52,446 bases of DNA from Gammaproteobacteria bacterium (GTDB lineage: Bacteria; Pseudomonadota; Gammaproteobacteria; Arenicellales; Arenicellaceae): assembly GCA_017854775.1 (NCBI GenBank), contig JAFMHC010000009.1, forward strand, positions 1 to 52,446, written 5' to 3'. A program made the translations under genes and the position numbers. The notes under the pieces were generated by a model. It worked only from the letters and a program-made list of their open reading frames with translations, did no database searches and was not told where the DNA came from. Numbering within the stretch: the stretch's first letter is position 1; the number at the start of each line of letters is the position of its first letter. Of this stretch, positions 1 to 52,446 are shown piece after piece.

Positions 1-243
1 ACACGTACCGCCTACGGAGAATCTGGTCGCTATAAAAAAGGGGCGGCAAAATTGGCAATCGCCGCCAATAGGCCGATAATCCCAATAGCTCATGACGCTG
101 GTAAGTACTGGTCACGCGATAGTTTATGGATTAAATCGGGCACTATTCGCTGCATCTTTGGTCCGGCGATTAGCGTTGAAGGTAAAACTGATACTCAGGT
201 TACCGCTGAAATTCAGGCATGGATTGAATCCCAAGCTTTATAG
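1..243 (+). CDS. 1-acyl-sn-glycerol-3-phosphate acyltransferase (PlsC family), 3' part
   Basis: The frame is open from base 1 to the TAG at 241-243, so the 5' end of the gene lies outside the window. The visible 80 residues begin TRTAYGESGRYKKGAAKLA, which matches the stretch right after the EGTR substrate-binding block of PlsC-type acyltransferases, followed by the hydrophobic strand with PIIPIAHDAG and a C-terminal segment ending in IQAWIESQAL. The family transfers an acyl chain to lysophosphatidic acid at the inner membrane. The catalytic HX4D block is not in the window, so activity cannot be checked. A TTG at 52 could be mistaken for a start, but conservation upstream of it argues against this. 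The paralogue cannot be assigned. Confidence 0.8.
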   Translation, partial: TRTAYGESGRYKKGAAKLAIAANRPIIPIAHDAGKYWSRDSLWIKSGTIRCIFGPAISVEGKTDTQVTAEIQAWIESQAL

Positions 244-348
244 CCGGAAAACTTATCCCATGCTATAACTGGCTCATGTAATAACTGACTAGGAAATACA
301 ACGCAGTAAACTCCAAGACATAAATAGACACAAGGAGCCATCAAACAC

Positions 349-1551
349 ATGGGCCAAACAACATCATCGCCAAACCCAATGGCGCAAGACACCAGCAGTG
401 TCGCTGACAGCGGCTCATCCGATGCGGCCACCGCGGTCGCCACGGATATTGGCAATCAGGTGCCTACCTTTGTCGACCTATTACCCGAACAAGCCAAGCC
501 ATATTGGTTGCTGGTTCAACAGTACCCGATCCTCGAAGCGCTAATTATATTCATAATATTTTGGGCCTCAGCGTCGTTCATACGCCTTTATGCATTGAAC
601 TTAATTCAAAAGTTAACCAGCAAAACCAATACTGAGTTAGACGATCAAATAATTGCCGAGCTACGTGATCCAATTTTCAATACGGTGTTGTGGTTTGGCT
701 TAATCGTCGCAACCAAATCAACTGGCTACGTAGACGGCCTAGCCGCCTACATCAGCCCCATCGCATTGTCGATGATCGTGCTTACCTGGACCAGAGCCGC
801 GCTAAGCGTAAGCGGCAAACTGATCGTTGTTATGTCACGTGACGATTCGCGCTTCAAAAAGATGGATGTTCGCACCGAACCATTATTGATCATCAGCAGT
901 AAGATAATGCTGATGATCATGTGTGCTTATTTGGTACTAATGATTTGGGGTATCAACCCAGTCGGCCTACTTGCATCGGCCGGAATTGTCGGTATCGCGG
1001 TAGGTTTCGCTGCCAAAGACACGCTGGCAAATTTATTTTCAGGGGTATTCATTCTCGCTGACCGCCCCTATAAGCTTGGCGACTACGTCAACTTAGACTC
1101 GGGTGAGCGTGGCAAAGTGACTCATATCGGCATTCGCAGTACTCGATTACTCACTCGGGATGATATCGAAGTGACCATTCCGAACGGTGTCATCGGCAAC
1201 GAAAAAATCGTCAACGAAAACGGCGGCTCCGGCCACTCCATGCGTATTCGTCTTGATCTTCAGTGCGCCTATGAAGCCGACTTGGAGCACGTAGAAGAGG
1301 TGTTAATGGCGATGATCAACACACACCAAGAAATCAAAAAGTACCCCAGTCCGAGAGTCCGCTACAGAGGCTTTGGTGACAGCGGCATTAACCTGCAGCT
1401 AATGGGTTGGATTGACGAACCGCAAGATCGTGGTCGCATCTCGCACATGCTCTACAAAGACATTCACGCAACCTTTCGTAAGCACAATATTGAAATCCCT
1501 TACCCTAAACGCGAACTGACTATTGTCAGTCACGCAGAGCAAGGGAAATAA
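349..1551 (+). CDS. MscS-family small-conductance mechanosensitive channel
   Basis: 400 residues, longer than E. coli MscS (286), with an extra Ser/Thr/Ala-rich N-terminus before the membrane segments. Several hydrophobic segments lead to the pore-lining TM3, recognisable by its Gly/Ala-rich helix (GLLASAGIVGIAVGFAAKD, then LANLFSGVFILADRPYKLGD). A beta domain (GERGKVTHIGIRSTRLLTRD, then IPNG) and a cytosolic C-terminal domain follow, as in canonical MscS. It should open under membrane tension and protect against hypo-osmotic shock. The ATG at 349 has an AAGGAG-type ribosome binding site at 332-337. The gene ends in tandem stops (TAA TAG) and faces gshA convergently. Confident for the family; the physiological role is inferred. 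Confidence 0.93.
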   Translation: MGQTTSSPNPMAQDTSSVADSGSSDAATAVATDIGNQVPTFVDLLPEQAKPYWLLVQQYPILEALIIFIIFWASASFIRLYALNLIQKLTSKTNTELDDQIIAELRDPIFNTVLWFGLIVATKSTGYVDGLAAYISPIALSMIVLTWTRAALSVSGKLIVVMSRDDSRFKKMDVRTEPLLIISSKIMLMIMCAYLVLMIWGINPVGLLASAGIVGIAVGFAAKDTLANLFSGVFILADRPYKLGDYVNLDSGERGKVTHIGIRSTRLLTRDDIEVTIPNGVIGNEKIVNENGGSGHSMRIRLDLQCAYEADLEHVEEVLMAMINTHQEIKKYPSPRVRYRGFGDSGINLQLMGWIDEPQDRGRISHMLYKDIHATFRKHNIEIPYPKRELTIVSHAEQGK

Positions 1552-1590
1552 TAGTTCAGATGCAGACTAAGCCTAAAATGCTAAGTCAGA

Positions 1591-1618
1591 AGTGCTAAAC
1601 CGGAAGCACTAAACCGAA
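1591..1618. repeat. 14-bp imperfect tandem duplication in the spacer between mscS and gshA
   Basis: Two adjacent copies, 1591-1604 (agtgctaaaccgga) and 1605-1618 (agcactaaaccgaa). The starts of the two copies (AGTGCT and AGCACT) are also complementary and could form a small hairpin, but no T-run follows, so this is not called a terminator. Confidence 0.6.
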
Positions 1619-1632
1619 TAGAGCAACTATCA

Positions 1633-3210
1633 TCAGCGTTTAATGTACTCCGCCAGATAATCGTCAAAACTTAGGGTGTCGCCCGCTTCAATCTGCTGTT
1701 GCTGCTCGACCGACTGCTTTGCGATTACCGATAACTCCTCTTGAAACGAGGTATTTTTATCTAGGCTAGCGAAATGTGTCTGATGCTTGTTAGCTTGCTC
1801 ACTGATGATGTCTATAAACTCATTACCGGCCTCAACTAACTCCATCATTTGCCCAGAAGGTGTCAAGCTTGGCTCGTCTACTTTCGCTTGTTGAGCGTAA
1901 ACCGCCGAGCTGTATTCGAAGCTGTCGTGCGCTTTATCCAATAATTTAGCCGTTTCCATTATGTCGCTGATCAATTCGGTCGCCGCGACCTTGAATGGCA
2001 CGGACTCACCGCCATGCTGCAAGGTTAGGCTTGGGTCACGACCTCGTAGTATTACATTACCTTGATTGGCTCGAATTTCAGGGCAGCTTGTGTGGCTTAC
2101 TTCAGGGCATTGCGAAAACAGGCAATATAGAAGGAAGGCATCCATAAAACGGATCTGCTGTGCGCTAACACCTTCGGCGATAAACGGGTTTAGATCTAAT
2201 ATGCGCACTTCAATATATTCGACACCGCGGTCACGCAAGGCCGCTATTGGCTTCTCACCCGATTGCGTTACTCGTTTAGGCCTAATATCGCTGTAGTACT
2301 CATTTTCAATTTGTAAAACATTGGTGTTCAATTGGCGATACTGCCCATCTACTTTGACGCCAATATCTTCGTATGCTTTGTACTTATGGGTCATCGCCTC
2401 TGATAAGGTAGTAACATAATCGTCAAGCGAGCCATAAGAGACATGCAACTCTTCTTGCGCCGAATTTTGATAACCCAAGTCGCTCATTCGCAGCGAAGTC
2501 GCATACGGTAAACCGTAGGTGTTTTCGAGCAAAGGGTCAAGACCGTGCTCATCTTGCGATAGACCTGCCAAAAAAGATTTATCCAATACCGGTGACGCAC
2601 CGAATAGGTAATGCAAGATCCAAGAGTAACGGCGAAAATTTCGTATCAAGGAAAAATATTGTGCGGATTTAAAACTTTGTAACGCCTGGTCGGATTGAGG
2701 GTTTTGTTTTTTTTGGTACGCCTGCCAAAACGTATCCGGCAATGAGAAGTTATAATGCACTCCAGCGATGGATTGCATTATACGACCGTAACGAACTCCT
2801 AAGCCTTGCCGATAGACATGTTTAAGTGTGCCAACATTTGAGCTGCCGTAAACGGCGATCGGAATGCTCTCATCACCCTCGAGCTGACACGGCATACTGG
2901 CTGGCCAGATTCGTTCTGGCCCAATCTTGCTCGAGGTAAAGGTGTGTAAATCACTCAAATACTCAATTGTTGCTTCAACATCGTTGAGCACCGGAGTTAT
3001 AAACTCCAGCAATGCCTCTGAATAATCAGTGGTAATACTCGGGTGTGTCAGTGTTGAGCCTAAGGCCGGTTGATGCACCGTCTGAGCGATATGAGATTCA
3101 GTAGTGACACGTAAACCCTCTTTTTCGACACCTCGGACAATGCCAGACAAGGTGCTGGCGAGCTCGTCATCAACAAGAGACAAGGTAGAAGTGCATTCTG
3201 AATTGACCAT
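1633..3210 (-). CDS. gshA: Glutamate-cysteine ligase (E. coli type)
   Basis: Catalyses ATP-dependent joining of L-glutamate and L-cysteine, the first step of glutathione synthesis. The N-terminal region GIVRGVEKEGLRV, then ITTDYSEALLEFITPV and ERIWPASMPC, aligns block by block with E. coli GshA, as does GVEYIEVRILDLNPF in the second half. With the ATG at 3210 the protein is 525 aa, close to the family's 518, and the GIVRG block falls at residue 23 as expected. The frame stays open to a TTG at 3267, but the extra 19 residues have no counterpart, so 3210 is preferred although no strong ribosome binding site is visible. It is a single-gene unit convergent with mscS. ggt lies about 5 kb away. Confidence 0.95.
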   Translation of the reverse strand: MVNSECTSTLSLVDDELASTLSGIVRGVEKEGLRVTTESHIAQTVHQPALGSTLTHPSITTDYSEALLEFITPVLNDVEATIEYLSDLHTFTSSKIGPERIWPASMPCQLEGDESIPIAVYGSSNVGTLKHVYRQGLGVRYGRIMQSIAGVHYNFSLPDTFWQAYQKKQNPQSDQALQSFKSAQYFSLIRNFRRYSWILHYLFGASPVLDKSFLAGLSQDEHGLDPLLENTYGLPYATSLRMSDLGYQNSAQEELHVSYGSLDDYVTTLSEAMTHKYKAYEDIGVKVDGQYRQLNTNVLQIENEYYSDIRPKRVTQSGEKPIAALRDRGVEYIEVRILDLNPFIAEGVSAQQIRFMDAFLLYCLFSQCPEVSHTSCPEIRANQGNVILRGRDPSLTLQHGGESVPFKVAATELISDIMETAKLLDKAHDSFEYSSAVYAQQAKVDEPSLTPSGQMMELVEAGNEFIDIISEQANKHQTHFASLDKNTSFQEELSVIAKQSVEQQQQIEAGDTLSFDDYLAEYIKR

Positions 3211-3443
3211 AATAATTTTTACGTTTGCTGCGGTTAGGTGTTCATTGTACTGAACATTGACACTCAATACTGTGACGAATTATGTTCGACTATTTGCGGC
3301 TTAGGCTGATCACTTACTTTCACATCAAAACGAGCAATCCGTGCGGCGCTTTAATCTCAGGCAGTCGTATGTAGCTGTGTTCACCACCCTGCTAGATGAA
3401 TCCAACTTTCGTCTCAACCAAGCCTACTTAGTGACTCTTACCA

Positions 3444-4268
3444 TCAACTCAAGTCATTATTCTTAGCCATTTTGGCGTATTGTCGGGCGGCTATTTTCAA
3501 TAACGAATTGGGGAAGTACCGCTTCAGCCATAATGCGTTCATCTCAAAGCCTTTACCAACACTGATTTCTGGCTTTCGACTCTTAAAGCCTTTAACTATA
3601 ACTTTGGCACATTCGCTGACATCCATACCGCCACGAATTTCGGTATCTTCTCGGCCGTAAGCAGAGCCGTCACCTGAAAGCGCATTGCTTGAGATCGGAG
3701 TGCGTATGTAGCCTGGGGTGATTGTGGTGACCTTTATATTTTGATGATCAACTTCGGTACGCAAAGCGTCAAAGAAACCCATCATCGCGTGCTTGGCGGC
3801 ACAATAACCTGTTCGAAAAGGCACGCCTACTTTGCCAGAAATAGAAGAGGTAACCACTAAGTGACCGCTACCCTGTTCAATCATGCTGGGTAAGACCGCC
3901 TTGGTTAATGCTATTTGGCCGAATACATCAACCTCAAAGATAGTTCGGTAGGTCTCCATATTGGTGTTCAAACAACTTGAACGCTGGGTAATGCCGGCGT
4001 TGTTTATTAGCATGTCTATACGTCCACCCCATGCTTTGGCTAGCTCGACTTTGTCGGCTAAACTAGCCTCGTCGGTAATATCCATTGGCAGCACAAGGCT
4101 ATTGTCACGGCCAGATACCGCATCGCATTTTGCTTTCACTAACCGCAGACTATCTTCGCCGCGAGCCGATAAAATCAGACGGGCACCCTCAGCGGCAAAC
4201 TCCAACGCTAAGGCCTCGCCGATTCCGGATGACGCTCCTGTAATCCAAACTACTTGATTGTTAAACAT
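3444..4268 (-). CDS. Short-chain dehydrogenase/reductase (SDR) family protein
   Basis: 274 residues with the classical SDR layout: the Rossmann nucleotide-binding motif TGASSGIG near the N-terminus, NNAG after about 85 residues, the catalytic Ser in TSSISG, YCAAK with the catalytic Tyr and Lys, and PGYIRTP after the active site. A Lys/Arg-rich C-terminal tail with a hydrophobic stretch resembles DHRS7-like SDRs that bind membranes. The ATG at 4268 is chosen over a GTG at 4289 because AAAGAGA lies just upstream and the Rossmann strand then begins at the usual position. It sits 20 bp downstream of a small membrane-protein gene on the same strand, probably co-transcribed. The substrate cannot be predicted. 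Confidence 0.88.
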   Translation of the reverse strand: MFNNQVVWITGASSGIGEALALEFAAEGARLILSARGEDSLRLVKAKCDAVSGRDNSLVLPMDITDEASLADKVELAKAWGGRIDMLINNAGITQRSSCLNTNMETYRTIFEVDVFGQIALTKAVLPSMIEQGSGHLVVTSSISGKVGVPFRTGYCAAKHAMMGFFDALRTEVDHQNIKVTTITPGYIRTPISSNALSGDGSAYGREDTEIRGGMDVSECAKVIVKGFKSRKPEISVGKGFEMNALWLKRYFPNSLLKIAARQYAKMAKNNDLS

Positions 4269-4288
4269 TATATTCTCTTTTGTTATCA

Positions 4289-4618
4289 CTAACGTGACTC
4301 GGGCTCGTCCGAGTTGTGTTTACCCTGATCGGGTTGATCTGGATTAGGCTGATCCGAATTGAACTCCTCGAGTTCTGCCTCAAGCGGCTCACCGCGGCGT
4401 AGCTCAACAACATAAGCGCCGAGCAAACTGGCAACAAAAACAATCGGTAGGCCAAAGATCAAGGTAAAACCCCAGCTCTCTTGCGCCTCAGTATCAGCAA
4501 GTGTGGTGACCACAAATAAAGCCATCGAAAGCAACACCGCTACTAGCCATTTATTGCTTAGCAAATAAGTAACCAGCCCAATAAGAAAGGCTATGATGAA
4601 GAGAATCGCAAATATCAT
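4289..4618 (-). CDS. Small membrane protein of unknown function
   Basis: 109 residues, not recognised. Three hydrophobic segments are visible (about residues 1-20, 26-45 and 50-70). They are followed by a charged linker (ELRRGEPLEAELEEF) and a low-complexity polar tail rich in Asp, Pro, Asn and Gln (SDQPNPDQPDQG). The tail is encoded by short imperfect repeats of a GATC-containing unit, suggesting slippage-driven length change. It lies directly upstream of the SDR gene and may be translated with it. The start at 4618 is the ATG that gives a complete first membrane segment. Confidence 0.6.
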   Translation of the reverse strand: MIFAILFIIAFLIGLVTYLLSNKWLVAVLLSMALFVVTTLADTEAQESWGFTLIFGLPIVFVASLLGAYVVELRRGEPLEAELEEFNSDQPNPDQPDQGKHNSDEPESR

Positions 4619-4729
4619 ATACGCACTAACCGATTCGGTTTAGTTGATGGTTGATGGCTGGAGTGAGGTCATGCCGAAGCGCTGCCCGATTGTTCAAACT
4701 GACTAATGTCATTTACATGATTGCTGAGA

Positions 4730-6070
4730 CTACAATATATAGCGAGCGTAATCTTCATTCTCGACTAACTCATCAAGGTGCTCATTAACGTAAGCCTGAT
4801 CAATCGTAACCGATTCACCAGAGCGGTCACTTGCCTCAAACGAAATTTTCTCGAGCAATCGTTCTAGCATTGTATGTAGCCGCCGCGCACCAATATTTTC
4901 AGTGCTCTCGTTTACTTGCCAAGCCAATTCAGCGATTCGACGTATGCCGTTTTCGGTGAACTCTAGTTTCACCCCCTCAGTCGCTAATAAAGCATCATAC
5001 TGCTCGGTCAGGGAGGCGTCAGGCTCAGTTAAAATCCGAGTAAAATCATCGACTGTTAATGCGGCAAGCTCTACTCGAATAGGCATCCGGCCTTGTAATT
5101 CAGGAATTAAATCAGACGGTTTAGATAACTGAAAAGCGCCCGAGCCAATAAACAAAATATGATCAGTTTTTATCATGCCGTGCTTGGTCGAAATAGTGCT
5201 GCCCTCAATCAACGGCAACAAGTCTCTTTGCACGCCTTCGCGCGAGACATCGGCGCTTTTACCACCTTCTGAACGACCAATAATTTTATCTATTTCATCG
5301 ATAAAAACAATGCCGTGATTTTCTAAGCGTTGGATCGCATTAAGCTTGATGTCGTCTTCGTTTACTAATTTGCTAGCCTCTTCTTCAATCAGTACTTTTA
5401 GCGCTTCTTTAACACTCATCTTACGGCTTTGCTTTTTATCGCCACCCATGTTTTTCATCATGCCTTGCAACTGACTGGTTAGCTCTTCCATGCCTTGTGG
5501 TCCAAACAGCTCGACTCCGCCAATTTGAGCTGAGACCTCTACTTCAATTTCTTTGTCATCCAATCTGCCTTCACGTAATTTTTTACGAAAGCTTTGCCTC
5601 GCAGCACCATCTTTGCTCTCCGACGAGTCCGGCTTAAAACCGACGTCACGTGCAGGTGGTACTAAAATATCGAGCACTCGTTCCTCGGCCGCGTCTTCAG
5701 CGCGAACCTGCATTTTTTTCATTTCGGTTTCGCGTTGACCTTTGATCGCTATATCCGCCAAGTCGCGAATAATTGAATCAACCTCGCGGCCGACATAGCC
5801 AACTTCGGTGAACTTAGTTGCTTCCACTTTGATGAACGGAGCATCGGCAAGATTTGCCAGACGTCGAGCAATTTCAGTTTTACCAACTCCGGTCGGTCCA
5901 ATCATTAAGATATTCTTAGGTGTGATTTCGGCCCGCAAGCTGTCATCAGAAACCTGTGATCGGCGCCAGCGATTACGTAAGGCAATCGCCACCGCGCGCT
6001 TAGCATCGCCTTGGCCAATAATATGATTATCGAGTTCTTGCACAATCTCTCTTGGGGTCATTTCACTCAT
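4730..6070 (-). CDS. hslU: ATP-dependent protease ATPase subunit HslU
   Basis: AAA+ unfoldase of the HslVU (ClpYQ) protease, feeding proteins into the HslV chamber. The 446 residues begin [20 protein letters not shown], nearly the same as E. coli HslU. Walker A GPTGVGKT is at about residues 58-65 and Walker B gives [11 protein letters not shown]. The variable I-domain lies between them, and the C-terminus EDYARYIL is the tail that docks into HslV. The gene overlaps the end of hslV by 8 bp (6063-6070), which implies translational coupling in the usual hslV-hslU order. Confidence 0.98.
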
Positions 6071-6596
6071 TTGAGAACTCCAGCTCTTCTATAGTCAGGC
6101 TATGATTGGTAAACACACAAATATCAGCGGCGATATTGAGCGACTTCTCAACGATATCTTTAGCACCTAATTCAGTATTTTCAGCAAGTGCGCGGGCAGC
6201 AGCTTCAGCATAAGCCCCACCCGAACCGATCGCCATGATGCCAGCTTCTGGCTCTATGATATCGCCGGTACCGGAAATAATATACGACGCATCTTTATCG
6301 GCCACGCACAGCAGCGCTTCGAGTTTGCGCAGCATTCTGTCGGTACGCCACTCTTTGGCCAGCTCGACCGCCGCCTTAGTCAAAATACCCTGGTGTTTGG
6401 CCAACTTGGCATCAAACAGCTCAAAAAGCGTAAACGCATCGGCAGTACTACCAGCGAATCCGGCGATCACTTGACCTTTGTATAAGCGACGAACTTTGCG
6501 CGCGTTGCCCTTCATCACGGTATTACCGAGTGAGACTTGACCGTCGCCGCCAATAACCACTTGGTTATCACGGCGCACAGAAAGAATAGTAGTCAT
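6063..6596 (-). CDS. hslV: ATP-dependent protease proteolytic subunit HslV
   Basis: Threonine peptidase of the HslVU complex. The 177 residues start [20 protein letters not shown]. Removal of Met exposes Thr2, the catalytic nucleophile, and [15 protein letters not shown] and [12 protein letters not shown] are conserved family blocks. The length is normal (E. coli 176). It is the first gene of hslVU. The 126-bp spacer before it, shared with the ggt 3' end, carries a plausible sigma-32 promoter. Confidence 0.98.
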
Positions 6597-6666
6597 TATG
6601 ACCCCTGTTAATATGGTTGTTTCGTCTGCTTTATCTATCGCGGCACTTTACCTACCGCTAAATAAC

Positions 6667-6696
6667 TAATGTTGCGGCGCTTTCGGCTGTTTCAAG
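6667..6696 (-). promoter_or_regulatory. Possible sigma-32 (heat shock) promoter of hslVU
   Basis: Read on the minus strand, CTTGAAA (6696-6690) matches the sigma-32 -35 consensus. After 15 bp, CAACATTA (6674-6667) partly matches the -10 consensus CCCCATNT. It lies about 70 bp before the hslV ATG, and hslVU is a classical heat-shock operon. The -35 box lies in a palindrome, GCTGTTT at 6686-6692 with AAACAGC at 6701-6707, so part of the signal could instead be a hairpin after ggt. Not proven. Confidence 0.45.
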
Positions 6697-6722
6697 CTTA
6701 AAACAGCTTTTATTGCGCTAGA

Positions 6723-8498
6723 CTAATCTAACTCCAGCAACTCAATAATGCCTTCACGGCGCGGATCAACCCCTCCTTCTAAGCGTCCGTCAGCATGCTG
6801 ATAGACAACACTCAAACCCGAATTTTCGCCAGCACTCTCATTTACTTCGTAGCCAAACTCTCGTAAGCCTGAGATTAACTCCGCTGACGCACGAGATTTT
6901 TCTATTCTGACTTTTCCTTTACGAGCCACCAGATTCGGCAGATCAATCGATTGCTGAGGGCTTAAGCCCCATTCCAATACTCCTACTAAGGTTTTCGCGG
7001 TATAAGCAATAATCGAGTTACCACCTGGCGAGCCACTGGCCATTAAAAATTCGCCATTTTCATCTAATACGATAGTCGGCGACATAGACGAGCGCGGGCG
7101 TTTATTAGCTACCACTTTGTTAGCAACAGCGTTGCCGGCTTTATCCACAGGGTTAAACGAAAAGTCGGTTAATTGGTTATTTAAAAACATACCACCCGCC
7201 ATTCGAGTACTGCCAAAAATACTTTCTACACTGGCGGTCATAGAGACGACATTGCCATCACCATCGACGACCACAAAATGCGTGGTGCCCGGTTGATCGT
7301 CAGTACCATCAACGCCATACGCAACCTTTTCAGTCGCCTGATACGCCCAGGGATTACCTGGCTTAAGGTCAGTGATCGCTTTGACTGGGCTAATTAATTT
7401 GGCCCTAGTAGCGAGGTAATCGGGGTTTAGCATTCCACTCAGCGGCACCTCGACATACTGATCGTCGGCCACATATTGATCGCGATCAGCATAGGCTAAC
7501 CGTTGAGCCTCAGCAAATAGCGCCCAGTTTTGCGGGTCGTTGGCACCCTCGGCAGTAAAGGCTGGGGCATTCTCAAGTAAGCCCATTATTTGCCCAATGG
7601 CAACCCAAGATGACGACGGTGGCGGTCCACACAATAGCTTTGTCTTGAACGGCGTACATAAGGCTTGCCGTTTTTGTGCCTTATAATTTTTTAAATCACT
7701 CAGACTCAAACTTCCTGCTCGTGGAGTCTGCGATGTCTGCTCGACGATTTTTTCGGCTAATGGCCCCTGATAAAATGCTTGCGGGTCGGCGGCGATTAAG
7801 CTCAGGGCGGCGGCGTAATCAGGGTTAGTGCGTAAATCACCGACGGCAAGCGGCTGGCCGTTTTCTTTAAAGAAATAACGATACGCATCAATCGGACCCT
7901 GATCGAGTGTAGCGGGTATATATTTGCCAAAACGGGCTATCATTCCCTGCAGCCGTGGCGACACTTCAAAGCCATCGGTAGCGAGCTGCTTAGCACGATC
8001 AAAATGTGGCCCCCAAGGAATTTTCCCATGATCTTGATGAGCCAATGACAGCATCGATACCATGCCCGGGACGCCAGTCGACAGGCCACTGTTCTTAGCA
8101 TTCAAATAGCCAATCGAGTTACCATCCTGATCAAGAAACATCTTTTCGGTCGCTAACGCTGGTGCTGTTTCACGGCCGTCATACACCGATACGACATTAC
8201 TAGCATTGTCAAAATGCGTCATGTAGCCGCCACCTCCTAAACCCGAACTCTGAGGTTCAACCAAACTCAAAACCGCTTCTATTGCGATAGCCGCATCAAC
8301 GGCGGAGCCGCCAGCACGCAAGATTTCAGCACCAGCTCTGCTGGCCAAAGGGTTAGCTGTGACTACCATAGCGGTGCTGCCGAGCTTGATCTGAGCTTGC
8401 TCTACTTTTGCACTCAACGCCTCCAGAGCTGTGGCGCTACAGGCGCCAACAGACAATGCCATTAATAGCGAAGTGAAAATTCGGGTTTGTTTTATCAT
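6723..8498 (-). CDS. ggt: Gamma-glutamyltransferase (gamma-glutamyltranspeptidase), lipoprotein-like
   Basis: Removes or transfers the gamma-glutamyl group of glutathione in the periplasm. The 591-residue precursor has a signal peptide ending in LSVGAC, a plausible lipobox with Cys20, so it may be membrane-anchored, unlike soluble E. coli Ggt. The autoprocessing site is in PGTTHFVVVD, and Thr405 should become the N-terminal nucleophile of the small subunit. The substrate-binding GSPGGNSI is present, as is NNQLTDFSF. The length fits the family. It is a single gene, divergent from the ABC1 kinase gene and upstream of hslVU on the same strand. Confidence 0.96.
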   Translation of the reverse strand: MIKQTRIFTSLLMALSVGACSATALEALSAKVEQAQIKLGSTAMVVTANPLASRAGAEILRAGGSAVDAAIAIEAVLSLVEPQSSGLGGGGYMTHFDNASNVVSVYDGRETAPALATEKMFLDQDGNSIGYLNAKNSGLSTGVPGMVSMLSLAHQDHGKIPWGPHFDRAKQLATDGFEVSPRLQGMIARFGKYIPATLDQGPIDAYRYFFKENGQPLAVGDLRTNPDYAAALSLIAADPQAFYQGPLAEKIVEQTSQTPRAGSLSLSDLKNYKAQKRQALCTPFKTKLLCGPPPSSSWVAIGQIMGLLENAPAFTAEGANDPQNWALFAEAQRLAYADRDQYVADDQYVEVPLSGMLNPDYLATRAKLISPVKAITDLKPGNPWAYQATEKVAYGVDGTDDQPGTTHFVVVDGDGNVVSMTASVESIFGSTRMAGGMFLNNQLTDFSFNPVDKAGNAVANKVVANKRPRSSMSPTIVLDENGEFLMASGSPGGNSIIAYTAKTLVGVLEWGLSPQQSIDLPNLVARKGKVRIEKSRASAELISGLREFGYEVNESAGENSGLSVVYQHADGRLEGGVDPRREGIIELLELD

Positions 8499-8633
8499 GT
8501 TACGTTCGTTTTAGTTATCATTTGTCAATCACAACAATTGTACTATTAAGTTTTCATCAACGATACATCACTCGTGAAGCGTTACAATGGGTATGTAGTT
8601 TTATTAACACACTGGCATAAAGCAACATCGGCT

Positions 8634-9965
8634 ATGAGTTCAAAAAAGAATCAAGAAAAATCGATACCGAAAACCCGTCTTGGGCGCTTTGGTCAAATTG
8701 CTCGCTTGGCCGGCGGTGTTGCCGCCGGAATGATTGGCGAAGGCGCCAAACAGCTAGGCCAAGGCAAGCGCCCAAAAGTCAGTGATTTACTACTAACCCC
8801 CGCCAATGCGCGTAAAGTAGCAAACCAGTTAGCAACCATGCGTGGCGCTGCGATGAAAGTCGGGCAACTACTGTCCATGGAAACCAGCGACTTTCTGCCG
8901 CCAGAGTTAGCCGACATATTAGCTCAATTACGCAACCGCGCCTTTATTATGCCGCGAGCTCAATTGATTGACTCGCTAGTTAAGGCTTATGGCGAAGATT
9001 GGCAAGCCAAGTTTCAGCACTTTGAATTTGAACCTCTAGCGGCCGCGTCAATAGGCCAAGTGCATCGCGCAGTAACATTGGACGGTCAAGATATCGTATT
9101 AAAAATTCAATACCCTGGTGTTGCCAAAAGCATCGACAGCGATGTCGATAACATAGCCACCTTGTTCAAGGTAACCAGAATACTGCCGAAACACATGGAC
9201 ATCACAGACCTTCTTAAAGATGCCAAACTGCAGTTACATGAAGAAGCAAACTATTTGCAAGAAGCCGATTACCTAGAAGCGTTTCGCAGCGCATTAGACG
9301 GTCAAAAAAATTATGTAATCCCAAAACACTACCCTGAACTAAGTACCGAACGAATACTAGCAATGGACTTTCTAAACGGTGAACCAATCGAGTCACTTGG
9401 CGAATTAGATCCGTCGCTGGTCGACAACTTAATGACCGCCATGTTCGAACTAACCTTTAAAGAGTTATTCGAATTACGCTTAATGCAGACTGACGCCAAT
9501 TTTGCTAATTATCTGTTCCAGCACGATACCCATAAAATTGCACTGTTAGATTTTGGCGCAAGCCGTCGATTTAGCAAACGTTTCGCGATCGACTATAAGC
9601 GTTTATTACGCGCCGTCGCAGCCGGTGACAGCGCAGCGATTGTGCTCGCCGCTGATAATCTTGGCTATAAAGCAAGTGAAGCAAGCACTGAATATCAAGA
9701 GTTTTTGGTGGCCGTATTCAGTATCGCATTGGAACCTTTTTCTAAACCTGGCTTATACGACTTTAAGACTGGGCAATTATCAGACAGGCTGTCACAACTT
9801 AGCCAAGACGGTTATAGCTTTAAAGAATTTTGGCAAACTCCGCCCACCGATATTCTTTATCTACATAGAAAGCTCGGTGGCATGTATATGCTAGCAACTC
9901 GACTAGGTGCACGCGTTAATACCCATGCCCTAGCGAGCCCGTACCTAGAAAAACTAGCGCTATAG
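8634..9965 (+). CDS. ABC1/ADCK (UbiB-like) atypical kinase family protein
   Basis: 443 residues. The family signature KxGQ (AAMKVGQLLSM) is at about residues 75-85. EPLAAASIGQVHRA carries the Ala-rich nucleotide-loop motif typical of COQ8/ADCK proteins. IVLKIQYPGV holds the ATP-binding Lys, and QTDANFANY with LLDFGASRRF holds the catalytic and metal-binding positions. Members support ubiquinone biosynthesis or related lipid metabolism. This one lacks obvious C-terminal membrane helices and looks closer to ADCK3/COQ8 than to E. coli UbiB, and it is not beside ubi genes. The ATG at 8634 is preferred; a GTG at 8574 would add 20 residues with no similarity. Confidence 0.88.
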   Translation: MSSKKNQEKSIPKTRLGRFGQIARLAGGVAAGMIGEGAKQLGQGKRPKVSDLLLTPANARKVANQLATMRGAAMKVGQLLSMETSDFLPPELADILAQLRNRAFIMPRAQLIDSLVKAYGEDWQAKFQHFEFEPLAAASIGQVHRAVTLDGQDIVLKIQYPGVAKSIDSDVDNIATLFKVTRILPKHMDITDLLKDAKLQLHEEANYLQEADYLEAFRSALDGQKNYVIPKHYPELSTERILAMDFLNGEPIESLGELDPSLVDNLMTAMFELTFKELFELRLMQTDANFANYLFQHDTHKIALLDFGASRRFSKRFAIDYKRLLRAVAAGDSAAIVLAADNLGYKASEASTEYQEFLVAVFSIALEPFSKPGLYDFKTGQLSDRLSQLSQDGYSFKEFWQTPPTDILYLHRKLGGMYMLATRLGARVNTHALASPYLEKLAL

Positions 9966-10025
9966 GCCTTGCATTAGCCGCTTCACTAGGCGTTTCTTAC
10001 GATTCCTTTTTAACGCAAACTTGAC

Positions 10026-10892
10026 CTAGCTACCATTTAATACCCGTTGGCCTTTTTGACCTTTCTCTAATTCTTGCTGAGTATCAACTATCTTAGCAAC
10101 GGCAAATTTTTTCTCAGTGCTGGTGATTTGTAAGCTTGAAATCGCCACGCCAACGGGTTCGCCGAACTCATCAACGGTGGTATCGGTGCCGATCGGATAG
10201 ACCTTTACCGTGTCGCCCACCGACAGCAAGCCTTTGCCGTAGTTCAAGGTGATTACACCGTCTTCAGCAATCTTCATCACTCGAAGAGGAAAAAGATTAG
10301 TAACCACTTGATCGACTAATTGTTTAACGCCCTGCTGAATCGCTCTATCCAAGAGTTGTTCAGCGGCGGCTTTATCGCCTGCACTTTCAGCCTTCTGGTC
10401 TTTAGAGCTGTAAACTCGAGCGATCACTTTAGAGCCTAAATCGTTAGTCGCATCAGCAACGCCGATCAATTTAAACTCAATCACCATTAAACCAATTGCC
10501 GCTCCTGGCTGCCCAGACTCTTGTTCAACGATACCGAACTCGGAGACATTGGCTTTGAGGATGTAATCTAAACCGGCCTGCAATAATGCATTACCGGTGT
10601 ATGAACTATTGTAGTAACCTTCAAGAGTGCGATCTTGCTCGTTAATTCGCGCGGTCAATTGCGGGTAATCTAATACCTTAAACTTGCGAATTTTAGTCAA
10701 ATTAGCAACGATGCCGCTGTTTAAAGCGCTGAGAACATTGTCGGGCGAATGGAGGTCTGTTCGGGCACCGTTATTTACATTGCTAGTGTAGGTGATATCA
10801 CCGATACCAATAGTGCCTACATGCTGCGCGTGTACTTGTGCAGACGAAATTAATATCGACGCCAGACTGATAAGTCCTGCAATTCTCTTCAT
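10026..10892 (-). CDS. Secreted CsgG/curli-assembly-like protein
   Basis: 288 residues with a signal peptide (MKRIAGLISLASILISSAQVHAQ) and no lipobox Cys, so a periplasmic protein is more likely than a CsgG-type lipoprotein pore. The order of features recalls the CsgG/FlgT-like fold: an N-terminal strand, VVANLTKIRKF-like helix and LDYPQLTARI block, then a strand region with LDYILKANVSEFG, a helix with LLDRAIQQGVKQLVDQV, and a C-terminal beta domain with GLLSVGDTVKVYPIG. Function unknown; such proteins act in cell-envelope or outer-membrane assembly. Assignment rests on overall pattern rather than a diagnostic motif. It stands alone, convergent with the ABC1 kinase gene. Confidence 0.55.
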   Translation of the reverse strand: MKRIAGLISLASILISSAQVHAQHVGTIGIGDITYTSNVNNGARTDLHSPDNVLSALNSGIVANLTKIRKFKVLDYPQLTARINEQDRTLEGYYNSSYTGNALLQAGLDYILKANVSEFGIVEQESGQPGAAIGLMVIEFKLIGVADATNDLGSKVIARVYSSKDQKAESAGDKAAAEQLLDRAIQQGVKQLVDQVVTNLFPLRVMKIAEDGVITLNYGKGLLSVGDTVKVYPIGTDTTVDEFGEPVGVAISSLQITSTEKKFAVAKIVDTQQELEKGQKGQRVLNGS

Positions 10893-11104
10893 GATAGGCC
10901 CTAATTATTTGTGTGTTTGATTCGCGGCAAACTTATTGTTCTATATTTTACTTCACTATGTATAAGCTTAAATGCCGTTACTTAATGAAAATTTTTGCAA
11001 AATATACCACTCTCTCCTGCCGAATGCATCATAGAGGGCATTACCAGCAAGGCCTTGAACGATATTACATGAGCTGACATTGCACTAATAGATAGACTGT
11101 CAAA

Positions 11105-12340
11105 TTATGGGTAACTGGGTAACCAAGCAATAATCGTCAACAATTTAAGCGCAATAATTAACACCCCAAACAGCAACACCAACACCCACCGGCTCTGGCC
11201 GATGTGGCTGCCGGCTAGAGCCAGCTTACGATGCATCAGTGCCGGCACGATAAAGAAACTAAAGGCTACAAACATCCCCGCATAGGCAATCGACGAAACG
11301 AAGCCGTAGGGCGCAACAACGCTGGCGATTAGTGGTGGGCAGAATGCCAACGCGACGGATTGAGCACGACCCAGTCGGCTGGCATTAAAATTAAATCGGT
11401 CAGCGATGAAGTGAACCAAGCCCAGCCCGACACTTAGAAATGAGGTGATCACCGCAAAGTGTGAGAACCACGTAAGGCTGGCGTTAACCAGCCTAGTGCT
11501 GCTATCGCTCTGCAGCATCGACACTAAGGCACTCAAACCTCCGCCGTTAGCCGCAACATCAACAAACTCTGTTCTGGATATATTGCCTAAGGTCGTGGCT
11601 AACCAGATCACGTAAACCAGCATCGCCAACAATACGCCAAGTAAAACTGCTGAGCCGGTTCTGCCTGCCTGATTATTATAGTGGCTAGCCAAACTTGGCA
11701 CCAAACCGGCACAAGCAAAAGCAGTTACAAAAACAGGCAGCGCTGACCATAGGTAAGCAAGCTCACCGGTGTTGCTAGCCAGCAAAGTCGCTACCTCAAG
11801 CGAGCCGAGCAAGCCGGAATTCGCGGTCAAAAAGGCGCCGCACATCGCCACCATCAATACCGTGCTGAGACGACTAACAGTAGTAGTTCCAAACCAAATA
11901 GACAATCCGGCGATGCTGGCAAATATAAGGCTAAACAGCGGCCGTGGAAGCGCTTGGTCTTCAGCCAAAAGATGAGCGACACTGCTACTCATGATGCCTG
12001 CGCCGGCGGTGATATACGCGTACATCAAAATAAACATAATAAAGCCAATCGAGACATTATTGATGCTAGCCCATACGCCGCCTAATGAATCTCGTATAAG
12101 CGTGTCAAAACTACTGCCGAGCGGATATCTAACATTTACTTCAATTAGTAGTAAGGCTGATAGATAGGTAAACACGCAGACCGTCGCTAGGCCAATTACC
12201 GCCCAATAAAACCAGGCACCGGCGGAGACAAGTGGCAAAGCAAACATCCCTGCGCCTACCGCGCCTCCGGCAACCAAGATTACGCCATGCCATAGCGGTT
12301 TAGATTTTGCAGCAATCTGAGTGATATTATTCGATTTCAT
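11105..12340 (-). CDS. Aromatic amino acid permease (HAAAP family, TyrP/Mtr-like)
   Basis: Inner-membrane proton symporter of about 411 residues with some eleven hydrophobic segments. The N-terminal GGAVGAGMFALPLV is the hallmark first helix of the tyrosine/tryptophan permease family, and VNVRYPLGSSFDTL follows helix 2. It probably imports tryptophan or tyrosine; which one cannot be read from the sequence. The ATG at 12340 is taken as the start; a GTG at 12346 in the same frame is possible, and neither has a clear ribosome binding site. The gene diverges from the FMN riboswitch and ribH. Confidence 0.88.
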   Translation of the reverse strand: MKSNNITQIAAKSKPLWHGVILVAGGAVGAGMFALPLVSAGAWFYWAVIGLATVCVFTYLSALLLIEVNVRYPLGSSFDTLIRDSLGGVWASINNVSIGFIMFILMYAYITAGAGIMSSSVAHLLAEDQALPRPLFSLIFASIAGLSIWFGTTTVSRLSTVLMVAMCGAFLTANSGLLGSLEVATLLASNTGELAYLWSALPVFVTAFACAGLVPSLASHYNNQAGRTGSAVLLGVLLAMLVYVIWLATTLGNISRTEFVDVAANGGGLSALVSMLQSDSSTRLVNASLTWFSHFAVITSFLSVGLGLVHFIADRFNFNASRLGRAQSVALAFCPPLIASVVAPYGFVSSIAYAGMFVAFSFFIVPALMHRKLALAGSHIGQSRWVLVLLFGVLIIALKLLTIIAWLPSYP

Positions 12341-12469
12341 TGGCACAGCTTACACCGTTCAAGTCTCAGTTGGATAGCATCCCTTAAAGCAATTTAAGAA
12401 GCGCGGTTAAAGACCGCTATTTCGGCCGTATACTCCCGCCTAAGTTTTGACTATAATCGCCGCCCCGAT

Positions 12470-12649
12470 ACCTTTATCGGGGTTCTCAGGGCGGGGTGTA
12501 ATTCCCCACCGGCGGTAATCACAGAAGCCTCGCAAAAGAAGCTGATTGTGTAGCCCGCGGGCGCTTCTAGTGATTCATTTATTAGAAGGACAAGCAGACT
12601 TGGTGAGATTCCGAGGCCGACAGTTATAGTCTGGTTATGAGAATAAGGT
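12470..12649 (+). promoter_or_regulatory. FMN riboswitch (RFN element)
   Basis: All conserved RFN blocks are present in order: aGGGCGGGGTGtAATTCCCC with ACCGGCGGTAAT at about 12488-12520, AGCCCGCGGGCGC at 12553-12565, and gcagacttggtgagattccg followed by GGCCGACAGTTATAGTCTGG ending at 12634. The closing stem pairs TTCTCA (12483-12488) with TGAGAA (12638-12643), extended by ACCTT (12470-12474) with AAGGT (12645-12649). It lies 88 bp before the ribH start, so FMN should lower ribH expression. The expression platform lies in 12650-12737; no obvious intrinsic terminator is there, which points to control of translation. Confidence 0.95.
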
Positions 12650-12737
12650 GGAGACTGTTTCGCTTCGTGCACCCGCGCGTACCGTTTTCGTCACCCCTTG
12701 TTTGCCCTCAATTTATTATTCAGATTGAGTTAACACT

Positions 12738-13196
12738 ATGACAAAACCTTCTTTAGATTCAAAACGAATCGCCTTTATTCAAGCCTGTTGGCATAGAGAT
12801 ATTGTCGATCAATTACGCGATTCCTTTGCTACTGAGTTCGCCAGCTTGAGCAATCTCACCATTGATTTCTTCGAATTACCGGGTGCTTATGAAATCCCAT
12901 TACACGCTAAGACCTTAGCCGAAACCGGCAAGTATGCTGGCATTGTTGCCGCCGGATTGGTTGTTGATGGCGGTATTTATCGGCACGACTTCGTTGCGTC
13001 TACAGTGATCGACGGTTTAATGCGTGCGCAAATGGACACGGGTGTCCCAGTCTTTTCGGCCGTACTTACACCGCATCATTTTCACGCTGGCGACGAACAC
13101 AGCACGTTTTTCAAAGAGCATTTTGTCAAGAAGGGCAAAGAAGCGGCTCACGCTTGCGTACAAACAATTTCCAGCCTCGAGGCAATTTCGCATTAA
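12738..13196 (+). CDS. ribH: 6,7-dimethyl-8-ribityllumazine synthase, RibH2 type
   Basis: Condenses 5-amino-6-ribitylaminouracil with 3,4-dihydroxybutanone phosphate, the penultimate step of riboflavin synthesis. The 152 residues carry FIQACWHRDIVDQ, LPGAYEIPLHAKTLA, VVDGGIYRHDFVAS and LTPHHFH, blocks of the type-II lumazine synthase known best from Brucella and rhizobia, not of E. coli RibE. The upstream FMN riboswitch supports the call. No other rib gene is in the window, so this is probably an extra, riboswitch-controlled copy. A MITE-like element begins directly after the TAA at 13194-13196. The start is the ATG at 12738, with no strong ribosome binding site. Confidence 0.95.
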   Translation: MTKPSLDSKRIAFIQACWHRDIVDQLRDSFATEFASLSNLTIDFFELPGAYEIPLHAKTLAETGKYAGIVAAGLVVDGGIYRHDFVASTVIDGLMRAQMDTGVPVFSAVLTPHHFHAGDEHSTFFKEHFVKKGKEAAHACVQTISSLEAISH

Positions 13197-13359
13197 CCTA
13201 GAAACCTCAGTTGAACACGAAAAAGATGTGCAACTAATTGATGTGAATAAGGAATTCAGAAAATGTGAAGTCACCTTGTTGGTGATGAACACTTTTATGG
13301 ATTCCTTAGGCATATTAAGGAGTTGTGCAGACTTTCGTGTTTCGACTGAGGTTTCTAGG
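13197..13359. mobile_element. MITE-like 163-bp imperfect palindrome with 5-bp target duplication
   Basis: The left end cctagaaacctcagt (13197-13211) is the exact reverse complement of 13345-13359. The similarity of the two arms continues inwards with small gaps (CACGAAA, TAAGGAAT, GTGAAGTCACC against its partner) to a central TCACC-TTGTT-GGTGA hairpin at the exact midpoint (about 13278). It is flanked by the direct repeat ATTAA at 13192-13196 and 13360-13364. There is no transposase. The CCTAGA end and an AT-rich 5-bp duplication recall IS1380/ISEcp1-type ends, an inference only. Open frames crossing this palindrome on both strands are taken as by-products. Confidence 0.85.
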
Positions 13360-13559
13360 ATTAAGCCCCATCACACCTGACTAATAGGGTTGCGGAAAAT
13401 GGATCGCCCAGCCCTAGATCAATAGCACTGCCGGTGTAATTTTTATCGCGCTAAAAACGTTGCTCTTGACCGGTTAATGAGAATAGTAGCCAAAACAGAT
13501 TGAATTTTAGCGCGAACAACGCACAATCGTTGACTTGCTAACTTACATGATTCGCCCCT
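13360..13559. other. Gene-free spacer between the MITE and the AGCS symporter gene
   Basis: Together with the MITE this makes a 363-bp stretch without a gene. After the second ATTAA copy the only structure seen is a 10-bp inverted repeat, cgcgctaaaa at 13447-13456 and ttttagcgcg at 13505-13514, separated by 48 bp. It could be an operator pair or chance. No confident promoter was found. Confidence 0.4.
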
Positions 13560-14966
13560 ATGCTCGACACCACAATCGGCTTTATCAACAACATTCTATG
13601 GGGCGACTATAGCGTTTTAATTATTCTATTAGTGGTGGCCGGCGTCTGGTTTTCGGTCTCATTACGCTTAGTGCAATTCAAGCATTTTGGCCATATGTTT
13701 GCCCTCATTCGCAGTAGCACTAAATCAGATAGTCAGGGCATCAGTTCGTTTCAAGCTCTGTGTACAAGCCTTTCCGCGCGCGTTGGCACCGGCAACTTGG
13801 CGGGCGTTGCCATGGCCATATCGGTTGGCGGTGCAGGCGCGGTGTTCTGGATGTGGGTTATCGCCTTACTAGGCATGGCAACCGGTTTCGCCGAGAGCTT
13901 ATTAGCGCAGGTCTACAAAGTGCGCGACCATAACAGCGAGTTTCGAGGTGGCCCAGCGTATTATATTCAGCAAGGCCTCGGCATAAAATGGCTTGCGGTG
14001 CTGTTCTCTATTTGCTTGTTTCTTGGCTACGGTCTGTTTTTCAGTGCCATGCAGGCCAACACCATTACTGATGCTTTAAACAACGCCTATCAAATTCCAA
14101 CGCTGTATTCTGGCTTAGTAATTACCGTTCTCGCGGGTGCCATTGTGATCGGGGGCTTACGCACCATTGCCCGTTTCGCTGAATTGGTAGTGCCATTCAT
14201 GGGCGTCGCTTATATTCTTACCGCACTGGGTATAACCATCTTCAATATCGCCGCCGTGCCGGATATGCTGATTGATATTGTTAGCTCAGCTTTCGGTTTG
14301 CAAGAAGCTGGCGCTGGTGCCTTGGGTGCCGCCTTAAAGGCCGGTATCCAACGTGGGCTTTATTCCAATGAAGCTGGCTCTGGCAGCGCACCGCATGCAG
14401 CCGCCAGTGCCTCACCAAACCCAAACCACCCAGCTACACAAGGCTATATTCAAATGCTTGGGGTGTTCTTCGACACTATTATTCTTTGCACCTGTACGGC
14501 AGTAATTATTTTACTTGCCGGCGACATCCCAGCCGGCGAGATGACAGGCATACGGCTAACCCAAGATGCGATGACTCAGCATGTTGGCAACTCAGGCTTA
14601 CACTTCGTCTCTATCGCGATCACCTTATTTGCCTTTACCTCGGTGGTGGCTAATTATGCCTATGCACAAAGTAATCTGAGAATTTTTGGCATTGATAACA
14701 AGTGGGGTAATGGCGCCTACACGATAGCCTACCTGTCGATGGTATTATGGGGTTCTGGGGCTCGTTTAGACGCAGTATGGAGCGCCGCCGATATGGCTCT
14801 TGGACTTATGACCTTAGTCAATGTAATCGCGTTAATACTCTTAACGCCCACCATCGTGGCGGTCAGCAGAGACTACTTTGCGAAACATGAAAGTGGCCGG
14901 GAGATGGCCTTTAAAAAAGGCGATTGCGCCATACAGGGAAAAACTGAAGACAACATTTGGGACTAA
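13560..14966 (+). CDS. Sodium:alanine symporter family protein (AGCS)
   Basis: 468 residues with about ten hydrophobic segments. Family signatures are SLSARVGTGNLAGVAMAISV early in the protein, FRGGPAYYIQQGLG, and GLYSNEAGSGSAPHAAA in the second half. These proteins import alanine or glycine with Na+. The first membrane segment is preceded by LDTTIGFINNILWGDYS, typical for the family. The ATG at 13560 is used; no clear ribosome binding site is visible. Isolated gene on the plus strand. Confidence 0.93.
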   Translation: MLDTTIGFINNILWGDYSVLIILLVVAGVWFSVSLRLVQFKHFGHMFALIRSSTKSDSQGISSFQALCTSLSARVGTGNLAGVAMAISVGGAGAVFWMWVIALLGMATGFAESLLAQVYKVRDHNSEFRGGPAYYIQQGLGIKWLAVLFSICLFLGYGLFFSAMQANTITDALNNAYQIPTLYSGLVITVLAGAIVIGGLRTIARFAELVVPFMGVAYILTALGITIFNIAAVPDMLIDIVSSAFGLQEAGAGALGAALKAGIQRGLYSNEAGSGSAPHAAASASPNPNHPATQGYIQMLGVFFDTIILCTCTAVIILLAGDIPAGEMTGIRLTQDAMTQHVGNSGLHFVSIAITLFAFTSVVANYAYAQSNLRIFGIDNKWGNGAYTIAYLSMVLWGSGARLDAVWSAADMALGLMTLVNVIALILLTPTIVAVSRDYFAKHESGREMAFKKGDCAIQGKTEDNIWD

Positions 14967-15222
14967 TTCTTAGAGACCTCTGCTACTGTCGGCTTAAATC
15001 AATCACCAGGCCAGAGTATAAAAGCTAGGTGTCTAATATTTAGAGATTGCCGTAAAATCATCGGTAACTCTTAGTTAGTAACTCGATCTTTTGCTGAAGT
15101 TATACTTAGGTCTCTGTATAGTGAGCCTTTCAGATAATCAATTTCACTAGTACGAAAGCGCCACTTTGGTCTATTTCTCTTGACGCAAATCATTATCCGA
15201 CAGACCCATAGTTCAAATTCCA

Positions 15223-16104
15223 ATGAAAGCACTATTACTTGCAGTAAGTTTACTATCCATGATCGAAGCTAATCCCGCTGATGCTATCGAAGTACAAGGC
15301 CACCGTGGCGCCAGAGCCGTGCTGCCCGAGAACTCCTTACCAGCGCTGAAATACGCCTTAGAATTGGGCGTCGACACGCTCGAGTTTGATATGGGGGTGA
15401 GCAAGGACGGTGTTGTAGTGGTACTGCACGATCAAAAAATAAACCCTGTGATCTGTCAATACAAAGATGGCTCTGCGATAGAGTCGGATTTGTGGGTACA
15501 TGAACTTAGCCTAGAACAGATAAAGCAGTTTGACTGCGGAAGCAAGAAGAACCCTAGATTTGAGCGCCAAGTGACCGTTGCTGGCACTGAGATTCCGACC
15601 CTAGCAGAAGTGTTTGAAATGGTTGCTAACTCAGGACTGGCAAACGCAAAAACCGTGGCCTTTAATATCGAGACCAAAAGCGACCCTAGTACGCCGCACG
15701 CTCAACCCGCCGCTGAAGATTTCGTCGAAGCAGTGCTAAAAGTAGTGCAGCAATATGGTTTAGCGTCTCGCGTTACCCTTCAGTCTTTCGACCCAGCAAC
15801 CTTAATCGCGGCTAATGAAATTGCCCCCGACTTACAGCTTGCAGCGTTATTTAAAGACAAACCTGAAGATTGGTTGGCAGCGGCCGAATCGGTTGGCGCT
15901 GACATCATTTCACCACATCATTCATTACTTGGTCGCCGCGACGTAGAGCAAATTCAAGATGCGGGTCTGGGAGTCATTCCGTGGACCGCTAACAGTAAAC
16001 GACAATGGGCGCGGCTTATAAGGCTAGGGGTCGATGGCATAATTACCGACGACCCAGAAGCACTACTCAAGTATTTAGAACGTCTGCCCTCGGACAAGCC
16101 ATAA
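15223..16104 (+). CDS. Glycerophosphodiester phosphodiesterase, periplasmic
   Basis: Hydrolyses glycerophosphodiesters to glycerol 3-phosphate and an alcohol. A signal peptide of about 21 residues (MKALLLAVSLLSMIEANPADA) is followed by the GDPD core: VQGHRGARAVLPENSLPAL with the catalytic His and Arg, LEFDMGVSKDGVVVVLHD with the Glu-x-Asp metal ligands and second His, and PWTANSKRQWARLIRLGVDGIITDDP at the C-terminus. At 293 residues it resembles the periplasmic, GlpQ-like side of the family but is shorter. The ATG at 15223 fits the signal peptide. A 256-bp spacer before it shows nothing recognisable. Confidence 0.92.
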   Translation: MKALLLAVSLLSMIEANPADAIEVQGHRGARAVLPENSLPALKYALELGVDTLEFDMGVSKDGVVVVLHDQKINPVICQYKDGSAIESDLWVHELSLEQIKQFDCGSKKNPRFERQVTVAGTEIPTLAEVFEMVANSGLANAKTVAFNIETKSDPSTPHAQPAAEDFVEAVLKVVQQYGLASRVTLQSFDPATLIAANEIAPDLQLAALFKDKPEDWLAAAESVGADIISPHHSLLGRRDVEQIQDAGLGVIPWTANSKRQWARLIRLGVDGIITDDPEALLKYLERLPSDKP

Positions 16105-16132
16105 GTCCTTCAGTAAGCCACCGAATCATTTC

Positions 16133-16182
16133 CGCAAGCAATAGCCGCTTCGCTAAGCAATAACGCCCTCGCTAAGCCATCG
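16133..16182. repeat. Degenerate tandem repeat, about 19-bp period
   Basis: Two full copies and one partial copy: 16133-16150 (cgcaagcaatagccgctt), 16151-16169 (cgctaagcaataacgccct) and 16170-16182 (cgctaagccatcg). It fills the spacer between the GDPD gene and the convergent nupC-like gene and overlaps the last codons of the latter. Confidence 0.55.
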
Positions 16183-17431
16183 TCAGAACACCTATCACAC
16201 TCGCAGTCATGCAAGTGGCTAAGGTGCCACTGACAATGCTTAGCAAACCCAGACGAGTGATTTCATCTCGACGCTCCGGTGCCATCGCTGAGAGCCCGCC
16301 AATTAAGATACCCAAACTGCCAAAGTTAGCAAATCCGCAAAGCGCATAGGTCAGGATTAAATCACTGCGAGGGCTAAGCGCTTCAGGTGGTAATTGACTC
16401 TGTTGAATAAACGCCAAGAATTCGTTAAAGATGGTTTTTACGCCCATTAGCGTACCAGCCGTGGTTGCTTGTTCCCATGGAATGCCCATCAACCAGCATA
16501 GCGGAGCCATAACCCAGCCAAGCACACGCTCAAGAGAAATCGGCAGGCCGAGGTAGTCGGGGAACAAACCAAGGCCTAAATTGGTCAGTGTCACTAGCGC
16601 AATAAAGGTGATTATCAAAGCCAGAATACCAAGCATCATCTGCATAGCACTAACCGCACCTTGAGATATTGCGTCCATTGGGCCACTGTAATCAAAAGCG
16701 ACTTCAGCATCCGACGGAGTTGGCCGGCCTTGTTGCGGAACCATGGTCAGCGAAATCATCACCGCCGCTGGCACGCTCATGATAGACGCGGTTAAAATAT
16801 GCCCGACGGCATCATCGATCACCTGATTTAGAAACGTTGAGTATAAAACCAACACCGTACCGGCGACCGTCGACATACCCAGCGTCATCACTAGGAATAA
16901 TTCGGAATAACTCAATTTTTTAATACTGTTGCGAATAAACAACGGCGCTTCGACCATACCAATAAAGATATTGGCCGCACCGGACAAGGCGACTGCGCCG
17001 CCTATATTCAGTGTTTTAGTGAAGATTTTTGCCAAACCTTCGATAATGAACGGCAGAATGCGCCAATGAGATAATAGAGCCGTTAATGCCCCAATAACAA
17101 TAATCAGGGGAAATGCCTGAAACGCTAAAATATAGCTAGAGCCCGGTTGCAGCTCAGCGAATGGCAAATCGCCTCCGCCCAAATAACCAAACACAAAACT
17201 TGTTCCGGCATTGGTTGCCGCTTGCAATGCTAGAACGGCTTGGTTCATGGCTGAAAACATGGACTGGAACAAAGGCACCTTCAAAAACACCAGTGCCAGC
17301 ACTACTTGCAAGCCAACAACCAATAGCCAAAGGCGAAAGTTGAAGCGCTTGGGGCCTTTGCAGAACAGCATGGCGATCAGCGGAAAAGCGATCAAACCGA
17401 GCGCACTTTGTAAATTAGGCAGGAATTCCAT
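16172..17431 (-). CDS. Concentrative nucleoside transporter (NupC/CNT family)
   Basis: Inner-membrane nucleoside importer driven by H+ or Na+. The 419 residues show the family's order of segments: an N-terminal three-helix region, then FVFGYLGGGD, QAFPLIIVIGALTALL, SGAANIFIGMVEAPLFIR (substrate-site block with the conserved Glu) and ALCGFANFGSLGI near the C-terminus. The length is normal (E. coli NupC 400). The start ATG at 17431 gives the complete first helix. Monocistronic; its last codons lie in a short degenerate repeat. Confidence 0.93.
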   Translation of the reverse strand: MEFLPNLQSALGLIAFPLIAMLFCKGPKRFNFRLWLLVVGLQVVLALVFLKVPLFQSMFSAMNQAVLALQAATNAGTSFVFGYLGGGDLPFAELQPGSSYILAFQAFPLIIVIGALTALLSHWRILPFIIEGLAKIFTKTLNIGGAVALSGAANIFIGMVEAPLFIRNSIKKLSYSELFLVMTLGMSTVAGTVLVLYSTFLNQVIDDAVGHILTASIMSVPAAVMISLTMVPQQGRPTPSDAEVAFDYSGPMDAISQGAVSAMQMMLGILALIITFIALVTLTNLGLGLFPDYLGLPISLERVLGWVMAPLCWLMGIPWEQATTAGTLMGVKTIFNEFLAFIQQSQLPPEALSPRSDLILTYALCGFANFGSLGILIGGLSAMAPERRDEITRLGLLSIVSGTLATCMTASVIGVLTMA

Positions 17432-17737
17432 GAAAGTTCGAGGGGGTTATTTGATAACGCTCATGACTTTACTGGTTCTGACCACAACGAACAAGCATTA
17501 AACCAGCCTTAAAATAGTCATATTGAGCGGAAATTAAACAAAAATATCCAACGTGGTTAAAAAAATACCGAGAATTGAACTTTATATGTGGACGAACTGT
17601 CACGCTTTTGCAACACTCCCGTTGTATAAAACATACAATTAACGCCCACGTTAAGAATTAGTCATGTTCGGTATGAAAATTGCCGGATTTTCTCACAATA
17701 ATCGCAGAATCGGATTACCGTCCGGGGGTATAACACC
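17432..17737. promoter_or_regulatory. Divergent control region between the nucleoside transporter and the TonB-dependent receptor
   Basis: 306 bp without a gene, serving two divergent genes. The clearest structure is an inverted repeat TTGTAT-AAAAC-ATACAA (17622-17638), about 100 bp before the receptor ATG, which is a candidate operator. No Fur-like box or good sigma-70 pair was recognised. A G-rich ribosome binding region (cgggggtat) lies about 10 bp before the receptor start. Confidence 0.4.
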
Positions 17738-20700
17738 ATGCCGCGAAACTTTGCTCATGGCTTGCTAAAAGCCACTACTATGTTAATGCTGGGTCTTTTC
17801 TCAGCTGCAGTACTAGCACAATCCACTACCTCGTCAATTCGAGGCAAGCTTCTCGACACAGCAGGCAACCCTGTTGCCAATGCTGAAGTTGTCGTGACCG
17901 ACCAACGAACTGGCTCGCAACGTCGCGTAAGCTCAAATAACAGCGGTACTTTTTTCGCCTCGAACCTGCAAGTTGGTGGCCCATTCGTCATATCGGTAGA
18001 CAACGTTGATTCCGCTATCGTAGAAAACATCGCTCTTGGCGATGCTTACCAACTTACCATCGAAAATGTCGGCGCTGTTGCCGATAGCTCTCTTGAGGAA
18101 GTGGTCGTTACTGGCAAGGCCGTTGTCTCTGACATATCGTCTGGCCCATCAGCGGTTTTCTCACAAGACATTCTTGAGTCAGCGGTTGCTTTTAACCGTG
18201 ACATTAAAGATGTGTTCAGCAATGACCCGCGTATCAACCTAGATAACCCAGGTCGCGGTTCAGCGGTTAACTGTGGCGGTAAGAACCCACGCTTTAACAG
18301 CCTATCAATCGATGGCGTTGGTCAAAATGATCGCTTCGGTTTGAACGAAAACGGTTTTGCCTCATCAAATGGCCAGCCTTTCCCGTTTGATGCGCTATCG
18401 CAAATATCTGTTGAGCTTGCACCGTTTGACGTAACCGCTGGTGGTTTCTCAGCGTGTGCAATCAACGCTGTAACAAAGAGCGGTACAAACGAATTTCACG
18501 GTAATGCCGTTTACGAATACTCAAGTGACAGCTTTCGTGGCGATAGCTTTGAGTTTCGCGGTGAAAAAATCGATGTGGATAATAGTGACTTCACTGAAGA
18601 AACTATTGGCTTCACATTGGGTGGCCCAATTATTAAAGACAAGCTTTTCTTCTTCTTAGCCTATGAAGAATCAGAGCAACCGCAATTCAACGCCGCAGGG
18701 TTTAACGGCTCAGGCAACGGTGACGAGCGCGACTTCCTAAGCGAAGCTGATTTCAACCGTATTGTAGATATCGCAAACCGTGTATACGGTTACGACCCAG
18801 GTGGTCAGCCACAACAAGGTTCAAATGACCGTGATGCATTGATTGGCCGTTTAGATTGGGACATCAATGATGATCATCGTGCTACGTTTATCTACAACAA
18901 ATTCGAAGGCAGTGCGCAGCAAGGTTCCGACAACGATGATAACGAATTTGAATTTGCTAACCACTTCTACAACCGTGGCAGTGACTTAGAGACATCAATT
19001 TTACGCTTTAGCTCACAATGGACAGATAGCTTGTCGACTGAGCTCTTCTTAAGTCGTCAAGAGAACACCGCAATCCAACAGACTATTGGCGATCCTGAGT
19101 TTGGTGATTTCCAAATCAGCATTGGTCGTGACACTGTGTACCTTGGTGCTGATGACTCACGTCAATCAAATGGCTTAACCTACGATTCGAACTTAATCAA
19201 GTTCAACCTCCAATACCTTACTGGCAATCACATAATCACCGCTGGTTTTGAGCGTGACGAGTTGGATATTTTCAACTTGTTCGTACAACATTCACGTGGC
19301 GGCGAACTAGACTTCTTCGACGATTCAGGTTTTGGCGGCTTAAGTGGTATCGACAAATTCGAGTTGGGCCTGCCTAACCGTATCTACTACGGCAGTGGCG
19401 GCGTAACTAACGACCCGAATGATGCAGCGGCAAACTACACAATTACTCAAGAAACGCTATTACTTCAAGATGAGTACTACTTTGAAGACCTAGGCCTAAC
19501 GGTTGTTGGTGGATTGCGCTACGAGCGTTTCAGCAGTAACGATCGCCCCGTCTTCAACGCTGCGTTCACCGCTGAAAACGGCATTCGTAACGATGCAAAT
19601 ATTGATGGTGTAGACATTCTTCAACCGCGTATCGGCTTTACTTGGGATGCTAACGATTTCACCCGTGTTCGTGGTGGTCTTGGTATCTTCTCAGGCGGTA
19701 ACCCGAATGTTTGGATCTCTAATTCATACAGCAATGACGGCATTACTAACGTTCAGCAACGTCAGTCGTTCGATCAATCATTGTTTGATCTACCATTGTC
19801 AGGTGCTGGTCGACCAGGCTTCGATGTTCCTCAAGCCTTAGTAGATGCAGTAGCCGCGACAACACCAGAAGACGCTTCTACAACTCGTTTATCTTTAATT
19901 GATCCAAACTACGAGCAACCGAGTGAAATAAAATTTGCTCTTGGTGCGACAATCGATTTAAAAGACGAATACACATTAGATGCTGACCTTCTTTACTCAC
20001 AACAACGTGATTCAGCGATTTATGTTGATCTTGCTCAACGTGAAGTCGGCCGTACGGCTGCTGGTTCGCCAATCTTGCGTGCGGTTGTTGGTGATGAAAA
20101 TTTCATGCTAACCAACTCTAATGAAAAAGCTGACACATTGGTTCTGTCGTTAGGCTTATCGAAGGAGTACGAGAACGGCCTAAGCATGAGTCTTGGCTAT
20201 GCTTACACTGACGCTGAAGACATCAGCGGAATGAACTCATCGGTTGCTTTTTCTAACTTCAATAACTTGGCAACTAACGATGGTAACAACCTAACGGCTG
20301 GCACCAGTGAATACAATACGCCTCACCGTCTGACGTTCCGTTTAGGTTATGAAAATAACTTGATTGGCGACTTGATGACTCGTTTTTCTGTTTACGGTGT
20401 CTACAAAAATGGCCAAGCTACAAGCCTAACCATGAGTAATCAAGGCTTAGAAGACAACAGCTTTGGCTCACGTCAATTGCTATACATACCAAGCGCCAAT
20501 GATGGCGCCGTTGTTTATGCAGACGGGTTTGATCGCCAAGGTTTTGACGAGCTTATTGCTAGCCGTAGCCTAGCTCGCGGTCAATTCGTAAGCCGTAACG
20601 ACGAGAACGCTCGTTCAAGCGCTCGTGTTGATTTACGTATCGACCAAGATCTTCCAATGATTGCTGGTGTTAAGCCAAAAGTCTTCTTGAAGATCAACAA

Positions 20701-20893
20701 CGTACTTAACTTGCTGAACGACGATTGGGGTGGCCAATACGACGCGCCATTCATCGGTGAGCAAGTTGTTGAATCAAGTGTTAATGATTCAGGCCAGTTT
20801 GTTTATGAGAACTTCAGAGGTGCTAATACCACTGACACACTTGACGACTTCTCGGTTTGGCAAGCGCGTGTAGGTATTGAGTTTAAGTTCTAA
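17738..20893 (+). CDS. TonB-dependent outer-membrane receptor with N-terminal carboxypeptidase-regulatory-like domain (Oar-like)
   Basis: 1051 residues. The signal peptide ends near VLAQ (residues 1-27). A CarboxypepD_reg-like domain follows (SIRGKLLDTAGNPVANAEVV, about 30-105), then a TonB-box-like LEEVVVTG and a plug domain with NPRFNSLSIDGVGQNDRFG and INAVTKSGTNEFHG. The remainder is a 22-strand-type barrel with LGGPIIKDKLFFFLAYEE, ending in the aromatic residue F (VGIEFKF) as outer-membrane proteins do. This layout is that of Oar-type receptors. The substrate is unknown and no ABC importer or sigma/anti-sigma pair is adjacent. A terminator follows at 20920. Highly regular codon use (CGT, GGC) suggests strong expression. 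Confidence 0.92.
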   Translation: MPRNFAHGLLKATTMLMLGLFSAAVLAQSTTSSIRGKLLDTAGNPVANAEVVVTDQRTGSQRRVSSNNSGTFFASNLQVGGPFVISVDNVDSAIVENIALGDAYQLTIENVGAVADSSLEEVVVTGKAVVSDISSGPSAVFSQDILESAVAFNRDIKDVFSNDPRINLDNPGRGSAVNCGGKNPRFNSLSIDGVGQNDRFGLNENGFASSNGQPFPFDALSQISVELAPFDVTAGGFSACAINAVTKSGTNEFHGNAVYEYSSDSFRGDSFEFRGEKIDVDNSDFTEETIGFTLGGPIIKDKLFFFLAYEESEQPQFNAAGFNGSGNGDERDFLSEADFNRIVDIANRVYGYDPGGQPQQGSNDRDALIGRLDWDINDDHRATFIYNKFEGSAQQGSDNDDNEFEFANHFYNRGSDLETSILRFSSQWTDSLSTELFLSRQENTAIQQTIGDPEFGDFQISIGRDTVYLGADDSRQSNGLTYDSNLIKFNLQYLTGNHIITAGFERDELDIFNLFVQHSRGGELDFFDDSGFGGLSGIDKFELGLPNRIYYGSGGVTNDPNDAAANYTITQETLLLQDEYYFEDLGLTVVGGLRYERFSSNDRPVFNAAFTAENGIRNDANIDGVDILQPRIGFTWDANDFTRVRGGLGIFSGGNPNVWISNSYSNDGITNVQQRQSFDQSLFDLPLSGAGRPGFDVPQALVDAVAATTPEDASTTRLSLIDPNYEQPSEIKFALGATIDLKDEYTLDADLLYSQQRDSAIYVDLAQREVGRTAAGSPILRAVVGDENFMLTNSNEKADTLVLSLGLSKEYENGLSMSLGYAYTDAEDISGMNSSVAFSNFNNLATNDGNNLTAGTSEYNTPHRLTFRLGYENNLIGDLMTRFSVYGVYKNGQATSLTMSNQGLEDNSFGSRQLLYIPSANDGAVVYADGFDRQGFDELIASRSLARGQFVSRNDENARSSARVDLRIDQDLPMIAGVKPKVFLKINNVLNLLNDDWGGQYDAPFIGEQVVESSVNDSGQFVYENFRGANTTDTLDDFSVWQARVGIEFKF

Positions 20894-20919
20894 TCATCTG
20901 AACTTAGCTTTACCATTAG

Positions 20920-20949
20920 AAAGGGTCAGCCATGTGCTGGCCCTTTTTT
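20920..20949 (+). terminator. Rho-independent terminator after the TonB-dependent receptor
   Basis: Stem AAGGGTCAGC / GCTGGCCCTT with one mismatch or wobble around a CATGT loop, followed by a run of T at 20943-20949. It lies 27 bp after the stop codon. Confidence 0.88.
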
Positions 20950-20996
20950 TATTGCTATGATTGGCAGAGACGATAGCCCAACTCGAGCCAATTACT

Positions 20997-22019
20997 ATGA
21001 TCTTTAAGCTTGCACTAGCCGCCCTATTTTTATCAGTATCGCTCGCGCTATTGGCCGCCGATGACACGGTGGTTGAGCCCGAAGAGACTGCGGTTCAATT
21101 GATTCGCTTGGCGGCTCCGCTGGATCAAGATAAGGCCGAAATATCAGGTTTAGCTTGGTGCCAAGGCAAACTGATTTTATTACCCCAATACCCCGAACGT
21201 CTGAACGACGATGAAATCAGCTACTTTTACTATTTAGAGCTCCAAGAGATCACTGACTATATTGATGGCGTATCAACTCAGCCGCTTATCCCCAAACCGA
21301 TAAGGGTAAATCAAAAAGACCTTCGTAAAGCGGTTACCTTTTTCGATGGTTTCGAAGCAATTGCCTGCCATGACAATAAGCTTTGGCTTTCAATTGAGGC
21401 TCTAAACATACTGGGCAGTTATCAAAGCTTTGTTGTTCCAGGCGTGATTAACCTTACTCAAGACCCTCGCATTGAGATAGACCACGAGAGCTTGGTACAA
21501 TTAAAGACTCAAAGCCAACTTAAAAACATCGGTGACGAGGCGATTGTTCTACTGGGTGATGATGTAATTGCGATTCATGAAGTAAACGATGCACGGGCGG
21601 TAAAACACCCTAAGGCAAGGCTTGTCAGCCGGCAATCACAAGCCATCTCAGAGCTGACTTTTCCAAATTTACCCTATCGAATCACCGACGCCACTGAGCT
21701 CGATGACCAACAACGTTTCTGGGCCATTAACTATAAATACAGTGGGGACAAATTTAGTCGTAATACCACTGATAACCTAGTGAGTAGATTTGCCCAAGGC
21801 GCTAGTCACAAAGAGTACTATAACGTCGAACGGCTGCTAGAGTTTCAAGTCGAAGGCAAGAATATCAAGCTGATTGATCAAGCGCCTATTCAGTTAAAAA
21901 TGACCGATGTTGAAGGCCGTAACTGGGAAGGCATTGTGCGCTTGGAGGGTCGAGGTTTTTTAATCGTCACCGACAAGCATCCAGCAACATTATTAGGCTT
22001 TGTAGCAGTAGATAAATAG
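20997..22019 (+). CDS. Putative secreted protein, phytase/SdiA-regulated-like propeller (uncertain)
   Basis: 340 residues from the ATG at 20997, which gives a clean signal peptide (MIFKLALAALFLSVSLALLAAD). A TTG at 20961 would add 12 residues and is not favoured. No diagnostic motif is recognised. The pattern AEISGLAWCQGKLILLPQY, GFEAIACHDNKLWLSIEA, TDATELDDQQRFWAINY and NWEGIVRLEGRGFLIVTD looks like repeated blades of a secreted beta-propeller of the esterase-like-phytase or SdiA-regulated type. It is separated from the receptor gene by a terminator, so it likely has its own promoter. Confidence 0.5.
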   Translation: MIFKLALAALFLSVSLALLAADDTVVEPEETAVQLIRLAAPLDQDKAEISGLAWCQGKLILLPQYPERLNDDEISYFYYLELQEITDYIDGVSTQPLIPKPIRVNQKDLRKAVTFFDGFEAIACHDNKLWLSIEALNILGSYQSFVVPGVINLTQDPRIEIDHESLVQLKTQSQLKNIGDEAIVLLGDDVIAIHEVNDARAVKHPKARLVSRQSQAISELTFPNLPYRITDATELDDQQRFWAINYKYSGDKFSRNTTDNLVSRFAQGASHKEYYNVERLLEFQVEGKNIKLIDQAPIQLKMTDVEGRNWEGIVRLEGRGFLIVTDKHPATLLGFVAVDK

Positions 22020-22128
22020 GTTTACCGAGATGTCACGGCTCTCTTTATTAATACAGCCTCAGTTACGCCCCGGATTCTCATTAGCAATGGTATATTACGG
22101 CCTAGCTCACAAGTAACACGGAGACTAA

Positions 22129-23208
22129 ATGTCTGATTCTTTTTTAGCTGTCTGTGAGAATTTTAGCTCGCAATCCAAAATCTGCCAACAAATGGGCTCA
22201 CCTTTTTATGCTCAACTGTTGAGTGAACTTGCTGAACTGATTAGCCAAAACAGAGCAAATCATGTAGGCGACACATTCGCCGCTTGGCCGGGCAATGCGA
22301 AACAAGATGCGGTCGCACTGCGCTTCGTCGCAGCGCTACACTATTTGGTAATTACGAAGGCTGACAGCGATCTTCAGGCTATCTACCCGCCGCAACAATC
22401 GCTAATAGGAGCTCCCCGAACAAACGCACTTCTGCGCTCGATTAACCGCCACCAGGATTTTATTATTGACTATATAAAGTCACCCCCACAGACCAATGAG
22501 GTCGGTAGAAGCGTTGTTTTACTCGGAGGTTTTCTAGAAATAGCGAAACGCTTCGGGCCGGAGTTAGATATTTTTGAGCTCGGCGCGAGCGCCGGCCTAA
22601 ACATGGCATTCGATCGGTACTTTTACCAAACCGAGTCATGGCAATGGGGTGACCCAGGCTCGAATGTTAGCTTTAAACCTAACTGGAGCGGAAATGCGCC
22701 ACCACTGGGGCCACTGAAGATACAACAACGCAGTGCCTGCGACCTGTCGCCGATAGACCTGGCGAGCCAAAAGGATAGATTACTCTCGTACGTATGGCCC
22801 GATCAAATCGAACGCATGCAACGCACCATAGGGGCAATCAGCTATGCGGCTGATCGCAGCCTAAAAATAGAGCGCTCTGAGGCCTCCGAGTGGTTATTAG
22901 ATCAGTGCTTATTAAACCAGCGGCTATTAGAGTCATCCGGCGAACAGACAGTTCAGCGCCCCAGAGTGTTCTTTCACTCAATTATTTGGCAATACTTTAA
23001 CCGCACGCAGAAGGCTGACTTCCGCGCCAATATGAACAAACTGGCAAACCAAGCAAGCAATTCCTCACCGCTGATATGGATGCGCCTAGAACCCGCCGCC
23101 GATAAACAACATGCCGAACTGACTATCACCGTCTGGCCAGGTCAATCAGAGCACCACCTAGCCGACAGTGGTTTTCATGGAGAATGGGTGCGATGGCTTG
23201 GCCAGTAG
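22129..23208 (+). CDS. DUF2332 family protein
   Basis: 359 residues, cytoplasmic. Recognised by DIFELGASAGLNMAFDRYFY in the middle and FFHSIIWQYF with a following WMRLEPA block, the layout of DUF2332. The ELGASAGLN segment resembles a nucleotide- or SAM-binding Gly-rich loop, so a methyltransferase-like fold is possible, but the function is unknown. A good ribosome binding site (ggag at 22119-22122) supports the ATG at 22129. Monocistronic. Confidence 0.8.
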   Translation: MSDSFLAVCENFSSQSKICQQMGSPFYAQLLSELAELISQNRANHVGDTFAAWPGNAKQDAVALRFVAALHYLVITKADSDLQAIYPPQQSLIGAPRTNALLRSINRHQDFIIDYIKSPPQTNEVGRSVVLLGGFLEIAKRFGPELDIFELGASAGLNMAFDRYFYQTESWQWGDPGSNVSFKPNWSGNAPPLGPLKIQQRSACDLSPIDLASQKDRLLSYVWPDQIERMQRTIGAISYAADRSLKIERSEASEWLLDQCLLNQRLLESSGEQTVQRPRVFFHSIIWQYFNRTQKADFRANMNKLANQASNSSPLIWMRLEPAADKQHAELTITVWPGQSEHHLADSGFHGEWVRWLGQ

Positions 23209-23298
23209 CACTAAACCGCGAACCAATTAATTATATTGTCTCAATCCGCGCTAAACCCTATAAGTAAAACTCGAAGAATAAAACCCCAATTGTAAAAT

Positions 23299-23793
23299 CT
23301 AAGACGCTTGGGCTTCTTTCTGTAGCTGCAACTCTTTTCTCTTTAACTCAAGAACCTTGTCGGCAATATCCAGTCGTTTAAGCTCGATCTCCATCAACTC
23401 TTGCTTAAGTTTGATAACCTCAGCGCTCTCGATATCGCTCTCATCGCTCTCATCGCTCTCATCGCTCTGACTGTCACTTTCGCCATTTTTTTGCGCGGCG
23501 ATCTGATTACGGTAATCATCAGCACAAACAAGTCTGGCAGCTACCTTCTGATTGGTGGCGCAAACACTTCCGAGCACGGTATCACACCATTTATCCCCAG
23601 TATCGCGCTTAACTAAGGCCCGTTTAATAAATCCGTTAGTACAGGCGACCATTACTTTCTTACCAACCGTTAGTTCATTTTCGACCAGGTCGATTCCGTT
23701 TGTAATTGAGCGCACCCCAGCAATACTCGGCAAAGTGAACATAAGCGCTAAGGAAAAAACCAAAAGCGATCTTGCGAATTTGAGATTATTCAT
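23299..23793 (-). CDS. Secreted repeat-containing protein of unknown function
   Basis: 164 residues, not recognised. A signal peptide (MNNLKFARSLLVFSLALMFTLPSIAG) is followed by a compact domain of about 70 residues with four Cys (KVMVACTNGF, DKWCDTVLGSVCATNQ, LVCADD), possibly two disulfides. A Ser-Asp-Glu linker (SDESDESDESD) comes from a 9-bp DNA repeat at about 23430-23468. The C-terminus, rich in Glu, Lys and Leu (VIKLKQELMEIELKRLDI and on), should form a coiled coil. Its upstream region consists of seven 21-bp repeats, which therefore lie in its leader or promoter. Confidence 0.65.
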   Translation of the reverse strand: MNNLKFARSLLVFSLALMFTLPSIAGVRSITNGIDLVENELTVGKKVMVACTNGFIKRALVKRDTGDKWCDTVLGSVCATNQKVAARLVCADDYRNQIAAQKNGESDSQSDESDESDESDIESAEVIKLKQELMEIELKRLDIADKVLELKRKELQLQKEAQAS

Positions 23794-23813
23794 AATTAAA
23801 CTTTTTTATTTGA

Positions 23814-23953
23814 GAGAGTCATCAACTATTTGAAGGAGTCATCAACTTTTTTAAGAGAGTCATCAACTTTTTTAAGAGAGTCATCGACTTTTTTAAGAGA
23901 GTCATCGACTTTTTTAAGAGAGTCGTCAACCATTATTTGAGGGAGTCATCAAC
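23814..23953. repeat. Seven-copy tandem repeat, 21-bp unit
   Basis: The unit is gagagtcatcaacttttttaa with A/G variation in catcRac. AGTC landmarks are at 23817, 23837, 23858, 23879, 23900, 23921 and 23944, giving periods of 20, 21, 21, 21, 21 and 23. The four central copies are nearly identical and the outer ones are diverged. It sits immediately upstream of the minus-strand gene ending at 23793. On that strand the unit reads TTGATGACTCTCTTAAAAAA. Confidence 0.92.
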
Positions 23954-24261
23954 CCGAGCAATTCATTACCCAATGACAGCGAGGTCAACTTTGACTGGAT
24001 TTCAAGTATATCAGCAGACGTAACAAATTTCCTGCTGTCTAATTGCCCTGCTTTCGTACAATGTTCGCTTCCCGGGTTCACTGCACGACTAAAGCCCCGA
24101 GAGCATCGGTTCAAAGTACAATACCGATCCATCAATACTTAACCGCAATATCTTACAATAAGTCCATTTTCTAGGACTTATTTGTCACTTGTCATTCGCT
24201 TGTAATGCCAAAGTTGGAGTATTCTACAACTCCCTACTACTAACTTATCCAAGGTAGCCCT
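23954..24261. other. Gene-free spacer before the extracellular nuclease gene
   Basis: With the 21-bp repeats, 23794-24261 is 468 bp without a convincing gene. The right part holds a ribosome binding site (aagg at 24251-24254) for the nuclease and a weak hairpin, GGAGT/ACTCC, at about 24215-24232. A 69-codon open frame on the minus strand (23926-24135) has no ribosome binding site and no recognisable product. Confidence 0.4.
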
Positions 24262-26994
24262 ATGAACCTTAAGCATGTAAGCATCCTATGCGTATTGAGT
24301 TATGCGCTGTCAGGCGGCTATACAACCGTCACCCACGCCGCCAATATCAACGAAATCAGAATTGACCAACCTGGTACTGACACTGATGAATATTTTGAGC
24401 TCAAAGGCAGCGCCAACGAACCACTCATTGGTCTGAGCTACATCGTTATTGGCGATGGCTCTACCGGCAGCGGTACCATCGAGAGCGCGACTGATTTAGA
24501 GACCCAATCACTTGACGCCAATGGCCTATTTTTAGTCGCTAAGTCGACCTTTAGCTTAGCCACGCCAAACCTTATCAGCAACTTCAGCTTCGAGAACAGT
24601 GACAATGTTACGCATATGCTGGTAGCGGGCTTCACTGGCGCGGTTGGCGATGATATCGATACCGACGACGATGGTGTTATCGACTTCGCGCCTTTTTCGA
24701 ACATTGTTGACTCTGTCGCCTTAAAAGAAAACGATAGTGGCGAATTACTCTACAGCACAACGATTGTCGGGCCTGATGGTAGCTTTGTCCCAGGTCATAG
24801 TTATCTATGCGACGATGGTTGGAGAATTGGCGTTTTTAGCCCAACCGACGCCGACGCGGTAGACACGCCAGGAGCCGAAAACAATTGTGACGGAGATACT
24901 GGCGGCGGCGACCCAACAGTAACTGAGCTGAGCATTCCAGCAATACAGTCCAATGCTGACGCCAGCCCCTTCGACGGTCAATTGGTGAAAACTACGGGCA
25001 TCGTCACCGCTGACTTTCAAGCAGCCGACCAACTTCGCGGTTTCTATTTACAAGATCCAATCGGCGACGGTGACACCAGCACATCAGATGGCATTTTCGT
25101 ATTCACGCCGAGCGGCAATCAGGTGAGCGTTGGCGATCAGCTTGAGCTTACCGCCGAAGTGGATGAATTCTTTGGCCTAACTGAACTGAAAAACGTAACC
25201 GCGTTGAGCATCTTATCTAGCGGCAACACTATAGAGCCTACCGCAATAAGCTTACCCGAGACAATTAACGGCGAGCTAGAGCAATACGAAGGTATGTTAG
25301 TTGACGTTGTCTCGACAATGACCGTCTCGCAAAACTTCTTCCTGTCGCGCTTTGGGCAACTGACCTTATCATCAGCGAATGATCAAGGCATTGCCGGACG
25401 CTTATTTCAGCCGACCAATCTATTCCCTGCGTCATCTCAACAGGCTATCGATCTGGCCGCCAGCAACCAGCGTCGAGTATTAGTATTAGACGATGGTCAG
25501 GATATCAGCGGCTTCGGTGACAACCCTGAGCCGGTACCCTATATCGGCAACCCGCCAAGCGTTTTACGCGCTGGTGACCAAGTCAGCAACTTAATCGGTA
25601 TTCTCGACTACGGCCGCATTAATGCATCCAACCCGCCCGCTCGCGACTATCGCTTACAACCGACAGTCGCTCCGGTATTCACGGCCAACAATCCACGTCA
25701 AGCAATACCATTGAGCGCCAATGGCACTCTCAGCATCGCTAGCTTTAACGTTCTCAATTATTTCTCGACAATTGATGGTAATGGCAGCATCTGTGGCCCG
25801 CAGGCAAATCAATCATGCCGTGGTGCTGACAGTGAATCAGAGCTGGCTCGCCAGCAGGCTAAAATAGTCAGTGCGCTGCGCGCAATGGATGCCGATATCG
25901 TTGGCCTAATTGAAATTGAAAACAATGGCTATCAAGCAGACAGTGCAATCCGCCGCTTAGTTGATGCGTTAAATGCGGTCTATGGCGAGCCAACCTATGA
26001 GGTCATTCAACCCGAAGGACTATCAAGCCTTGGTGGCGATGCAATTGCAGTAGGGTTCATTTACAAACCGGCAGCGGTAAAGAAAATTGGCATAGCGGCG
26101 ACCTTAACCACCGGTGCCTTTGACCAGTCGCTCGATGACGGCGGCCGTTCGCGTCAGCCATTAGCAGTAAGTTTTGAGGAAATCAGCTCAGGTGAAGTAT
26201 TTACCGCCGTGGTTAACCATTTTAAGTCAAAACGCCCAGCGTCAGGGCTTCAGAACAATGGCAACGATGATTTTGGCGATGGTCAAGGCTCATGGAATTT
26301 ACGCCGCACCGAAGCCGCCAATGACTTAAGTGCTTGGTTGGCCAGCAACCCGACAAGCATTGAAGACCAAGACATACTAATAATCGGCGACTTAAATGCC
26401 TATGCTGAAGAAGACCCAATGCTGGCGCTAGAGACAAATGGCTACATTGATTTGATCCAACAATTCATCGGCGACAGCGGCTATTCGTTCACCTTTGACG
26501 GCTTGGCTGGTTCACTAGACCAAGCCCTTGCTAGTGAGTCTCTATCACAGCAAGTCGGTGGCGTTGTTGAGTGGCACATCAATACCGATGAACCACCCGT
26601 TTTGGATTACAACCAAGACTTCAACCCAGCAGGCTATTACAGCGAAGACCCGTTTAGGTCCTCTGATCACGACCCGGTAATCGTCGGTCTAAACCTATTC
26701 ACCGAACCAGTAGATACTGATAACGACGGAATCGTCGATGACGTCGACCAATGCGCTGACACGCCAATCGGCAGCGCGGTTGGCTCTGATGGTTGCAGCG
26801 TGGAACAAGCTCTTGAGCAGAACTGCGAGCCGTTGTTTGCCGAACGACCTAGGGAGTATTTACGCTGCGTATTCAAAACCGTAGTGAAGGCACACCGAGA
26901 AGGCCTTATTACCCGCACCCAAGCGCGCCGTATTTACTACCGCGCAATTATTCGTGTGATCTACGCTCGCTACTTTTCTTTTCATAAGCGCTAA
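24262..26994 (+). CDS. ExeM/NucH-type extracellular endonuclease
   Basis: 910 residues, secreted (signal peptide ending near THAAN). Order of domains: a lamin-tail-like beta domain (INEIRIDQPGTDTDEYFELK, about 28-210), an OB-fold-like segment (LVKTTGIVTADF, about 245-430), and an endonuclease/exonuclease/phosphatase domain from about 490. That domain contains SIASFNVLNYF, VGLIEIENNG, VVNHFKSK, LIIGDLNAY and SSDHDPVIV, with catalytic His and Asp near residue 801. A thrombospondin-3-like Ca-binding stretch (DTDNDGIVDDVDQC) follows. It should degrade extracellular DNA. Unlike many ExeM proteins the C-terminus has no sorting tail; it ends in a basic helical segment (RRIYYRAIIRVIYARYF). A terminator follows. 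Confidence 0.93.
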   Translation: MNLKHVSILCVLSYALSGGYTTVTHAANINEIRIDQPGTDTDEYFELKGSANEPLIGLSYIVIGDGSTGSGTIESATDLETQSLDANGLFLVAKSTFSLATPNLISNFSFENSDNVTHMLVAGFTGAVGDDIDTDDDGVIDFAPFSNIVDSVALKENDSGELLYSTTIVGPDGSFVPGHSYLCDDGWRIGVFSPTDADAVDTPGAENNCDGDTGGGDPTVTELSIPAIQSNADASPFDGQLVKTTGIVTADFQAADQLRGFYLQDPIGDGDTSTSDGIFVFTPSGNQVSVGDQLELTAEVDEFFGLTELKNVTALSILSSGNTIEPTAISLPETINGELEQYEGMLVDVVSTMTVSQNFFLSRFGQLTLSSANDQGIAGRLFQPTNLFPASSQQAIDLAASNQRRVLVLDDGQDISGFGDNPEPVPYIGNPPSVLRAGDQVSNLIGILDYGRINASNPPARDYRLQPTVAPVFTANNPRQAIPLSANGTLSIASFNVLNYFSTIDGNGSICGPQANQSCRGADSESELARQQAKIVSALRAMDADIVGLIEIENNGYQADSAIRRLVDALNAVYGEPTYEVIQPEGLSSLGGDAIAVGFIYKPAAVKKIGIAATLTTGAFDQSLDDGGRSRQPLAVSFEEISSGEVFTAVVNHFKSKRPASGLQNNGNDDFGDGQGSWNLRRTEAANDLSAWLASNPTSIEDQDILIIGDLNAYAEEDPMLALETNGYIDLIQQFIGDSGYSFTFDGLAGSLDQALASESLSQQVGGVVEWHINTDEPPVLDYNQDFNPAGYYSEDPFRSSDHDPVIVGLNLFTEPVDTDNDGIVDDVDQCADTPIGSAVGSDGCSVEQALEQNCEPLFAERPREYLRCVFKTVVKAHREGLITRTQARRIYYRAIIRVIYARYFSFHKR

Positions 26995-27027
26995 AACTTA
27001 GTGGTTAGTGAAACTTAGTAGCCAGTA
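26994..27027. repeat. 17-bp tandem duplication after the nuclease stop codon
   Basis: Copy 1, aaacttagtggttagtg (26994-27010), and copy 2, aaacttagtagccagta (27011-27027). It starts on the last base of the stop codon. Confidence 0.6.
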
Positions 27028-27032
27028 AAAGC

Positions 27033-27064
27033 AAAAACGGAGGCTATATTAGCCTCCGTTTTTT
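27033..27064. terminator. Bidirectional rho-independent terminator
   Basis: Perfect stem AAAAACGGAGGCTA / TAGCCTCCGTTTTT around a short TAT loop, with T-runs on both strands. It serves the nuclease gene on the plus strand and the dodecin gene on the minus strand. Confidence 0.92.
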
Positions 27065-27086
27065 ATTAAATTGTACGGCATGAAAA

Positions 27087-27293
27087 TTATTCCAACCTAA
27101 AGCCTACCTTCAAGGTAACTTGGTAATGGGCAATCTTCCCATCCTCAATATGTCCACGAGTGTCGATGACCTCAAACCAATCTAAATTCTTCAAGGTCTT
27201 CGAGGCGCGAGCAATGGCTCCTTCAATCGCATCTTCGATGCTGGTTTTAGACGAACCAACAATCTCGGTTTTCTTGTATACATTATCGCTCAT
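27087..27293 (-). CDS. Dodecin family flavin-binding protein
   Basis: 68 residues, the usual dodecin size. The sequence reads [20 protein letters not shown], then [15 protein letters not shown] with the flavin-stacking Trp, and [13 protein letters not shown] at the end. Dodecins are dodecameric flavin storage or sequestration proteins of the cytoplasm. The frame is open further upstream (to 27401), but the ATG at 27293 has a GGAG ribosome binding site about 6 bp before it and the family begins there. It is divergent from the methyltransferase gene. Confidence 0.95.
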
Positions 27294-27425
27294 AAGCGGC
27301 TCCAAATAATTGTAAGTTAATAGGCAATTTACCTTACTACATCGTTGATGACTATTTCGCGATTGCCATTTTGTTAGCGCTAGATCAGGCAAGATCAACA
27401 AAGCAAACGAGTGACGTGGTTTTAC

Positions 27426-27467
27426 GGCTATGATTACAGAGCTATAATTACCGGGCTATAATTATCA
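27426..27467 (+). promoter_or_regulatory. Three-copy 14-bp repeat carrying -10-like boxes in front of the methyltransferase gene
   Basis: Copies are 27426-27439 (ggctatgattacag), 27440-27453 (agctataattaccg) and 27454-27467 (ggctataattatca). Copies 2 and 3 contain a perfect TATAAT at 27443-27448 and 27457-27462. With the first, TTTACG (27421-27426) could be a -35 box at 16 bp. The second is only four bases before the ATG at 27467. Confidence 0.5.
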
Positions 27468-28180
27468 TGAATTTCAAGAAAAGAGCATTCGGGCAGCGAA
27501 TTACTCGGCCTTTAGCTAATATTTCGTTTGCAGTGATGAACAAACAAGTGCGAGCAATTGAGAGTAGTGGCATCAGTATGATGCATACCGCTCGCCCCTT
27601 CTGGTATTACCGAAGAGTGTTTTTTCAAGGGCAGAGCGCAACTTCGGTACTGAACGACCTAAAGGGAAAAGTAATAGTAGATATTGGTTGTGGTTACACG
27701 CCCTTCGCTGATGACTCAATGTTTCAGGCTTGTCATCAAGCTGGGGTAGAGTTTTACGGTGTTGACCCCTTGCTTGCGAATCAAGTCAAGATAGATTTTA
27801 AAGATCGCCTACTGGCACGTGCAATGGGTAGCAAGGGTAACTTCAGTAATACACCCGAAGGTATGTCAAATGCGATTTCGGCTTATGCCGATGCATTGCC
27901 ATTTGCCGAGCAAAGTGTCGATCAAATTTTAACCAGCTTTCTTTTATTTGTATGGATCAAAGACGAAGCCGCGTTAACTAAAATTTTGCGCGAGTTTTTG
28001 CGTGTTCTCAAACCCGGAGGCGTAGCCAAACTCTACCAATTACCAGACTGGCGTTTAATGCAGTTTGAAAATATGGAGCTAATCGAGGTGCTAAAGCGAT
28101 TCACAATAAAGCAAACCTTTGTTCATGGTGGTCTGGACTTTAGGGTGACGCCAGCGATGCTCACCGTGATGGGTAAGTAA
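27467..28180 (+). CDS. Class I SAM-dependent methyltransferase
   Basis: 237 residues. SAM-binding motif I is VIVDIGCGYTPF, the acidic residue of motif II is in FYGVDPLLA, and ADALPFAEQSVDQILTSF matches motif III-IV of Methyltransf_11-type enzymes, followed by FLRVLKPGGVAKL. The substrate is unknown. No ribosome binding site precedes the ATG at 27467, and a TATAAT ends four bases upstream of it. The true start may therefore be the ATG at 27536 (MNKQVRAIESS), or the mRNA may be leaderless. The motifs all lie downstream of both choices. Confidence 0.85.
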   Translation: MNFKKRAFGQRITRPLANISFAVMNKQVRAIESSGISMMHTARPFWYYRRVFFQGQSATSVLNDLKGKVIVDIGCGYTPFADDSMFQACHQAGVEFYGVDPLLANQVKIDFKDRLLARAMGSKGNFSNTPEGMSNAISAYADALPFAEQSVDQILTSFLLFVWIKDEAALTKILREFLRVLKPGGVAKLYQLPDWRLMQFENMELIEVLKRFTIKQTFVHGGLDFRVTPAMLTVMGK

Positions 28181-28206
28181 ATTGAGCAGTGTATTAAACC
28201 GGCTTG

Positions 28207-28266
28207 TGCTTACTGTCGGTGACTTTTGCTTACTGTCGGTGACTTTTGCTTACTGTCGGTGACTTT
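28207..28266. repeat. Perfect 20-bp tandem repeat, three copies
   Basis: The unit tgcttactgtcggtgacttt occurs at 28207-28226, 28227-28246 and 28247-28266 without a mismatch. It lies in the spacer 26 bp after the methyltransferase stop codon. Confidence 0.95.
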
Positions 28267-28400
28267 AGTCGACCTGGTAATGGAGCGTCGTAAAGTATTA
28301 GCGGCAAAATAGAGAATTTATAAAATAACGACCTGCCCTTTCTCTAGCAAGCTCGCCTATAATTAGCCCTCTTCACTCGTTAACTAGCCGTAATAGATAA

Positions 28401-28799
28401 ATGAATAACACTCTTAGCAAACTCGATACCTTAACCTTTACTCTAGGCCGCGCCTTACTTGGCACCTACTTCTTGCTCCCGGGAATCATGAAAGTCGTTC
28501 AATATAACGGCACATTAGATTTAATGTTAAAGCAGGGTGTGCCGTTGGCTGAACTTTTATTACCGGTCACTATCGCACTGCAAATTGGCTTGGGCCTACT
28601 GCTGATCTTCGGCAAAGCTGTGCGAATTAGTGCCTTGATGTTATTCGGCCTAACGATTTTGATTAATCTTTATATTCATAACTTCTGGACTCTAGAAGGT
28701 GATCCTAATCAAGCCCATGAACTTCAGAACTTTGTCAAAAACTTAGGTATTGCCGCTGGCTTGCTAGTGTTGGCTGGTCGCGGTCAAAAAAACTCATAA
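28401..28799 (+). CDS. DoxX family membrane protein
   Basis: 132 residues with four hydrophobic segments. LGRALLGTYFLLPGIMKV is the DoxX first-helix signature with the conserved Gly and Lys, followed by LLPVTIALQIGLGLLLIFG and a short His-rich loop NLYIHNFW. Such proteins sit in the inner membrane; their role is poorly defined, though some are linked to quinone or thiol redox. No partner gene is adjacent. ATG at 28401. Confidence 0.85.
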   Translation: MNNTLSKLDTLTFTLGRALLGTYFLLPGIMKVVQYNGTLDLMLKQGVPLAELLLPVTIALQIGLGLLLIFGKAVRISALMLFGLTILINLYIHNFWTLEGDPNQAHELQNFVKNLGIAAGLLVLAGRGQKNS

Positions 28800-28902
28800 C
28801 CGCGCCTGAATAGTTGAAACGCAGCCTATTATCGCGAGAAGATCAGCGTATAGAAGCGACATTTAATCTATGCGCTGATTTATCAGCTAAACAGTTATAG
28901 AC

Positions 28903-29958
28903 TCAATATTGCACTAATTTAGCAACGGTACCCGGCTCGCCGACGACTTCTACTAAACATGGCCCCCAGGATCTAGGATATTTATATTCTGATCCGGCGG
29001 CAAATGAAAGCTGCTTAAACTTACGCTGGTAACGAAGGTTAAGAGACTTAATAGCGCCGTCAACATCAACAACCGCAAGCGAGTTATTCAGTAAGTGCTC
29101 AATCGAATAACCTCGCTCGCCTAAGTCAATATCAATCACCGACTGGCCGCCCTCTTGCCGTAATTGATTTATCTTCGCCACCGTATTGATCAATTCTGGC
29201 GTGACCTTTTCGCCCTCCCATTTAATCGTTGAATAAACCTCAAGAGCCTCGGCGAAACGTTGCGTACGCACTAGGGAGTTAAACAAAGAGTATCGAACTC
29301 TTTGCACTGTACCCTTGTCTAAAGCGCGGCTTTTTTCGCTCACCCCTTTGTCAAACATCAATAGTTTTCTTGTCGCATCCATTTGTTGCGGTAAATTCCC
29401 AAACGACATTGCGACTCTGAGCTCAAGCAGGCTATATCGAGCAAGTGCATACGTCGACAGGTTCCGCCCGATAAACATACTGTTCATCGATTGCTCAATT
29501 TTGGATAACTCAGGTTCGTCGCTATCCAACTCTTTAAATACCCGTTTATACATTCTAGAAAAGCGTTTACTTACTCCTTCGTTCTCTCCTTCAACTTCGA
29601 ATTAAATAATCATCGCAGAGCGAGACTGGACCGCTTTACCATCAAACCTAGCAGGCTCATAGCGATAGAGTTTCACCGCAGCCAGCGTGGCGCTCTCAAA
29701 ACTGGCCGCCGTCGAGCGGAGAATACGAGGCGCAAAGACTTGCCCAGTCTCATCAACCATAAACTCAATTTCGGCCATACCAGCGTTGCCATTAATCAAC
29801 TCACTTCTAGGGTAAACTGGCGGGGCTCGATGTAAAGGAACCGCCTCGGCGAAGCCAAGACCATCAACATTTTGTGCATAGGCACTGCTAAAAGTAATGC
29901 CAATCAGCAGCACCCAAACCGACCGTTTTAAGCTCACAAATATTGTCATTAAGGTCAT
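28903..29958 (-). pseudogene. TonB C-terminal-domain protein interrupted by one in-frame stop codon
   Basis: From the ATG at 29958 a signal peptide (ending SSAYAQ) leads into a TonB_C domain: VPLHRAPPVYPRSELINGN, AEIEFMVDETGQV and LAAVKLYRYEPARFDGKAV. A TAA at 29604-29602 then ends the frame after QSRSAMII. The same frame continues without another stop to 28903: FEVEGENEGVSKRFSRMYKR, a helical, TPR-like region (RYSLFNSLVRTQRFAEALEV) and a C-terminal domain. The first residues after the stop (FEVEG, then SKRF and YKR) look like the normal last strand and linker of this protein type, so one nonsense change best explains it. An internal ATG at 29553 has no ribosome binding site at proper distance. 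Start is 10 bp after the aldo/keto reductase gene. Confidence 0.75.
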
Positions 29959-29968
29959 TTAATCGACA

Positions 29969-31021
29969 TTAAAACGGTTGCGGAAATTGCTTAATCACCC
30001 CACCGACCTGTTGCAAAATGTCATCAGACAAGGCAATTTCATAAGCGTCGATATCTTCTTTAAGCTGATCCATCGAGGTTGCACCGATGATGGTCGACGT
30101 GACCCCAGTCAATTGATAGACCCACGCTAACGATAATTGCACTAGCGTCAAATTGTTGGCGTTGGCAACTTCTTGGTAAGCCGCGACGGCTTGGTGCGAC
30201 AAACTCGTGTCTCTAAAGATGCCATTGCGTTGTTGCATGGTCCAACGACACCCTTCGGGCTTTGCTCCATTGGCATATTTACCTGAGAGCGCACCGCCGG
30301 CAATTGGCGACCATGGCAAGTAAGCGACATCATTAAATACGCAAGTTTCAATTAGATAAGGCCAGTCTTTTAGATGTAGCAAGCTGAACTCATTTTGAAT
30401 CGACACCATTTTAGGCAAGTCGTGTTTTTCAGCAAGGTGTAGATATTCGCTAATGCCCCACGGTGTATCATCTGACAAACCAATGTTGCGTATTTTACCT
30501 TCCTTCATAGCCACATCCAGCGCTTGCAGGATATCCAGCATGCCTTCGCGTTCTTTGTTAGCGTCAGTTTTGTGCGGATCAACTCGGCCAGGCCAATGCT
30601 TGGAAAAATGGGCCGTCATTCGATTAGGCCAATGCAGCTGATATAAATCCATATAATCGGTTTTAAGGCGAAGCAAGGAATCTTCGATAGCTTCCTTAAC
30701 CGAGGCACCAGTAATCGGTGCGCCACCGCGTACCCAGTTCACACCGCTGCCCGCAATTTTACTGGCTAAAACTATGTCTTGGCGCTTGCTCTTATTGGCC
30801 GTAATCCAGTTGCCAATTATGGCTTCAGTAGCACCATAGGTCTCTTTACTCGGTGGCACCGAATACATCTCAGCGGTATCGATAAAGTTAATACCTTGAT
30901 CGAGAGCATAGTCAATTTGCTGATGGCCTTCAGCCTCAGTGTTCTGCTCGCCCCATGTCATGCTGCCCAGACATACTTCGCTTACTTGAAGGTCGCTACT
31001 ACCTAGTTTTACTTTTTTCAT
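29969..31021 (-). CDS. Aldo/keto reductase, Tas-like
   Basis: 350 residues, cytoplasmic NADP-dependent oxidoreductase of the aldo/keto reductase superfamily. FIDTAEMYSVPPSKET holds the catalytic Asp and Tyr, VLASKI the catalytic Lys, and DYMDLYQLHWPNR the conserved His, with LAWVYQLTGVTSTIIGATS in the cofactor region. The long loop and length agree with E. coli Tas. The substrate is unknown. It lies between the helicase-nuclease pair and the interrupted tonB-like gene, all on the minus strand. Confidence 0.9.
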   Translation of the reverse strand: MKKVKLGSSDLQVSEVCLGSMTWGEQNTEAEGHQQIDYALDQGINFIDTAEMYSVPPSKETYGATEAIIGNWITANKSKRQDIVLASKIAGSGVNWVRGGAPITGASVKEAIEDSLLRLKTDYMDLYQLHWPNRMTAHFSKHWPGRVDPHKTDANKEREGMLDILQALDVAMKEGKIRNIGLSDDTPWGISEYLHLAEKHDLPKMVSIQNEFSLLHLKDWPYLIETCVFNDVAYLPWSPIAGGALSGKYANGAKPEGCRWTMQQRNGIFRDTSLSHQAVAAYQEVANANNLTLVQLSLAWVYQLTGVTSTIIGATSMDQLKEDIDAYEIALSDDILQQVGGVIKQFPQPF

Positions 31022-31049
31022 GATTTAATAAGACTGCGTTTAGTTAGTG

Positions 31050-34000
31050 CTAATGGTTGGCCGATGCATACGGCCAACTTATTAACTGCTGTAGTAATGG
31101 GAAGTATACTGCTAGTTGTATTGGCCTTGCGTCAACCTGACTGAATAAAAAGCCATATTTTTCGAGCTGTGCTTTATGTCGACTACGCACTTGCTCGGCG
31201 GCAAACTCGGCAACATCATCGTTATCATGCACTGTGCTCTTGTAGTCAACAATCCAACGAGTTCCAGCATGATCAACAAAGGTTCGATCAAGCCGATACT
31301 TGTTGACTGAGCCGTTCTCTAAGGCCGACAAAGTAAACTCATTGTTTGATTCGGGGTAATTTTCAAATAGAAAATGCGCCTCTTTGTGGCTCTGAATATT
31401 TTTCACCGCGATCACCAAGCGCTGCACGGCATAATCAAGCGAACTATACGGCACCCGCAAGTTCAGCAGCTCGGCTCGCCACCGCTGGACTAGGCTCGGG
31501 CCTACCTTTAATTCGAGCACTTTAGCACCGTTATATTGTAACCAGTCATGCAGAACGATACCAACACCTGTCGCAACTTCGGTCGCCCATTGGTATTCCA
31601 CGGCTAAGTTTTCGTCCGGCACTGTGGGCGCACTATTGAGTTGCTGTGAGACCTGCCATTGAATCGAGTCTCGGTAAGGTTTTACAAAATCACTGGGCAA
31701 GCGAGTTAATGTTTGTGGCAAAGGCTCAGAATCATCTCGCTCAGTTGGCTCAGTTAGGGGAAAACTAAAGTTAGACTCTAGCGCATCCCACACAGTGGCT
31801 AACAAGGTACTTTTGCTTGGCGGCCTAAGCAGCGCTGATTTCGAATCGAGCTTTGCACGACCAATTAATACCAGTTTTTTCTCAGCTCGAGTTGTTGCAA
31901 CGTACATCAAACGGATTGTTTCGTTGGCACTACGTTTAGCATCTAACTGGCGTAGATATTGGTAATGTAAACTGTCTTTTGTTTTATCAAAAGACGCGCC
32001 TTGATCGGTAAACGGCGCAAGCAATAGCTCAGAGTCACCGGCACTATTCTGCACCTCGGACCACATCAACACTTCTTTGTCAGAATTCCTCGGCGTGTTA
32101 GCAAGCCCAGGTAAAATCACGCTATGGTATTGCAAGCCTTTCGACTTGTGCATAGTAGACACCACCACTTGTGGCGCCTGACCATCATGGTCATATTTTG
32201 GCTGCGCGTATAGCCCCATCAGAGCCCTATCGAGGTCACGCATCGAGGGTAGGTCGCCCCCTTCTTCAAGATCAGAGATTAAGCCAAAGACAGTTTCAAT
32301 ATCGTCTTTGCTCGCACCCATCAAGGTATACTCGCCACCCAAACCTAGCCAAGCCCAACGCGCAAGACTGACAAGAGAAACCTGTTGTCGCTGCGCCATG
32401 GTCAGGGACATCTGTTGTCTAAATCGGCTTAGGTTGCGCTTCTGCTGATCGCTTAATTGACTGCTATCGGCGCTTTCCAATTGCGACCAAACGGTGGCGT
32501 CTTGTCGGCCTACCATTTGCTTGATGTCACTTAGACTCAGACCACACCATGGCCCCCGCAATAAGGCTAACCATGCAACTCTGTCATCTTCTCGACAGAT
32601 GGCTTTGCAGAGCGTCAATAAGTCAATAACGGCCTGTAGGTCAGCCAATGGCTGAATATCGATACCGGCGTAAGCGATGCCAGCGCTTTGTAATTTAGGT
32701 AATAAATAGCTCAGTTGAGCGCGCGTTCTTACCAGAATCGCGACTTGATCACGGCGGCTCGGTAGCACGGCAACCTGCTCGATTACCGCACTGAGCACTA
32801 AGCTCGCTTCTTGCTCTTTATCAAATGCCAATAAGTAGTCGCAGGCAGGCTCATTGTCGCCTTTTGAACAGCTGGCCGGTGCATAATTAATTGCTCCCGA
32901 GAGTACGTTATTGCGCTTAGGGAAGCTGCTTTGAAACGTCGTGTTAAACCACGTTACCAGACTATTACTTGAGCGAAAGTTCTCGGTTAAATGTAATGCA
33001 GTAATATCTAAGCCGGGAAATAGTTGAGTATTAGCATTATCGGTAACTTGTAAAAACAAACTCACATCGGCTTCTCGAAAGCGGTAAATCGACTGCATCG
33101 GGTCACCCACTAAAAACAATGTTTTCAGTTCATTCGAGTCGGCCCAACCAGCGGTTAGTTTTTTAAGTAACTCTATTTGGCCATGCGAGGTATCTTGGAA
33201 CTCATCAACTAAAATATGCTGTAAATGATAATCCATGCGCAAGCCAAGATCGGTTGGGTTCTCTAGCTCTTGCAATGCCCAATTAGCGCGTTGCGTTACT
33301 TCGCTATGGTCGCACTCCCCTGTCGCCCTAAACCTCAGCTGAAGCAATGCGGCTAAGGATTTTAGAACCCGCTCAAGCGCAAGCAATTGAGTCCAGTCAG
33401 CGTCATCAAAGCTGGCACTGGGCAAAGTTTTGACTTCATTTAATGCACTCAGCAGCTCCCAATCATCGGCGAATTCGGCTAGCAGTTGATGCATCCGATT
33501 AGTATTAACATTCTTAGCTTCAAAGCCCAAATTCTTGTTAACTCGCTTACGAAAACTATCACCGGTAAGCAGCATATGACAAAGTGCACGCCAATGGTCA
33601 GCGCTTAGCAAATCGCCATCCTGATAGTCTGTAAATATTGCAAGCGGCGGCGTAACGCCTTCTTTGAGTGGAAAGTTGTGCGCCGCATAGACAGCTAATT
33701 TACTAAGCTCTTCGGTGGTCGATAACGGTAAAATTTCACTGATATTGGCAAGCTGTGTATCTACAATATTTTGCCAAGCATGCTCTAACTCGTCGCGCAT
33801 CGAGACCAAATCGCCTTGCAGCAAATGCCGTAACCACTGATCACGCTTTGCCAGCATCGAGGAAAATAATTGACGCGCCTTGTTGTAGTTGAAATCGAGC
33901 TCTAACATTACTGTTGTTAAGGCAGGAGTAATATGCGATTTATCATCTAGCAGCTCAGCAAAAAGCTGCTCAATAGCAACCGAGTAATGAGCATCAGCTT

Positions 34001-34511
34001 GATCGGTGGTTCGCGGACGATCACCTAAACGGCTTAACCATGGCATGCTGCCAGTGAGCTTTGCACAGAACGAATCTATGGTAAGAATTTGTAATTGATG
34101 CGGCGCATCTAATAGGTGCCAGTTGTGTTTTCTATCCTGCGCCAGCACACCAGAGGCTAGGTCGATGCCTTGTTGTTCAAACGCGTTATCACTTTGCTCA
34201 CCGGCTTCAGCAAACTCAATCAATTGCAATAAGCGCTCTCGCATCTCGGCCGTCGCTTTACGGGTAAAGGTAATCGCCAATACTTGTTGCGGCTTGTCTA
34301 CCGATGCTAACAAAGTAAGCATTCGATAAACTAAAAGACCTGTTTTACCAGAACCTGCCGGCGCTTGGACAATGAAAGACCGTTGTGGATCTAGCGCGGT
34401 GCGTCTAGCCTCTAAGTCGGCATTATCTAAGTCACTATTATTTAAGTCGGTGTTATTTAAGCCGCTAGCCGCTAGATTCTCAGCCGCTTTATTAGTCTCC
34501 ACATCACTCAT
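31050..34511 (-). CDS. UvrD/AddA-like helicase-nuclease subunit of a RecB/AddAB-type exonuclease
   Basis: 1153 residues. Superfamily 1A helicase motifs in order: QAPAGSGKT (Walker A, about 49-57), ITFTRKATAEMRERL, VDEFQDTSHGQ, GDPMQSIYRFREADVSLF, ENFRSS, STMHKSKGLQY and LMYVATTRAEKKL. A C-terminal PD-(D/E)XK nuclease motif (YRLDRTF, then WIVDYKS) follows, as in AddA. It would process double-strand breaks with the overlapping downstream partner. The gene order is partner first and the two overlap by four bases (ATGA). Residues 14-34 are a short repeat region (LNNTD, LNNSD, LDNAD) from a 15-bp DNA repeat at 34411-34470. Confidence 0.9.
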   Translation of the reverse strand: MSDVETNKAAENLAASGLNNTDLNNSDLDNADLEARRTALDPQRSFIVQAPAGSGKTGLLVYRMLTLLASVDKPQQVLAITFTRKATAEMRERLLQLIEFAEAGEQSDNAFEQQGIDLASGVLAQDRKHNWHLLDAPHQLQILTIDSFCAKLTGSMPWLSRLGDRPRTTDQADAHYSVAIEQLFAELLDDKSHITPALTTVMLELDFNYNKARQLFSSMLAKRDQWLRHLLQGDLVSMRDELEHAWQNIVDTQLANISEILPLSTTEELSKLAVYAAHNFPLKEGVTPPLAIFTDYQDGDLLSADHWRALCHMLLTGDSFRKRVNKNLGFEAKNVNTNRMHQLLAEFADDWELLSALNEVKTLPSASFDDADWTQLLALERVLKSLAALLQLRFRATGECDHSEVTQRANWALQELENPTDLGLRMDYHLQHILVDEFQDTSHGQIELLKKLTAGWADSNELKTLFLVGDPMQSIYRFREADVSLFLQVTDNANTQLFPGLDITALHLTENFRSSNSLVTWFNTTFQSSFPKRNNVLSGAINYAPASCSKGDNEPACDYLLAFDKEQEASLVLSAVIEQVAVLPSRRDQVAILVRTRAQLSYLLPKLQSAGIAYAGIDIQPLADLQAVIDLLTLCKAICREDDRVAWLALLRGPWCGLSLSDIKQMVGRQDATVWSQLESADSSQLSDQQKRNLSRFRQQMSLTMAQRQQVSLVSLARWAWLGLGGEYTLMGASKDDIETVFGLISDLEEGGDLPSMRDLDRALMGLYAQPKYDHDGQAPQVVVSTMHKSKGLQYHSVILPGLANTPRNSDKEVLMWSEVQNSAGDSELLLAPFTDQGASFDKTKDSLHYQYLRQLDAKRSANETIRLMYVATTRAEKKLVLIGRAKLDSKSALLRPPSKSTLLATVWDALESNFSFPLTEPTERDDSEPLPQTLTRLPSDFVKPYRDSIQWQVSQQLNSAPTVPDENLAVEYQWATEVATGVGIVLHDWLQYNGAKVLELKVGPSLVQRWRAELLNLRVPYSSLDYAVQRLVIAVKNIQSHKEAHFLFENYPESNNEFTLSALENGSVNKYRLDRTFVDHAGTRWIVDYKSTVHDNDDVAEFAAEQVRSRHKAQLEKYGFLFSQVDARPIQLAVYFPLLQQLISWPYASANH
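34411..34470. repeat. 15-bp in-frame tandem repeat, four copies, within the helicase gene
   Basis: Copies start at 34411 (tctaagtcggcatta), 34426 (tctaagtcactatta), 34441 (tttaagtcggtgtta) and 34456 (tttaagccgctagcc). They encode four pentapeptides at the N-terminus of the AddA-like protein. Confidence 0.85.
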
Positions 34512-37267
34512 GATAGTGTTCCCTCACTATTGGGTAGCGACATCTCGCGATTACTGTTCTGATCATTTCTGAGTTGTGATACGCGGCAAAAAGGGGTTAG
34601 CTCGCAATACTGGCAGGTTGTTTCATCGATAGGGTTAACTACGGCTTGGCCTGACAAAAAGTCTTTTGCTAATTGGGTGAAAATTGCTGGCCATGCCTGA
34701 CGGTTTTCGCTCCATAGATCTTCATACTTAGCGGTGTAATGCGAGCTTTTACGAAACACATCTTGTTCAGACAACTCAATAAACTTCAGATCTGCCGACT
34801 TAAGCTGCGCGAAGGCAATGCCTGACACTGGCTTAGTTTTAACCTTGTCTAAGGCTAGGGCATACAATGGCATCTGCGGACTTTTAATTCGTTCGCCGGT
34901 CCAGTCATTACGGTTAACCGAACCGGTTTTATAATCAATTATCACGCTTCGTCCATCGTCAGTGATATCCAGCCGATCAATTATGTAGCGGTAATGAATA
35001 CCACCGAACTCGCCCTCACGCAGCTCCTCTCGCTCGATTACCGAAAAATTTGTCGGTCGTTTGTCTTCCTCCTTTAACCACCAGAGTAAAAGATTTTGTA
35101 ATCGCCCCTTCTCATGCTTTAGCAGATTGATTTTATCCTGAGTCAGCTTGAACTCGCCTTGATTAAAGCAGTCATCGATAACACTCTTGACCAATGCTAG
35201 ACGCGCCGAGTCATCCAACCCGCTTAGCACCGCCTGAGTTTGTAATCGCTCCCAGAGCATGTCCAGTAATTGATGGACCACGTTACCGCGATCAAGCCCA
35301 TCCAGACCAAACTCAGCTTCAGCCTCTTCTAGAAAACCCAGCTGGTGTGTAGCAAATGCTTTGAATGCACAATTAGACTGGTTTTCAAATATTTTTGAGC
35401 CTCCTTTAGCCCGGCCAGGCTCAAGCCATGGTGGGCCTTGTGTGTCTTGATAATGCTCTAATTCGAGCAAGCTAGCTTCGGCTCTGATCCGCGCGCTACT
35501 AAGCCACGATTCGCCTCTAAAAAGCGAGCTTGGCTGCATCACAATTTCACGATTTTGGTCGTTCGCACTTGGGTATGAAATGAGTCTATTAGTCGCGCAG
35601 CTAAGTAAGCTATGCATCACGCTCTTAGCCTGCATGAAGCCCGACTCGGCGGTAGCTTCGGGGTGACCCGATTGGATCAAAAAGCGGTTTGCTATGAAGG
35701 CATCGCCCGACGGTGGCGCTGGGTAATCTTGATGCATGCCGGTGACAATACAGCTATCAACCTTACGACCAATTGCTTCAAGCACACCAGAAATCAGGAT
35801 CGGCGAATCGGCACTTTTAGGCAAGAACACAGTATTACGAGCCATCTGTTGCAATAACTCAAACGCACGAGATAGCCCCGCGCGCTGTTGCACCGCGGCT
35901 AAATTAGCAAACTCCTCGAGCAAAGCCTGCCAACGAGTTTGTAATTGAAATTGCACGCTGTTTAGCTGAGAACCTTGTGTTGCGGTTTTCCATTGCCACT
36001 GGCTGAGCCAATCGCTGAATACTTGTACCCAGTCGGTAAAGCTAATTGCCGCGAAATTAGACGCTTCTTTAGCCGTTGCTAAGCGGGCCTGCAATGCTTG
36101 GCGACTTTCTACTAATAGCGTTAGTGCGGGTAGCAGGCTGGTCTCCAATACTTGATCGCGTTTGGCAAAATAGTCTAAACATTGTTGATACAAGACCGGC
36201 AATTGATCGAATGAAAATGTATGTAGCCGATTACGCTTTAACCATTGCTCGAACAGACGCCCTTGTTCGCGGTGCTCAGTACTAAAGCCTAAAAATCGAT
36301 TGCGTAACAGAAAACCAAATTCAATCGTATTAGTCCGATTTTTCAATAATGAAATAACCCTTAGCGCTGCTTCAATTGCCGGCAAGTCAAACATCGATTG
36401 ACCCAAACTAAAACCATAGACACAGCTATTTTGTTGCACGCTTAACGGCGATGCAGACGGATAAAACACCTCTCGAGCAAGCTCTTGAACCTGTTCATGT
36501 CGGTTTGCCAAGTCAGGAATCACCAAACTAACCGTATGCTTGGGGTCGTCTTCTAAACAGCTACGCGCATGCTCTAAGGCCGCAGTAATTTCGACCTTAC
36601 TGTTCTCGTACTGACGATACTCAGTGGATTGAGCAACGACTGATGGCCGAGAGCTATTGCATCTGACGCCGCTCTCTTGAGCGATTTCAAAATAACGCTT
36701 TTGAGCGGCCGTTAGTAAGTCGTAAGAGACCAAATTTAGTTCGGCAAAAGGATGTTGAATTCTCTCCTCATTTAGCAGAGCACTAATCAGCAATTGTTCA
36801 TCAAACAAACCTCGCTTCTCGAGCAAGCCTTGATAGCTCTCGGCCCATAAAAGAAACTGCTCAGTATCGGCTACATGATCTTGTTTTAGTTGCGATGAAC
36901 TGACATTCCAGTCATGCATAAGCTTCCAGCTACGTTGCACAGCGCGCGTAGTTTGCTGAACATTTAATAGATTTAGTTCGTCCTCTTTACGCCGCGATGT
37001 CTCGATCACCTGAGTCCACAAAACTGCGGACTGCTGAGCGTTGATTAGGCTGTGCACATTGAGCCTTTGCGACAGCATGTCGCGGTTGAGCTGCCACAGC
37101 TGGCGTAGATAATCCGACCAAACTAAAATAGTAGGAGCCACCCAAACCGATTGGCCTGAAGCGACAAAATATCGCGCAACACGCTCATTTAGCTCATTGA
37201 CTAAGCTCCTCGTTGGAACTATTACTGCGCTATTTTGATCGAGTTTACTGAGCCATTCATCTTCCAT
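34508..37267 (-). CDS. AddB-like PD-(D/E)XK nuclease subunit
   Basis: 919 residues. The N-terminal part (AVIVPTRSLVNELNERVA) resembles the inactivated helicase-like domain of AddB/RecC-type proteins. The C-terminal quarter is a PD-(D/E)XK nuclease: GNVVHQLLDMLW, YIIDRLDITDDGRSVIIDYK, then QMPLYALAL. Cys residues in SNCAFKAFA and CQYCELTPFC are placed like the Fe-S cluster ligands of AddB. It starts the two-gene operon and overlaps the AddA-like gene by ATGA, so the products probably form one complex. The sequence is far from B. subtilis AddB, so the symbol is left blank. Confidence 0.85.
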   Translation of the reverse strand: MEDEWLSKLDQNSAVIVPTRSLVNELNERVARYFVASGQSVWVAPTILVWSDYLRQLWQLNRDMLSQRLNVHSLINAQQSAVLWTQVIETSRRKEDELNLLNVQQTTRAVQRSWKLMHDWNVSSSQLKQDHVADTEQFLLWAESYQGLLEKRGLFDEQLLISALLNEERIQHPFAELNLVSYDLLTAAQKRYFEIAQESGVRCNSSRPSVVAQSTEYRQYENSKVEITAALEHARSCLEDDPKHTVSLVIPDLANRHEQVQELAREVFYPSASPLSVQQNSCVYGFSLGQSMFDLPAIEAALRVISLLKNRTNTIEFGFLLRNRFLGFSTEHREQGRLFEQWLKRNRLHTFSFDQLPVLYQQCLDYFAKRDQVLETSLLPALTLLVESRQALQARLATAKEASNFAAISFTDWVQVFSDWLSQWQWKTATQGSQLNSVQFQLQTRWQALLEEFANLAAVQQRAGLSRAFELLQQMARNTVFLPKSADSPILISGVLEAIGRKVDSCIVTGMHQDYPAPPSGDAFIANRFLIQSGHPEATAESGFMQAKSVMHSLLSCATNRLISYPSANDQNREIVMQPSSLFRGESWLSSARIRAEASLLELEHYQDTQGPPWLEPGRAKGGSKIFENQSNCAFKAFATHQLGFLEEAEAEFGLDGLDRGNVVHQLLDMLWERLQTQAVLSGLDDSARLALVKSVIDDCFNQGEFKLTQDKINLLKHEKGRLQNLLLWWLKEEDKRPTNFSVIEREELREGEFGGIHYRYIIDRLDITDDGRSVIIDYKTGSVNRNDWTGERIKSPQMPLYALALDKVKTKPVSGIAFAQLKSADLKFIELSEQDVFRKSSHYTAKYEDLWSENRQAWPAIFTQLAKDFLSGQAVVNPIDETTCQYCELTPFCRVSQLRNDQNSNREMSLPNSEGTLS

Positions 37268-37406
37268 AATCGAAGTCTAACATCGCTTTTGAGGTTGGTG
37301 TTGAGATAGCCATTGGTTTCAGCTTTGCTGTGACCATTATATATAACAATTAAACAAACACCCTTAATAGAACAGTCGACTAGTAAGGGCTTTTTATGCT
37401 TCAGAG

Positions 37407-38288
37407 TTAGTCGAATATCATTGGCGACTGCTCGGTGACCTCAGCCAATAGTGGACTATTTTGAGCGCGCTCAAACGCTTCGTCTATTGCTTTAGACCGT
37501 TGCTGAACAACCTCGCGCTGAGCTGGGTGTGTAAAGATATATAGCTCTTTAGCATTCAGGGCTTCAACCACACGCTGGCCAACTAACTCAGCGGCAATAC
37601 CATTTTCGACAAACTCTTGCGCCGCGTTATGTTTTGGCTCCGCATCAGGGTCAACCTTACGTTGTTCATCAAAATGCTCTTGCTGACGGTTACGATGTGA
37701 TAAATGAATGCGTGTCTTAACAAATGCGGGGCATAGTACCGACACGTCGATATTGTGTTTAGCCAACTCGACATTCCACGCTTCCGACATGCCGACAACT
37801 GCGACCTTGGTTGCTGTATACGCTCCGGCATAGGGTACACCGATCATGCCCGCCATAGACGCCACATTAATTACCCAGCCGCCTTCACCATGCTCTTTAA
37901 TTAACGGTACGATAGCTTCGGCACCATAAATAACGCCTTTAAGATTAACGTCGATTACCCAATTCCAATCCTTGTGGTTAGTCTTCTCGATCGGGCCAGG
38001 CGCTGAGGCGACGCCTGCGTTATTAACCAACATATGAACTTTCCCAAAGCGCTGCAGCGCTTGTTCGCCAAGTAACCGCCATTGCGCCGGATCAGTAACA
38101 TCCATCTTAACCGTCAAAACCTCTATACCCTGTGCTTCGAGCTTGGCCTGAGCCTCGACTAATTGAACCTCGTCGATATCACCCAAGACTAGGTTCATAC
38201 CCTGCTGCCCCATTGCCAGAGCGATACCGAAACCAATGCCTTCGGCACCACCACTAATCACCGCTGTTTTACCCTTGTAGTCACTCAT
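37407..38288 (-). CDS. Short-chain dehydrogenase/reductase (SDR) family protein
   Basis: 293 residues from the ATG at 38288; a GTG at 38297 in frame would add three. Classical SDR motifs: SGGAEGIGFGIA (cofactor Gly-rich loop), MLVNNAGVAS, NVASMAG with the catalytic Ser, YTATK with Tyr and Lys, and LCPAFVKTRI. A charged segment (RNRQQEHFDEQRKVDPDAEP) lies after the active site. This arrangement fits the glucose/ribitol-type or cyclopentanol-type SDRs acting on alcohols, but the substrate is unknown. Monocistronic and divergent from the polyamine operon. Confidence 0.88.
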   Translation of the reverse strand: MSDYKGKTAVISGGAEGIGFGIALAMGQQGMNLVLGDIDEVQLVEAQAKLEAQGIEVLTVKMDVTDPAQWRLLGEQALQRFGKVHMLVNNAGVASAPGPIEKTNHKDWNWVIDVNLKGVIYGAEAIVPLIKEHGEGGWVINVASMAGMIGVPYAGAYTATKVAVVGMSEAWNVELAKHNIDVSVLCPAFVKTRIHLSHRNRQQEHFDEQRKVDPDAEPKHNAAQEFVENGIAAELVGQRVVEALNAKELYIFTHPAQREVVQQRSKAIDEAFERAQNSPLLAEVTEQSPMIFD

Positions 38289-38297
38289 ATCGCTCAC

Positions 38298-38578
38298 TTT
38301 ATAGTTTATTGTTTGTTATTTACGCTTAAGTTAATCCTAAGTGTAAACCTAGAGGCCGAAAACGATGCGAATTAGTCAGCATCGTGAGGTTAAATTTTCT
38401 TAAAATTTTGATAAAAAAACACTTGTGTTAGAAAAAAATAAAATTAAACTATCGGCTCATTTTATACCCTTCGGGAACACTATGTTTAGCCGTTAACGGC
38501 GTGTATTTGCGGCGTTTCAAAATAAAGAAATCGCACACAAAGGCGCGTTAGAACACCTTTTTTTGTGAGATTTTTTTG
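38298..38578 (+). promoter_or_regulatory. Leader and divergent control region of the polyamine operon
   Basis: 281 bp, AT-rich. It contains a perfect 12-bp palindrome GCCGTTAACGGC (38489-38500). Just before speD there is a weak hairpin, CAAAGG (38538-38543) pairing with CCTTTG-like bases at 38556-38565, followed by T-runs at 38558-38564 and 38571-38577. The hairpin plus T-run resembles a weak attenuator, but the stem is short. No clear sigma-70 pair was identified. Confidence 0.35.
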
Positions 38579-39085
38579 ATGAACCTCGAATTAAACAACC
38601 CCATTGCCGATTTCGCTGCGAACGATTCCGGCGAAACCCACTGGCCTTCGCACAATCAAATAGCCGAGGATCAGCCTGTGGACCACTTTGTTGTACGTAA
38701 CGGCGTAGAGTTCGCTGGCACCCATATCATTATTGACTTATGGGGAGCAAAACCATTAGACGATCTAGAGTTGATGGAGGCCACGCTGCGTAAAGCTGTC
38801 ACTGTTGCTGGTGCGACCCTGCTGCATATCCATTTGCATCACTTCACGCCTAATGGCGGCATTTCAGGTGTCGCCGTTTTAGCCGAGTCACATATTAGTG
38901 TACACACTTGGCCTGAGCGTGATTTTGCCGCCTTTGATGTATTCATGTGTGGCGACGCTGAACCAGAAGCAACTATCCCGGTATTCCGCGACGCATTTCA
39001 GCCTGAAAAAATCAGTATTTCTGAACACCTGCGTGGCGTAAATATGGAAAATACCGAAACAGCCGATAGCCCGAACACGCTCTAG
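38579..39085 (+). CDS. speD: S-adenosylmethionine decarboxylase proenzyme
   Basis: Makes decarboxylated SAM, the aminopropyl donor for spermidine. The 168 residues contain GTHIIIDLWG, then LHIHLHHFTPNGGISGVAVL and the self-cleavage site AESHISVHTWPE. Ser104 should become the pyruvoyl group. It is of the small bacterial class 1B type but has about 45 extra N-terminal residues compared with the usual 120-130 aa enzymes. ATG at 38579, weak ribosome binding site. First gene of a three-gene operon; speE starts 17 bp downstream. Confidence 0.95.
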   Translation: MNLELNNPIADFAANDSGETHWPSHNQIAEDQPVDHFVVRNGVEFAGTHIIIDLWGAKPLDDLELMEATLRKAVTVAGATLLHIHLHHFTPNGGISGVAVLAESHISVHTWPERDFAAFDVFMCGDAEPEATIPVFRDAFQPEKISISEHLRGVNMENTETADSPNTL

Positions 39086-39102
39086 CAGAGCAAAAGGTCA
39101 AA

Positions 39103-39987
39103 ATGAAACATTTTAAAGAAACTCTTTACGATGCGGTATGCCAAGAATATCGGATCGACAAGATGTACTTCGAGAGCAAAACGAGTCATCAACATTTGAT
39201 GATCTTTCATAACGCTCAACTCGGTAGGGTAATGACTCTTGACGGCATCGTGCAGACTACTGAAGCCGACGAGTTCATTTATCACGAAATGCTTGCCCAT
39301 GTTCCAATGTTGGCGCACGGCAATGCAAAACGAATATTAATCATTGGTGGTGGTGACGGCGGCATGTTGCGCGAAGTTGTCAAACACCCGATCGATCACG
39401 TTACTCAAGTCGAAATTGATCAATCAGTGGTTGATATGGCGATAGAATTTCTGCCCAAGCATTCGAACGGTGCTTATCAAGACCCGCGTCTCAATCTGGT
39501 TATCGATGATGGCTTTAACTTCGTCAAAAACTTTGCTAACAGCGGCGAAGCAAAATTCGACGTGATTATTTCCGACAGTACCGACCCAATCGGTCCAGGT
39601 GAAGTTCTGTTCACTGACGATTTTTATCAATACGCTAAACAGTGCTTGGCCGACGATGGCGTTATGGTAACGCAAAATGGCGTGCCATTTTTCCAAGCCG
39701 ATGAACTGCAGAACACGCAACAACGTATGAGTTCGCTGTATAGCGATATGCGTTTTTACTGCGCCCCGGTTCCAAGCTACTACGGCGGCTTTATGACCTT
39801 CGCCTGGGGCACCGACAATACTGGCGCAAGCGCACCTGAGCTAAGTGTTTTGCAACAACGGTTTAGCGCGCTGGGCATTAAAACTCGCTATTACAATCCG
39901 GCTATTCACGGCGCCAGTTTTGCCTTACCTCAATATGTAATCGATTCGCTGACGCCGAGCACAGATAATATTGAGAATGGTCAATGA
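39103..39987 (+). CDS. speE: Spermidine synthase
   Basis: Transfers the aminopropyl group from decarboxylated SAM to putrescine. The 294 residues show the family blocks YHEMLAHVP, ILIIGGGDGGMLREV, VTQVEIDQSVVDM, VIISDSTDPIGPGEVLFT and PSYYGGFM. Substrate-binding acidic residues (Asp in GGGDGG, Glu in VEID, Asp in DSTDP) are all present. It overlaps the next gene by four bases (ATGA), so the two are translationally coupled. Confidence 0.97.
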   Translation: MKHFKETLYDAVCQEYRIDKMYFESKTSHQHLMIFHNAQLGRVMTLDGIVQTTEADEFIYHEMLAHVPMLAHGNAKRILIIGGGDGGMLREVVKHPIDHVTQVEIDQSVVDMAIEFLPKHSNGAYQDPRLNLVIDDGFNFVKNFANSGEAKFDVIISDSTDPIGPGEVLFTDDFYQYAKQCLADDGVMVTQNGVPFFQADELQNTQQRMSSLYSDMRFYCAPVPSYYGGFMTFAWGTDNTGASAPELSVLQQRFSALGIKTRYYNPAIHGASFALPQYVIDSLTPSTDNIENGQ

Positions 39988-41147
39988 GCGCATTAGATAA
40001 TCGACCGCTACTCACTCTAGAGTCTGTCGATCAGCCTGAGCAACAGTTAGCCCACTATCAGCAACTGCTTAAACAACATGGTTCGCCGTTATTAGTGTTT
40101 GATGCCAATGTGCTGCGCAACAAATTTGAATCGCTACAAAAAGCCTTACCAGGTGTCGATCTTTACTATGCGGTCAAAGCTCACCCAGACTCTCATATCG
40201 TCAGCGTGATTGACGCATTAGGCGGCGGCTTTGATATCGCCTCGGCCGGCGAGATGGACTTACTTCTAAAGCATAAAATCTCAGGCCGTCGCACTATTCA
40301 TACCCACCCGATAAAGAAAGACCAAGAGATTCGCGATGCCCTACGCTTTGGCGCGACCACCTTTGTAGTCGACAACCTTTACGAACTAAAAAAACTAGTC
40401 AACTACCGTTCTCGCATCGGGGTTTTATTACGCGTTAGCTTTCGTAGCGAATCGGCTAAGGTAGACTTATCGAAGAAATTTGGCTGCTCACCCGATGAAG
40501 TAATTGAACTAGTGTCCGCCGCCGAAAAGTTGGGCATTCATATCAAAGGCTTATCGTTTCATGTCGGCTCACAAGTCGACAATGCCGCGAAGCATGTTGA
40601 AGCGGTGCACGCCTGCCATAGTTTGATGGAACAAATTAATCTGAGCGCTGATAAACCATTAAGTGTGTTAGATATTGGCGGTGGATTCCCCGCTGACTAC
40701 GCTCTAGCAGGCTTCGACATCCAAACATTTTGCGCACCGATTCGTGACGCTCTCAGCGCCCTGCCAAGCGATTGGCATATTATCGCTGAACCCGGTCGCT
40801 ACTTGATTGCACCGGCTGTTACCAGCATCACAACGGTTGCTGGAAAGTCTCATCGCAACGGCTTCGTTTGGTATTACTTAGACGATGGTATTTACGGCTC
40901 TTACTCAGGGCAGCTATTTGATCACGCGGTTTACCCATTACAAGTATTTCGTGGCGGCGAAAAGCACGCCAGTATCATTGCCGGGCCAACATGCGACAGT
41001 ATCGACGTGGTAGCCGAGAATATTTTAATGCCATCGCTAGAGATAGGAGACCTCATAGTAGGTCACCAAATGGGAGCCTATACCGCCGCGACTAAAACTC
41101 GTTTCAATTCCTTACCTGATGCAAAGCTGATTGTCGAGAATCTGTAA
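39984..41147 (+). CDS. Ornithine decarboxylase, alanine-racemase-fold (eukaryotic-type) PLP enzyme
   Basis: 387 residues. PLP Lys65 lies in YYAVKAHP, FDIASAGEMDLL follows, HVGSQ and LDIGGGFP bind the cofactor, EPGRYL is conserved, and GPTCDSIDVV carries the catalytic Cys that completes the neighbouring subunit's active site. This is fold type III ODC, unrelated to E. coli SpeC. Making putrescine next to speD and speE fits ornithine; lysine could be a side substrate, as in some bacterial homologues. It is the last gene of the operon. Confidence 0.93.
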   Translation: MSALDNRPLLTLESVDQPEQQLAHYQQLLKQHGSPLLVFDANVLRNKFESLQKALPGVDLYYAVKAHPDSHIVSVIDALGGGFDIASAGEMDLLLKHKISGRRTIHTHPIKKDQEIRDALRFGATTFVVDNLYELKKLVNYRSRIGVLLRVSFRSESAKVDLSKKFGCSPDEVIELVSAAEKLGIHIKGLSFHVGSQVDNAAKHVEAVHACHSLMEQINLSADKPLSVLDIGGGFPADYALAGFDIQTFCAPIRDALSALPSDWHIIAEPGRYLIAPAVTSITTVAGKSHRNGFVWYYLDDGIYGSYSGQLFDHAVYPLQVFRGGEKHASIIAGPTCDSIDVVAENILMPSLEIGDLIVGHQMGAYTAATKTRFNSLPDAKLIVENL

Positions 41148-41172
41148 TAATTGGTTTAATAGATCATCAATC

Positions 41173-41979
41173 TCACATAACAACGGCGCTAATCAACACC
41201 CAACCTGCAATCACAATTTTCAGTTGAGTCGCTGTTAAGTAACTCGCAATGCGTCGCGCCAGTGTTCCGCCAATTAAGGCAGCGGGCGCAGCAAATACCA
41301 ATATATTCAAATCGATACCACTGCTGAACCAGATATATTTCTGCACACCTACCCAAACGGCGATAGCACTGACTGATACCGCCACACCGACCGACATTGC
41401 CACAGGGTATCGCAATAAGATCAATAGAATAGCGACAAGTTCACCAACACCAATCGATAACCAAGCGGTTATCGCGCCGCCAACAAACCCAGTTAGGTAA
41501 AAAAGTGTTCGCCTCAGCATTGGGTTTTTTATCGACAATCGCTCTTCGACGCTCAAGCCCGTTAGTAACGTTTTTCGCAATTGATACGTTGTAACTAAGA
41601 TCGCGACACCGAAAATGGCCGAGAATATTTTAAACACAAGAATCGTTTGCTGATCATCATTAGGCTGAAATACAGTTTGCCCAAAGACAACACCGAGAAT
41701 TGTGGGGATTGCAAACACCTTGACTAAATTGCGGTACTCGTGCCAAGCGGGTTCAAGCGTGATGTTTTGTCTTCGAGAATACCGATACCAAGCAATCGAG
41801 CCCGCCGTCATTCCGAAGCATTGAATTGCAAAGCTAGTAGCGATAATTGAAGCGTGGTCTATGCCCAGCAGATTAAACGCCGGCACAAACACGATACCGC
41901 CTCCAGCCCCTGTAGCATTTGCTACGATCGCTCCAAGCAAGGCAAGTAAGAAGAATGGCGCGTAATTTAGGTCAATCAA
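41173..41979 (-). CDS. TauE/SafE family membrane permease
   Basis: 268 residues with about seven hydrophobic segments. The family signature is seen near the N-terminus (GAIVANATGAGGGIVFVPAF) and repeated in diverged form in the second half (VGGAITAWLSIGVGELVAIL). Members export sulfite or sulfonates across the inner membrane; the substrate here is unknown. It lies 25 bp after the ornithine decarboxylase stop on the opposite strand, so the two genes are convergent. Confidence 0.85.
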   Translation of the reverse strand: MIDLNYAPFFLLALLGAIVANATGAGGGIVFVPAFNLLGIDHASIIATSFAIQCFGMTAGSIAWYRYSRRQNITLEPAWHEYRNLVKVFAIPTILGVVFGQTVFQPNDDQQTILVFKIFSAIFGVAILVTTYQLRKTLLTGLSVEERLSIKNPMLRRTLFYLTGFVGGAITAWLSIGVGELVAILLILLRYPVAMSVGVAVSVSAIAVWVGVQKYIWFSSGIDLNILVFAAPAALIGGTLARRIASYLTATQLKIVIAGWVLISAVVM

Positions 41980-42375
41980 GGTTAAATAAAATATGGGAAA
42001 TAACAGTCAGCAAATATATTGCAATTAAGCTCGGGATATAAGCGTTATTGACAGCATTCTGGTAGATAGACAGCTCAAATAGACTAAGCGACAGTTAAGT
42101 TGAATTGGCTGTCGCTGGCAAACAAACTGGAATTCAAAACCACTGCTCAGGTATTAAGCCACAAAAAGCTGACTTTAATTGAGATGGCCACCTATATCTA
42201 TAATCCACGTCAACCGACTTGGGCGAAAAAAAGGTATTTTGAGCTGCGGCGTTATTTGGTAAAAATTTTATGCAAATTAATATTACTGCTTAAAACGAGT
42301 TTCACTTTCACAGCTTGAATATGGTAAAGTTTTCGCGGGTTGAGTAGTAATTTTACTCTAAAATTGGTAGACAAA
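41980..42375. other. 396-bp gene-poor region between the permease and the metalloprotease gene
   Basis: AT-rich, upstream of both flanking genes, which diverge. It contains a hairpin with 8-bp perfect arms, AGCGACAG (42087-42094) and CTGTCGCT (42109-42116). A 72-codon frame from a TTG at 42100 to 42318 encodes a basic peptide with no recognised similarity and starts inside the hairpin loop, so it is not called a gene. Confidence 0.45.
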
Positions 42376-43908
42376 ATGGCAGTTAATATTCGTGTAGTTA
42401 GTTATTTAGCACTGCTGACGCTCATGTTCAGCATCAATGCGTCAGCACAAGAAAAATCAGATAACGCCCTGTTTAGTTTTTCAGGCCTTGGTCCACCGTT
42501 AAGCAGCCAAATGATCATAGGCCAACCGGTCGCTGCTGCTAGGTCAATTAGCATTAATAGAAATGTCGCCGCGTTAGAAGCAGGGCAAGGTTTTCTATTT
42601 CCCTTGTCCAATAGCGAAACCATCGAAATAACCGTTACCAGCACATCGACACTGCAGAACGGAGACACTCTTTTAAAAGGCTCATTTGCAAGCGACGGCT
42701 CGGCCATTATCACCTTTGGCGCTAACGCCACCTTTGCAAATTTAAGCAGCGCCGAGCACAGTTACGCGATAAGCCTAGATCAAAATCAAGGCCCGCTTCT
42801 AATTAATAACAAATTGATCAATTTCGAAATCGACAAAAGCAACGACATGGTTTATCCGCCGGATTTCGAGCCAATGTCGCATACTCGCGAACCGCTAAAA
42901 ACACCCAGCAATATACGCGCTGCGGAGATGAGCTCGGGCAAAAGTGAAGTAACGGTTTTATTCATTTATTCAAACGAGTTTGCCAATGGTTTTACAAATC
43001 CAGTAACACGCATCAACCAAATGATTGCCTTCAGCAATGATGCTTATGTTCGTAGCGGTATCAATATTGAGTTAAAATTTGCCCACGCACAACAGCTCAA
43101 CTTCAATAACTCTGAAAGCACCGGGACATTGCTGTCGCAATCAAGGTCAGGAACCGGCTCGTTTTCAAATGTGCACGCAATTCGCGACCAGTATTATGCT
43201 GATATGGTAGCGGTATTACCGTTTAAAGCTAGCGGTGGCATTGGCGGCATTGCTTACGTCAATGGTAATAACCAAGCGTATGCTTATTCGGTGTCGCAAT
43301 TCGCTGTGTGGGGCTCGGATTCATTGTTCGCCCATGAAATCGGGCATAACCTTGGCTCTGGTCACGAGAGAACTTCAGCCAACAGTTCGCAGCCCTCCCC
43401 CTGCACTGGTGGCTATACAGGTTATGCCTGCGGTCATGGGAATAATAGCGAGGGAACTATTATGTCTTATTTGAACGATAGAGCTTGGGGCTATGTCTTT
43501 TCCAACCCTCAACTCGATTGCCTTGGTGCACCGTGCGGAATCGCAAACGGACAAGCCAACGCAGCTGATAATAAGACCAGCTTCAATATCACTGGCCCCC
43601 TAATAGAAGTATTTCGTGTTGACAACAGCAATGATGACGACAAGGACGGGATAAAGAACGATGTAGACAATTGTCCTAACGTGGTAAATAGCGACCAGCT
43701 AAATACCGACTCCGACTCGCAAGGGGATGCCTGCGATAACGATGACGATAATGACAACATCAACGACAACTTAGACAACTGCCGCCTTGTGCCAAATGCT
43801 GATCAACTTGATTCAAATAGTAACGGTATCGGCAATGCCTGTGAAAACAGCGAAATATGCTTCCCGATCAAGAGTAGCCGTGGCACCACAGCTGTCGTGT
43901 GCTTGTAG
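42376..43908 (+). CDS. Secreted reprolysin-like zinc metalloprotease with thrombospondin-3-type repeats
   Basis: 510 residues from the ATG at 42376 (signal peptide MAVNIRVVSYLALLTLMFSINASAQ). The N-terminal 170 residues look like a propeptide. The protease domain has the metzincin site HEIGHNLGSGHE (His320 onward) and a following SYLND, which may hold the Met-turn (IMSYL). A C-terminal Asp/Asn-rich stretch (DDKDGIKNDVDNCP, DSDSQGDACDNDDDND) is two to three Ca-binding thrombospondin-3 repeats with paired Cys. It would act outside the cell on proteins. A TTG at 42340 would add 12 residues and spoil the signal peptide. Confidence 0.9.
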   Translation: MAVNIRVVSYLALLTLMFSINASAQEKSDNALFSFSGLGPPLSSQMIIGQPVAAARSISINRNVAALEAGQGFLFPLSNSETIEITVTSTSTLQNGDTLLKGSFASDGSAIITFGANATFANLSSAEHSYAISLDQNQGPLLINNKLINFEIDKSNDMVYPPDFEPMSHTREPLKTPSNIRAAEMSSGKSEVTVLFIYSNEFANGFTNPVTRINQMIAFSNDAYVRSGINIELKFAHAQQLNFNNSESTGTLLSQSRSGTGSFSNVHAIRDQYYADMVAVLPFKASGGIGGIAYVNGNNQAYAYSVSQFAVWGSDSLFAHEIGHNLGSGHERTSANSSQPSPCTGGYTGYACGHGNNSEGTIMSYLNDRAWGYVFSNPQLDCLGAPCGIANGQANAADNKTSFNITGPLIEVFRVDNSNDDDKDGIKNDVDNCPNVVNSDQLNTDSDSQGDACDNDDDNDNINDNLDNCRLVPNADQLDSNSNGIGNACENSEICFPIKSSRGTTAVVCL

Positions 43909-43957
43909 TCAATTAAGTCGAGAGATCTGAAAGTGCTTGATCGCCTTACCGCTAGTA

Positions 43958-43993
43958 ATCTTTATATCGTTTGTTCTCGATCGATATAAAGAT
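43958..43993. repeat. Perfect 12-bp inverted repeat
   Basis: ATCTTTATATCG (43958-43969) and CGATATAAAGAT (43982-43993) around a 12-base loop. There is no T-run on either side and the stem is AT-rich, so it is either a weak terminator for the metalloprotease gene or a protein-binding palindrome upstream of the START-domain gene, whose ATG is 85 bp further on. Confidence 0.75.
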
Positions 43994-44078
43994 GCATGTG
44001 AATTTGATTATCAACGGTCTCAACAATGTGGCAGCTAGACTGAGACCTCAAACAATTTAAAGAATCCGGAGAAGTTCA

Positions 44079-44738
44079 ATGAAGATTAGAGCCCTATTAA
44101 TGCTGGTTATTTTAGTCTCGCCACTCTACGCAGCTGCGCAAATGGACGGCGTAGAATACGATTGGCAAGAGAAAAAAAATAAGCAAGGCATTGTAATCTT
44201 CACTAGCTCGGTAAAAGACTCATCCTTTAAGGCGGTGCGCGGAGAAATGACGGTTAACGCAAGTATCGCCAGTCTAGTGGCCTTAGTCGAAGACATGCCC
44301 GCGTGTGCTGATTGGGCTGCGCTGTGTAAAGAATCGCGCGTAGAAGAACGAGTCTCGGCAACCGAAAGTTACGTCTATGTTTATAACGATGTTCCATTCC
44401 CTGTTTCAGACCGAGATGTCTACGCACATGTTGTCTGGTCTAAGCAGCCAGAGACTCAGCGTGTCACCATGACCAGCACGGCGACCGCTGGGGGAACGCC
44501 AGAAACCAAGGCGGTGCGGATTAAAGATGCGGTGTCACAATGGCACTTTACTCCCAATGAAGGCGGTGTTACTAAAGTAGAGAACTTCGCACACATCGAT
44601 CCAAACGGCCCAACACCAGCGTGGATCACAAACATGATGTTAGTTGACTCACCGTTTAAAACAATGAAAAATATGCGCGAGATTGTTGAATCGGGAAGCT
44701 ATGCCGACAGCAGAGTCCCGCTGCTTGAAAAGCTTTAA
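44079..44738 (+). CDS. Secreted START-domain (lipid-binding fold) protein
   Basis: 219 residues with a signal peptide ending in YAAAQ. The sequence VEYDWQEKKNKQGIVIFTSS, then FKAVRGEMTVNASIASLVALVEDMPACADW and PVSDRDVYAHVVW, is the bacterial START/polyketide-cyclase-like pattern, with WHFTPNEGGVTKVENFAHIDPNG towards the end. It probably binds a lipid or hydrophobic ligand in the periplasm; the ligand is unknown. A strong ribosome binding site (ggagaag at 44068-44074) supports the ATG at 44079. It is convergent with the Kef-type gene, 9 bp apart. Confidence 0.85.
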   Translation: MKIRALLMLVILVSPLYAAAQMDGVEYDWQEKKNKQGIVIFTSSVKDSSFKAVRGEMTVNASIASLVALVEDMPACADWAALCKESRVEERVSATESYVYVYNDVPFPVSDRDVYAHVVWSKQPETQRVTMTSTATAGGTPETKAVRIKDAVSQWHFTPNEGGVTKVENFAHIDPNGPTPAWITNMMLVDSPFKTMKNMREIVESGSYADSRVPLLEKL

Positions 44739-44747
44739 TAGCAGACA

Positions 44748-46604
44748 TTAATCATCTTGATTCGATGCTGATGGCTTTGCATTTAAGGTTTGGCGTATGA
44801 ATTCTTTACTAGCATTACCCTTATCTATGAGAGTGCTAATATCGCCGCGATGAACCCAAGTCTCTTCGATTAATTTATAATCATGCTCGAGAAGGATATC
44901 TGATAGTTCTATGGTGCGCTCTTCGGGCACCCCTAGAAACTCAAGCGCTTTACGCCCCATGGCTAATGAGCCGCGAACTGTTTCACGTTCGATAAAATCT
45001 ATATCCAGCGCCATCAAATCAAACATATGTGTGCGATTTCGGGCTCGAGCGATCACCTTGGTGTTTGGGAAATGTTGTTTTAGGTTTGCTGCGGTCTCGG
45101 TCGCTTTCTCACGGTCATCGATGCAGATTAGAATTACATCCGCGGTTTCAGCTCCAGCTGTTTTGAGCAGCTCGGTATCGGCGGCATCACCGTAATACAC
45201 TTTGTTACCGAATGGGCGCACAAACTCAATATGATCACCATCGTGGTCAATCAAGGTTGTTTCAATATCCTGGGTATGAAGAAGTCGTGCAGCGACTTGA
45301 CCTACCCGGCCAAACCCTAAGATGAGCACTTTATGCCCCTTATCTTCAGGAGCATCGCCAGTGGTAACTGCGGGTTTATGCAATACCTTAGACAGCCTGT
45401 CGAGTGCAATAAGCATGAGCGGTGTCATAGCCATTGATATAGCGATTACCGCATTACATTTAGACACTAAGACTGAGTTCATCAAACCTTCGGCACTGGC
45501 AAACTGGAATAACACAAAGCCAAACTCACCAGCTTGAGCAATCAGGCACGCAAAGAGCAGATTAGACGGCAATGTTAAGCCGAAAATACGGCCCACTATG
45601 AACAAAACTGAAAACTTCAGCAGCATTAACAAAGCCGCACTGGCAAAAATTGTGAGCGGCGATGCGGCGATCACGTTTATATCCAGAGACATGCCTACTG
45701 AGATAAAAAACAAACCCAATAAAAGTGCCTTGAATGGCTCAAGGTCTCGTTCTAATTGATGTCGATAATTTGAATCGGCAAGCACAACCCCCGCAAAAAA
45801 CGCACCCAGCGCAGCGGATAATCCGAGCCAGTCCATCAGCAATGCAGCACCGATAACAAGCGCTAATGCGATGGCAGTGAAGGTCTCTCGTACCTTGCTT
45901 CTGGCGACGATTTTAAATAATGGGTTAAGCAATAACCGACCGGCTAAAATCATGCCACCAAAGACACTGAGTATCGCTAGGGCATAGTACCAACCTGAGT
46001 ACCAACCAGAAAGGCCATCACCACCGACACTCTGATGTCCATCGCTTAAATCAGCGACAATCGTCGAAGGTTGATTAACAAATTGTTCAGCTAATAGTGG
46101 TACCGATGCAATCATCGCAATGACAATTACGTCCTGGAAAAGCAACACCGAGAAGGCCGACTGGCCAGGGTCACTCATTAGCATCTTTCGATCTTGCATT
46201 ACTTGGATTGCTACCGCTGTTGAGGATAACGACAAAGCCATTCCAATAACTAACGCGGTACCGAAGTTAGTATCAGCGCTAAGCATCATAAATGCTGAAG
46301 CAATGATAAATGTGGTACAACCGACTTGCAGCCCACCAAGGCCAAGCAACCGAACCCTCATTTGCCAGAGTTCCTTCGGTTTAAGTTCTAGACCAATAAG
46401 GAACAACATCATTACCACTCCAAACTCACTGAAATGCAATATCGTCTCTGGCTCTGAAATAAGCCCTGCAACCGACGGGCCAATCAAAATCCCGGCGAAC
46501 AAGTAGCCGATGACTGAACCAAGGCCAGATAGCTTTATCAACGGCACAATTAGTATTGCCGCCGCCAAAAACACAAAAACAGAGTTTAGAAGAGATTGTT
46601 CCAT
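44748..46604 (-). CDS. Kef-type monovalent cation:proton antiporter (CPA2 family)
   Basis: 618 residues, the size of E. coli KefB/KefC. The N-terminal part has about twelve membrane segments with GYLFAGILIGPSVAG, MLFLIGLELKP and a helix with LSAALGAFFAGVVLADS. From about residue 405 there is an RCK/TrkA-N domain (KVLILGFGRVGQVAARLL), followed by a short helical tail. It exchanges K+ (or Na+) for H+. Glutathione-adduct gating, as in KefC, is plausible since gshA and ggt occur in the window, but the glutathione site was not verified. No KefF/KefG-type partner is adjacent. Confidence 0.92.
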   Translation of the reverse strand: MEQSLLNSVFVFLAAAILIVPLIKLSGLGSVIGYLFAGILIGPSVAGLISEPETILHFSEFGVVMMLFLIGLELKPKELWQMRVRLLGLGGLQVGCTTFIIASAFMMLSADTNFGTALVIGMALSLSSTAVAIQVMQDRKMLMSDPGQSAFSVLLFQDVIVIAMIASVPLLAEQFVNQPSTIVADLSDGHQSVGGDGLSGWYSGWYYALAILSVFGGMILAGRLLLNPLFKIVARSKVRETFTAIALALVIGAALLMDWLGLSAALGAFFAGVVLADSNYRHQLERDLEPFKALLLGLFFISVGMSLDINVIAASPLTIFASAALLMLLKFSVLFIVGRIFGLTLPSNLLFACLIAQAGEFGFVLFQFASAEGLMNSVLVSKCNAVIAISMAMTPLMLIALDRLSKVLHKPAVTTGDAPEDKGHKVLILGFGRVGQVAARLLHTQDIETTLIDHDGDHIEFVRPFGNKVYYGDAADTELLKTAGAETADVILICIDDREKATETAANLKQHFPNTKVIARARNRTHMFDLMALDIDFIERETVRGSLAMGRKALEFLGVPEERTIELSDILLEHDYKLIEETWVHRGDISTLIDKGNASKEFIRQTLNAKPSASNQDD

Positions 46605-46926
46605 TTTAATTTTCGCTTAAAGGTTATAACAATGATGATATTAGGCTCGAGCTTACCAGAGTGTTGTCGATACCTTTAACCAGCACAGGCTTTACTTCCA
46701 GTTTAGTGGGAGAGATATTGTTGAGTCTCTATAAATCATCCCCAACACTGGTTGCATGACTCAGCGGCAAAGAGTTACAATTGACAAGTAAACTCTATTG
46801 CACACTGCAGAGTGTGAGGTAGAAAATGGAGCCATGAACAGTTCTTTTTAAGGACAATTTTAAAAAACACTTAATCTAATTAACTGAGACGGCATCTCAA
46901 CCCTATTTTTCGAGAGCCCTTAGCTT
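46605..46926. other. 322-bp divergent spacer between the Kef-type and TolC-type genes
   Basis: No convincing gene. A perfect TTGACA (46781-46786) could be a -35 box for the TolC-type gene, but no good -10 follows. A small inverted repeat TGAGA-CGGCA-TCTCA lies at 46885-46899. Short frames exist on both strands, including a 24-codon one on the minus strand (46761-46835), but without ribosome binding sites. Confidence 0.4.
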
Positions 46927-48324
46927 TTGTATACATACAACTTGATTAGAATATATAAATCATTCATCTGCATCTTGATGGCGCTTTCAAGCGCAATGCT
47001 GCCAATTTTTTCGACCTCTGCGCAGCAAAATACCAGTTTCTCGCAGACGAGAACCAGTTTAATGCAGGCTTATTATGATGCCGTAGAAAATGACTCTACT
47101 TACCTCGCGTTGGTGGCCAATAAGCACCGTGATTTGACCAGTCTTGCTGAAGCTAAATCTTATCTATTACCCAGTGTCTCGGCTTTTGCCAATAGGCAAC
47201 AGGTTGAAGAATCTCTTACAGCACCACAATTGCCATTCGTCGTTCAAGGTTCTGCCAATTACAGCCGATTTGCCTACGGGCTTGAGTTTTCTCAGGTCAT
47301 ATTCAATCGCGAGTTGTTCGCCAGCTATAACGGCGCAAAGTTACAAGCATCAATAGACCAAATTGATCTACTCTCAATTCACGATGAACTGATTCTCAGA
47401 GTAGCCAATGCCTATTTCGGAATTCTCAGTGCTGAAGATGCGGCATTACTCGCGAGTGCTAATGTAGCCGCAACATCTGAACAACATGATTTGATTAGCG
47501 AGCAATTTAAAGCTGGGGCGGCGACCAATGCCGATTTGCAACTCTCAAAGGCAAGATGGTTACTTGCCGTTGCCGACCAGGCAATCGCGCAAAACCAGTA
47601 TCAAGTTTCTAAAACAGACCTTGCCTCTATCACCGGTAAAAAGTATCAGCAATTGCAACCGATTAAAGAACCTGAAAACCTGGTAGGCATGCTTGATAGC
47701 ACTAAAAGTCCTGATCTGGTGATTGAGGGTAACCTTGATTATATTCGTGCTAACCTGCGATCTGAAATCGCAAAACGAGAGCTGACAGCGGCGAAGGCCA
47801 AGCGATACCCAACAGTAGAGCTAGTGATGAATTATGGAGAAAATGACAACAACGGAAGCTTGGCAGGAGCTTCAAGCGAGAGCAGTAATTTTACCGCTAT
47901 GCTCCAAGCGTCAATCCCAATTTTTCAAGGCGGGAGAAACAAGTCATCTATCTCGGCAGCCAAACATGGCCTCGAAGCAAAAAAGCAAGAATTAAAAGGT
48001 GCCAAAGTAAATGCAATTAGCAGTCACGCCACTTTAATTTCTGAAGTAAGAGCCCTTCATAGCCGAATACTCGCGTTGAACCTTGCCAGTGAAGCTAGCC
48101 AATTGGCATTGGACTCAAAAATCAAAATGTACCAAGCAGGAGTTGAAGACAACCTCAGCATTTTAGATGCACAACGTGATTTCTTTGAAACTCGGCTTGA
48201 TGAACGAAAATCATTTTATGAGTTCCTATCAAAATGGCTGGAATACCAAAATGTACTTGGATCCCTTACTGAGAAAAACCTTTCGCAGTTTGTTAGTACG
48301 CCCCCGAGCGAGCCGGCAAATTAG
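46927..48324 (+). CDS. TolC-family outer-membrane channel protein
   Basis: About 465 residues. A signal peptide is followed by two homologous halves rich in long helices: AYYDAVENDSTYLALVANKH opens the first, YGLEFSQVIFNRELF marks the beta-strand insertion, and AKAKRYPTVELVMNYG with LQASIPIFQGG is the same place in the second half. It should form the outer-membrane exit of a tripartite exporter or type I secretion system. The start is unclear: a TTG at 46927 gives a plausible positively charged signal peptide, while the first ATG (46978) leaves a signal without a basic end. It ends 9 bp from the end of the LanB-like gene, which runs towards it. Confidence 0.9.
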   Translation: MYTYNLIRIYKSFICILMALSSAMLPIFSTSAQQNTSFSQTRTSLMQAYYDAVENDSTYLALVANKHRDLTSLAEAKSYLLPSVSAFANRQQVEESLTAPQLPFVVQGSANYSRFAYGLEFSQVIFNRELFASYNGAKLQASIDQIDLLSIHDELILRVANAYFGILSAEDAALLASANVAATSEQHDLISEQFKAGAATNADLQLSKARWLLAVADQAIAQNQYQVSKTDLASITGKKYQQLQPIKEPENLVGMLDSTKSPDLVIEGNLDYIRANLRSEIAKRELTAAKAKRYPTVELVMNYGENDNNGSLAGASSESSNFTAMLQASIPIFQGGRNKSSISAAKHGLEAKKQELKGAKVNAISSHATLISEVRALHSRILALNLASEASQLALDSKIKMYQAGVEDNLSILDAQRDFFETRLDERKSFYEFLSKWLEYQNVLGSLTEKNLSQFVSTPPSEPAN

Positions 48325-48333
48325 GGCTATTCA

Positions 48334-50844
48334 TTATTCTGCTCTAATATTCATCTCAACCTGTAGCTCAGTCACATGTTTATCGCCATCGATATCCAAC
48401 CATAACTCCTCTGGGTTTGGGAGTGCTTCGGTAAGCGATAACCATTCATTATTACTCGCTAACTTTTCCATTAATGCCAAACTGAATGGATTTCCAATAT
48501 CGATCCATAATGGCTTACGTTCGGTTGCTAATGCGTTATGAGGCACGATACCCGCAGCACCTTGGAAATCTTCGAACGACTTAACGAAAAATAAGCTTGG
48601 TAAGTCTTTGTCAATGCAATCTCGTTTTACTGCCAGCATTTGATCAACGCCTTTTTCTGAAAACCAGTTCTCGAGTAAATAGTCAGATTTCACCCACCAA
48701 AACTCTCGGCTTAGTATTACATTTTCATTCACGATTCGCGGGTTATGGATAATACTTTGTTCGGATGACAAAACTGGTGGTCTAAAATTGGGTCTAGAAA
48801 GAGTAAATGGTTGGGTTAATAAAATCAGCGCATACGATATGCCCCACGCTGGTGTTGGAAAAGTTGATCCAGTGTAAACCAGTTTGAGCTCTTTATCGTG
48901 TTGATCAAATAAGCGTAAAAGACCCGATACAGGGTCATGCGTTAAGGTCAGAGAATCTATATCTATTAAGTCGATATTGTCAGTTGACTCTGATCGAAAT
49001 GGCCACGATATTGCACGCTTGGTCAGCTTTGGGTGTGCTTGGAGATCATTGCTATGCCCGTTAATAAGCAAATCAACCGGCTCAGCTGGCGCAGATAACT
49101 CATTAAGCCACTGAGTTAAACTGTCTTGTAAAAAACTTTTCTCACCGTTATCAGCAAAAGCGAAGCGGCTTGCCAACCATGCAGGGCGATCAAAGACTCT
49201 ATTTACGACGATCAACGGGGGGCCTTGCTCCTGCACCGCAAGCTGAATCTGTGCGGTCACACCAAATCGCGCACCACTGGGAGCGACGACTTCCCTTTGA
49301 TTTTTTTGTGCGGCTCCGTATTCAGTAATATCTACTAATTTTTCACCAACGTCAGTAAGGAAACCTGAAACGTCCGTACATATACCTGATTCTCCGAAGA
49401 ACTCTACGAAATGGTCGCGCAGACGCAGGTATTGTGGCGAGTAAATAACTTGCGTACTCAAAAAACTTTCTAAGCCAGAAAGTTGACTCAAATCCTCGCT
49501 CGCTATGTGTGCATTTCCTCCAGGGAACCAACAGTCCTCAAGAGCAGTATTGTGATAGCGCGGATATCGTGTAACCCCGAGTAACGCCAAAGCTTCATTT
49601 TCTAACTTGGCAATTTCTTTAACTTTATTTGCCCGCTGATCACTTTTATCGTAAGTGACCTCTTCGCAAATGTTAATCATTTCTGCTACGTGTTGACCAA
49701 CCAGCCTAACGGTTTCTAAGTTACTTTCCGCCATAAAATCTACCAAACCTAACTCTGGCATCGGATCAAATGTGTTGCTCAAAGGTGGAGACTCAAGTAG
49801 CCCTTTGCGAATGAACTTTTCCAAGAGCATATTGGCCTGATCTTCGCTAACGTCGACTTGCTCAACTAAGTAATCTATCCATTGCTGCCAATTGCCTGAG
49901 GACTCTTTAGCCATTAGAGCTTGAGTTAACTTGGCATTGAGCCGGTAGACTGCCATTCGAGACTCGGTCCAAGGGCGGCCTAACAACACCATATCTCTGT
50001 CACATAGAGCTGTAATTCTATGGTCATCGAGTAGTTTTACCGACGAGTTTAAATATATCAACGATTCGTTATGCCGTTGTATGAACAACATTGCATGTTT
50101 GAAAATCCTAAATGGAATTCCTCTATTAAGCCGTGTTCTAAGTTGATACTCGGGCTGAGATAAACTGAACCCCGCCTGCTTCGCGGTAGTTTTTTTATCG
50201 CTAAAGTCGATCGGTACCGCAGTCATTGACATAAAGCTCGAAAATGGACTGGTTTTGGCCGCCGCCCTGATAATATAGCCGAATAGCGACCGTTCAAAAT
50301 TATCCGGCTTAACTTTGGTTGGTAATTTTTTCTCTCGTTTTGCGTGTGCTGCAACACCAGCACTGGCAAATGACAGCGCTTTTTTGAAGGTCTCTTGCTT
50401 TAAAGGCTCCCTGAGCTCTTTGCGTAAATGGGTTTGCATTTCTTCGCTGTGGTACTTTCCAGCCTCAAGTAATGTTTGCTCCAAATGCTCGTGTGCTTCA
50501 CTCCATCGGCGCAATAAGTCGGCGTCCTCCGCCCCCAACAAGACCGTCAATTCCGCCATAAGGCATTGATCAATATTTGCCTTACGCCCATTGTGAATAT
50601 TGCGTTTCAATTTCAAAACCGACCTTCGCAAACCCACAGCATTGTCGTCTAACTTAGGAATAAGATTGAATAGCGCTTTGTCTAAACGGTCTCGACATTC
50701 GCTTATACACTCCTCAATCTTCAGAACCTCAGAGATACTTTTAGATGTTTTTGTCAAACTAAGGTTACGCATCGCCTGATAAGGCAGCCCTGCGATGCGC
50801 ACCAATGTAAAGGGCGCTAAAACACCTCGTAAATCATCACCCAT
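48334..50844 (-). CDS. LanB-type lantibiotic dehydratase glutamylation domain, stand-alone
   Basis: 836 residues. FERSLFGYIIRAAAKTSPFSSF (about 183-204) is the conserved N-terminal Arg/Ser block of the tRNA-Glu-dependent glutamylation domain of LanB enzymes. The C-terminal end carries NPRIVNENVILSREFWWV, KPLWIDIGNPFSLALMEKL and ALPNPEELWLDIDGDKHVTE, the normal last segments of that same domain. No SpaB_C elimination domain follows, so this is either half of a split dehydratase or a peptide aminoacyl-tRNA ligase (PEARL). The ATG at 50844 has a good ribosome binding site (aggaaag); a GTG at 50892 in frame is less likely. It lies 26 bp downstream of the PqqD-M50 gene, same strand. Confidence 0.85.
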   Translation of the reverse strand: MGDDLRGVLAPFTLVRIAGLPYQAMRNLSLTKTSKSISEVLKIEECISECRDRLDKALFNLIPKLDDNAVGLRRSVLKLKRNIHNGRKANIDQCLMAELTVLLGAEDADLLRRWSEAHEHLEQTLLEAGKYHSEEMQTHLRKELREPLKQETFKKALSFASAGVAAHAKREKKLPTKVKPDNFERSLFGYIIRAAAKTSPFSSFMSMTAVPIDFSDKKTTAKQAGFSLSQPEYQLRTRLNRGIPFRIFKHAMLFIQRHNESLIYLNSSVKLLDDHRITALCDRDMVLLGRPWTESRMAVYRLNAKLTQALMAKESSGNWQQWIDYLVEQVDVSEDQANMLLEKFIRKGLLESPPLSNTFDPMPELGLVDFMAESNLETVRLVGQHVAEMINICEEVTYDKSDQRANKVKEIAKLENEALALLGVTRYPRYHNTALEDCWFPGGNAHIASEDLSQLSGLESFLSTQVIYSPQYLRLRDHFVEFFGESGICTDVSGFLTDVGEKLVDITEYGAAQKNQREVVAPSGARFGVTAQIQLAVQEQGPPLIVVNRVFDRPAWLASRFAFADNGEKSFLQDSLTQWLNELSAPAEPVDLLINGHSNDLQAHPKLTKRAISWPFRSESTDNIDLIDIDSLTLTHDPVSGLLRLFDQHDKELKLVYTGSTFPTPAWGISYALILLTQPFTLSRPNFRPPVLSSEQSIIHNPRIVNENVILSREFWWVKSDYLLENWFSEKGVDQMLAVKRDCIDKDLPSLFFVKSFEDFQGAAGIVPHNALATERKPLWIDIGNPFSLALMEKLASNNEWLSLTEALPNPEELWLDIDGDKHVTELQVEMNIRAE

Positions 50845-50870
50845 GTGAATCTTTCCTATTAATTTATTTT

Positions 50871-51887
50871 TTATAAGACCCACCAATACCACATCGCAAC
50901 GATTCCCAATATTAGGTGCGCGAGGCAGGCTAAACGGTATATTCGAGTCGTATGCGTTGATGACATTGATGATGGCTTGGCTGATAGGGCCGATTTTCGT
51001 GCTAACTCATCTTCGAGCAAAGCCTCCAGCATATGACTGCCATCGCTTGCTGTAAAAAGGCTTGTATCAAGATAGACAAACAACATGCAAAGCACTAAAA
51101 GGTATGACCATGCGGCTAACTCGGCGGGGCTCAACCCCGGCGTCAGTATCATTACCCAAGCAGCAACACCGGCCGAACATAAATTCACGATAGGGCCAGC
51201 TGCAGGTATCCAGAAACGCTTAAATTTATCGTTAATACTGTACGCTTGGGTCGTCTCAATATAGGGGCCAGGTACTATCCAACCGTGCATGATAATGCCG
51301 GCTTCACCAACTTTTGCCCCGGCAAGGCGACATGTTATCGCATGTGCTGCCTCATGGATCGGAACAACAATTAAGGCAAAAGCCAAGAAGCCAAACAAGT
51401 TGAACTGCTCGGCCACTTTACTCGGGTGGAGCACGTCGCTCTGGGTGAAAAATGTAACTAAGCCTACGATAGCAGCGCTAATAACCGACACCAGTAAGCA
51501 CCAGCTTAGCATCGCAGGAATTCGTTGTATCACCCTAGCAGTAGCAGCCGCTGCTCGATCGGGGTAGAAAAGAATAAACCTAGGAACGCCCTTACTCTTT
51601 ACTTCAGCTTGATCACCAATTAATAGGTTGTTACGACTTAGTTGTGATAGGAATTTATCCAATGTTGGGCGAATATTAATCGCCGTCGGGTGACCTTTTT
51701 TCAATTGCGTGACCAAAGACTCGTAATCTGTGCCCTCTTCAATCTCAGGTATTAACGCTTCTGCACCTTTACTAACTCTAACCGTTGCGCCAATGTCGGG
51801 ACGCATTAAAATGAGCGTGTTGTCACGCCGAACGAATTCCACACGTGGTGATAACTTAACCAAATTTGCTTGCGTAGACTCAGGCAT
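50871..51887 (-). CDS. PqqD-like (RiPP recognition element) domain fused to M50 membrane metalloprotease
   Basis: 338 residues. Residues 1-95 (KLSPRVEFVRRDNTLILM, then IGATVRVSKGAEALI and LDKFLSQLSRNNLLI) match the winged-helix pattern of PqqD-like precursor-peptide binders. The rest is a polytopic membrane domain with the zinc site HEAAH (178-182) after VVPI and a third ligand in FTASDG (Asp282), as in site-2-protease/M50 families. In RiPP loci such proteins are proposed to bind the leader peptide and cleave or help export it. The ATG at 51887 overlaps the end of the nitroreductase gene by 8 bp; a TTG at 51914 would add nine residues. Confidence 0.82.
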   Translation of the reverse strand: MPESTQANLVKLSPRVEFVRRDNTLILMRPDIGATVRVSKGAEALIPEIEEGTDYESLVTQLKKGHPTAINIRPTLDKFLSQLSRNNLLIGDQAEVKSKGVPRFILFYPDRAAAATARVIQRIPAMLSWCLLVSVISAAIVGLVTFFTQSDVLHPSKVAEQFNLFGFLAFALIVVPIHEAAHAITCRLAGAKVGEAGIIMHGWIVPGPYIETTQAYSINDKFKRFWIPAAGPIVNLCSAGVAAWVMILTPGLSPAELAAWSYLLVLCMLFVYLDTSLFTASDGSHMLEALLEDELARKSALSAKPSSMSSTHTTRIYRLACLAHLILGIVAMWYWWVL

Positions 51888-52446
51888 ACACTGGGTAACC
51901 AAGTGAGCAAGCAACTATAGGGCAGTTAGTAAGTCGGTCGATGGCAAATAGGTCTCCCCAGGTCTCCTCATATATGCCGCCCCAGATGCAGCCTGAAACC
52001 TGGTAGCTTTGTGCGGCTAAAAATAAATTCGACATCAGGTAACCAGCACTCTGTATCAGAGCACGATATCCGCGGGCATTATGATTGACCAAGGTAGTTT
52101 CTATATTGCCAGTGACAAAAATAACCACAGGAGCATTAGCAAAACTCCGCTGTAACATTAATGACTCCAATTCGACGGCGTTAAGCCCTTCGCGCTGCAA
52201 TATTAGTTTGCCGTCTTCAACCTTATAGATTCCAGGCTGATACTCGTCGTCGCCTTGATTTACCGCAACCCAAAGCGTTAGATCTACGCTCAAACCACCA
52301 TGCGCAACAGACTTTAGCTGATGCAATTCTGTTGAAAGCTGAACCATCGCGCTAAGAACTGCAAAAGGAATTGCATTATTCGAAAAATGACGGATCGATC
52401 TCCGACTAAGCATAATTTGCTGCAAGCTTGGAACCTTAATATCTCT
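51880..52446 (-). CDS. SagB-type nitroreductase-family dehydrogenase, 5' end outside the window
   Basis: The frame is open to the window end (bases 52446-52426 give RDIKVPS in frame), so the TTG at 52425 is not a trusted start. Visible blocks are IMLSRRSIRHFSN, QPGIYKVEDGKLIL and NARGYRALIQSAGYLMSNLFLAAQSYQVSG, the pattern of SagB-type FMN dehydrogenases that oxidise azolines to azoles or carry out other oxidations on RiPP peptides. The usual GLYPLELYV block appears as GLSVDLTLWVAV, a diverged form. It is translationally coupled to the PqqD-M50 gene (8-bp overlap). Confidence 0.8.
   Translation of the reverse strand, partial: RDIKVPSLQQIMLSRRSIRHFSNNAIPFAVLSAMVQLSTELHQLKSVAHGGLSVDLTLWVAVNQGDDEYQPGIYKVEDGKLILQREGLNAVELESLMLQRSFANAPVVIFVTGNIETTLVNHNARGYRALIQSAGYLMSNLFLAAQSYQVSGCIWGGIYEETWGDLFAIDRLTNCPIVACSLGYPVYA

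What the first reader, a model, noticed from the sequence alone, without database searches (positions are those of the whole stretch)
48334..52446. RiPP biosynthetic operon with a stand-alone LanB glutamylation domain and an unusual partner set
Three coupled minus-strand genes encode a SagB-type dehydrogenase, a PqqD-M50 fusion and a LanB N-terminal domain without the SpaB_C elimination domain. Known class I lanthipeptide loci have full-length LanB plus LanC, LAP loci have YcaO plus SagB, and PEARL loci use stand-alone LanB-like ligases. This mix matches none of them exactly within the window. It could be a split-LanB dehydratase system or a PEARL-type pathway in which an amino acid is added to a scaffold peptide and then oxidised. 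A new subclass is possible.
Basis: partly seen in the sequence, partly recalled or inferred. Interest (0 to 1): 0.88.

Follow-up and report, generated by a model that had tools for sequence, protein, structure and literature searches.

The report
Cut-off goadsporin-like peptide gene cluster
The three genes are the cut-off tail of a larger cluster, rare but shared by scattered Gram-negative bacteria, that probably makes a small peptide decorated with azole rings, dehydrated serines and a sulfur-for-oxygen swap in its backbone.

Summary
The three genes are real, but the "unusual partner set" comes from the contig ending at 52446. Two further contigs of the same genome, C96 and C203, carry the missing part: a stand-alone SpaB_C elimination gene, an azoline-type YcaO, a ThiF-like partner, the first part of the dehydrogenase, a precursor peptide, a thioamidation set (YcaO, TfuA, MoaD/ThiS-like carrier, MoeB-rhodanese) and transporters. 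C96 and C203 share an exact 55-base end overlap; the C203-C249 join is inferred from one dehydrogenase split between them. All 17 own cluster genes have a counterpart in one locus of Paracoccus plasmid pAMI4, and 8 of 9 further loci share the six-gene core in the same order. The 852-aa protein is nearest to GodF and TbtB, glutamylation halves of split LanB dehydratases. Best reading: a goadsporin-like linear azole peptide with dehydro-residues and probably thioamide(s); no separate pyridine synthase was recognised. A PEARL pathway or new LanB class is not supported. TfuA clusters with split dehydratases were reported by genome mining (PMC8120280), so this is a new variant of a known kind.

The parts
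48334..50892 (-). Stand-alone LanB glutamylation-type protein (GodF/TbtB-like), 852 aa from GTG, 836 aa from the ATG at residue 17
   Evidence: GodF 9jhq and TbtB 6ec7 by sequence and by fold; 33-39% identical to nine homologues in Pseudomonadota clusters
50871..51914 (-). RRE (PqqD-like) domain fused to M50 intramembrane metalloprotease, 347 aa; likely leader-peptide binding and cleavage
   Evidence: PF02163 38.6 bits; daptide_HExxH similarity, 60.4 bits, far below its cut-off of 300; HExxH (H187, E188, H191) and SDG (D291) invariant in 10 of 10 aligned; PqqD above cut-off in 3 of 3 family relatives scanned; N-terminal fold weakly matches TbiB1/PqqD
51880..52446 (-). C-terminal nitroreductase domain of a two-domain SagB-type azoline dehydrogenase, cut by the contig end; the rest is on contig C203 (L014:1-1833, minus strand)
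   Evidence: PF00881 58.7 bits, TIGR03605 49 bits, below its cut-off of 78.4; C203 part TIGR03605 86.8 bits, above it; the two parts match one 780-aa Paracoccus protein

Best explanation
The window holds the 3' end of a RiPP cluster of the goadsporin / split-LanB kind. Proposed steps: (1) the ~56-aa precursor (leader ...LDLFAEELPEQVQLLSDC..., Ser/Gly-rich core with Cys) is bound by RRE domains (inferred). (2) YcaO (PQPFA end) with the ThiF-like partner cyclises Cys and some Ser of the core, and the two-domain SagB protein oxidises the rings to azoles (inferred from families). (3) The window LanB adds Glu from glutamyl-tRNA to Ser, and the separate SpaB_C protein eliminates it to give dehydroalanine (inferred from GodF/TbtB and NisB homology). 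(4) MoeB-rhodanese charges the MoaD/ThiS-like carrier (ends in GG) with sulfur; TfuA releases it to the second YcaO, which makes one or more backbone thioamides (inferred). (5) The RRE-M50 protease removes the leader and ABC transporters export the product (inferred). No separate pyridine synthase was recognised, so the product is probably linear. Shown here: gene content, order, conservation and the precursor family. No chemistry is shown.
For: Own genome: SpaB_C at C96:18659-19573 (PF14028 119.1 bits), YcaO across C96/C203, thioamidation-type YcaO and TfuA at C96:11353-13916, precursor at C96:14106-14276 (start chosen by me), MoaD and MoeB-rhodanese at C96:14495-15955. C96 and C203 share an exact 55-base end overlap across which YcaO reads as 446 aa. 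Each of the 17 own genes (18 pieces, SagB in two) best-matches its counterpart among the 17 genes I took from one pAMI4 stretch. Six-gene core SpaB_C-YcaO-E1-SagB-M50-LanB in the same order in 8 of 9 loci found. Precursor profile matched 9 of 10 genomes/records: those 8 plus pAMI4 (two of the nine, pAMI4 and L018's, were in the profile). TfuA: one gene in each of the 10 cluster-bearing genomes/records. LanB nearest to GodF and TbtB. SpaB_C profile matches LanB elimination domains MadB, MibB, NisB (6.2e-14, 8.1e-10, 3.4e-8). TfuA matches 6xp8 (3.7e-38); its YcaO is nearest to MJ1094 6pe3 (1.1e-32). The azoline-type YcaO ends PQPFA in 10 of 10, none of the seven TfuA-type YcaOs examined does; MoaD ends GG in 7 of 7 examined. 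Passages: YcaO and TfuA are needed for thioamidation, an archaeal TfuA hydrolyses thiocarboxylated ThiS (PMC8153245; PMC13063428).
Against: No sequence overlap joins C203 to C249; that join rests on the split SagB gene. The position of NisB Arg826 is Lys in all 10 aligned elimination proteins. With the single own SpaB_C sequence, PbtD (a pyridine synthase) is matched about as well as LanB elimination domains (MibB 3.8e-4, PbtD 3.4e-3, MadB 9.8e-3), and TsrE follows in the profile search (5.9e-3). The LanB is below the Pfam cut-off; the E1-like protein is just below its model's cut-off (35 vs 36.9 bits). The own precursor scores just above the cut-off of a thiopeptide precursor model (NF033482, 25.8 vs 25 bits; pAMI4 21.7, below), which could speak for a macrocycle. 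A cyclase too divergent for PF14028/TIGR03891 cannot be excluded. In the Lysobacterales MAG the precursor/MoaD/MoeB and the TfuA gene lie on contigs other than the core's, so linkage is not shown there. No expression or mass data.
Confidence: 0.78

Rival explanations
1. Thioamidated thiopeptide pathway: the same set, but the product is a pyridine-centred macrocycle, with the single SpaB_C protein acting (also) as the [4+2] cyclase or with an unrecognised cyclase.
For: The own precursor is just above the cut-off of the thiocillin-family precursor model. Thioamidated thiopeptides made with TfuA-YcaO are known (saalfelduracin, named in PMC8120280 section 13). The C-terminal part of the SpaB_C protein aligns to PbtD at 3.4e-3, and the profile also reaches TsrE (5.9e-3).
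Against: One TIGR03891 gene in 9 of 10 genomes/records searched (pAMI4 only as a plasmid); the tenth, Pseudoalteromonas rubra, has in addition a strong match inside a 1049-aa frame on another contig (probably a full LanB, not examined) and one weak sub-cut-off match. The pyridine-synthase model scores 16.9 of a required 325 bits. The SpaB_C profile returned no PbtD at E<=0.1. The His kept in the elimination family is Tyr in PbtD. The core lacks the regular Ser-Cys spacing of thiopeptides (my reading against recalled thiopeptide cores).
Confidence: 0.15
2. PEARL-type pathway: the LanB adds an amino acid to the peptide end and the product is then oxidised.
For: LanB without a fused elimination domain, beside an oxidoreductase gene.
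Against: A separate elimination-domain gene lies in the same conserved gene order in 10 of 10 clusters, the own one across contigs. Nearest solved relatives are GodF and TbtB. A YcaO/SagB azole set and a Ser/Cys-bearing precursor are present.
Confidence: 0.03
3. Class I lanthipeptide pathway with a split LanB and thioether rings.
For: Split LanB; one LANC-like gene in the genome (C174:14443-15270).
Against: The LANC-like gene lies on an unconnected contig; its 2.4-kb locus shows one other ORF region of at least 100 aa, and I saw no LanB there. No cyclase gene stands among the ORFs of the own cluster that I assigned or is listed in pAMI4's. YcaO/SagB enzymes are not part of lanthipeptide synthesis (recalled).
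Confidence: 0.02
4. Decayed or chimaeric locus: the three contigs do not belong together and the window genes are a remnant.
For: No overlap between C203 and C249; assembly in 381 contigs with 4.21% contamination.
Against: Exact 55-base C96-C203 overlap, SagB split at one place in the family alignment, one-to-one match to pAMI4, similar GC (C96 part 0.442, C203 0.459, C249 part 0.448); no stop codon inside the 18 translated pieces.
Confidence: 0.02

Closest known systems
Cluster on Paracoccus aminophilus JCM 7686 plasmid pAMI4 (NC_022049.1, 279.9-300.1 kb; no product known to me)
   Same: 17 of 17 own genes, proteins 30-54% identical; the leader stretch LDLFAEELPEQVQLLSDCLSS is identical
   Different: Own cluster has the HlyD-ABC-FtsX-YcaO-TfuA block upstream of the precursor instead of downstream of LanB; the core is shorter and has fewer Cys
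Goadsporin (split LanB GodF/GodG, azoles, linear; Streptomyces)
   Same: Split LanB, YcaO plus dehydrogenase, no cyclase recognised; GodF is the best sequence and fold match
   Different: TfuA/YcaO/MoaD/MoeB set, RRE-M50 protease gene, YcaO not fused (the fused goadsporin cyclodehydratase is in PMC4603692, passages), Gram-negative hosts. That goadsporin lacks the thioamidation set and the M50 gene is recalled.
Thiopeptides, including thioamidated ones (thiomuracin TbtB; saalfelduracin)
   Same: TbtB-like glutamylation protein; precursor near the thiocillin-family model cut-off; TfuA-YcaO in thioamidated members (PMC8120280 section 13)
   Different: No separate pyridine synthase recognised
TfuA-linked LAP-type clusters with split lanthipeptide dehydratases in PMC8120280 (section 13, Fig. 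5C legend)
   Same: Same combination of thioamidation, azole and split-dehydratase genes; TfuA clusters as a whole are mostly proteobacterial there
   Different: The paper says most of its LAP-type clusters have fused YcaO and cyclodehydratase domains; whether these genomes are in its tables was not checked (no supplement access)
Coryneazolisins (PMC4603692, passages)
   Same: Azole genes with lanthipeptide-like dehydratases and no [4+2] protein
   Different: Other hosts (recalled); no thioamidation set was mentioned in the passages seen

Membership tests
Goadsporin-like linear azole peptide with dehydro-residues | Separate glutamylation (LanB N) and elimination (SpaB_C) proteins | tested here: met
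   Window LanB vs GodF/TbtB; separate SpaB_C gene C96:18659-19573
Goadsporin-like linear azole peptide with dehydro-residues | YcaO cyclodehydratase with E1-like partner and SagB-type dehydrogenase | tested here: met
   YcaO PF02624 above cut-off; TIGR03604 190.7 bits on the C203 part alone, below the full-length cut-off 219; SagB TIGR03605 86.8 vs 78.4; E1-like partner only sub-cut-off, TIGR03882 35 vs 36.9; PQPFA ends
Goadsporin-like linear azole peptide with dehydro-residues | Precursor with Ser/Thr/Cys-rich core | tested here: met
   11 precursors in 10 clusters
Goadsporin-like linear azole peptide with dehydro-residues | Product with azoles and dehydroalanine | not testable with these tools
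   Needs mass spectrometry
Thiopeptide | Pyridine synthase (TbtD/TclM type) | tested here: not met
   One TIGR03891 gene in 9 of 10 genomes/records; NF045556 16.9 vs 325 bits; a very divergent cyclase, or a bifunctional SpaB_C protein, would escape
Thiopeptide | Thiopeptide precursor family | tested here: inconclusive
   NF033482 25.8 vs 25 bits (own), 21.7 (pAMI4)
Thioamidated RiPP (TfuA-YcaO) | Adjacent YcaO and TfuA genes | tested here: met
   C96:11353-13916; PF07812 152 vs 30 bits; NF033432 240.5 vs 235.2 bits; 6xp8 and 6pe3; adjacent pair seen in 9 of 10 clusters, TfuA gene in 10 of 10
Thioamidated RiPP (TfuA-YcaO) | Thioamide in the product | not testable with these tools
   Needs mass spectrometry
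PEARL (peptide aminoacyl-tRNA ligase) pathway | LanB-like ligase working without an elimination partner | tested here: not met
   Elimination-type gene in the same conserved gene order in 10 of 10 clusters
PEARL (peptide aminoacyl-tRNA ligase) pathway | Phylogenetic grouping with characterised PEARLs | not tested
   No PEARL reference sequence was at hand; at E<=0.001 the PDB searches returned only LanB-type dehydratase proteins
Class I lanthipeptide | LanC cyclase in the cluster | tested here: not met
   Only LANC-like match in the genome is on unconnected contig C174

The most novel reading that the evidence does not exclude
A rare, patchily spread family of Gram-negative clusters whose linear product carries azoles, dehydroalanines and backbone thioamide(s) on one conserved precursor family, with its own sulfur supply (MoaD/ThiS carrier, MoeB-rhodanese, TfuA) and an RRE-fused M50 leader protease. 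To my knowledge no characterised product combines these three modifications without a pyridine macrocycle.
Probability: 0.5. Interest if true: 0.65.

Novelty: new variant of a known kind. Interest (0 to 1): 0.5.

Why it matters
If right, Gram-negative bacteria make goadsporin-like peptides that also carry thioamides, with the sulfur-delivery genes in the same cluster. That gives a compact bacterial system for testing how TfuA, a ThiS-like carrier and a thioamide-forming YcaO work together, a question PMC8153245 names as open for bacterial RiPP TfuA proteins (passage). It also shows how a contig end can make an ordinary split-LanB set look like a new class.

Tried and rejected
PEARL, class I lanthipeptide and stand-alone new LanB class: rejected as above. 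Pfam and NCBIfam alone do not identify the LanB; PDB sequence and fold searches do. Nearby genomes do not help: besides the own genome no LanB relative in 60 near genomes, 368 drawn from the class and 397 drawn from the phylum (the samples overlap); in the family of Paracoccus onubensis G433, 2 of 295 matched, the centre itself and one weak hit, best E 8.4e-6. The first genome-contig scan with the single protein found no relative; the two-row alignment, by only two peptide patterns, found 9, so the list is not exhaustive. L023 (Acidobacteria) holds only weak LanB and YcaO matches in its locus, and no precursor match was found in its genome; I do not count it in the family. A TolC gene beside the LanB (46927-48324) was considered as part of the export machinery, but no TolC relative was found in 20 fetched stretches, so I left it out. 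The promoter/terminator scan round the precursor gave nothing usable. The fold model of M50 (pLDDT 70) gave RRE matches only at E 0.03, so it supports but does not prove the RRE.
Full report
WHAT IS IN THE WINDOW. Three overlapping minus-strand genes stand at the right edge: LanB-like 48334-50892, M50 50871-51914, nitroreductase 51880-52446 (open at the edge).

IDENTITY OF THE LanB PROTEIN. Pfam gives only a sub-threshold Lant_dehydr_N match (23.3 vs 28 bits) and NCBIfam none. Against solved structures it matches GodF (goadsporin; 4.5e-19) and TbtB (6ec7; 1.4e-14); a ten-row family profile gives 2.9e-47 and 1.5e-26. An AlphaFold model of modest confidence (pLDDT 64.8) finds GodF (3.7e-24), TbtB (1.0e-17 and 7.2e-17), then full LanB enzymes. 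Pfam lists no SpaB_C domain in this protein.

THE MISSING PART OF THE CLUSTER. Searching the same genome found one PF14028 (SpaB_C) gene, on C96, and three YcaO stretches, on C96 and C203. C96 (20,172 bases) and C203 (3,240 bases) share an exact 55-base end overlap; across it a 446-aa YcaO reads through. C203 ends inside a SagB-type gene and C249 begins inside one, without sequence overlap; the two parts match residues 4-549 and 605-772 of the same 780-aa Paracoccus protein, and in a family alignment the junction falls in a stretch of variable length, so few or no residues need be missing. This second join is inference. Order along C96: HlyD adaptor 7111-8151, ABC ATPase 8255-8968, two FtsX permeases 8965-11330, YcaO 11353-12594, TfuA 12591-13916, precursor 14106-14276 (start chosen by me), MoaD/ThiS-like 14495-14770, MoeB-rhodanese 14777-15955, ABC-2 transporter 16432-18590, SpaB_C 18659-19573, YcaO 19566-end. 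C203 adds the end of YcaO, a 218-aa ThiF-like protein and the first 611 aa of SagB. C249 adds the last 188 aa of SagB, M50 and LanB.

THE FAMILY OF CLUSTERS. tblastn against plasmids gave pAMI4 of Paracoccus aminophilus (34.3% over 97%; eight other records weaker). Compared with 17 genes that I took from that locus, each of the 17 own genes has its best match in its counterpart. A scan of genome contigs with a two-row LanB alignment gave nine loci. Eight (Gammaproteobacteria MAG PMG_192, Pseudoalteromonas rubra, a Lysobacterales MAG, a betaproteobacterial MAG, Paracoccus onubensis twice, Roseivivax twice) have SpaB_C-YcaO-E1-SagB-M50-LanB in the same order; the ninth, an Acidobacteria MAG, does not. 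A precursor profile matched 9 of the 10 genomes/records searched, missing only the Acidobacteria one (two of the nine had been in the profile). With the own precursor this makes 11 precursors in 10 clusters (PMG_192 has two). The leader stretch LDLFAEELPEQVQL stands in 10 of 11, the Lysobacterales one reading LDLFAEELPQQTQL. Nine cores resemble SSASSASCCTCTGSFGSVGSVISCG; the own and the Lysobacterales cores are different from these and alike (SSLGSVCGVSSIGSIVSSGESK and STALCIVCGASSLGSIVSSGESK). MoaD and MoeB genes were seen in 10 of 10 (the P. rubra MoaD match is weak, 2e-5; in one P. onubensis genome the precursor lies at the end of another contig, in the Lysobacterales MAG on another contig together with MoaD and a cut MoeB). 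The adjacent TfuA-YcaO pair was seen in 9 of 10 clusters; a TfuA gene is in 10 of 10 genomes/records, in the Lysobacterales MAG on a further contig. In a 13-row LanB tree the ten are set off from two actinobacterial and one Anoxybacillus LanB (the three outside rows have long branches). The family is rare: besides the own genome no LanB relative in samples of 61, 369 and 398 genomes (own included, samples overlapping), and one strong match, the centre itself, in 295.

HOW IT PROBABLY WORKS. The SpaB_C profile (nine family rows and one Anoxybacillus row; one P. onubensis row left out) matches elimination domains of MadB, MibB and NisB (6.2e-14, 8.1e-10, 3.4e-8) and, weakly, TsrE (5.9e-3). The single sequence matched MibB (3.8e-4) and PbtD (3.4e-3) about equally. 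By counting in the alignment, NisB Arg784 and Arg786 correspond to invariant Arg here, NisB Arg826 to invariant Lys; the C-terminal His before NRLG is invariant and is Tyr in PbtD. That such residues serve elimination is recalled, not tested. In ten genomes/records (pAMI4 as a plasmid only), nine hold one TIGR03891 gene; P. rubra also has a match in a 1049-aa frame and one sub-cut-off match. So no separate pyridine synthase is recognised. The YcaO next to SpaB_C ends in PQPFA in 10 of 10 (PxPxP in 8 of 10); none of the seven TfuA-type YcaOs examined does. The C203 half of SagB has the KYxxFx(Y/F)R motif, seen in 10 of 10 (its catalytic role is recalled). M50 keeps HExxH and SDG in 10 of 10, and its N-terminal domain is RRE-like. 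TfuA matches 6xp8 and its YcaO matches MJ1094; the MoaD protein ends in GG in 7 of 7 examined, and the MoeB protein has ThiF and rhodanese domains. A passage in PMC13063428 says that thioamide-forming YcaOs of organisms outside high-sulfide habitats tend to use a thiocarboxylated ThiS homologue and TfuA; PMC8153245 says the role is shown for an archaeal TfuA and still to be tested for bacterial RiPP ones. Together this predicts a linear peptide with azoles, dehydroalanine and thioamide(s). None of the chemistry is shown.

COMPARISON AND NOVELTY. PMC8120280 (passages and sections 11-13) reports TfuA clusters, most in Proteobacteria, including LAP-type ones with split lanthipeptide dehydratases and thiopeptide-type ones; MoeB and ThiS appear in its figure legends. 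The combination is therefore in print as a mined class. PMC10676384 (dehydrazoles) has azoles, dehydro-residues and in one cluster TfuA, but uses a LanM-type dehydratase. Ten full-text searches listed no paper that by title or abstract start deals with this cluster family or its product; the library lacks most subscription papers and I could not open supplements.

Noticed in passing
window 46927-48324 (+): TolC-family outer membrane protein gene, convergent with the LanB gene. It could complete a HlyD/FtsX-type exporter of the cluster, but no relative lies in the 20 fetched stretches checked.
   Followed up: partly
L012:20-6760 (+): Upstream of the cluster on C96: DUF6607, a 1494-aa CobN-like chelatase subunit, MotA/ExbB and DUF2149 genes; function of this set here not studied.
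   Followed up: no
L037:6239-13472: In Pseudoalteromonas rubra the precursor-MoaD-MoeB module lies beyond the HlyD end of the cluster, on the opposite strand to it.
   Followed up: no
L036:228-8324: Gammaproteobacteria MAG PMG_192 has two different precursors side by side, with the YcaO-TfuA and transporter block on the other strand upstream of them.
   Followed up: no
L018:769-957 and L004:4375-4560: A betaproteobacterial MAG and Paracoccus aminophilus have nearly the same precursor core although their LanB proteins are only 44% identical, which suggests selection on the product.
   Followed up: no
L012:12591-13916: TfuA here is 441 aa; only residues 3-211 match solved TfuA (217 aa), so about 230 C-terminal residues have no assigned function.
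   Followed up: partly
L049:1495-2379 (-): A LANC-like protein (PF05147, 123.5 bits) on C174, unconnected to this cluster, beside another large ORF that I did not identify.
   Followed up: partly
L005:9476-13404: Anoxybacillus plasmid: a PqqD-M50 protein directly before LanB, after a thiocillin-family precursor, so the M50-LanB pairing reaches Bacillota.
   Followed up: partly
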